Of a stretch of 32,135 nucleotides of DNA, positions 1 to 32,135 are shown piece by piece (the first letter of the stretch is position 1; each line of letters begins with the position of its first letter). The notes under the pieces are model-generated. The model was given only the letters and a program-made list of their open reading frames with translations. It made no database searches and was not told the DNA's origin. Source of the stretch: a virus. The DNA lies in IMG/VR virus record IMGVR_UViG_3300033149_002449, positions 1 through 32,135 of that record. One strand, given 5' to 3'. The position numbers and the translations under genes are program-made.

Positions 1-2
1 CT

Positions 3-326
3 CAAGAGATTGGTGGGTTTCAAAAAATTGGTGGAGATTTAAAAGCAAAATCTTCCAGAGTAGCACTTTATTCTAAAGTAAAAGGCAAATACGAAGTAGA
101 GGGTAAAGTGTTCATTGGTGTTTGCGAGTGGAGAAAGACAACAGAGGAAGAAGAAACTTTGACTTGTGGCAAGTTTATCAGCGGTGATATTAAATATGGA
201 AAACTAAAAGAGATTGGTTTGCCAAAGGAAAATGAAGAAATAAATGAAGGAGAAATGATAGAAATAGATGGCGTTAAAATTTCAAAACAGACGATTAAAG
301 AACATTTTAAGAATTTATGGAAATAG
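3..326 (+). CDS. Unknown protein, 5'-truncated by the window edge
   Basis: The reading frame is open from the first full codon at 3 to the stop at 326, giving 107 visible residues, so the gene begins outside the window. A GTG at 108 could act as an internal start, but the upstream frame is stop-free and has the same Gly/Lys-rich character, so I treat the whole stretch as coding. The visible part has a Gly-rich start (GGFQKIGGDLKAKSS), a beta-rich middle with two Cys (VCEW, LTCGKF) and an acidic then basic tail. I do not recognise a family. The next gene follows after 25 bases. Confidence 0.6.
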   Translation, partial: QEIGGFQKIGGDLKAKSSRVALYSKVKGKYEVEGKVFIGVCEWRKTTEEEETLTCGKFISGDIKYGKLKEIGLPKENEEINEGEMIEIDGVKISKQTIKEHFKNLWK

Positions 327-351
327 ATAATCCAAAAACCTAAATAAACCT

Positions 352-627
352 ATGCCAAAAGAAAAGAAAACCAAAATAGGATTTTATAATGACGATGGGA
401 TTTTCTATTTTTCCCGAAAGCCTCAAGAAGAATGCTTGTTTGGCAACCCAGAAGAAAATGGTTATGCCAGTGGGGTTATAGAAGTACCCGAAGATTTGGC
501 TCAAAAGTATTTTAATTCTATGGAAGAAAATGAAGAGATAGAAAGGATTTTTCGTGAGAAAATTAGAGAGAAAAATAAAACTATTATGACCAAAAGACAA
601 AAGAAAAATAAATTAATGACTATATGA
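352..627 (+). CDS. Small unknown protein with a basic C-terminal extension
   Basis: A 91-residue protein starting at ATG 352 behind an AATAAACCT leader that recurs before the gene at 1498; no Shine-Dalgarno sequence is visible. Most of the chain is mixed and acidic. The last 13 residues, MTKRQKKNKLMTI, begin at an in-frame ATG (586) and are nearly identical at DNA level to the start of the gene at 1938. The tail may therefore be the leader of a lost downstream gene fused on, or a separate mini-ORF. The stop overlaps the next start (ATGA at 624). No function can be assigned. Confidence 0.6.
   Translation: MPKEKKTKIGFYNDDGIFYFSRKPQEECLFGNPEENGYASGVIEVPEDLAQKYFNSMEENEEIERIFREKIREKNKTIMTKRQKKNKLMTI
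586..612 (+). repeat. Dispersed 27-bp repeat encoding MTKRQKKNK
   Basis: These 27 bases match 1938-1964 at 26 of 27 positions. Related but more diverged copies lie at 1612-1635 and 1699-1719, and a weaker one starts the HNH gene at 4180. All encode a TKKQKK-type basic peptide, usually at or next to a start codon. Confidence 0.7.
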
Positions 628-869
628 ATCGGCTAATTAAATTATTATTAAAATTAAGATTTATAAAAATAAAGAAAGAGATAGGATATAGACTTCCCAG
701 TGGCAAGTTTGTATCTGTAATGGACTATAATGAAGCTGGATTATGGATTTATTATTTAATGGGAAAATATGCGGGAAAGACATTGGGGGATGCTATCGCA
801 GAACAGGTTTTAGAGATTAAGAGACCATTTGAGAACCTTCCTAATTGTTGGGTAATTTATGAAAAATAA
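624..869 (+). CDS. Small unknown protein
   Basis: An 81-residue protein whose ATG overlaps the previous stop as ATGA, suggesting translational coupling. The N-terminus is basic and leucine/isoleucine-rich (about residues 1-20), followed by a short beta-rich segment and a hydrophobic stretch near residues 39-47 (LWIYYLMG). There is no clear transmembrane helix and no recognised motif. Its stop at 869 lies inside the start region of the next gene, an 11-base overlap. Early or accessory phage genes often look like this; the role is unknown. Confidence 0.6.
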   Translation: MNRLIKLLLKLRFIKIKKEIGYRLPSGKFVSVMDYNEAGLWIYYLMGKYAGKTLGDAIAEQVLEIKRPFENLPNCWVIYEK

Positions 870-1092
870 ACCAAAATTCAAAATTATTTATAATCTAACC
901 ACCGAAAATAAAGGGAAGAATTTTAAAGTTCCTTACAAAAAAGCAGAAAAAGAATGGATTGATTTAGTTGGAGAAAGAATGTGGAATAAATTATCAGAAA
1001 AAGAAAAAGAATGGCTTGTAATGACAGCGGGAAGTTTATATTTGGGAAAAAATGTAAATTTAGAAAGAATTTTCAAAGAAATGGAGAATTAA
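859..1092 (+). CDS. Small unknown Lys-rich protein
   Basis: A 77-residue protein overlapping the previous gene by 11 bases. Residues 28-75 are predominantly helical in character (EKEWIDLVGERMW, LSEKEKEWLVM), so a small helical bundle or nucleic-acid-associated protein is possible, but no family is recognised. It begins MKNKPKFKI, a basic start resembling the leaders of its neighbours. A competing frame beginning at 1011 overlaps its 3' end; I place that gene's start further downstream at 1146, which removes the conflict. Confidence 0.6.
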   Translation: MKNKPKFKIIYNLTTENKGKNFKVPYKKAEKEWIDLVGERMWNKLSEKEKEWLVMTAGSLYLGKNVNLERIFKEMEN

Positions 1093-1145
1093 ATAATTAT
1101 TACAAGTATATGGCAACACAAAAGAAAATAATTAAAGGAGAGATA

Positions 1146-1394
1146 ATGAAAATAATCAGCGTCCCGTCTAAAGAAAAAGGCGATACAGGCTATTTAAAAT
1201 TAACAGATGAAGAGATTGATAAGATAGTGGATTTGTTTAAACAAACCTTTCAACGCTTTATAGAGGAGACAAAGATAGAAGAAGGTAACATAGAAATAGG
1301 AGATGAAGTTGAACAAATTTATCAACAAGGCTATAACCAAGCTCTAAAAGAGATTAACCAAACCCAAGCAAAATGGCTAAAAGAAAACTTTTAA
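1146..1394 (+). CDS. Small unknown acidic helical protein
   Basis: 82 residues from ATG 1146. This start is chosen because AAAGGAG at 1134-1140 sits five bases upstream, one of the few good ribosome binding sites in the AT-rich part of the window. Upstream in-frame ATGs (1110 and one near 1011) would overlap the preceding gene. The protein has a short beta start (MKIISVPSKE), then a helical segment with LTDEEIDKIVDLFKQTFQRFIEE at about residues 23-45, and a Gln-rich C-terminus. No family recognised. The stop codon TAA at 1392-1394 forms the first bases of the inverted repeat of the RNA candidate downstream. Confidence 0.65.
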   Translation: MKIISVPSKEKGDTGYLKLTDEEIDKIVDLFKQTFQRFIEETKIEEGNIEIGDEVEQIYQQGYNQALKEINQTQAKWLKENF

Positions 1395-1478
1395 TCTCTG
1401 GGGAGTTTGAGATAAATCCCGAATGGGAGTAGTTTCAGTAAAAGGCTGGGCGTTCCCAGACTTTCTCCCCAGAGATTA
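1392..1478 (+). ncRNA. Candidate three-way-junction structured RNA
   Basis: A perfect 14-bp inverted repeat (1392-1405 with 1465-1478) closes two internal hairpins. The first pairs 1408-1412 with 1433-1437 and, beyond a 4x4 internal loop, 1417-1420 with 1425-1428 around a GAAT loop. The second pairs 1441-1450 with 1455-1464 with one mismatch and a CGTT loop, and abuts the closing stem. The element lies in the gap between 1394 and the ATG at 1498 and overlaps the preceding stop codon. It is not a tRNA and has no T-run after it. It could be a cis-regulator of the 1498 gene, a processed small RNA, or a folded spacer. I do not recognise a known class. Confidence 0.5.
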
Positions 1479-1497
1479 GGAGTTAGGAAATAAACCT

Positions 1498-1632
1498 ATG
1501 AAAAACCAAAAGAAAAAACACCCAAAAGTCAAATTAACTCTTGAAGGCAAAACTATTGTCAGAGGGTCAAAGGTCATTTTTCAAATTACGCCTAAATGGG
1601 ACTATGGAGACCAAGAAACAAAAGAAAAATAA
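1498..1632 (+). CDS. Very small unknown protein (44 aa)
   Basis: A 44-residue frame starting MKNQKKKHPKVK and ending at TAA 1630-1632. It is preceded by the same AATAAACCT leader as the gene at 352, and the folded RNA candidate ends 19 bases before its ATG. The basic start followed by a beta-rich segment (LTLEGKTIVRGSKVIFQITP) looks like a real small protein. The 3' end overlaps the next tiny frame by 29 bases. Function unknown. Confidence 0.5.
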   Translation: MKNQKKKHPKVKLTLEGKTIVRGSKVIFQITPKWDYGDQETKEK

Positions 1633-1702
1633 AAGTAGATTGGGTTTATGGTTAGGAGACGATTACTGGGAATTATACACAAGAAAAAAATTAGGTTTAT
1701 GA
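1604..1702 (+). CDS. Very small protein with TKKQKKNK leader (32 aa)
   Basis: A 32-residue frame starting METKKQKKNK and ending at TGA 1700-1702, which overlaps the ATG at 1699 as ATGA. The shared leader with the genes at 1699 and 1938, and the exact ATGA junction, are the reasons to accept it despite its length. The rest is Leu/Trp/Tyr-rich (LGLWLGDDYWELY). It overlaps the 44-residue frame upstream. It may be a real small peptide or a decayed copy of a leader-bearing gene. Confidence 0.4.
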   Translation: METKKQKKNKSRLGLWLGDDYWELYTRKKLGL

Positions 1703-1941
1703 CTAAAAAACAAAAGAAAAGATATAAAGACGAGGAATTTCTTGAATATACTATTAAAATTAGACGAGTAAGAAAGGTTTGGGGAAACAGATATTGTAAA
1801 GAGTATAAAGATAAATTCTATTTAGTTGAGATAAAACAACCCAGCGGACACGGAATTTCCTTTGCTGTTCCCATCAAAAGAAATATCGGGGCGGCACTTA
1901 GAAAAGTTTTTAGAGAAATTAAACATTATTTATGTCTATGA
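1699..1941 (+). CDS. Small basic unknown protein with TKKQKK leader
   Basis: 80 residues from ATG 1699. An upstream in-frame ATG exists at 1648, but 1699 is preferred because it makes an ATGA overlap with the preceding tiny frame and gives the MTKKQKK start shared with neighbours. The protein is strongly basic with beta-rich segments (YCKEYKDKFYLVEIKQP, about residues 33-49) and the segment HGISFAVPIKRNIGAALR, which resembles a small nucleic-acid-binding fold only in general composition. The stop overlaps the next start (ATGA at 1938). Confidence 0.6.
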   Translation: MTKKQKKRYKDEEFLEYTIKIRRVRKVWGNRYCKEYKDKFYLVEIKQPSGHGISFAVPIKRNIGAALRKVFREIKHYLCL

Positions 1942-1964
1942 CCAAAAAACAAAAGAAAAATAAA
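1938..1964 (+). repeat. Dispersed 27-bp repeat encoding MTKKQKKNK
   Basis: Second near-identical copy of the element at 586-612 (one substitution in 27 bases). Here it is the start of a gene, whereas at 586 it is the end of one. Confidence 0.7.
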
Positions 1965-2198
1965 TACGAAGAAGTAATGGAAGAAGTGACGTGCCAGGAG
2001 GAATCGTTGGGCAGGCCCGATGATGAGATATGTATAGAATGTGGTCGTGTTTTAAAAGATGATGATTTAGTAACAGAGACATCGTTTGGATTGGTTTGTA
2101 AAGATTGTGAATTATATTTTTTTGCTAAAAAAGATGAAGAAAGATGGACGGAATATGGAGATTTAAAAGAATATGAAGATTTAGAAGATGAATGGTAA
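1938..2198 (+). CDS. Small zinc-ribbon protein with acidic tail
   Basis: 86 residues from ATG 1938 (an ATG at 1932 is also in frame; 1938 gives an ATGA overlap with the preceding stop). After the basic TKKQKKNK leader comes a treble-clef or ribbon-like Cys pair arrangement: CIECG at about residues 32-36 and CKDC at about 53-56, spaced as in small zinc-binding proteins. The C-terminal 30 residues are strongly acidic (Glu/Asp-rich, ending LEDEW), so the molecule has a basic head and an acidic tail. Zinc binding is inferred from the four Cys. A DNA- or RNA-polymerase-associated role is possible but not shown. Confidence 0.6.
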   Translation: MTKKQKKNKYEEVMEEVTCQEESLGRPDDEICIECGRVLKDDDLVTETSFGLVCKDCELYFFAKKDEERWTEYGDLKEYEDLEDEW

Positions 2199-2212
2199 TT
2201 TGTTTAAATAGT

Positions 2213-2241
2213 TTTCGTTTCCCACGCTATCTTGCTATATA
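2213..2241 (+). promoter_or_regulatory. Candidate extended -10 promoter for the GC-rich block
   Basis: TGC followed by TATATA (2233-2241) matches an extended -10 element; the -35 position at 2213-2218 (TTTCGT) is poor. It stands in the 110-base gap between the AT-rich small genes and the zinc-ribbon gene at 2309. Support is moderate to weak. Confidence 0.3.
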
Positions 2242-2276
2242 TCTTTTTCTGGGTGCTTTTCAGGTTATTGGAATAA

Positions 2277-2296
2277 CAGCTCTTTACAGCTCTTTA
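2277..2296 (+). repeat. Tandem 10-bp direct repeat before a start codon
   Basis: CAGCTCTTTA occurs twice in perfect tandem, directly followed by the AAAGGAGG ribosome binding site of the gene at 2309. One helical turn per unit would suit an operator, but it may be simple chance or slippage. Confidence 0.5.
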
Positions 2297-2308
2297 AAGG
2301 AGGCAGGT

Positions 2309-2530
2309 ATGGCAATTCTGCGGATTGAAGTAAAGTGCCCAAAGTGCGGCGGTGAATTGGTAAAAATGATACCCAGAGATGGCAGTCCTATTTACTATGA
2401 TTGCCTTCAATGCGGGGCAGAGTGGGATTTGCTTTTCTACAAGGTAATCTTCGCACCATTTAACCGCAAGGGACTTTGGACGCCGACTTGGGAATATGCG
2501 AAGAAAGGAGGTGAGAGAAGTGAAAACTGA
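2309..2530 (+). CDS. Zinc-ribbon protein
   Basis: 73 residues from ATG 2309. The start is set by AAAGGAGG at 2296-2303, five bases upstream; the longer frame from 2192 would only add a hydrophobic translation of the intergenic gap. Two CxxC pairs, CPKCGG (residues 10-15) and CLQCGAEW (about residues 31-38), make a classic zinc ribbon, probably binding nucleic acid or a protein partner. Its last codons contain the Shine-Dalgarno sequence of the next gene, with an 11-base overlap, so the two are translationally coupled. The composition is GC-richer than in upstream genes. Confidence 0.7.
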   Translation: MAILRIEVKCPKCGGELVKMIPRDGSPIYYDCLQCGAEWDLLFYKVIFAPFNRKGLWTPTWEYAKKGGERSEN

Positions 2531-3431
2531 AAAGGCAATTCAAATTGCCACTCAATTGACGGAGAAATATGTTGTTTCTTTGCCAGAGGTTCAGCCTTTG
2601 AGCGTTCCAATTGAGTATGGCGACGGAGATGAAGAGGTGCAGGTGCTGATGTTGAGTGATTTCCAGATTGGGCATCAAACTCCATCGACAACAGCCCGAA
2701 TTATCCGCAATCGTGCCCGAAGATTAGCGGACAGGACAATCAAGCTGGCAACAATCCATCGTCAGGCCTATCCTATCCGAAGACTGGTGGTCTTTCTGGA
2801 AGGAGATGTGGTTCAAAACGACAGGATTGGTCGAGTGGTCAGCTTGGACGAGCTGGAAATGGTGGTAATGGACCAGGTGTTCGAGGTAGCAGTGCCTACT
2901 TTGAGCGAGATGCTTCTGACGTTTGCCCAACATTATGAGCAGGTAGATGTTTACACGGTAGACGGCAATCACGGCTCTTTGGGCAAATATGCGGCCATTA
3001 AGACCAACTGGGACACGGTAACCTATTTGGCAGTCGCTGGGCAGTTGAAGAACCAAAAGACAATTAAATTCCATATCGAAAGGAAGATGTTCTGGCAAAA
3101 AGTGAAAATCTGGAAGTGGTGCTTTCTTTTGGTTCACGGAGACCAGATACCGATGCACCTGACTCTTCCTTGGTATGGAATCACCACCAGGGCAATGCGT
3201 TGGCAGGGTTCTCTACCCGGCCCTCCGTTTCACTATATGTGTCTTGGACACTTTCACTTGGCCAGTTCGCTTGACTGGAACGATATGGAAATTTTTGTCA
3301 ACGGGGCTTTTGTCAGCGATGACCAATGGGTGCTAAAAAGGTTGGGACTTTCCAGTTCGACCGTTCAATGGACGTTTGGAGTTCACCCTCGCAAAGGGGT
3401 GACGTGGAGATACAAAGTCCGTCTGGATTAG
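2520..3431 (+). CDS. Calcineurin-like metallophosphoesterase
   Basis: 303 residues from GTG 2520; an ATG at 2496 is in frame, but AAAGGAGGTGA at 2504-2514 sits between the two and fits the GTG. All metallophosphoesterase metal-binding blocks are visible in order: SDFQIGH, GDVVQN, GNHG, VHGD and GHFH. Such enzymes cleave phosphodiesters with two metal ions; in phages the family includes SbcD/Mre11-like nucleases and unassigned phosphatases. No SbcC partner is present here. Hand counts give 53% and 50% GC in two 60-base samples of the gene, against 15% and 42% in samples from neighbouring regions, so it looks acquired. It is paired with the zinc-ribbon gene just upstream. Confidence 0.85.
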   Translation: MKTEKAIQIATQLTEKYVVSLPEVQPLSVPIEYGDGDEEVQVLMLSDFQIGHQTPSTTARIIRNRARRLADRTIKLATIHRQAYPIRRLVVFLEGDVVQNDRIGRVVSLDELEMVVMDQVFEVAVPTLSEMLLTFAQHYEQVDVYTVDGNHGSLGKYAAIKTNWDTVTYLAVAGQLKNQKTIKFHIERKMFWQKVKIWKWCFLLVHGDQIPMHLTLPWYGITTRAMRWQGSLPGPPFHYMCLGHFHLASSLDWNDMEIFVNGAFVSDDQWVLKRLGLSSSTVQWTFGVHPRKGVTWRYKVRLD

Positions 3432-3445
3432 CCATCACCTCTGAG

Positions 3446-3474
3446 GCCTGAAACGAGGTAAGTTCGTTTCGGGC
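3446..3474 (+). terminator. Hairpin after the metallophosphoesterase gene
   Basis: An 11-bp stem (3446-3456 with 3464-3474, one G-U pair) with a 7-base loop, 15 bases after the stop codon. No U-run follows, so it may slow or process the transcript rather than terminate it. Confidence 0.45.
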
Positions 3475-3521
3475 TTCTCCTGCGGGAAAGGCCTTCTGGC
3501 AATTGCCTCCCGCAGAAGGAG
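3474..3521 (+). terminator. Second, longer hairpin in tandem
   Basis: 3474-3487 pairs with 3508-3521 over 14 positions with one mismatch and one wobble, enclosing a 20-base loop. It directly abuts the first hairpin. Its 3' arm carries GAAGGAG, a possible ribosome binding site for the gene stump at 3540. Again there is no U-run. Confidence 0.4.
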
Positions 3522-3539
3522 AGAGAAAGTTAAAGAAAA

Positions 3540-3602
3540 ATGACCAACCCAAAGCGAAAAGGTAATAATGCCGAGAGGGAGGTGGTCTGTTATGAATCTT
3601 GA
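3540..3602 (+). pseudogene. Stump of a possible Hjc-type Holliday-junction resolvase
   Basis: A 20-codon frame from ATG 3540 reads MTNPKRKGNNAEREVVCYES and stops at 3600-3602. The block KRKGNNAEREVV closely resembles the N-terminal motif of archaeal/phage Hjc-like resolvases and related endonucleases, which carry KG-x-x-xER-E with the catalytic Glu. The reading frame ends abruptly where the composition changes back to AT-rich, so I read it as the remnant of a gene cut by a recombination junction near 3595-3605. Twenty residues are too few for certainty; it could be a chance short frame. Confidence 0.35.
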
Positions 3603-3627
3603 CATCATTTTCTGTTTGAATTAAAAT
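3599..3627 (+). promoter_or_regulatory. Sigma70-type promoter
   Basis: TTGACA at 3599-3604, a 17-base spacer, then TAAAAT at 3622-3627: a perfect -35 and a five-of-six -10. It points toward the lysozyme-like gene at 3660 and the long gene run behind it, giving a leader of about 25 bases. It is one of the two best promoter matches I found in the window. Confidence 0.6.
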
Positions 3628-3659
3628 TTTAAAAAGGTCATTATTAAAACTTCATTTAT

Positions 3660-4193
3660 ATGGAAGGAGAAAATGACCCGCCCTTACAGAGATTTATTGT
3701 TCGGGCATTTGCTACAACAATAATAGGATTATTTATTCCGTTATTATCCGGATTGACTCAAGAAGAAATGGATGTTTCTAACTGTTTTTTAGAAGTATGT
3801 AATGAAACGTTAGTTATGCAAGAGAATACATTTATAGCTACTTCTCCGGTTAATAATTTAGAAAAATTAGTTTCAATAGAGGATATAATTTTTTGTGAAT
3901 CAAGTGGTAATCCTAAGGCGTGTAATTTAGAATATGGTTGTATAGCCGGAATGGGATTAGTTGGTTTTATTCCGTCAACCTGGAACGAAACATTAGACAG
4001 AATGATAGAAGAAGAAGCTTATCTACCAGAAAAATGTAATGAAAAAATCTATTTGCCAGTTAGTGAAGAAAGAACAGAAGCGATATTTGATGCCGAATGT
4101 AATCTAATAGTTGGAAAGTGGTTGTTGGCCAAAGATGGAGATAGACATTGGCGGCCTTATAGCGGATATTGTTATTTGAATGGCAAGGACTAA
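3660..4193 (+). CDS. Lysozyme-like / lytic transglycosylase with N-terminal membrane anchor
   Basis: 177 residues. A hydrophobic segment at residues 12-33 looks like a signal or anchor sequence. The rest resembles the lysozyme-like SLT fold: a catalytic-type Glu in FCESSGNPKA (Glu80), a Gly-rich beta turn GMGLVGFIPSTWNE (97-110) and a C-terminal helix region NLIVGKWLL...HWRPYSGYC. Such enzymes cut peptidoglycan glycan strands, either as endolysin or as a virion-borne wall-boring enzyme. Eight Cys in the exported part suggest disulfides, unusual for a small phage lysin. It is the first gene behind the promoter at 3599. The family assignment is from motif shape only. Confidence 0.65.
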   Translation: MEGENDPPLQRFIVRAFATTIIGLFIPLLSGLTQEEMDVSNCFLEVCNETLVMQENTFIATSPVNNLEKLVSIEDIIFCESSGNPKACNLEYGCIAGMGLVGFIPSTWNETLDRMIEEEAYLPEKCNEKIYLPVSEERTEAIFDAECNLIVGKWLLAKDGDRHWRPYSGYCYLNGKD

Positions 4194-4560
4194 AAAACAA
4201 AAACTTTGTTCCGAAGCAGATAAGCTTTGGTCTATGGTTTGCTTGGAAAAATATGGAAGAAGATGTGAGGTTTGTGGGAATCAAGCAAATCAGGTTCATC
4301 ATTTTTTTCCGAAAGGCCAGTATAGTTTATTAAGATACGATTTAGATAATGGTATAGTTATTTGCCAGCGATGTCATTTTAAACATCACCAAGGCGACCC
4401 GACTATTCACCAGAAAATTATTGCTAAAAGAGGAATAAAGTGGTACAATCTTTTAGAGGAGAAGAGTAAAAAAAGAACAACAAGTTATAAAACGACCGCA
4501 TATTACGAAGAAAATATCAAGAGATTAAAAAATTTTTTGAAAAGGTCGATGAATAACTAA
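4180..4560 (+). CDS. HNH endonuclease, NinG/Rap-like
   Basis: 126 residues, overlapping the previous gene by 14 bases. A zinc-finger HNH arrangement is clear: CEVCG (about residues 28-32), HHFFPK (40-45), a central segment RYDLDNGIVICQRCH with the Asn and second CxxCH, then HHQGD. The ADKLWSMVCLEKYG helix before the first CxxC and the HH-x-FPK-x-LRYD order recall lambda NinG (Rap) recombination proteins, but a homing endonuclease cannot be excluded. It begins MARTKKQK, a variant of the leader seen in the small genes at the left of the window. Confidence 0.75.
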   Translation: MARTKKQKLCSEADKLWSMVCLEKYGRRCEVCGNQANQVHHFFPKGQYSLLRYDLDNGIVICQRCHFKHHQGDPTIHQKIIAKRGIKWYNLLEEKSKKRTTSYKTTAYYEENIKRLKNFLKRSMNN

Positions 4561-4564
4561 TTAA
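4544..4564 (+). repeat. 21-bp element, copy 1
   Basis: GGTCGATG, three variable bases, then AACTAATTAA. It matches 20815-20835 at 18 of 21 positions. Both copies straddle the end of one gene and the short gap before the next start. Possible regulatory site; could be chance in AT-rich DNA. Confidence 0.35.
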
Positions 4565-4580
4565 ATTTGTATTGTCAAAA

Positions 4581-5396
4581 ATGAACAGAGAAAAACTCAA
4601 AATAGGGATTGTAGGATATGGTTATGTTGGTAAAGCATTTTACAACTTCTTTAAAGACAAATACGAAACAAGAGTATATGACCCTGCTTATCCTGACCTA
4701 AACACAAAAGAAGAAGTCAATGAATGCTATTTAAGCATAATTTGTGTCCCGACCCCTATGGCAAAAGATGGTTCTTGTGACACTTCTATTGTAGAAGAAA
4801 GTATTAGGTGGCTTGAAACGCCACTTATTTTAGTTAAATCGACGATTAGTCCCGGAACGACAGAATATCTTAAAAAGAAATACAAGAAAAGAATTTGCTT
4901 TAGCCCAGAGTATTTGGGAGAGGGTAAGTATTCAGTTCCTTTTTGGAAATATCCTCACCCAACAGATGTGAAATGGCACAGTTTTATGATTATCGGTGGA
5001 GAAAGAGAAGACACTAATGAGATAATTGAGATATTTCAGACAATACTTGGTCCAGATTGTAGGTACTGGCAGACAAATTCAACCACAGCCGAATTGGTTA
5101 AGTATATGGAGAATGCTTGGGGAGCGATGAAAGTGACTTTTTGTAATGAATTTTATGAGATAGCGGAAACGCTTGGCGTTGATTACAGAGAATTAAGAGA
5201 GTTGTTTCTTTTAGACGGAAGGACAGAAAGGATACATACTGCTGTATTTAAGTATAATCGTGGATTTGGCGGGAAATGTTTTCCTAAAGACGTTAATGCT
5301 ATTGTTAAAGCAAGCGAGAAGGCGGGTTATGAGCCTAAACTCTTAAAAGAAGTGATAGATTCAAACAAACGATTTAGAGACAAAAAGGTCGATTAG
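4581..5396 (+). CDS. UDP-glucose/GDP-mannose dehydrogenase family, short form
   Basis: 271 residues from ATG 4581 (a TTG at 4572 is in frame). The N-terminal Rossmann domain has the NAD motif GYGYVG (about 12-17) and CVPTP. The central domain carries the conserved Lys/Asn helix LVKYMENAW and the catalytic Cys in GFGGKCFPKD (Cys233). Full-length relatives oxidise the C6 hydroxyl of nucleotide sugars to uronic acids and are about 400-450 residues. This one stops about 40 residues after the catalytic Cys, so the C-terminal nucleotide-sugar binding domain is missing. It may act with another subunit, on another substrate, or be a shortened viral version. It fits the glycan cluster downstream. Confidence 0.85.
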   Translation: MNREKLKIGIVGYGYVGKAFYNFFKDKYETRVYDPAYPDLNTKEEVNECYLSIICVPTPMAKDGSCDTSIVEESIRWLETPLILVKSTISPGTTEYLKKKYKKRICFSPEYLGEGKYSVPFWKYPHPTDVKWHSFMIIGGEREDTNEIIEIFQTILGPDCRYWQTNSTTAELVKYMENAWGAMKVTFCNEFYEIAETLGVDYRELRELFLLDGRTERIHTAVFKYNRGFGGKCFPKDVNAIVKASEKAGYEPKLLKEVIDSNKRFRDKKVD

Positions 5397-5413
5397 ATAA
5401 AACAGAAATAAAC

Positions 5414-5854
5414 ATGAAAGATATTAAAAGAATAGAGAGAGTTCTTAAAGAAGTTTTAGAAGAAAAAAAAGACAACCTTGTTAAATTAAGGATAGACTTG
5501 AATTATCGTCTTGAAATGGCTTCTCAATGGAAGAAAAAGTATGACGCATTGAAAGAAGAGCTTGAAAGGATAAGAAAAGATTTGAGCGTTCTTCAAATAA
5601 CAAAAGGACAATCGTCTAAAACCAAAGAAAAGATATTAAATCTTGAAAGTAGGGCAAGAGAAATAAACGAAGAATTGAGGAAATTAGAAAATAGCTTAAA
5701 TGAAGCACCTTTCATTGTGGATACACTTGTGAGAGCAAAAGAGTTTGTTGATTTAATCGATAAGGCAATTAAAAATCCTGAACGATTTTATAAAAGAACT
5801 AATGATTATATAGAAAAAGAGTATGTCAAAAAGAAAGGAAAAATTAACTCTTGA
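5414..5854 (+). CDS. Coiled-coil unknown protein
   Basis: 146 residues, almost entirely charged and helical. Heptad-like Leu/Ile spacing runs from about residue 5 to 105, interrupted by a Ser/Thr-rich turn near residue 60 (TKGQSSKTKEK), so it may form a long antiparallel hairpin. The C-terminal 40 residues are less regular (VDLIDKAIKNPERFYKR). No enzyme motif is visible. It could be a structural or scaffolding factor. It overlaps the next gene by 32 bases and sits between the sugar dehydrogenase and an HNH gene. Confidence 0.7.
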   Translation: MKDIKRIERVLKEVLEEKKDNLVKLRIDLNYRLEMASQWKKKYDALKEELERIRKDLSVLQITKGQSSKTKEKILNLESRAREINEELRKLENSLNEAPFIVDTLVRAKEFVDLIDKAIKNPERFYKRTNDYIEKEYVKKKGKINS

Positions 5855-6020
5855 ACAAGCGATTGAGAAAGCCAAGAAATGCGATGGTTATCTTGTGTTA
5901 ATAACCAGAAGAGAAGGTGAGAAACTATACCATAATACTTTTACTTTTAATTTTTTCAGAAACGATATTTTCCCAAGCTTGGAAGAGTTTGCTAAATTAC
6001 TTAAACCAGAAACAGAATGA
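5823..6020 (+). CDS. Small unknown protein (65 aa)
   Basis: Begins MSKRKEKLTLEQAIEKAKKCDGYLVLITRREGEKLYHNTFTFNFF: a basic helix followed by two or three beta strands, then a short C-terminal helix. Overlap of 32 bases with the coiled-coil gene. The fold pattern is that of many small phage accessory proteins; I cannot name the family. Confidence 0.6.
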   Translation: MSKRKEKLTLEQAIEKAKKCDGYLVLITRREGEKLYHNTFTFNFFRNDIFPSLEEFAKLLKPETE

Positions 6021-6036
6021 AGAATAAAAAGATGCT

Positions 6037-6042
6037 TATAAT
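6037..6042 (+). promoter_or_regulatory. TATAAT element directly before an HNH gene
   Basis: A perfect -10 hexamer six bases before ATG 6049, placing a start site at or within a base or two of the ATG, as in leaderless mRNAs. The same arrangement (TATAAT, six bases, ATGAAAAA) precedes the paralogous HNH gene at 12428 (TATAAT at 12416-12421). No good -35 is visible at either. Confidence 0.35.
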
Positions 6043-6048
6043 TAAATA

Positions 6049-6507
6049 ATGAAAAAGGATTGGGCAAAAAGAGATAAAAAAGGAAGGTTTGTTAAAGGTT
6101 CAGGTGGTTTTTGGAAAGGTAAAAAACTTCCTTACAGGAAAAAATTGAGCGAAATACACAAGGAATTAGTTAAAAAAGGCAAAAATGTCCCTCCATCAAG
6201 AAAAGGTATCTCGCCGGCAAATAAAGGAAAACCAAGATTGGATATAACTGGAGAAAAAAATCCTAATTGGAAAGGTGGGGTTTCGAAAAATCAAAGACCA
6301 GTAAGGAGTATAAGATATAAAAAATGGAGAATGGCGGTGTTTATGAGAGATGATTTTACTTGTCAGTTTTGTGGAATTAGAGGCGTTTATTTAGAAGCTC
6401 ATCATATTAAACCGTGGAGCAAATATCCAAAACTAAGGTTTGATGTTAATAATGGAGTAACATTATGTAGAAGATGTCACGATTTAACAAAAACGGGAAG
6501 AAAATAA
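6049..6507 (+). CDS. Homing endonuclease, NUMOD3-like repeat plus HNH
   Basis: 152 residues. The N-terminal half is Lys/Gly-rich with NUMOD3-like DNA-binding segments (KGSGGFWKGKKLP, RKGISPANKGKPR), then a linker GEKNPNWKGG. The C-terminal half is an HNH nuclease: CQFCG (about residues 102-106), AHHIKPWSKYP, NNGVTLCRRCH. This order is that of free-standing phage homing endonucleases, which cut DNA at a specific site and promote their own spread. It is paralogous to the gene at 12428, sharing RYKKWR/KYRKWR, EAHHIK and KYPKLRF. It overlaps the deacetylase gene by 34 bases. Confidence 0.85.
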   Translation: MKKDWAKRDKKGRFVKGSGGFWKGKKLPYRKKLSEIHKELVKKGKNVPPSRKGISPANKGKPRLDITGEKNPNWKGGVSKNQRPVRSIRYKKWRMAVFMRDDFTCQFCGIRGVYLEAHHIKPWSKYPKLRFDVNNGVTLCRRCHDLTKTGRK

Positions 6508-7178
6508 AAATTTTAAGTTCTTGGGACGATGGAAACCAATTAGATATGACATTAGCTGATTTGCTTTTAGAGTATAAGATACCCTCTATTTTTTATATCC
6601 CAGCTAATTGTGATTTAACAGAAGGACAGATTAGATGTCTTGCCGGCGTTGGTTCTTGTTCATTAAGCAAAAAAATGAAAGGGTTGTTTGAAATCGGGTC
6701 GCATTCTTTGTCGCATCCTGAAGATTTGAAGAAATTAGACGATAGGAAATTAACAGAAGAAATTGCGGGTTCAAAAGTTTATTTAGAACAAATTATTGAA
6801 ATGCCAGTCACGAAATTTTGTTACCCATCTGGGAGATATGATGATAGAGTAAAAGAAAAAGTTAAGTTGGCAGGGTTTAAAGAAGCGAGAACGGTTGATG
6901 TCTTAAACATAAAGTTTCCTAAAGACCCGTTTATGACAAAACCTACTATTCATGTTTACCCAGAAAGAAAAGAATACGGCGATAAAACTTGGATTGATTA
7001 TGCTCACCAGCTTTTTGATAAAGTAATAGAAGAAGGGGGAAGATTTGAATTATGGGGTCATAGCTATGAAATAGAACTTTATAACCAATGGGAGTTTTTA
7101 GAGGATTTTCTGTGGTATATGGACAAGAGAATGAAAGAAATTAACTATCCGAGATTATGCCAAAAAAAATCAAAATAA
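6474..7178 (+). CDS. Polysaccharide deacetylase (NodB homology)
   Basis: 234 residues. Carbohydrate esterase 4 motifs are visible: SWDDG (residues 16-20, the catalytic and metal Asp), GSHSLSHPE (about 74-82, the metal-binding His pair), FCYPSGRYD (about 118-126) and a C-terminal WGHSYE (about 195-200) in the position of the last catalytic His. Relatives remove N- or O-acetyl groups from peptidoglycan, chitin-like or capsule sugars. There is no signal peptide, so it would act on a cytoplasmic precursor, or be released by lysis or carried by the virion. It overlaps the HNH gene before it by 34 bases and the next gene by 22. Confidence 0.85.
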   Translation: MSRFNKNGKKIKILSSWDDGNQLDMTLADLLLEYKIPSIFYIPANCDLTEGQIRCLAGVGSCSLSKKMKGLFEIGSHSLSHPEDLKKLDDRKLTEEIAGSKVYLEQIIEMPVTKFCYPSGRYDDRVKEKVKLAGFKEARTVDVLNIKFPKDPFMTKPTIHVYPERKEYGDKTWIDYAHQLFDKVIEEGGRFELWGHSYEIELYNQWEFLEDFLWYMDKRMKEINYPRLCQKKSK

Positions 7179-7429
7179 ATAAGTGGGATATAGTAGAAAT
7201 AGAATGGCTTGATTCTGTTGTAACAAATCGCCCAATTTGGTGTCTAAACTCCTTGGTTAATTGGAATATGATAGAAAATAGTTCTTTACACAAAACGGTT
7301 GGATACCTAATTAGAGAAACAGATGTTTTTATTAGTGTTTGTCAATCAAGGCGGGAAACAGATGACCAAATTGGAATGCTAATGACTATTCCGAAGAAGG
7401 CGATAATTAAAGTAAGAAAACTGAAATGA
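7157..7429 (+). CDS. Small unknown phage protein (90 aa)
   Basis: The protein is beta-rich with the pattern KWDIVEIEWLDS, then VGYLIRETDVFISVCQS, then MTIPKKAIIKVRKL at the C-terminus. I have seen this general pattern (x-VGYL-x-E-T ... IPK-x-x-I) in many small phage proteins of unknown role, probably a compact beta barrel. It lies between the deacetylase (22-base overlap) and a small membrane protein (ATGA overlap). No catalytic residues are evident. Confidence 0.65.
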   Translation: MPKKIKINKWDIVEIEWLDSVVTNRPIWCLNSLVNWNMIENSSLHKTVGYLIRETDVFISVCQSRRETDDQIGMLMTIPKKAIIKVRKLK

Positions 7430-7608
7430 TTTTTGAGATTATAGCTATTGCTTTATTTATAATAATGTTGATTGGAATAGAGAAAAAAAACTGGAAAAGT
7501 TGGGGTTCAATGATAATTGTGGTTTTCGCTTTAGTTCTTGCTTCTCGAGTTGGATATTTCCTATTCAAAATTGTTAAATGGTTTTTAGCAGGCGGGTCAT
7601 TTGAGTAA
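7426..7608 (+). CDS. Small two-helix membrane protein
   Basis: 60 residues. Residues 2-17 (IFEIIAIALFIIMLIG) and about 28-51 (GSMIIVVFALVLASRVGYFLF) are hydrophobic and long enough to span a membrane, with a Lys/Trp-rich turn between. It overlaps both neighbours (ATGA upstream, TAATG downstream). Size and topology would allow a holin acting with the lysozyme-like protein at 3660, but its position beside a glycosyltransferase equally allows a membrane partner of glycan assembly. Confidence 0.6.
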   Translation: MIFEIIAIALFIIMLIGIEKKNWKSWGSMIIVVFALVLASRVGYFLFKIVKWFLAGGSFE

Positions 7609-8471
7609 TGAAAATTTATATTCCGCAAAGAGCTAAATATGGAATTGGTGGTGGGTGGACTTTTACGAGAAATATACAAAAAGCATTGGGTGGTAAGGTT
7701 CAGTTTGTTAATTCTTTAGAAGATTGTGATATTTATTTTATTCCCGGTTCTACGCTTGCCGAAAGAAATGAAGTCAAAAAAGTAAAAGGTTTAAAAAAGA
7801 AAATTGTTCTGCGAATTGATAATGTACCTCGAAATAGCAGAAACCGAAATACAGGAACATTCCGTTTATATGATTATTCTCAATTAGCAGATGAAGTTAT
7901 TTATCAATCAGAATGGGCAAGGCGATGGATTTATCCGTTCATTAAAAGAGAAGGAGTAATAATTTTAAATGGCACAGATGAAACAATTTTTAAACCAGAA
8001 GGGCCGAAGATACCAAAAGAAGGAAACCCTCAGTATCTTTATTCCAGATATAATCGAGATGAAACAAAAAGATGGGAAAGAGCTTGGTATGATTTCCAAA
8101 AGATTTATTATGAAAACCCAGAAGCCCATTTATGGATAGTTGGAAGATTTAGTCCAGAACAAGAAAAGTATCATTTTGATTTTTTTGGCGGGGCCGAAAA
8201 AAGATATAGATATTTTGGGGTAGTTAAAAGCCCAGAAGAAATGGCAATGATTTATAGGGGAGCCGATTATCTGCTTTACACTTATGAAATGGACGCTTGT
8301 AGTAATGTTTTGGTAGAAGCAATTATGTGTGGAATGAAAATTATTTTAAGAACTGATGGTATGGGTAGTGCGTGGGAAATTATGAAAGCACCTAAAGAAC
8401 AATTAACGTTAAAATTTATGGGAGAGAGATATTTAGAAGTCTTTAATAAAGTATTAAAATATGAGCAATAA
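7608..8471 (+). CDS. GT4-type glycosyltransferase
   Basis: 287 residues, shorter than the usual 350-400 for GT-B enzymes. The N-terminal part has a Gly-rich loop YGIGGGWTF (about residues 11-19). The C-terminal Rossmann domain has LWIVGRF, a strand-loop YRYFGVVKSPEEMAMIYRGA and the donor-binding motif EMDACSNVLVEAIMCGMKII, the counterpart of the E-x7-E region of GT4 enzymes. It should transfer a sugar from a nucleotide-sugar donor with retained anomeric configuration. Acceptor unknown. The shortening is mostly in the N-terminal acceptor domain. Confidence 0.8.
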   Translation: MKIYIPQRAKYGIGGGWTFTRNIQKALGGKVQFVNSLEDCDIYFIPGSTLAERNEVKKVKGLKKKIVLRIDNVPRNSRNRNTGTFRLYDYSQLADEVIYQSEWARRWIYPFIKREGVIILNGTDETIFKPEGPKIPKEGNPQYLYSRYNRDETKRWERAWYDFQKIYYENPEAHLWIVGRFSPEQEKYHFDFFGGAEKRYRYFGVVKSPEEMAMIYRGADYLLYTYEMDACSNVLVEAIMCGMKIILRTDGMGSAWEIMKAPKEQLTLKFMGERYLEVFNKVLKYEQ

Positions 8472-8667
8472 AATTAAAAAAGACCCAACTTTAGCTGGTA
8501 TCCTTTCGTTTCTTATCCCGGGATTAGGGCAAATATATGCGGGAAATGCAATTAAAGGAATTTTATTTTTCATTGCTACCTTTGGGGGTATGTTTTTAAT
8601 TATTCCGGGAATTGTATTTTGGATAATTAGTATTTTTGATGCTGTTAGCGAGGCAAAAAAAGGCTAA
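8461..8667 (+). CDS. TM2-like small membrane protein
   Basis: 68 residues with two hydrophobic segments, LAGILSFLIPGLGQIYAG (about 11-28) and GILFFIATFGGMFLIIPGIV (about 33-52). The SFLIPGLGQIYAG-x-x-x-KG pattern is typical of TM2/DUF5683-type proteins found across bacteria. Their role is poorly known. It overlaps the glycosyltransferase stop by 11 bases. A host-derived origin is plausible because the motif is more common in cellular genomes than in phages. Confidence 0.65.
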   Translation: MSNKIKKDPTLAGILSFLIPGLGQIYAGNAIKGILFFIATFGGMFLIIPGIVFWIISIFDAVSEAKKG

Positions 8668-8670
8668 AAT

Positions 8671-9237
8671 ATGGCATCTTTTACCAGAATTCAATTGGAA
8701 AAATGGCTGAAGACAATTGATGTAAAAGCGGAAAGAGTACTTGATATTGGCGGTTCTCAATTACCGGTCAAAGGCAGAACTAAATCTTGGGAAGTTGAGA
8801 TTTATAACATATTAGATTTACCCGAACCCCATGAGACAAAAAAAGAACCAGATATTCTGATGGATATTCAAGATGAAGAACCAATGCTTGAAGCTGGGCC
8901 CGGATATGATATTGTATTTTGTCTTGAGGTTGCGGAGTATTGGTATAATCCGCTTCAAGCATTAAAAAATATCGGTTATTTCCTTAAAGAAGGTGGAATT
9001 TTGTATATTTCGTTTCACTTCATTTATGGAATACATCGTCCTGTTGGGACTGATTTTTTAAGATATACCCCAGAAGGAGTAGAAGAATTACTTAAAAGAA
9101 CTGAATTTGAGATTTTAGAGCATAAGTATAGAATTGGAAATGGAATTGAAGAAATGTATCAACGGAATCAGATGAGAGTTAGAAAAGATATCCCTCAAAA
9201 TGTGATTGGTTCACTTATTACAGCAAAAAAGGTTTAA
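8671..9237 (+). CDS. SAM-dependent methyltransferase (class I)
   Basis: 188 residues. Motif I is VLDIGGSQLPV (about residues 24-34), an acidic segment EPDILMDIQDEE follows, then IVFCLEVAEYWYNPLQALKN (the usual hE-H position of Methyltransf_11 reads AEYW here) and FLKEGGILYISFHF. Relatives methylate sugars, lipids or small molecules; the setting suggests a sugar O-methyltransferase capping a glycan. The N-terminus is short and begins with a helix. It starts three bases after the preceding stop. Confidence 0.75.
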   Translation: MASFTRIQLEKWLKTIDVKAERVLDIGGSQLPVKGRTKSWEVEIYNILDLPEPHETKKEPDILMDIQDEEPMLEAGPGYDIVFCLEVAEYWYNPLQALKNIGYFLKEGGILYISFHFIYGIHRPVGTDFLRYTPEGVEELLKRTEFEILEHKYRIGNGIEEMYQRNQMRVRKDIPQNVIGSLITAKKV

Positions 9238-9248
9238 TATACTAAATT

Positions 9249-9803
9249 ATGCTTAAGTTAAATCTTGGCGGAGGTCCCAAAATAATACCGGGTTTTGTAA
9301 ATGTAGATGCTTTAGATTGGAATGGAATAACAGAAGTTGTCCTTGATTTGACTAAAATTCCTTATCCTTGGAAAGATGAGAGTGCAGAAGAGATTGTTGC
9401 TCAAGAAGTATTAGAACACATCAGTTTTAAAAAGACCTTAAAAGTTCTTAAAGAATGGTATCGAATTTTAAAAAAGGGCGGTAAATTAACGATTCAAGTT
9501 CCAGATATAGGCAAGATGTGTGAGTACTATGTTAATGGTCAGGTTTGTGGTTGCGTTCCTCGCAAAGCAAAGAGAATAGAAGATTTTAAAGCGAACCCAG
9601 ATTGTTGGATATGTGGGGGTAAGGCAAAAATAAATACGACTCGTTGGATTTATGCTTTCACGGGGGCCCAGAAACATAGTTATGATTATCATCGAAATGT
9701 TTTTACTAAAGAGATTTTAAAGATAAATTTAATAAAAGCAGGTTTTCAAAAGATTCAATGGAAGGACAACATTTATAAACTTATTGCGATTTGCTACAAA
9801 TAA
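9249..9803 (+). CDS. SAM-dependent methyltransferase with a Cys-rich insertion
   Basis: 184 residues. Motif I LNLGGGPKIIPGFVNVD (about 4-20), a conserved AQEVLEHISF (about 55-64), then WYRILKKGGKLTIQVPDI. Between the VPD strand and the last helices is an unusual insertion with CGC (about 98-100) and CWICGG (about 117-122), likely one zinc site, before AFTGAQKHSYDYH. Similar methyltransferases act on glycan or lipid-linked sugars. The stop at 9803 is one base before the ATG of the intein-bearing gene. Confidence 0.75.
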   Translation: MLKLNLGGGPKIIPGFVNVDALDWNGITEVVLDLTKIPYPWKDESAEEIVAQEVLEHISFKKTLKVLKEWYRILKKGGKLTIQVPDIGKMCEYYVNGQVCGCVPRKAKRIEDFKANPDCWICGGKAKINTTRWIYAFTGAQKHSYDYHRNVFTKEILKINLIKAGFQKIQWKDNIYKLIAICYK

Positions 9804-9804
9804 T

Positions 9805-12396
9805 ATGAAACTTTTAATTGTATCAGTTAAACCGGGGTCGGCGATTGATAGATTATCATTATCAATCGCTAAATATAACGAGCATTTATGTCCAACAGTT
9901 TTGCCAGTTCACCCTAAGAGACCCGGATTAGACGTCTTGAAAAGATTTGAAGAATTAGCCAGAGAAGCGGACTTGATACATTTCCAGTATTGGAAGAGTG
10001 CGGTAATGCTTTTAAAAAGATATGCTTTTTTACAAAGTAAACCCAAAATTCTTACTCATCATAATCCTTATGATTTACATCAGAGAGATTGGAGAGAATT
10101 TAATGCGGTAGTTGTGAATAACCTGACACAACAAAGAGAACTGCCGGGGTCAATTTATATTCCTTTATCAGTTGATTTAGATTTCTTTCAGTTCAATGAA
10201 AATTATTGTCCTAATAAAGATTGTAATGCCTGTTTACATAGATGTAAGACGGTTGGAATGGTAGCCGCAAGAATAGAAGGAAAAAAAGGAATAAGAGAAG
10301 TAGCTCAAGCGTGTGCTGATTTGGGCTATCGTTTTCTTTTAGTAGGGAGAGTTTCAAGACCTGCCTATATGAAACAGATATTAGATATAGGAGTTGAATT
10401 CAAAGAAGACGTTACAGATGAAGAATTGAGGAATTTATATAAAAGAATGACGGTTTTGGTTTGTAACTCGGTGGATAATTTTGAATGTTATGATGATAAA
10501 ACGGAAGTTCTAACTGAAGATGGATGGAAAAAAATTAAAGATGTAAAAAATGAAAAAGTTGCGACTCTCAATCCGCAGAGCAATTATTTAGAATTTCAGA
10601 AACCAATTAGAAAAATGGTTTATGATTATAAAGGTGTTCTTTATTCTGTTGACAATAGAAGTTTAAGTTTTGCTGTGACGCCAAATCATAAGATGTGGGT
10701 TTCTACAAGAACTACTGACAAGAATAGAAAAGCAATATACAAGCCATACAGATTTGTTGAGGCAAAGGACTTGCCCCAGTCTTTTAAGATACAAAGAACC
10801 TGTAAATGGAAAGGGAATAGATATAAAGAAGGCAGTATAGATTGGTATAGATTTATGGGGATTTGGTTAGCAGAAGGAAGTGTTTATAGACAAAGTAAAA
10901 ATAGTTGTAGAATTACTATATCGGCGGTGAAGAAAGAAGAAAAAAAGAAAATAAGAGGGCTTTTGACAAAAATGGGATTTGATTTTCAAGAGATAAAAGA
11001 TGGTTTTAGATTTAGCGAAAGACAAAACAAGGGATATAGATATAAGTTTGGAAGATATCTTGAGCAATTTGGGAAAGCACCAGAAAAATTTGTTCCGAAA
11101 GAAATTCTTAATGCGAGGCCAAAGTATATAAACGAATTCCTTGAATGGTTTAGTTATGGAGATGGAATGAAATATAATGGAAACAGGATTTTTTTTACAA
11201 GTTCAGAAAAGTTGGCAGATGGGATACAAGAATGTTTATTGAAAATAGGCAAGAATGTTTATATTTCTAAAAGGAAAAGAAAAAAGAAGCGATGGATTGT
11301 TGACCACTGGGCAAATACTAATGAAATAGAATATGTTATTTATGAAAAGTCTAAAAAGTTGGAAAGTTATGTCAGAAAAAATCTTGATTTGAAAAAAATT
11401 AAGTATAACGGAAAGGTTTATTGTTTAGAAGTGCCTAATCATATTTTGCTTGTTAGAAGAAATAAGAAAACAATGTTTTGCGGAAATTCAGGAACTTTGC
11501 CAATTCTTGAAGCAATGGCTATGGGGGTGCCGGTTCTTACTCGAAATGTTGGACACGTTCCAGATATTTATAACGAGAAGAATATGGTAGTAAGGTCAGG
11601 CAAGACAGAAGATTTGGAAGATTTAAAAAATGAATTAAAAGCATTGATGGATAACAGAAAGAGAATGTTAGAATTAAGAGAGGAAGGTTGGAAAACGGTA
11701 AAAGATTTTTCAGATGCTAAAATGGCCCGTCGATATGCCAGATTATATAATAAAGTTCTTTTCGAAGAACCATTGGTTTCAGTAATTATTCCAACTTATA
11801 ATAGAAAGAAACAAGTACTTGAGATTTTAGAAGCATTAGATGAACAAAATTATCAAAACATAGAAGCGATTATAGCTGATGATAACTCCGTTGATGGAAC
11901 AGAATCGGCAGTAAAATCAATGCGAGAGAAGGTAAGATACCCGATTAAGTATTTAAATACAAATCGGGATGGATACAATTTAGCAATGGCAAGAAATATG
12001 GCAGTGATTGAGGCGGATGGAGAAGCAATAGTTTTTTGTGATAGCAGATTAAAACCATACGAGGATGCTATTTATCAATTTGCCAAAAGAGTTTTAAGGG
12101 ACAAAGAAAAAGTTTGGTATTTTGGAAATAAGGGAAGCGGCAAGAGGAGTTTCGTTGAAAACTTTAGTGCTGTCAGGAGAAGCTATCTTATTCGAGCAGG
12201 TATGTTTAACGAAAGAATTACAGAATGGGGCGGAACTACACAAGAGATTTCTACGAGGTTTAAAAGTCAAGGGTTTAAGTTTAGATACTTGCCATTCGCT
12301 CGGGCTAAAGAAATCCTTTCGTCAAAATCAAAATATAGAAAAAAAGAATCTCTTTGGAAAATGAAGTTTCTATTATGGAAGCTTTATGGGATTTGA
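9805..12396 (+). CDS. GT4-GT2 fused glycosyltransferase interrupted by an intein
   Basis: 863 residues before splicing, from ATG 9805; a TTG at 9784 would overlap the previous gene. Residues 1-227 are the N-terminal part of a GT4 enzyme, including VGMVAARIEGKKG and NSVDNFE. An intein occupies 228-561. The frame then resumes with SGTLPILEAMAMGVPV, completing the E-x7-E donor motif, so the spliced protein would be 529 residues. From about residue 656 a GT2 domain begins: VSVIIPTYNRKKQVLEI, IIADDNSVDGTESA, ARNMAV and FCDSRL, where the second Asp of the usual DxD is replaced. The product is therefore a two-domain enzyme probably adding two sugars in sequence. Without splicing the GT4 half should be inactive. 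Confidence 0.9.
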   Translation: MKLLIVSVKPGSAIDRLSLSIAKYNEHLCPTVLPVHPKRPGLDVLKRFEELAREADLIHFQYWKSAVMLLKRYAFLQSKPKILTHHNPYDLHQRDWREFNAVVVNNLTQQRELPGSIYIPLSVDLDFFQFNENYCPNKDCNACLHRCKTVGMVAARIEGKKGIREVAQACADLGYRFLLVGRVSRPAYMKQILDIGVEFKEDVTDEELRNLYKRMTVLVCNSVDNFECYDDKTEVLTEDGWKKIKDVKNEKVATLNPQSNYLEFQKPIRKMVYDYKGVLYSVDNRSLSFAVTPNHKMWVSTRTTDKNRKAIYKPYRFVEAKDLPQSFKIQRTCKWKGNRYKEGSIDWYRFMGIWLAEGSVYRQSKNSCRITISAVKKEEKKKIRGLLTKMGFDFQEIKDGFRFSERQNKGYRYKFGRYLEQFGKAPEKFVPKEILNARPKYINEFLEWFSYGDGMKYNGNRIFFTSSEKLADGIQECLLKIGKNVYISKRKRKKKRWIVDHWANTNEIEYVIYEKSKKLESYVRKNLDLKKIKYNGKVYCLEVPNHILLVRRNKKTMFCGNSGTLPILEAMAMGVPVLTRNVGHVPDIYNEKNMVVRSGKTEDLEDLKNELKALMDNRKRMLELREEGWKTVKDFSDAKMARRYARLYNKVLFEEPLVSVIIPTYNRKKQVLEILEALDEQNYQNIEAIIADDNSVDGTESAVKSMREKVRYPIKYLNTNRDGYNLAMARNMAVIEADGEAIVFCDSRLKPYEDAIYQFAKRVLRDKEKVWYFGNKGSGKRSFVENFSAVRRSYLIRAGMFNERITEWGGTTQEISTRFKSQGFKFRYLPFARAKEILSSKSKYRKKESLWKMKFLLWKLYGI
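10486..11487 (+). mobile_element. LAGLIDADG homing-endonuclease intein
   Basis: 334 codons in frame. Block A starts at Cys1 (CYDDKTEVLTEDGWKKI). Block B is FAVTPNHKMW with the TPNH at 65-68. The two LAGLIDADG helices are FMGIWLAEGS (about 123-132, Glu130) and FLEWFSYGDG (218-227, Asp226). Block F is VYCLEVPNHILLV (about 311-323) and block G ends FCGN, followed by Ser as +1 residue of the C-extein. All steps of standard class 1 splicing therefore have candidate residues, except that the usual penultimate His is Gly333. The join leaves NSVDNFE-SGTLPILEAMA, a normal GT4 motif. Confidence 0.9.
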
Positions 12397-12415
12397 TAGG
12401 TATGGTGGGATATAT

Positions 12416-12421
12416 TATAAT
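12416..12421 (+). promoter_or_regulatory. TATAAT element before the second NUMOD3-HNH gene
   Basis: Perfect -10 hexamer six bases before ATG 12428, the same spacing and almost the same surrounding sequence as at 6037-6049, implying the upstream DNA travelled with the endonuclease gene. Confidence 0.35.
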
Positions 12422-12427
12422 TAGATA

Positions 12428-13054
12428 ATGAAAAAAGGAACACATCATACAAAAGAAACTAAAGAAAAATTAAGAGAAATCAATTTAGGAAAACGTCATT
12501 CTGAGATAACGAAGTTGAAAATAAGTAAGTTAATGAAGGGTAGGAAAATTACTTGGGCTAATAAGATAAGTAGGGCACTTAAAGGAAGGAAATTATCCGA
12601 AGAGCATAAAAGAAAGCTGAGTGAGTCTCATAGGGGCTATAAAATGCCCGAAGACACGAAAAAGAAGATTAGTAAAGCAAACAAAGGGCGTCGTCTTCCC
12701 GAATGGCAAAAGAGATTAATAAGTATAGCACAGAAAACCAGAAAACATAAACCTACCGAAGGATTCAAAAAAGGGAGAGAACATCCAAATTGGAAGGGTG
12801 GGATTACTCCAAAAAATAATGAAATAAGAAATTCACCTAAGTATAGAAAATGGAGGCAAAATGTTTTAAGGCGAGATAATTATACTTGCCAAAAATGCGG
12901 ATTGAAAGGTGGATGGAATAGAGAATTAAAAAGAAGAATTGTATTAGAGGCACATCATATCAAATCTTTTGCTAAATATCCTAAATTGAGATTTGTGATT
13001 AGAAATGGTATAACATTATGCCGAAATTGTCATCGCAAGATGTATGGTAAATAA
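12428..13054 (+). CDS. Homing endonuclease, NUMOD3 repeats plus HNH
   Basis: 208 residues. The N-terminal part has at least four NUMOD3-type repeats (ETKEKLREINLGKRHSE, LKISKLMKGRKIT, EHKRKLSESHRGYKMPE, DTKKKISKANKGRRLPE), which wrap target DNA in related enzymes. After a GREHPNWKGGIT linker comes the HNH domain: CQKCG (about 156-160), EAHHIKSFAKYPKLRF and NGITLCRNCH. It is a longer relative of the gene at 6049. It lies just after the intein-bearing gene, so two kinds of homing endonuclease gather around one glycosyltransferase. The stop overlaps the next gene by 11 bases. Confidence 0.85.
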   Translation: MKKGTHHTKETKEKLREINLGKRHSEITKLKISKLMKGRKITWANKISRALKGRKLSEEHKRKLSESHRGYKMPEDTKKKISKANKGRRLPEWQKRLISIAQKTRKHKPTEGFKKGREHPNWKGGITPKNNEIRNSPKYRKWRQNVLRRDNYTCQKCGLKGGWNRELKRRIVLEAHHIKSFAKYPKLRFVIRNGITLCRNCHRKMYGK

Positions 13055-13328
13055 AGAAATTTTAGATAACATTGACCGATATGCTGATAAACGAAGAACT
13101 ATTTGCGAGGTTATTAGAGAGATTTATGATTTGACTTTTGCTGTTAATGACGAAACGGTTAGAGAAGAAATAAGGGTTAGATTAAAAACTGTTTACGAAA
13201 TGGCTAAAAAAATGGATAGAAAATTACATGAATATAAATTTGATTGGGATAAGGATTTTTGGGAAATTAACAAAGATTATAAAAAAGACCTTGAAAGAAG
13301 GTCAAAAAGAAAACAAAATGCGACTTGA
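13044..13328 (+). CDS. Small unknown helical protein
   Basis: 94 residues, mostly helical: IDRYADKRRTICEVIREIYDL (about 10-30), ETVREEIRVRLKTVYEMAKKMDRKLHEYK, then a Trp/Tyr/Asp-rich tail DWDKDFWEINKDYKKDLERR. The tail has a repeated W/F-D/E-x-N-x-D-Y flavour. I have a faint sense of similar small proteins next to phage methyltransferase genes but cannot name the family. Overlaps at both ends (11 bases each). Confidence 0.65.
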   Translation: MVNKEILDNIDRYADKRRTICEVIREIYDLTFAVNDETVREEIRVRLKTVYEMAKKMDRKLHEYKFDWDKDFWEINKDYKKDLERRSKRKQNAT

Positions 13329-14172
13329 TATTGGTTGTGGTAAAAATCCTCGCCAGGGATACATAGGGATTGACAAAGAAGATTATGGACAAGAAATCAT
13401 AAGAGATATTGAGAAAGAATGTTTACCTTTTTCTGATAGCACAATAGACGAAATTTTTTGTCAACATGTTTTAGAGCATCTTGATGACCCAATGTTTGTT
13501 ATTGATGAATTTTGGCGAGTTTTAAAACCTCACGGAAAAGCTTGGATAATAGTTCCTCACAAAGACAATATCAAAGCATATGCTTTAAGACATAAAAGAT
13601 ATTTCAATGAGTATACTTTTGATGCTTTAGAAACTGATGCTGTAAAAAGAAAATGGAAGATATTAGAGAAGAATATCAATGACAGACCAGATATTCACAT
13701 TAAGTTACAACCAGTAAAAGAAAAAGTTATTAAAAGATTGCCAAATGAATTAGATATTGGTTGTGGAAGAGCAAAAGATAGAAATGCTATTGGGATTGAT
13801 TGGGAAGATTATGGACAAGAGATAGTTTGGGACATTACAAAAGGACTGCCTTTTTCTGATGATACTTTCACGAGAGTAAAAGCCCATAGTGTTTTAGAGC
13901 ATTTATCTTCTTATGATTTGCTTTATGTGATGCGAGAATGTCATCGGGTTTTGAAAAAAGATGGAATTTTAGATATTGTTGTTCCAATCGCAGGAACAGA
14001 TACGTCTTTTAGAGACCCAACTCATCAAAGCTTTTTTACTGAAAATACTTTTAGTTATTTTACCAAAGTGAAACCAACATATTATGATATTAACCCAGGG
14101 CATAAATTTGAAATAGTGAAAGCAGAAGAAAAAGGAGTGGTAATTTATGCTCAATTAAGACCGATAAAATGA
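13318..14172 (+). CDS. Tandem-domain SAM-dependent methyltransferase
   Basis: 284 residues from ATG 13318; longer frames upstream would overlap the previous gene heavily. Two class I methyltransferase domains are joined head to tail: LDIGCGKNPRQGYIGID...EDYGQEIIRDI (about 3-31) with QHVLEHLDDP, and LDIGCGRAKDRNAIGID...EDYGQEIVWDI (about 144-171) with AHSVLEHLSS. The first copy is the more compact and lacks some C-terminal elements seen in the second (THQSFFTENTFSYF). An internal duplication is evident from the shared EDYGQEI. Probable sugar or lipid methyltransferase; whether both halves bind SAM is open. ATGA overlap with the next gene. Confidence 0.8.
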   Translation: MRLDIGCGKNPRQGYIGIDKEDYGQEIIRDIEKECLPFSDSTIDEIFCQHVLEHLDDPMFVIDEFWRVLKPHGKAWIIVPHKDNIKAYALRHKRYFNEYTFDALETDAVKRKWKILEKNINDRPDIHIKLQPVKEKVIKRLPNELDIGCGRAKDRNAIGIDWEDYGQEIVWDITKGLPFSDDTFTRVKAHSVLEHLSSYDLLYVMRECHRVLKKDGILDIVVPIAGTDTSFRDPTHQSFFTENTFSYFTKVKPTYYDINPGHKFEIVKAEEKGVVIYAQLRPIK

Positions 14173-15215
14173 TAAAAGAAGAATTTTTAAGAAAATGGGG
14201 CAAGATTAAAGTTTTCAGCTTGCCTTGGCATACAAGCCACCAGTATGAGTTATTGAAATTACCATTTGAATGGCATTATCTTATTCAGCACGTTCGTAAA
14301 TGGGGACATCAAGCCAGGCCAATGCCGAAACATTTAAAATGGGTTGCTTATTATGAACCCGGCAAATATGATTTTGCTCTTTTACATATTGACCAGCAAT
14401 GTCTTTCACCAAAAATTGCTTATGGTAAAACAATGCTTTTTAGAGAAGTAAGAGGACAAATCAAAGATATTCCTATTATTGTGATTAACCACGGAACGCC
14501 GGTTTATCCTGAGGTTTTTCCCCAAAAAGCAGAAGAAGATGGTATGGAACCAACAGAAGAAAACGGGATTAAATGGGCCAGACAAAAAATGAAAGAAGCA
14601 TTAGAAGGAGTTGCTGAAATGGTTGTCAATTCTTATGAAGCCGTCGAGATGTGGGGTTGGGGACACCCGATTATTCACGGACTTGACAAAGAAGAATGGT
14701 GGGACTTACCAAAAGAACCAAGAGTGGTTACTTTCATTTCTCCGGCAGGAATAGGAGATAAGTATTATGGTAGGCGTCTTTTTCACGATACAAGAACAAT
14801 TTTAAAAGAGAAATATGGAATTGAACTTGTTTGGATAGGAACAGATAAGTATTGTAAAGATTGGGACGATTATAGAGATTTCTTGGGCCGTTCACTTGTT
14901 TATTTTAATCCTACTTTTGGCTCGCCAATGCCAAGAACAAGGACAGAAGCAATGTTTAGTGGTTGTTGCGTTGTTACGACAAAGCATCAAGGAGCGGATA
15001 GGTTTATTAAAAATGGAATTAATGGCTGGATTTGTAAAGACAATCCTGAACATTCAGCCAAGTTAATTGCCAATATGATTTTTGACTATAAAAAAGCAGT
15101 TCAAATAGGTCAAAAAGGTCGTGAAACTGCAATTAAGGTTTTTAATGGTGAAAGATTTAGAGAAGATTGGTTAACTCTTGTTGATAAAGTATTAGAAAAA
15201 TGGAAAAAGAAATGA
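14169..15215 (+). CDS. GT4-like glycosyltransferase
   Basis: 348 residues. The N-terminal domain reads KVFSLPWHTSHQYELLKLP, then VINHGTP and MVVNSYEAVE, the usual GT-B acceptor domain followed by the linker. The C-terminal domain has VVTFISPAGIGDK, LVWIGTD and the donor motif region FGSPMPRTRTEAMFSGCCVV, ending INGWI and a C-terminal helix. It should use a nucleotide-sugar donor. The gene is coupled to its neighbours by overlaps on both sides. Acceptor unknown. Confidence 0.8.
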   Translation: MIKEEFLRKWGKIKVFSLPWHTSHQYELLKLPFEWHYLIQHVRKWGHQARPMPKHLKWVAYYEPGKYDFALLHIDQQCLSPKIAYGKTMLFREVRGQIKDIPIIVINHGTPVYPEVFPQKAEEDGMEPTEENGIKWARQKMKEALEGVAEMVVNSYEAVEMWGWGHPIIHGLDKEEWWDLPKEPRVVTFISPAGIGDKYYGRRLFHDTRTILKEKYGIELVWIGTDKYCKDWDDYRDFLGRSLVYFNPTFGSPMPRTRTEAMFSGCCVVTTKHQGADRFIKNGINGWICKDNPEHSAKLIANMIFDYKKAVQIGQKGRETAIKVFNGERFREDWLTLVDKVLEKWKKK

Positions 15216-16063
15216 AAAAGAAAGTTGGAATTTTGCTTTTTGAACAATGGCACGGAAGAGAAAATGTTGGTAGTTCACGAATTAGAGGGCATTGGCTTAT
15301 TAAGTATTGGCCAGAGGCAGAGGTTTTTCAACAAGGCGGAAAGTATGATGTTGTTATTTTTCAGAAATGTTATTGGCCGGAATATGTTAGAGCGTTTAAT
15401 GGTATAAAAATTTTTGATTTATGTGACCCTGATTGGCTTGATACTTTACCAATCAAAGAAGTAATTGATTATTGTGATGCGGTTACTACTTCTACTGAAG
15501 CTTTACGAGATGAAGTTCAAAAGTTTACAGACAAACCAGTTATATTTATTCCTGACAGACAGGATTTAGAATTTCACAACAAACAAAAAGTTCACAAAGG
15601 AAGAGCTAAGAAAGTTTGTTGGTATGGATATTCTCATAATGCTAAAGTTTTAGATAAAGCCATTTGGTCAATTAAAAGTTTTGGATTAGAACTTGTTGTT
15701 ATTTCAAATTTGAGGCCATTTTATCAAAAAGCAGACAAGAATATAAAATGGGAGTTAGAAACAATAAATGATGAGATATTGAAATGTGATTTTGTAGTTA
15801 TGCCTCCGGACACAAGGCCGAGAGGAAGATTTAAAAGTAACAACAAGATTACTAAAGCTTGGGCCTTAGGAATGCCGGTAGCAACAAACATAGAAGAACT
15901 TAAAAGATTTTTAGACCCAGAAGAAAGAAAAAAAGAAGCAAAGAAAAGATTGAAAGAAGTAAAAGAAAAATATGACGTCCGGTTAAGTGTTAAAGAATTT
16001 AAAGACTTAATCAACCAAATAAGTTATGGAAATAAAAGAAGGAAAAGTAATTCTTTACGCTGA
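15212..16063 (+). CDS. GT4-like glycosyltransferase, short
   Basis: 283 residues from ATG 15212, chosen because it forms an ATGA overlap with the previous stop; ATG 15200 is also in frame. N-terminal GT-B features: VGILLFEQWHGRENVGSSRIRG (residues 4-25), YDVVIFQK, IFDLCDPDWLD. C-terminal part: KVCWYGYSHNAK, a donor-site loop MPPDTRPRGRFKSNNK and ALGMPVATN. The conserved Glu pair is not obvious, so the donor site may be non-standard. The last 35 codons overlap the next gene by 38 bases. Confidence 0.7.
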   Translation: MKKKVGILLFEQWHGRENVGSSRIRGHWLIKYWPEAEVFQQGGKYDVVIFQKCYWPEYVRAFNGIKIFDLCDPDWLDTLPIKEVIDYCDAVTTSTEALRDEVQKFTDKPVIFIPDRQDLEFHNKQKVHKGRAKKVCWYGYSHNAKVLDKAIWSIKSFGLELVVISNLRPFYQKADKNIKWELETINDEILKCDFVVMPPDTRPRGRFKSNNKITKAWALGMPVATNIEELKRFLDPEERKKEAKKRLKEVKEKYDVRLSVKEFKDLINQISYGNKRRKSNSLR

Positions 16064-16226
16064 TACTGATTACGAATTCATCAAATTAGTAAACCATATC
16101 ATTAAAACAAAATATGGTGAGGTTAAGTTAAAAATAAAAAATGGTAAACCTTATCAGGTTATTGAGACACAAAAAAGTATTTTATTAGTTAAAACAGTTA
16201 AAGATGAAGAAAGTTATGGGGACTAA
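16026..16226 (+). CDS. Small unknown protein (66 aa)
   Basis: Begins MEIKEGKVILYADTDYEFIKLV and continues with Lys/Ile/Val-rich strands, suggesting a compact alpha-beta fold. No motif. It overlaps the glycosyltransferase before it by 38 bases and QueD after it by 23. Confidence 0.5.
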   Translation: MEIKEGKVILYADTDYEFIKLVNHIIKTKYGEVKLKIKNGKPYQVIETQKSILLVKTVKDEESYGD

Positions 16227-16575
16227 ATATACCCTTAAATTAAAATATCATTTTGACTCCGCCCATTATTTGGAACTTGATTACCCAAGCCCTTGTGGAA
16301 ATTTACACGGACATCGTTGGGAGGTAGTTGTTATGATTGAGACAGAAGAGTTGGACAAAAATGGAATGATAGTTGATTTTTCAGAGATTAAAAAAGTTAT
16401 TAAGAGTCTTGACCATCAGCTTCTAAATGATATTTTAGGTTTCAACCCAACCGCAGAAAATCTTGCCCGTTATTTGTGGGAAGAAATAAATTTATTGTTA
16501 ACAAAGAAAAGCTTAAAGGGTCGTGTTTGGGTTTCCGTTTACGAAAGTCCAGATGCTTCTGTAACTTATGGATAA
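16204..16575 (+). CDS. queD: 6-carboxy-tetrahydropterin synthase (QueD family)
   Basis: 123 residues. The zinc-binding His residues are in FDSAH (about 16-20) and CGNLHGH (about 29-35), with the catalytic Cys of CGNLHGH; the later conserved block is VDFSEIKKVIKSLDHQLLN, and the C-terminal Glu is in VYESPDASVTY. QueD converts dihydroneopterin triphosphate to 6-carboxy-tetrahydropterin on the way to 7-deazaguanines. Phages use the pathway for queuosine or to replace guanine in their DNA. No other pathway gene is in this window. A pyruvoyl-tetrahydropterin synthase activity is the alternative. A second in-frame ATG at 16216 would also fit. Confidence 0.85.
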   Translation: MKKVMGTKYTLKLKYHFDSAHYLELDYPSPCGNLHGHRWEVVVMIETEELDKNGMIVDFSEIKKVIKSLDHQLLNDILGFNPTAENLARYLWEEINLLLTKKSLKGRVWVSVYESPDASVTYG

Positions 16576-16631
16576 TAATTTTTTAAGAGTTGATTTGTGC
16601 TGATTATTTAGCAAGTTAATAAACTTAAATT

Positions 16632-17072
16632 ATGCCAAAACAAGCTAAAAAAGAACGCATAGAAAAATGGGAAGAATTTGAAAAATTTGTAAGATGGATG
16701 GCTTTACCAAGTCCCGTTAGAGAACCACAAACACAATTAGAATTAGCAAAAGAATTAGGAGTTGATTTTACAACTTTATCGAGATGGAAAAGGGTAGAAG
16801 GTTTTTGGGAAGAAGTTGGTAAAATAAGAAAAGAATGGGGACGAGAGAGAACTCCAACGGTTATTCTCGGGCTTTATAAGAAAGCAATAGCCGAAGGTAA
16901 TGCCGCTGAAGTGAAATTATGGCTTAAATACTTTGAGGATTGGGACGAAAAACAGGTTGTAAAGCTTGAAGGCGAAATAGAAAGAAAATTAAACAAAGAA
17001 GACAGAAAGCTTTTAGAGAAAGCACTTGAATATGCGGGATTACGAAAAGATAAAACAGAAGATAATAAATGA
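16632..17072 (+). CDS. terS: Terminase small subunit
   Basis: 146 residues, directly before and overlapping the large terminase gene. A helix-turn-helix is visible at about residues 36-58 (TQLELAKELGVDFTTLSRWKR), followed by FWEEVGKIRKEWGRERTPTVILGLYKKAIAEGNAAEVKLWLKYF, the layout of phage terminase small subunits that recognise the packaging site and recruit the large subunit. The C-terminus is Glu/Lys-rich. A 57-base gap precedes it with no strong promoter that I can see. Confidence 0.85.
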   Translation: MPKQAKKERIEKWEEFEKFVRWMALPSPVREPQTQLELAKELGVDFTTLSRWKRVEGFWEEVGKIRKEWGRERTPTVILGLYKKAIAEGNAAEVKLWLKYFEDWDEKQVVKLEGEIERKLNKEDRKLLEKALEYAGLRKDKTEDNK

Positions 17073-18450
17073 TGTTGTTTTCAGAAAAGAAATAACTGCT
17101 CAGAGTTTTTATTGGTTTAGCCATACTTATTTTCCTCATTATATTGTTTATCCGACAGCAGAGTTTCAGAAAGAAATTTATACTCTTCTTCAAGATTGGA
17201 GTTTAAAATTTGTAGAAATAATTGCTTTTAGAGGAAGTGCTAAATCAACGATAGCAATGCTCGCTTTGCCTATTTGGGCAATAATATCAAGACGAGTAAA
17301 ATTTCCTGTTTTAACCGCTGATACTTTTCCACAAGCCAAGCTTCATATTTATAATTTAAAAACAGAGCTTGAAATGAATAGACAGTTAATTGAAGATTGG
17401 GGGCCATTTGAGGGTAAAGAAGAGTGGACAGCAACTAACATTGTATTGCCTAAATATGGTGTTAGGATTACAGCTAAATCAACAGGACAAAAAACAAGAG
17501 GAATAAGACATAAACAATATCGACCAGATTTGTTTATAATTGATGATATTGAAAACCTTGAAATGGTAAGAACGAAAGAACAGCGTGATAAAACATTTCG
17601 TTGGTTTAATGGTGATGTAATTCCGGCAGGCGATGTAAATACAAGATATATAATAATTGGAAATTTACTTCATCGTGATTCGATAATGAGTAGGATTAAA
17701 GGAGAAATAGAAAGAGGCGAAAGAAAGGGCGTAGTAAAAGAATATCCTTTTCTCGACAAAGATGGTAAAGCGTTATGGGCTGAAAAGTTTCCAACTGAAG
17801 CAGATATTCAAAAAGAGAGAGATAAAGTAAACGATATGAGGACTTGGCAACGAGAGTATCTTTTAAAAATAATTCCAGAAGAAGGACAAGAAGTTCGTGA
17901 TAATTGGATACGTTATTATGATAGAATTCCTAATGAATTAGTTGAGTGCGAGGGAACAGGAGTTGACCTTGCTATTAGTAAAAAAGAAACGGCAGATTAT
18001 ACAGCAATGGTTTCTGGCAAGTTAGCATTTATCAATGGAAATCCTAAAATTTATATTTTACCCAACCCAGTCAATGAAAGATTAAGCGGATTTGAGACAA
18101 CTGAAAGAGCAAAGCAAGTTAGTTTGTCTTTGGGAGATGAAAAAGGATTAACAACTTTATGGGTTGAAGATGTTGCTTATCAAAGGATGCAAATTGAGTC
18201 GATGGAAAGAGTAGGATTACCAGTAGAAGGAGTAAAGGTTAGCACTGATAAAAGAGCAAGATTAAGAACAATCGCAACTTACATTCAAAACGGGACAGTT
18301 CTTTTTCCAAGGAGAGGTTGTGAGGATTTAATAATTCAATTAACAGGATTTGGGGTGGAAGCTCACGATGATTTAGTTGACGCTTTTGTGCTTTTGGTGC
18401 AAGGGTTAATGAGTATTATTGCGACCGAACCTGGCATTGAAGTGTTTTGA
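17032..18450 (+). CDS. terL: Terminase large subunit
   Basis: 472 residues from ATG 17032; a TTG two codons earlier is also in frame. It overlaps the small subunit by 41 bases. ATPase: FRGSAKST (Walker A, about residues 66-73), LFIIDDIEN (Walker B, about 167-175). Nuclease of RNase H fold: GTGVDLAISKKETADYTAM (Asp at about 312), WVEDVAY (Glu at about 379) and AHDDLVDAF (about 444-452). It is the DNA-packaging motor and the enzyme that cuts concatemers. The combination and length fit phage large terminases of the TerL/Terminase_6C type. Confidence 0.93.
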   Translation: MRDYEKIKQKIINDVVFRKEITAQSFYWFSHTYFPHYIVYPTAEFQKEIYTLLQDWSLKFVEIIAFRGSAKSTIAMLALPIWAIISRRVKFPVLTADTFPQAKLHIYNLKTELEMNRQLIEDWGPFEGKEEWTATNIVLPKYGVRITAKSTGQKTRGIRHKQYRPDLFIIDDIENLEMVRTKEQRDKTFRWFNGDVIPAGDVNTRYIIIGNLLHRDSIMSRIKGEIERGERKGVVKEYPFLDKDGKALWAEKFPTEADIQKERDKVNDMRTWQREYLLKIIPEEGQEVRDNWIRYYDRIPNELVECEGTGVDLAISKKETADYTAMVSGKLAFINGNPKIYILPNPVNERLSGFETTERAKQVSLSLGDEKGLTTLWVEDVAYQRMQIESMERVGLPVEGVKVSTDKRARLRTIATYIQNGTVLFPRRGCEDLIIQLTGFGVEAHDDLVDAFVLLVQGLMSIIATEPGIEVF

Positions 18451-18454
18451 CTTC

Positions 18455-18483
18455 TTGACAAGGTCTTTTAATCGATATAAATT
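18455..18483 (+). promoter_or_regulatory. Sigma70-type promoter candidate before the portal gene
   Basis: TTGACA at 18455-18460, just after the terminase stop. The -10 could be TATAAA at 18476-18481 (15-base spacer) or TAAATT at 18478-18483 (17-base spacer). Transcription would begin near 18488, just upstream of the terminator at 18519, producing a leader of about 60 bases. Confidence 0.45.
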
Positions 18484-18518
18484 ATAGTAATAATCTATTA
18501 GGCCCGAAGGGAAAACCG

Positions 18519-18551
18519 ACGGTCAACAATTTTTGCGTTGACCGTTTTTTG
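18519..18551 (+). terminator. Intrinsic terminator before the portal gene
   Basis: A perfect 9-bp stem (18519-18527 with 18537-18545), 9-base loop and then a T-run to 18550: the clearest rho-independent terminator in the window. It ends about six bases before the portal ATG at 18557, so downstream expression must come from read-through, antitermination or attenuation. Confidence 0.8.
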
Positions 18552-18556
18552 TTAAA

Positions 18557-20806
18557 ATGTCATTTATTGATAAAGTATTTAAAAAGTTTGGCTACCAAAA
18601 AATTACTTGGAGTCAATTAGAAGAAAGAGAAGAAACCGGAAGTAATCAAGGACTTTCTGCTATTGCCCCGGCTTGGGGTAGTATTCCGCCAAAATTAAGA
18701 GAAGAGGATTATTTGAAAGCCGCTGAAAGTTGGGTCTATGTATGCGTTTCAGCGATTGCTGATGAAATTGCGACCATCAATTTTCGACTTTATAAAAGAG
18801 TCAAGAAAGGAAACAAGACAGAAGTTCAAGAAGTTAATAGTCACCCAATCCTTGACAGCTTATACAGAATTAACAACTTCACAACCAAATTCGACCATAT
18901 TTGGTTAAGTCAGACCTATCTTGAGTTAACGGGCGAGGCCCCGTGGCTATTAGATAAAAGAGGAAAATTTTTTGATATTTATCTTTTAAGACCAGACAGA
19001 TTAGAAATTAAGTGGGATAAAGAAAAAGTTATCGGCGGATATATTTACCGATTAGAAGATGGAAAAGAAATTTCCTTTAAACCAGAACAAATTATAATGC
19101 TTAAATATCCTCACCCGTTAAAACCATTCAGAGGGAGAGGAACATTGGAAGCGGCCGCAAGAACTTATGATTTAGATAAGTATTCAGAACAATGGAATGT
19201 CCAATTTTTCTACAATTCAGCCAGACCAGATGCTATTTTAAGAACAGATAAAAGATTAACAAAAGAACAGATAAACAGATTAAAGAAAGAATGGAATAAG
19301 ATGTATCGAGGCGTTGAGAAACACGCCAAGACAGCCATTTTACACGATGGACTTGATTACAAGGCAGTTCAATTAAGTGCTAAAGATATGGAGTTCCTTG
19401 CCCAGCAAAGATTTGGCAGGGACAAGATACTTTCAATTTTTAGAGTACCAAAACCAATTGTAGCAATTACAGAAGAAGTTAACAGAGCAAACGCAGAAGT
19501 TGCCGCTTATTCTTTTGCTCGTTGGACAATTAAACCAAAGATGCAGAAACTCGTTGAACAACTGAACGAGTTTTTTGTTCCTCGATTTCCTAATAGTGAA
19601 AATCTTTTCCTTGATTTTGATGACCCTGTCCCGGAGAATTCTGAATTAAAACTAAAAGTTTACGAAAACGCATTGAGAAATGGCTGGATGACAATCAATG
19701 AAGTTAGAAAAGCAGAAAGATTAGAACCGCTTAAAGAGGGCGGCGATAGTATTTATTTACCGATAAATTACATACCAATCGGCGGGACAAAATCGATGAA
19801 AGAAAAGATAGCCCCAAGATATTCAAGAAAATTAGTTTCTCTTGATGCGAGGAATGCTGAAAGAAAAGAGATAGAAGATATTGATGAAACTATCAGAAAA
19901 GTTGTTAAAGCTCATCTTAAACATCATAAAAATCATAAAAAAAAAGATATAAATAAAAAAGCTATTAAAAAAAGACAAGGAATAAAAGATAAAAAATTAT
20001 TCTGGGAAGGACAAATAAAATTAGCCGAAAGAGAAGAAGAAAGATTTATTAGCCGGTTAAAAACTATTTTTAGAGAACAAGAAAAAGAAACTTTAAAAAG
20101 ATTAAGAAAAGAACAAAGACAATGCTTGGCGGTGGTTAATAAGATGGCCCAAGTTGATTCGGCAAGCAGACCCAAAAAGTATTGGCACGAAATGAAATTA
20201 AGTATTCCTCGGGTTCTTCTCGATGTCAAAGAGGAAAATAAAAGATTTGTTGTTTCTCTAACTTCTCTTATTCAGGATATTATTGAAACAGAAGGAAATT
20301 ATACTTTAGTAAATATGGGAGAGTATGGGCAGTTTAATACAACCACTGAAGAAGTCATTAAATTTTTACAAGAACAACCAATAAAGTTTGCCAATTCTGT
20401 TAATAAAAGAACCAATAAAGAAATTAGGAGAGTTCTTAAAGAAGGAATAGCAGAAGGAGAAAGTATTACTAAACTAACCAAAAGAATAGAAGATGTGTTT
20501 AAGCGAGCAAAAGGAATAAGAGCGCAACAAATAGCAAGGACAGAAACGTCAAGAGCAACTAATTTCGCAACATTAGAAGCATACAAACAATCAGGCGTAG
20601 TCAAAGCAAAAGAATGGTTAACCGCTTTTGACGAAAGAACTTGTGAAAGATGTGCGGCAATGAATGGTAAAATTGTAGGCTTAGAAGAAAAGTATTTTAA
20701 AAAAGGCGATAGTTTTATGGGAATTAAATTCGATTACGAGGACGTTGGACAACCACCCCTCCACGTCGCTTGTAGATGTACCATTATTCCTGTTTTATTG
20801 GAATGA
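18557..20806 (+). CDS. Portal protein fused to Mu-F-like head morphogenesis domain
   Basis: 749 residues. Residues about 1-420 are an HK97-type portal: AESWVYVCVSAIADEIATINF, the donut-forming core with LRPDRLEIKW, and VPKPIVAITEEVNRANAE, through FLDFDDPVPEN. Residues about 420-520 are Lys-rich and helical. Residues about 630-749 match Mu gpF/SPP1 gp7-type minor head proteins: RAQQIARTETSRATNFA, FDERTCERCAAMNGK and PPLHVACRC with conserved Cys/His that may bind zinc. These are usually two adjacent genes; here they are one polypeptide. The portal forms the DNA entry ring, and the F-like part would sit inside or at the neck. Confidence 0.88.
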   Translation: MSFIDKVFKKFGYQKITWSQLEEREETGSNQGLSAIAPAWGSIPPKLREEDYLKAAESWVYVCVSAIADEIATINFRLYKRVKKGNKTEVQEVNSHPILDSLYRINNFTTKFDHIWLSQTYLELTGEAPWLLDKRGKFFDIYLLRPDRLEIKWDKEKVIGGYIYRLEDGKEISFKPEQIIMLKYPHPLKPFRGRGTLEAAARTYDLDKYSEQWNVQFFYNSARPDAILRTDKRLTKEQINRLKKEWNKMYRGVEKHAKTAILHDGLDYKAVQLSAKDMEFLAQQRFGRDKILSIFRVPKPIVAITEEVNRANAEVAAYSFARWTIKPKMQKLVEQLNEFFVPRFPNSENLFLDFDDPVPENSELKLKVYENALRNGWMTINEVRKAERLEPLKEGGDSIYLPINYIPIGGTKSMKEKIAPRYSRKLVSLDARNAERKEIEDIDETIRKVVKAHLKHHKNHKKKDINKKAIKKRQGIKDKKLFWEGQIKLAEREEERFISRLKTIFREQEKETLKRLRKEQRQCLAVVNKMAQVDSASRPKKYWHEMKLSIPRVLLDVKEENKRFVVSLTSLIQDIIETEGNYTLVNMGEYGQFNTTTEEVIKFLQEQPIKFANSVNKRTNKEIRRVLKEGIAEGESITKLTKRIEDVFKRAKGIRAQQIARTETSRATNFATLEAYKQSGVVKAKEWLTAFDERTCERCAAMNGKIVGLEEKYFKKGDSFMGIKFDYEDVGQPPLHVACRCTIIPVLLE

Positions 20807-20814
20807 TGGTCAAA

Positions 20815-20835
20815 GGTCGATGCTAAACTAATTAA
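20815..20835 (+). repeat. 21-bp element, copy 2
   Basis: Same layout as 4544-4564 (18 of 21 identical). Here it lies fully in the gap between the portal and protease genes, ending 10 bases before ATG 20846, and is preceded by another GGTC (20808-20811). Confidence 0.35.
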
Positions 20836-20845
20836 GCTTAAAAAA

Positions 20846-22441
20846 ATGGCAGAACAAAAAAAGAAATCAATTGAAGCTCTAATTGAGAAAAGAGAAGGTA
20901 AGCTGGTAGCAATCGCTTCTTCGGAAGATAAAGATAGAATGGGCGATATTGTTAAAGTTGATGGCTGGGTTCTTGATAACTTCAAGAAAAACCCTGTTAT
21001 TCAATTTGCCCATAATTATTCCATTCCGCCAGTTGGTATTGCTAAAAACATCAGAGTTGAAGGAAAGAATTTGGTGTTTGAACCAGTTTTTCATGAAATT
21101 ACTCCGTTTGCTAAACAAGTAAAAGAAATGTATGAAGCAGAGCCGCCAATTATGAGAGCATTTTCTGTTGGGTTTATTCCTTTGAAAGTTGATGAAAAAG
21201 ACCCTCACGTGATTTTAAAGCAAGAACTGCTTGAAATTTCAGCTGTTCCTGTCCCCGCTTTAGCAAGCGCCTTAACCCTTTCAAAAGAATTTACTGATAA
21301 AGACAAAGAAGCAGTAAATGATTGGGTCAAAGGAGAAATAAAGGCATTAGAAGACCAGTCAGACGAAGAAAATGAGACTCTTGCAGAAGAAGAAATTTCA
21401 GAAGTATTTACCACAGCTTCTGAGGTTTTAGAAAAAGAAATGGTGATTAAACCTTACCCAAATGAACACTCTTGCCGATTAAAAAGCCCTGATAAATACG
21501 AAAGATTTAAAAGAAAGAATTGTTATCGTAAACACGATGACAAATGTATAGATTATATCTTTGGTATTAAAGAGGGTAAGGCAGAAGTCCAATCAATGCG
21601 TTATAACAAAGAAGTTTGGACTGAAGGTTCGGCAAGGGCACATTGTAAGTCCCATAATGGAACATTTGAGCCGGCGACAAGGGAAGAAACGGAAGCAGAA
21701 AAGAAAGGGGTGGTTCCGTTCAAGAAGTTTGCTTTAGCAGATGAAGGAGTTAGTTGGGACGCTCGTGCCGCCGAAGCAAGAGTAAGAAGATGGGCAGGTG
21801 GTCCGGATAAAGATAATATCAACTGGACAAAATACAGACAGGCATTTACTTGGTATGATAGTGGCGATACTGAAAATCTACGAGCTTACAAACTTCCTCA
21901 CCACGATGTTATTGGTGGAGGTTTGAAAACAGTTTGGAGGGGGGTTGCGGCCGCAATGGCTGTATTGTTAGGGGCAAGAGGCGGAGTTGATATACCTGAT
22001 AATGATAAGAAAGGAGTATACAATCATCTTGTAAAGCACTATAAAGAGTTTGACAAAGAACCACCAGAATTAAGAGAATATACCAAAGCTGAATTATTTG
22101 AAATGTTTGATATTAGTAGTGCTGATACACTCGATGAATTAGAAGAAAGATTAAAAAGAGAATTAGATAGAATTTCAGAGCCTAAAATTAAACTTGGTGA
22201 AAACAGACAGATTATAGAAAATGCCATACAAGAATTAAAAAGGACGATTGCTGTCCTACAGGGACTGCTTAAAGCAGATGCTGTTCGGGACAGTGAAGGC
22301 GAATCGAAAGGTCGAGCAAAGATGGCAAAGAAACCATTGATGAACAAGGTTATATTGCGGGCTTTGCAAAGAATAAACAAAGATTCTAACTTCGTATTAA
22401 AAGAAGTTAAGAAGTCAAAGAAAAATGAGCGCAAAAGATGA
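20846..22441 (+). CDS. Prohead protease with two extra C-terminal modules
   Basis: 531 residues. Residues about 10-145 are an HK97-type S78 prohead protease: FAHNYSIPPVGIA (His56), AFSVGFIPLKV (Ser107) and QELLEISAVPVPA. It trims scaffold from capsid protein during maturation. Two further modules follow: a Cys/His-rich one at about 203-275 (PYPNEHSCRL, NCYRKHDDKCIDYIFGIKEG, ARAHCKSHNG) and a Trp-rich one at about 303-400 (VSWDARAAEARVRRWAGGPD, KLPHHDVIGG, GVDIPDNDKKGVYNHLVKHY). A helical tail (about 415-480) ends the chain. The extra modules recur near phage proteases but are not normally needed for cleavage; they may be scaffold or a self-processed part. It overlaps the capsid gene by 17 bases. 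Confidence 0.85.
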   Translation: MAEQKKKSIEALIEKREGKLVAIASSEDKDRMGDIVKVDGWVLDNFKKNPVIQFAHNYSIPPVGIAKNIRVEGKNLVFEPVFHEITPFAKQVKEMYEAEPPIMRAFSVGFIPLKVDEKDPHVILKQELLEISAVPVPALASALTLSKEFTDKDKEAVNDWVKGEIKALEDQSDEENETLAEEEISEVFTTASEVLEKEMVIKPYPNEHSCRLKSPDKYERFKRKNCYRKHDDKCIDYIFGIKEGKAEVQSMRYNKEVWTEGSARAHCKSHNGTFEPATREETEAEKKGVVPFKKFALADEGVSWDARAAEARVRRWAGGPDKDNINWTKYRQAFTWYDSGDTENLRAYKLPHHDVIGGGLKTVWRGVAAAMAVLLGARGGVDIPDNDKKGVYNHLVKHYKEFDKEPPELREYTKAELFEMFDISSADTLDELEERLKRELDRISEPKIKLGENRQIIENAIQELKRTIAVLQGLLKADAVRDSEGESKGRAKMAKKPLMNKVILRALQRINKDSNFVLKEVKKSKKNERKR

Positions 22442-23636
22442 ACTCAAGAAAAAGTTAGCCGAGATAGACGAATTGAGGAAACAATTAGAAGAGGAGGAAG
22501 AAGCACCAAAAGAAGAGGAAACCGAAGAAGCAGTTGAAGAAACTGAAGAGGAAACAGAAGAAACCGAAGAAGAAGTTGAGGAAGCAGTTGAAAAAGTGGT
22601 TAAGAAAATTGAGAAAAAATTGAACTTAAAAGAATTGAAAGAGAAATTAGACGAGTTGGCCGGCAGGAGACCAGATATGGCCAGCAAGCTTTATACTCCC
22701 GTCGATGTTAGGAAGGGCGTGGATAGCTTGAGCAAGGAAGAAAAAATCGTTGGATTCTTTCAAGCCCTTGTCAATGGTGACCATGCTGTTCTTAAAGCAT
22801 TGAGCGAAGGAGTTGCGGCCGATGGTGGTTATCTATTTCCTGATGAGTTCCGGGCTGAACTTATTAAGGACTTAGAAGACCCGCATCACATGCGTGGCCT
22901 TGTTAGGGTTGTTCCGATGAAAAGGGACGTAATGAAAATCCCGAAACTCGGAAGCAAGCCAAAGGTTACTTGGACTTCGGAAAATGCCACCAAATCTACC
23001 ACTACAGCCGATTTTTCCGAAAAAACCCTTACTGCTTACAAAGTTGCCGCTATTCTTTATGCCAGTGAAGAATTGGTTGAAGATTGCGACACTTTCGATG
23101 TTGTAAGGTTAATCATCAGTCTATTTGCCGAGGCAATTAGAGATGAAGAGGACAAAGTCATTACCGCTGGTAGTGGTACTGGCCAACCAACTGGTTTGAC
23201 TAATTGCTCAATTGGTAGTGTTGCTTGTTCTGGAAACCTTGATTTTGACGACATTATTAACTTGATTTATCTGTTGCCTTCCAAGTACAGGGCAAATGCC
23301 AAGTTCTTGGTTCACAACACGAATATCAAGGAGTTGAGAAAAATCAAGGATAGCCAGAATAGGTACATCTGGCAAGAAGCAGTAGCTCCAGGCCAACCCG
23401 CCACGATTTACGGTTATCCTGTCATTGAGAATAACTGGCTTCCTGAATCCGAAATTTATTTCGGAGATTACAAGAGAGGTTATTGGCTCGGCGACAGAAA
23501 AAGAATGACCGTTACGATTTCTCGTGAAGCAGGCGATGCTTGGGAGAAAGACCAAGTTGGTATCAGGGTTGTTGAAAGAATAGCTGGAAATTGTGTCCTT
23601 GAAAACGCTATTAGGAAACTTACTGGTATTCCTTAG
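22425..23636 (+). CDS. HK97-type major capsid protein
   Basis: 403 residues. Residues about 1-95 form a strongly acidic coiled coil (Glu-rich heptads), the delta/scaffold domain usually removed by the prohead protease. The capsid fold follows: GVAADGGYLFPDEFRAELIK (about 127-146), GLVRVVPMKRDVMKIPKL, the E-loop region TWTSENATKS, SEELVEDCD, a G/T-rich segment TAGSGTGQPTGL and the P-domain ending ERIAGNCVLENAIRKL. No crosslinking Lys/Asn pair can be confirmed by eye. It forms the icosahedral shell. The protease just upstream is its expected partner. Confidence 0.9.
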   Translation: MSAKDELKKKLAEIDELRKQLEEEEEAPKEEETEEAVEETEEETEETEEEVEEAVEKVVKKIEKKLNLKELKEKLDELAGRRPDMASKLYTPVDVRKGVDSLSKEEKIVGFFQALVNGDHAVLKALSEGVAADGGYLFPDEFRAELIKDLEDPHHMRGLVRVVPMKRDVMKIPKLGSKPKVTWTSENATKSTTTADFSEKTLTAYKVAAILYASEELVEDCDTFDVVRLIISLFAEAIRDEEDKVITAGSGTGQPTGLTNCSIGSVACSGNLDFDDIINLIYLLPSKYRANAKFLVHNTNIKELRKIKDSQNRYIWQEAVAPGQPATIYGYPVIENNWLPESEIYFGDYKRGYWLGDRKRMTVTISREAGDAWEKDQVGIRVVERIAGNCVLENAIRKLTGIP

Positions 23637-23655
23637 TGATAAACTAACTTGGAGT

Positions 23656-23713
23656 GGAGACAAAGAGTAGAGGATAGTTTCGTGCCTTCTGGACTATCTT
23701 CTCCTTTGTCTCC
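23656..23713 (+). other. Long imperfect hairpin behind the capsid gene
   Basis: The arms GGAGACAAAG (from 23656) and CTTTGTCTCC (ending 23713) pair perfectly; inside, about ten more pairs form after a small bulge, with a loop of about 14 bases. No U-run follows. It fills most of the 89-base gap between the capsid gene and the next start and could stabilise the abundant capsid mRNA or act as a processing site. Confidence 0.55.
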
Positions 23714-23725
23714 TTCCAACAAACT

Positions 23726-23938
23726 GTGCAGAGAATAATTTATTTAAAAGATTATAAGGGTCATAAAAAAGGAGAGATTGAAATTGTAAGCAACAATGTT
23801 GCTCACGGTTTGATTGAACTTGGAGTAGCAAAGATTGCTACTAAAAGAAAATCATTAAGAAAACCACCAATGGATAGAATGATGAGGCCCCAAAAAGAAG
23901 CAAAGAAATTGAAAAAGGGTAAGTACATAACAAAATGA
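23726..23938 (+). CDS. Small protein after the capsid gene
   Basis: 70 residues from GTG 23726. YLKDYKGHKKGEIEIVSNNVAHGLIELGVAKI (about 5-36) resembles the short proteins often found right behind HK97 capsid genes, in which YRGHKAGDVVEV...AHALIDAG is the pattern. Residues from about 40 are very basic (MRPQKEAKKLKKGK), which may bind DNA or the capsid interior. It is followed by an ATGA overlap into a glycosyltransferase gene. Confidence 0.75.
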   Translation: MQRIIYLKDYKGHKKGEIEIVSNNVAHGLIELGVAKIATKRKSLRKPPMDRMMRPQKEAKKLKKGKYITK

Positions 23939-25125
23939 AGATAGCAATCCTTACAGCTTTTAGAAATATGCCGGAAAGTTATTCATTGGTGAATGACGTT
24001 CGAGACCAGATTAAGACCTTGAATAAATATGGTCATAAAGTAGTTTTCTTTGCTCAAGAAGGCTGTAAAGGAGAGGGAATAGAATGCGAAATGAAAGCGA
24101 TATTTCCGAGATTTAGAATGGAGAAGAATGTAGAGAACCCAGAAATTAAAAAACAGCTCATTGAAATTTTTAAAAAGGAGTTGAAGGAATTTGATGTAGC
24201 TATTGAACACGACTTGATATACCTACAAGCATATTATACTTATCGAAAAGCTATTATGGAGTGTGGTGTTTCGAATGTTAAATGGATACATTGGGCACAT
24301 TCAGCGATAAGCGGAGGGTTAAATCTTAAAATGCCCAGAAGCAGGTATGTTTATATGAACTATACCGATGTCCCGAGATTTGCCAAAGCGATTGGCGTAA
24401 GCGAAAGCGATGTTAGAGTGGTATTTAATAACAAAGACCCCAGATTGTTTTTTGACTGGCACCCTATCACTTACCAGTTAGCAGATAAGTATGATTTATT
24501 TAATCGGGATATTATTCAAACCTACCCGATTTGCTCAACCAGAATGGACGCCAAGGGAATAGATAAGGTTATAGAAGTATTTGCTAAATTAAAAGAGATA
24601 GGAAATAAGGTTTTATTGATTATTTGTAATGCTAACGCAAGGAGGTTAAAAGAACAGATTGAAGCTAAACTGAAATTTGCTTACGAAAAGGGTTTAAGTA
24701 AAGACGAAATTGTTTTTACTTCAACTTTATCACCGGAAACAATTGGGGGAGTCCCAAGAGATGTGGTAAGAGACCTTATGCAAATTTCAAACTTATTTAT
24801 TTTCCCAACAACTTCAGAAGTATGCTCAAACGTCCTTTTAGAAGCATCAATGACTAAACAATTGCTTGTTCTTAACAAAGATTTTCCGCCTTTATTTGAC
24901 TTTGGCGAGGAAAATAAAAGTGTTTTAGCTCATAGTTTTGGTTCGGTTCGAAAATTGAGTTTTACGAGTGTAACTGATGATGCTTATCTGAAGTTAGCCA
25001 AAAAAATAGATGAATATCTAAAGAATAGTAAGATAAATCAGCAGTTTTTGAGGATTAAAAATTCCTGTAACATAGATATTATTTACAAAAAACAATTAGA
25101 ACCGATTTTATTAGAAGATTATTAA
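23935..25125 (+). CDS. GT4-type glycosyltransferase
   Basis: 396 residues, full GT-B length. N-terminal domain: IAILTAFRNMPESYSLVNDV, then VKWIHWAHSAISGG. C-terminal domain: TYPICSTRMDAKGIDKVIEV, LLIICNAN, a helix with ETIGGVPRDVVRDLMQISN and the donor motif SEVCSNVLLEAS with the E-x7-E spacing. It is coupled by ATGA to the small protein after the capsid gene, so it belongs to the late structural transcript. Donor and acceptor are not identifiable from sequence. Confidence 0.82.
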   Translation: MKIAILTAFRNMPESYSLVNDVRDQIKTLNKYGHKVVFFAQEGCKGEGIECEMKAIFPRFRMEKNVENPEIKKQLIEIFKKELKEFDVAIEHDLIYLQAYYTYRKAIMECGVSNVKWIHWAHSAISGGLNLKMPRSRYVYMNYTDVPRFAKAIGVSESDVRVVFNNKDPRLFFDWHPITYQLADKYDLFNRDIIQTYPICSTRMDAKGIDKVIEVFAKLKEIGNKVLLIICNANARRLKEQIEAKLKFAYEKGLSKDEIVFTSTLSPETIGGVPRDVVRDLMQISNLFIFPTTSEVCSNVLLEASMTKQLLVLNKDFPPLFDFGEENKSVLAHSFGSVRKLSFTSVTDDAYLKLAKKIDEYLKNSKINQQFLRIKNSCNIDIIYKKQLEPILLEDY

Positions 25126-25126
25126 A

Positions 25127-26422
25127 ATGGAAAAAACCAAGCCAATTGATATTCTGTTAGTTACATACCAAAGAGTTCATTTCCTTAAAAGAACAATTGA
25201 CGAGATTTACAAAAGAACTTTTTATCCTTACAGATTGATAGTGATTGATAATGCTTCAACCGATGGTACAAAAGATTACTTGAAACATTGTAAAAAGATT
25301 GGAAAGATTAGCGAGCATATTTTTCTATCCCAAAACATAGGTCAACCTAAAGCATTAAATGAAGGATTTAAACTGGTTGAGTCAGAAGTATTTGTTACGA
25401 CCCAAGATGACCTAATCCCTCCGAACTTACGACCTTGTTGGTTGGAGAGATTAGTTCATTTATTTAACAAATACTATCCGGATTATGGAGCGATATGTAT
25501 GAGGATACAAAGGACAGCAAGATTAGAGATAGACGAAGACAGAGAATTGATTGATACAATAAAAAGTATGCCTTCTGTTTTCCGGATTCAGAAGAGAAGC
25601 GATTTAGCTCAATTAGGAGATAGACCATTTGGCAGATTAAGGCATTGGGAGTCGCATACTTTCGCCAATACAATGAAAAAACTTAAAAAGAAGTATGCGA
25701 TGGCAACTTATCTTTATGCTAACCATATTGGTTTTATGCCAGAAAACAAAGGGTATGTTAAAGGATTTAAAGATTATTTCACTTATAGCCCAGAAAGAGT
25801 TAAACAAGGAGAGCAGAAACCATATCCGGATATTGACCCTGAAACGAATATACCAGTAAAGATAAATCACCCTTATGATGAAAGAGAGCAACAAAGAAGA
25901 GAGAAAAGAATGAAAGAAAAGGGAGTGCCGACTGAAAAGTGGACAAAACAATGTGAAGGGCAAAGAAGTTTGCTTGCCAAGTATTGTCAAGGTCGAGGAA
26001 TAGATGTCGGTTGTGGTTATAGGAAAGTTCACCCAGATGCGATTGGCATTGATTTGTTCCCTTTTCCGGGAGTAGATATAGTTGGGATTTCCGGAGATGA
26101 TTTATGGATGTTTAGAGACGAAGAATTAGATTATGTAATGGCTTGTCATTCATTAGAGCATTTTTCGGACACAAAGAAAACTTTAAAAGAATGGGACAGA
26201 GTTTTAAAAAAGGGCGGGATATTAGGAATAATTGTCCCTGATGGCGAATTGGGGCCGAAAACAATTTTAGAAGAAGGACATAAGGTTGCTTTGACAAAAC
26301 CAGTTCTTCATTATCTTTTAAAACATTGGCTTGGATATAAACCAATAGAGCATAGGAATATGACTGAATTGAAAGGACACAATGCCCAAAAGTCAATCCT
26401 TTGCGTTTATAAGAAAAGATGA
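25127..26422 (+). CDS. GT2 glycosyltransferase fused to a SAM methyltransferase
   Basis: 431 residues. Residues about 1-245: GT2 fold with DILLVTYQRVHFLKRTI, IVIDNASTDGTKDYL, FVTTQDDLIPP (metal-binding Asp pair) and IQKRSDLAQLG. Residues about 285-425: class I methyltransferase, GIDVGCGYRKVHPDAIGIDL, ACHSLEHFSD and WDRVLKKGGILGIIVPDG. One protein could both add a sugar and methylate it, giving a capped unit. The GT2 half is paralogous to the next gene, including the shared KPYP-x-IDP-x-TNIP segment at its end. Confidence 0.85.
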   Translation: MEKTKPIDILLVTYQRVHFLKRTIDEIYKRTFYPYRLIVIDNASTDGTKDYLKHCKKIGKISEHIFLSQNIGQPKALNEGFKLVESEVFVTTQDDLIPPNLRPCWLERLVHLFNKYYPDYGAICMRIQRTARLEIDEDRELIDTIKSMPSVFRIQKRSDLAQLGDRPFGRLRHWESHTFANTMKKLKKKYAMATYLYANHIGFMPENKGYVKGFKDYFTYSPERVKQGEQKPYPDIDPETNIPVKINHPYDEREQQRREKRMKEKGVPTEKWTKQCEGQRSLLAKYCQGRGIDVGCGYRKVHPDAIGIDLFPFPGVDIVGISGDDLWMFRDEELDYVMACHSLEHFSDTKKTLKEWDRVLKKGGILGIIVPDGELGPKTILEEGHKVALTKPVLHYLLKHWLGYKPIEHRNMTELKGHNAQKSILCVYKKR

Positions 26423-27135
26423 TTGACATAGTATTACTTACTTGTAACCGATTACATTTCACCAAAAGAAGTATTGAAGAGCTTTATAAGAGAGTAAAAA
26501 CTCCGTTTAGATTGATAGTGGTTGACAACGCTTCAAGAGATGGAACATTAGAGTATCTGGAGAAATTAAAAAGAGAAGGCAAGATTTACAAGCTCGTTTC
26601 AAACAAAAAAGAAGTTACTTTATGCTTTGCTTATGACCAAGGGTTTGAGTTCGTTGAGTCAGAGTTCTTTATTATGATGCAAGACGACATTATAGTTCCC
26701 GAACTTGAACCAGATGTTATTCAGCAGTTGATTGGTTTAATGAAAAAATATCCCAATCACGGAGGCATAGGTTGTAGGATACAGAGAATTCCCAATATGA
26801 AATGGACAAAAGGAGATTTAAGCAGGGCAAGAAAGGCATTATCAGCTTATTTCAGAATTCAAAGAAAATCTGATTATATTGCGATGGGCGGACTTGGAAA
26901 CAGATATTGGGATGACGCTGAATTCCTTAAAAGAATGAGGAATAAATTAGGCAAAGAATGTAGTTGGGCAAATAATTTATGGTTGAACCATTTAGGATAT
27001 TGTAAGAATAGAGGTTATCCGGATTGGTATAATAGACAATGGAGTTTTCCGGTAAGACAGAAACAAGATTATTTGAGAAAACCATATCCGAAAATAGACC
27101 CAAAAACAAATATCCCATTAAAACTTTTAAAATGA
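26419..27135 (+). CDS. GT2-type glycosyltransferase
   Basis: 238 residues, ATGA overlap with the fused gene. GT2 motifs: IDIVLLTCNRLHFTKRSI, LIVVDNASRDGTLEYL, FFIMMQDDIIVPE (Asp pair) and RIQRKSDYIAMGG. It is a close relative of the GT2 half upstream but lacks the methyltransferase domain, implying duplication. The end (KPYPKIDPKTNIPLK) is the same motif as in the paralogue. Donor sugar unknown; the inverting GT2 fold includes rhamnosyl-, galactosyl- and glucosaminyltransferases. Confidence 0.85.
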   Translation: MIDIVLLTCNRLHFTKRSIEELYKRVKTPFRLIVVDNASRDGTLEYLEKLKREGKIYKLVSNKKEVTLCFAYDQGFEFVESEFFIMMQDDIIVPELEPDVIQQLIGLMKKYPNHGGIGCRIQRIPNMKWTKGDLSRARKALSAYFRIQRKSDYIAMGGLGNRYWDDAEFLKRMRNKLGKECSWANNLWLNHLGYCKNRGYPDWYNRQWSFPVRQKQDYLRKPYPKIDPKTNIPLKLLK

Positions 27136-27773
27136 ACATTACAATAATAACAGCGGGTTGGCGATTAGAAGGAGTAAGAAGAGTAATTGAATGCGTTGAC
27201 AATCAAACTTACAAGAAATGGCAACACATTATAGTTAATGATAATAATTCCGAATTAAGATGGAAATTACCAAAGATATGTAGAGGAAACAAAAACAGAC
27301 ACTGGGTTGATTTGGGAGTAAGAACCCACTATTTCGGCGGATTTGCCAGAAATGTTGGGGCAGTCATCTCCTTTGCTTATCTAAAAGATAGTCAAAGAGA
27401 ATGGGGAGATGAATGGATTTGTTTTTTAGACGATGATAATTTATGGTATCCGGACCATTTAGAAACATTAGTTGAAGGACACAAACAAAAACCGGAAGCG
27501 GTTTTAATAGGAGTTGATATGGAAATAAGAGGAGTAATAAATAAAGATTACAGACATATTTTAAAATGCCAGATAAAACCCCAACAATGTGATTTAGGAA
27601 GTTTCCTTTACAAGAAAGATATATTTGAGAAATATGGTGGATTTAAACCAAGACCAAGAAGAAAAATCACTTATGATTGGGAATTGATTGAAAAAATAGC
27701 AATGTTTGAAGGAATGGATAAAGTCCATATAATTCACAAGCCAACTTTCATTTATTATCACAAAGAAAGATGA
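27132..27773 (+). CDS. GT2-type glycosyltransferase
   Basis: 213 residues from ATG 27132, chosen for its ATGA overlap; the frame extends upstream to 27039 but would then overlap the previous gene by about 97 bases. Motifs: ITIITAGWRLEGVRRVI, HIIVNDNNSELRW, WICFLDDDNLWYPDH (DxD and the following acidic position) and CDLGSFLYKKDIFEKYGGF, with a C-terminal YDWELIEKI. It resembles GT2 enzymes that elongate polysaccharide. ATGA overlap to the next gene too. Confidence 0.82.
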   Translation: MNITIITAGWRLEGVRRVIECVDNQTYKKWQHIIVNDNNSELRWKLPKICRGNKNRHWVDLGVRTHYFGGFARNVGAVISFAYLKDSQREWGDEWICFLDDDNLWYPDHLETLVEGHKQKPEAVLIGVDMEIRGVINKDYRHILKCQIKPQQCDLGSFLYKKDIFEKYGGFKPRPRRKITYDWELIEKIAMFEGMDKVHIIHKPTFIYYHKER

Positions 27774-28315
27774 ACGAAATTGTACTCCAGATGAAACAAA
27801 TGAGAAGGGCAATGAGGGTATATGTTTTAATGCTTTACGAGATTGTTTTAGAAAGTAAACCAGATTTGATATTAGAGATTGGAGTTGGACAAGCTCAAAG
27901 TACCAGAACCTTTTTGTCCGCCCTAAAAGAAAACGGAAAAGGAAAACTTGTTTCAATTGATTTAAGAGATAGAACGAATAGAGTTCCGGAAGAATTAAGA
28001 CCTTATTGGCATTTAGTAGTTGGCAATTCACATTCAAAAGAAGTATTTGAGAAAGTCAAACAATTTGGTCAATACGAGCTTTTATTGATAGATGGAGACC
28101 ATAGTTACAAAGGAGTAAAAAAAGATTTTGAAATGTATGTACCATTAGTTAAAGATAGAGGATTGATATTGATGCACGACACGGTTAATATCAGGGAAGG
28201 AGTCAGGGATTTCTGGAAAGAAATTAGATATCCTAAAGTCAATTTAGAGTACGGGAGTACAATTTATGGAAAAGGTCATTTAATACCAGGAATGGGTATA
28301 ATTCAGAAAATATGA
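27770..28315 (+). CDS. SAM-dependent methyltransferase (Methyltransf_24-like)
   Basis: 181 residues. ILEIGVGQAQSTRTFLSAL (about 31-49), GKLVSIDLRDRT, LLLIDGDHSYKGVKKDFEMY (about 102-121) and GLILMHDTVN match methyltransferases that include O-methyltransferases and cephalosporin-hydroxylase-like enzymes; the IDGDHSY block is the most distinctive. In this cluster it probably methylates a sugar hydroxyl. ATGA overlaps at both ends make it part of a tightly coupled run. Confidence 0.8.
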   Translation: MNEIVLQMKQMRRAMRVYVLMLYEIVLESKPDLILEIGVGQAQSTRTFLSALKENGKGKLVSIDLRDRTNRVPEELRPYWHLVVGNSHSKEVFEKVKQFGQYELLLIDGDHSYKGVKKDFEMYVPLVKDRGLILMHDTVNIREGVRDFWKEIRYPKVNLEYGSTIYGKGHLIPGMGIIQKI

Positions 28316-28512
28316 TAATTTGGAAACCTTTAACAAAATACAAAAAACACAGAGAAGAACACGCCTACCATTGCGATTTCGCTTTAGAAGAAGGAGAAGT
28401 TTTTGAACTAAAATTACCAAACGGAGAAGGAATAAAAGAGATTTGCCCAAAAGGGAAAACCCTAAAATTTCATTTCGAAATTTGCGTTGAACCCTTTGAG
28501 AAAAATGGTTAA
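28312..28512 (+). CDS. Small unknown protein (66 aa)
   Basis: A beta-rich, acidic protein with four strands suggested by alternating hydrophobics (DFALEEGEVFELKLPNGEG, KTLKFHFEICVEPF) and a His-rich start (KKHREEHAYHC). No family recognised. It overlaps the methyltransferase by 4 bases and the next glycosyltransferase by 8, so it may be a small partner of either. Confidence 0.55.
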   Translation: MIIWKPLTKYKKHREEHAYHCDFALEEGEVFELKLPNGEGIKEICPKGKTLKFHFEICVEPFEKNG

Positions 28513-29197
28513 AAAAAGTCCCAAAATTGTTGCTTGTTTTATGGCTCACGATGATGATGATTATATTGATATGGTTTTAGAAGATTTATCTAAATATGTT
28601 GACGAGATTTATGTAAATCTTAACGAGCCGACGCCTTATATCCGCAAAGCGGTGGTTAACCACCCGAAAGTTGTCAAGTATATAGAAACAAAGAATAATG
28701 GAAGATGGAATCAAGGCCTTCAAAGAGATAACACGATTAGAATGCTCGATGATGTTAAACCGGATATAGTATTATTTCCCGATTCAGATGAAATTTATCC
28801 CAAGAACCTAAAAGAACAATTAGAAAAGTTTTGGCAAGATGAAAAAAAGAAAACATTTTGGTTTAGATTGATTTATTTGTGGGATAGCGAAAAAACTTTC
28901 AGAAATGACCGGCTTTGGAAAAGCATTCACCACGTCAGGGCTTATAAATGGCAACCGAACATTACTTATTTGCCTAAATACGCCGGATATGCTTGTCCAA
29001 CGACTTTTATTCATTTACCCAAAGAAACAAGATTTCATTCAGATACGCCAATTCTTCATTATGGTTATATGACAGAAGAAAACAGGGCAAGAAAATATGC
29101 CAGAGCAGGTCGGGACTATATCTATGACAAAGAGTATAGGAAAATGATTGATGACAAGAAATTAGTTAAAGAATTGCCTGAAAATTTATGGCCTTAA
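28505..29197 (+). CDS. GT2-like glycosyltransferase
   Basis: 230 residues from ATG 28505; an in-frame TTG at 28487 is possible. IVACFMAHDDDDYIDMVLED replaces the usual N-terminal strand-loop, then YVDEIYVNLNEPT, NQGLQRDNTI and VLFPDSDEIYPKN with the DxD of the metal site. The C-terminal half has RLWKSIHHVRAYKW and HLPKETRFHSD. It is a GT-A type transferase of the GT2 group found in phage and bacterial glycan clusters. It overlaps the following gene by 10 bases. Confidence 0.78.
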   Translation: MVKKSPKIVACFMAHDDDDYIDMVLEDLSKYVDEIYVNLNEPTPYIRKAVVNHPKVVKYIETKNNGRWNQGLQRDNTIRMLDDVKPDIVLFPDSDEIYPKNLKEQLEKFWQDEKKKTFWFRLIYLWDSEKTFRNDRLWKSIHHVRAYKWQPNITYLPKYAGYACPTTFIHLPKETRFHSDTPILHYGYMTEENRARKYARAGRDYIYDKEYRKMIDDKKLVKELPENLWP

Positions 29198-29931
29198 AGA
29201 TTAAAACAAAGCCAAAACTTGTATCAATTGTTATCCCGAATTATTTTACCGGTAAATCAGGCAAGGTTATTAAAGATAGAGACGAGTCGTCTTGGTTCGC
29301 TGAACATTGCTTCAAAAGAATAAAAAAATACACGAAAATTCCTTATGAATTAGTTTTAATAGATAATGGTTCAATAGTTGATAAAGAACTATTAGATAAA
29401 TGGGCTGATATTTTAATAAGAAATAAGGAAAATCTTGGTTTCGCCAAAGGTTGTAATCAGGGCTTTAAATTGGCCCGTGGCGATTGGATATGTTGTATGA
29501 ATAACGATGTATTCGTTTACGAGGGCTGGCTTGAAGCATTGATTAAAACCTTTGAGGATAATCCCGATTGTGGTATTGCTATGCCGGCTTTAATGAAACA
29601 AACGAGAAAGGCAAAAGAAGCGTTAAGAATTAAAGAAATTGACTTATCACAGAATTATATGGCTTATGGAAAAGGAGCAGAATTCGGAAGTTGCTGGCTT
29701 ACAAAAAAAGAAATTATGGATAAGGTTGGATTATTTGACGAAAACTTTAAAATAGGTTTTGGTGAGGATAGAGATTATTGGCGAAGGATTAGAAAAGCAG
29801 GTTATGAAACCTACCGGACACACAAGACAAGGGTGTTTCATCAGGGCAATGTAACAATAGGGAAAATTGAAAATAGAAGAAAGTACACTTTTGCCAATAG
29901 AGAATATCTAAAGCAAAAGTGGGGTTATTAA
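29188..29931 (+). CDS. GT2-type glycosyltransferase (rhamnosyltransferase-like)
   Basis: 247 residues. LVSIVIPNYFTGKSGKVIK (about 11-29), ELVLIDNGSIVDKELL, NLGFAKGCNQGFKLARGDWI and CMNNDVFVYEGWLEAL, then GLFDENFKIGFGEDRDYWRRI, the ED motif of the catalytic base region. The NLGFAKGCNQG and GFGEDRDY blocks are typical of rhamnosyltransferase-like GT2 enzymes. It is the last enzyme of the cassette and runs into the tailspike-like gene, whose start lies eight bases after its stop. Confidence 0.85.
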   Translation: MALKIKTKPKLVSIVIPNYFTGKSGKVIKDRDESSWFAEHCFKRIKKYTKIPYELVLIDNGSIVDKELLDKWADILIRNKENLGFAKGCNQGFKLARGDWICCMNNDVFVYEGWLEALIKTFEDNPDCGIAMPALMKQTRKAKEALRIKEIDLSQNYMAYGKGAEFGSCWLTKKEIMDKVGLFDENFKIGFGEDRDYWRRIRKAGYETYRTHKTRVFHQGNVTIGKIENRRKYTFANREYLKQKWGY

Positions 29932-29939
29932 ATAGGGCT

Positions 29940-31511
29940 ATGACAAAAACACAACTTAGAAATCAGTTATTGGGATTAACAAAATATAAGAATTTGACTG
30001 TTAAAGAGTGGTGTGAAAAGATAAAATTTCGTGGACTTGAGCATAAATTTGATAAACAGTTAAAAGATTTAGAAAGTTTTTATCCGAAAAAAATTGCCGA
30101 AATTTCAGCTCTTTCTTATGATTACAATGACAGATTAACTCCTGAACAAAATGAAGAAGAAAGATTGAAATTTGAACGATGTAAAGCTGAAAAGATAGAT
30201 AGGTTGAAAGATAAATTTATTGCAGTAGTCAAAGAGATTGAATTTAGAAAAAAGAAAATAGTTAAAAGAAAACCCGTCGGAACTATTTATTATATTGATT
30301 ATGTTAATGGAGATGATAGCAATGATGGTCTTTCTACTTCTACCGCTTGGAAAACTATTTCTAAATACACTTCAGTTACGGTTCGTTCGCCGGGAGATAT
30401 TGCTAAGGTAAGAGCTAATCAAACTCATAGTTATACTGCTGATATTGTTTTCGATGAAGATGGAACAGTGACAGATTATATTGAAATTAGAGGTTGTTCT
30501 ACTACTGATGACCCTTGGGGAGATTCTTCTGATGTAAAGCCAATTATTGATTTTGGTGATAACTCTTATCAAGTAAATATGTATAATGATAATTATTGGA
30601 AATTAAAGAATATAGAAATCATACAAAGCGGTGACCCCAACGGAAATGTATATGTTTATAATAGTGAAGAAGCTTGGTTTGAAGATTGTGTTATTAGAGA
30701 TTCGAACTATTCCAGTGGCGCAGAAGGAATAAGGGCAATTTATTCTGAAATTAAGTTGAAAGGTTGCGAATTATATAGTAATAAGTGGACCAACTTGTAT
30801 CTGCAGGGCTCAACAGCAATAATAGAAAATTGTGTATTTAATGGAGGGGCGGCAACTACTGATTATGGTTTAAATGTGGCTTATGGAGTAGCTTATTTAA
30901 TAAGCACTACTTTTGGACTAACAACTTCTCACGATATTGCTGATATCCGTGCTAATAACTGTCCACCTATTTATGCCAGAGATTGTAAATGGTCTTCTTA
31001 TTCAATTGCCGAGCGTGGTGGATTTATTAGAAGCGAAGATGACCAACAAGTTCAAGGGGCCCACAAAACTATTTATTTCCAAGGAACAATAGAAAAAGAT
31101 ACAACAAATGTAAGGACAGGAGGAGCAAGCAGTTCGGCTAAAATGTCACCAACTTCTGATGTGGGATTGAATTATCCACTGACTCTAACAGAAAATCCAG
31201 TGACCGGAGATTTTAAAATTTGGGTCCCGGCTTCAACAACAACAATAACAATTTATATTAAAGGATTTGGATGGACTACTTTTCCTACGTCTTCTGAATT
31301 GTATATAGAGGCAAGTTATTATGACCAAGCGAGTGGAACCTCAAGAGCTACTGTGGTTTCTAATGATGTTTTAACAGATAATACTAATTGGGTAGGATTT
31401 GATGTAACTTTTACTCCATCTCAAGCGGGTTGGGTGTATGTAACAGTTTATCTTAAAAAATATGAAGCAAATTCAGGTATTTATGTTGATATTAAACCAG
31501 TAATTTCGTAG
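29940..31511 (+). CDS. Beta-helix tailspike-like virion protein
   Basis: 523 residues from ATG 29940; a GTG at 29919 is in frame but overlaps the preceding gene. Residues about 1-105 are helical and charged, likely the virion-attachment or coiled part. Then YYIDYVNGDDSNDGLSTSTAWKTISKY begins a right-handed beta helix with repeated short strands (IEIRGCS, WKLKNIEIIQS, AWFEDCVIRDS, IKLKGCELYSN, AIIENCVFNGG), as in phage tailspikes and pectate-lyase-like folds that bind or cut glycans. The last about 130 residues form a separate beta sandwich (TITIYIKGFGW ... WVYVTVYLKKY). No clear catalytic residues. Confidence 0.75.
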   Translation: MTKTQLRNQLLGLTKYKNLTVKEWCEKIKFRGLEHKFDKQLKDLESFYPKKIAEISALSYDYNDRLTPEQNEEERLKFERCKAEKIDRLKDKFIAVVKEIEFRKKKIVKRKPVGTIYYIDYVNGDDSNDGLSTSTAWKTISKYTSVTVRSPGDIAKVRANQTHSYTADIVFDEDGTVTDYIEIRGCSTTDDPWGDSSDVKPIIDFGDNSYQVNMYNDNYWKLKNIEIIQSGDPNGNVYVYNSEEAWFEDCVIRDSNYSSGAEGIRAIYSEIKLKGCELYSNKWTNLYLQGSTAIIENCVFNGGAATTDYGLNVAYGVAYLISTTFGLTTSHDIADIRANNCPPIYARDCKWSSYSIAERGGFIRSEDDQQVQGAHKTIYFQGTIEKDTTNVRTGGASSSAKMSPTSDVGLNYPLTLTENPVTGDFKIWVPASTTTITIYIKGFGWTTFPTSSELYIEASYYDQASGTSRATVVSNDVLTDNTNWVGFDVTFTPSQAGWVYVTVYLKKYEANSGIYVDIKPVIS

Positions 31512-31515
31512 CATA

Positions 31516-31595
31516 ATGAAAAATAAAAAAAAAATTTAAGTTCATTAAAAACAGTTCATCGAACCCAGTATGATTGGATTTTAGGCACGCCAGTT
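31516..31595 (+). other. Possible frameshifted 5' end of the Ser/Thr-rich gene
   Basis: ATG at 31516 starts a frame that hits TAA at 31537, yet a run of ten A residues (31525-31534) allows a -1 slip into the frame of the downstream gene, giving MKNKKK then NLSSLKTVHRTQYDWILGTP. That added stretch contains DWILGTP, which mirrors EWVLGCP in the undisputed part. Either an assembly indel, a slippery site, or chance. Confidence 0.4.
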
Positions 31596-32135
31596 ATGAC
31601 AGATAATACAAACTTTGAGTGGGTTTTAGGTTGTCCGTATATTATTTATGAAGTTACAGCGGTTACTACGACGACGACCAGCACTTCCAGCTCGACCAGC
31701 TCATCAACGTCTTCATCTACAAGTTCGAGTACCAGCTCAAGCACCTCGTCGTCAACCAGTAGCAGTACCAGTAGCTCAACCTCGTCGTCTACTTCTTCGA
31801 GTACATCATCGAGCACCAGCAGTTCAACGTCTTCGTCAACATCGTCAAGTACTTCATCAAGCACGTCTTCGACAAGTAGCTCGACTTCATCATCTACCAG
31901 TAGCAGTACATCTTCATCGACAAGTAGCTCGACAAGTAGTTCGACCTCGTCATCAACGAGTTCCAGTACAAGCAGTACATCATCATCTACCAGCAGTAGT
32001 ACCAGTTCAAGCACATCTTCATCAACGAGTTCATCAACGAGCAGTACTTCATCGTCAACATCGAGTAGCACTTCTTCTTCGACCAGTTCTTCGACCTCGA
32101 GTTCAACCTCGTCAACCAGTTCATCTACCAGTTCA
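31596..32135 (+). CDS. Mucin-like Ser/Thr-rich protein, 3'-truncated by the window
   Basis: The first safe in-frame start is ATG 31596 (frame open to the window end). It begins MTDNTNFEWVLGCPYIIYE, then VTAVTTTT, then from 31680 only Ser and Thr for 152 codons. Thirty-four units are TSSS and four are TSS. Such Ser/Thr linkers occur in phage and host surface proteins and are natural acceptors of O-glycans; they also behave as extended, disordered rods. Lying directly behind the tailspike-like gene, a virion fibre or decoration role is likely but not shown. Upstream in-frame sequence suggests the true start may be 31516 through a frameshift. Confidence 0.75.
   Translation, partial: MTDNTNFEWVLGCPYIIYEVTAVTTTTTSTSSSTSSSTSSSTSSSTSSSTSSSTSSSTSSSTSSSTSSSTSSSTSSSTSSSTSSSTSSSTSSTSSSTSSSTSSSTSSSTSSSTSSSTSSSTSSSTSSTSSSTSSSTSSSTSSSTSSSTSSTSSSTSSSTSSSTSSSTSSSTSSTSSSTSS
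31680..32135 (+). repeat. (Thr-Ser-Ser-Ser)n coding repeat, codon-scrambled
   Basis: 152 codons with 39 Thr and 113 Ser in near-perfect period four. Serine is written with both AGY and TCN codons in irregular order, so the protein repeat is much more regular than the DNA. It runs off the window. Confidence 0.9.

Follow-up and report, generated by a model that had tools for sequence, protein, structure and literature searches.

A homing-type intein in the donor-binding motif of a viral GT4-GT2 glycosyltransferase and a related intein two codons away in a distant homologue

What interrupts a viral glycosyltransferase gene within the motif that binds its donor sugar, and how did it come to lie there? 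The window (the whole stretch of DNA analysed, a record of 32,135 bases) contains terminase, portal, prohead and HK97-type capsid genes, which identifies it as part of a tailed virus. GT4-type and GT2-type glycosyltransferase domains share one frame in ORF 9784/9805-12396. This frame is interrupted between the codons for NFE and SGTLPILEAMA by an insert that starts with CYDDKTEVLT and stops with MFCGN (CYDDKTEVLTEDGW...VYCLEVPNHILLVRRNKKTMFCGN, then S+1; Table 1). We hold with high confidence that the insert is a class-1-type, selfish, splice-competent LAGLIDADG homing intein that directly follows the first Glu of the GT4 E-x7-E motif. That confidence derives from the insertion itself, the empty site in homologues, the catalytic residues, the fold and the discordance between intein and host trees. 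IMG/VR contig 3300033150_000600 (49.7 kb) is 100% identical at this locus throughout the 13 kb compared, and as effectively the same virus it provides no independent evidence.

Table 1. Features of the interrupted glycosyltransferase gene and the adjoining gene (window coordinates).
Feature	Position	Strand	Remarks
Precursor gene: GT4-GT2 fusion glycosyltransferase with intein	9805..12396	+	863 aa from ATG 9805; open frame from TTG 9784
N-extein, 227 aa: GT4 N-terminal region to first Glu of E-x7-E (codon 10483-10485)	9805..10485	+	
Intein, 334 aa, C1 to N334	10486..11487	+	Sequence, family alignment, fold
Block A, CYDDKTEVLTEDG	10486..10524	+	C1 in 53/53 family members
Block B, TPNH	10678..10689	+	T65 in 50/53, H68 in 53/53
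First LAGLIDADG helix, WYRFMGIWLAEGSV	10837..10884	+	Acid E130 (E or D in 51/53)
Second LAGLIDADG helix, EFLEWFSYGDG	11119..11169	+	Acid D226 (D in 49/53); Pfam LAGLIDADG_3 (PF14528), E 4e-8
Block F, GKVYCLEVPNHILLVRRN	11410..11463	+	C313 (F:4), H319 (F:13)
Block G, TMFCGN	11470..11487	+	Penultimate Gly333, not His; terminal Asn334
C-extein, 302 aa: S+1, GTLPILEAMA, remaining GT4, then GT2	11488..12393	+	Second Glu of E-x7-E at 11509-11511
GT2 domain	11779..12114	+	Pfam Glycos_transf_2, residues 325-436 of spliced protein
Free-standing NUMOD3/HNH endonuclease gene, adjoining the interrupted gene	12428..13054	+	Missing there in syntenic L053 and L054

Once the intein is removed, the GT4 match runs unbroken over the joint, and the Pfam Glycos_transf_1 (PF00534) score is 59.6 bits against 42.2 for the interrupted protein (cut-off 26.4). 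The product after splicing, computed from ATG 9805, has 529 aa and is a GT4 enzyme with a Glycos_transf_1 domain and an E-x7-E motif, of which both E227 and E235 (spliced enzyme numbering) are conserved in an 18-row alignment. The first Glu, which has a role in donor-sugar binding in GT4 enzymes and here lies just before the joint, is invariant. A profile of the host GT4 retrieved PimA, BshA and other solved GT4 enzymes from the PDB.

The empty site is seen in two viruses with the same gene order, L053 (contig 3300014911_000010) and L054 (contig 3300033156_000341). Both encode the same GT4-GT2 enzyme, 68-69% identical to the spliced protein, but contain neither the intein nor, at this place, the HNH gene that comes after the enzyme gene in the window. 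The protein joint reads VDNFE-SGPLVVLEAMA in L053 and VDNFE-CGTMPILEAMA in L054. The corresponding DNA (joint marked by a slash) is gttgataattttgaa/tctggacct in L053 and gttgataattttgaa/tgtggcaca in L054, compared with gtggataattttgaa/intein/tcaggaact in the window. The DNA of both viruses therefore runs through the joint and the insertion is exact. Among the other glycosyltransferase homologues collected, every full-length match was without an insert at the joint, with the exception of L049 (see below). The dN of the window exteins is 0.26 against L053 and 0.25 against L054, equal to that of the intein-free pair (L053 against L054, 0.26), so the host enzyme is under normal constraint without decay. 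This argues for splicing of the intein, and exteins conserved in this way suggest production of the spliced enzyme. A sequence-only reading of this DNA had proposed a 334-codon intein at 10486-11487, reducing 863 to 529 aa, with blocks A, B, F and G and two LAGLIDADG helices, inside the GT4 E-x7-E motif, and had suggested aligning intein-free relatives to the spliced join. Its coordinates are exact, the blocks and helices agree with residues, family alignment and fold, and the invariant Glu fixes the placement; L053 and L054 run straight through the join.

The insert has an N-terminal Cys, a block B TxxH and a C-terminal Asn followed by Ser at +1, as in class 1 inteins, and is an in-frame addition missing from continuously aligning homologues. 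The penultimate His is replaced by Gly333; class 1 membership stands without it, since this residue is usual but non-defining. Two LAGLIDADG helices with one acid each (E130, D226) are those expected in sequence of an active endonuclease. An AlphaFold model built on a 53-member alignment (pLDDT 93.7, pTM 0.92) predicts a Hint fold with an inserted endonuclease domain. In a fold search of the PDB, the first 16 places went to inteins carrying homing endonucleases (best 7qsu, E 1.2e-17). The top matches were the TliVMA and PhoVMA inteins, then PI-PfuI and PI-SceI; I-DmoI endonucleases came after the inteins. TliVMA (7qsu), PI-PfuI (1dq3) and PI-SceI (1vde) share the Hint plus two-motif LAGLIDADG fold with the window intein, but at 9-17% identity and in archaeal or yeast hosts. 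This fold search was decisive; a PDB sequence search with the intein alone returned only antibody chains with E > 0.01, which are chance matches. Class 3 inteins lack an N-terminal nucleophile and have Trp at B:12, Cys at F:4 and Thr at G:5. This class, considered because of Cys F:4, was ruled out, as C1 is present, B:12 is M and G:5 is C, leaving Cys F:4 as the sole shared feature. Rfam found no group I or group II introns in the window, L053, L054 or L049, so RNA splicing is no alternative at these loci; a tRNA search found none.

Sequence searches matched the insert across its full length to phage inteins. Those of thymidylate synthase, ribonucleotide reductase, NAMPT, DNA methylase, nucleotidyltransferase and terminase have the same architecture (full-length tblastn, 22-30% identity) and include inteins of Staphylococcus, Salmonella, Mycobacterium and Prevotella Lak phages. 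Dozens of inteins align with the insert from one end to the other, and its predicted fold matches intein-endonucleases, so the insert is not a chance feature. In the family alignment (A3; window:10486-11487 plus 52 loci, n=53), C1, D3, H68, G131 and N334 are present in all members and T65 in 50, and the acids of both LAGLIDADG helices are kept in nearly all. The penultimate residue is Gly in 51/53, and F:4 is Cys in 42/53, the second commonest state at this position among known inteins (PMC4031507). This lineage also has a near-constant C-terminal signature, VRRNGK-x-x-x-GN. Against the curated splicing models, the window intein alone falls under the cut-off (PF14890, 18.7/35.8 bits; TIGR01445, 17.2/24.5 bits) and is for that reason likely to be missed by annotation pipelines; of 54 relatives, whose complete interrupted proteins were scanned, 14 reached PF14890 at E <=0.001. 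These sub-threshold scores and the missing penultimate His would also fit a splicing-dead intein or a permanent Hint/endonuclease domain, leaving the gene broken or yielding two separate polypeptides. We regard this as highly unlikely, given that no nucleophile is missing, that the block B His is kept, that both exteins are as conserved as in the intein-free sisters and that L053 and L054 do without the insert. Moreover, almost every member of this family has the penultimate Gly, and among functional inteins about 5% are without the penultimate His, some of them splicing well (PMC4031507). If they splice, these Gly-bearing inteins are a good source of unusual splicing chemistry.

Splicing, DNA cleavage and the effect on the enzyme are what we infer for this splice-competent homing intein. 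C1 would form the thioester, aided by T65 and H68, and S+1 would take over the N-extein. N334 would then cyclise without the usual penultimate His, with H319 (F:13) and the CGN end serving instead. This would release a 334-aa endonuclease and leave an enzyme of 529 aa. In co-infecting viruses the endonuclease would cut alleles of the gene that lack the intein, and repair would then copy the intein in. Such a selfish element would be retained because the motif at its site is indispensable to the enzyme.

A related intein was found in L049 (IMGVR_UViG_3300025698_001531, 4,045 bases; gene at 750-3314). It lies in the same E-x7-E region of an enzyme of the same GT4-GT2 family and has the same MFCGN C-terminus. 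However, it occupies the site ESG/TLPLLHAMA rather than E/SGTLPILEAMA, two codons (6 bp) downstream, with Thr instead of Ser at +1. The L049 enzyme has His (ESGTLPLLHAMA) where E-x7-E has its second Glu, which sets it apart from its intein-free relatives L066 and L064. The two inteins are 57% identical, whereas their glycosyltransferases share only 36%, and they are each other's closest known relatives, all others being about 41% identical or less. The intein tree places them as sisters (SH-aLRT 100). The glycosyltransferase tree, by contrast, groups the window with L053 and L054 (99/97) and L049 with the intein-free L066 and L172 (100/99). Intein-free members occur in both of these clades, and a tree joining the two interrupted glycosyltransferases is rejected (p-AU 5.7e-6). 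Inteins that are more alike than their hosts, together with discordant trees, point to horizontal homing between genes of this one family with a small shift of target. There is a close precedent in actinophage methylases, where an intein moved horizontally between divergent phage alleles (PMC9957025). Junction-pattern scans of IMG/VR contigs for this C-terminal signature found only the window's sister record and L049 at the two sites, the remaining matches being unrelated frames.

The two-codon offset is not explained by simple allelic homing. Either the element slid along the motif from the Ser to the Thr nucleophile, or there were two invasions by related elements. The second alternative, in which related endonucleases entered a conserved motif separately, is a serious possibility, although we lean away from it. 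The +1 residue differs (S, T), the sites are 6 bp apart, the hosts fall in separate clades, and the intein family as a whole uses many insertion sites. However, unrelated invasions would hardly give a fully supported sister pair of inteins 57% identical to each other, with no other known intein above about 41%. On the preferred reading, of one element shifting its target, the pair is a compact case of an intein that crossed distant alleles of one enzyme and settled two codons away. It makes drift between homing endonuclease target and splice site a testable question.

The host gene is the second novel aspect. By Pfam, the host genes of the 54 relatives are dominated by terminases, portal and Mu F proteins, ThyX, DNA methylases, DNA polymerase, ribonucleotide reductases and NAMPT. 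Similarly, the hosts of the phage inteins matched above serve nucleic-acid metabolism or packaging, with no glycosyltransferase among the 80 matches listed. A mycobacteriophage survey reported terminase, RecB, RDF, nucleotidyltransferase, methylase, primase, portal, thymidylate synthase and helicase as hosts, again with no glycosyltransferase (PMC5050341). In the literature searched, which gave partial coverage and in which most papers pairing inteins with glycosyltransferases dealt with biotechnology, no natural intein in a glycosyltransferase was found; an earlier mention is possible. The sequence-only reading had called such a host unusual, which holds as far as this literature goes, but the window is not unique. 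Three of the 54 relatives match glycosyltransferase Pfam models: L049, L081 (site IGYQG/SATHYAD) and L144 (site IAWLM/SDPWAFH). When spliced, L081 and L144 align gap-free at the joint to the intein-free phage glycosyltransferases MW202801 and PP395641. The L144 element (L144:5001-5672), a mini-intein of 224 aa, interrupts the N-terminal domain of a phage glycosyltransferase and gives no LAGLIDADG match in Pfam. Counting the window, viral glycosyltransferases thus carry at least four insertions at four different sites, which makes them a recurrent, if minor, class of host. Further hosts outside nucleic-acid metabolism are L112 and L098: inteins of the same family interrupt a nucleotide-sugar epimerase in L112:3403-5598 (site LGTMGEYG/TPN) and a class-III aminotransferase in L098:4533-6851 (site VVC/SGFHGWHDW). 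Carbohydrate-modifying enzymes therefore join the genes invaded by viral inteins. When bacterial and archaeal genomes were searched for the spliced enzyme, only an unrelated portal-like frame came up, and no cellular donor or host was found. Elements of this kind are well known; what is new is the host gene, together with the shifted pair.

The position of the intein had also led to the proposal that splicing acts as a switch. Conditional splicing (responding to redox, temperature or infection stage) would turn the glycosyltransferase on at the right time, and the intein would be domesticated, with glycan modification released at one stage. With its donor-binding motif split, the precursor is very probably inactive, and that the unspliced enzyme is inactive is a fair inference. 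A disulfide among C1, C313 and C332 is conceivable, and conditional splicing is known in other inteins (PMC7765530). However, intein-free orthologues in closely related viruses of the same gene order indicate that the enzyme works without the intein, and C1 and Cys F:4 are common to the whole intein family, whatever the host gene. Insertion in active-site motifs is likewise general: inteins prefer conserved sites (PMC2814812), and insertion beside conserved motifs was a theme of the mycobacteriophage survey (PMC5050341). No feature here points to conditional splicing, and we give the switch very little credence. Were it true, inteins in several viral glycan genes would reflect selection and not parasitism alone.

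Dense glycan gene clusters flank the head genes of the window (4572-16063 and 23935-29931) and contain several GT1/GT4 and GT2 enzymes, SAM methyltransferases, a polysaccharide deacetylase and a UDP-sugar dehydrogenase. The UDP-glucose/GDP-mannose dehydrogenase at 4572-5396 has only 274 aa and seems to be without its N-terminus, as its Pfam NAD-binding match starts from profile position 69. An HNH gene (3967-4596) divides the methyltransferase gene of L053 (3673-5023), whose counterpart in the window (8671-9237) is intact; Rfam found no intron at the split gene. In the window, the HNH gene next to the interrupted glycosyltransferase is 41% identical over 156 residues to a further HNH gene at 6049-6507. 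The former is a second mobile element, separate from the intein, and its absence at this place in L053 and L054 indicates that the locus took up two unrelated homing-type elements.
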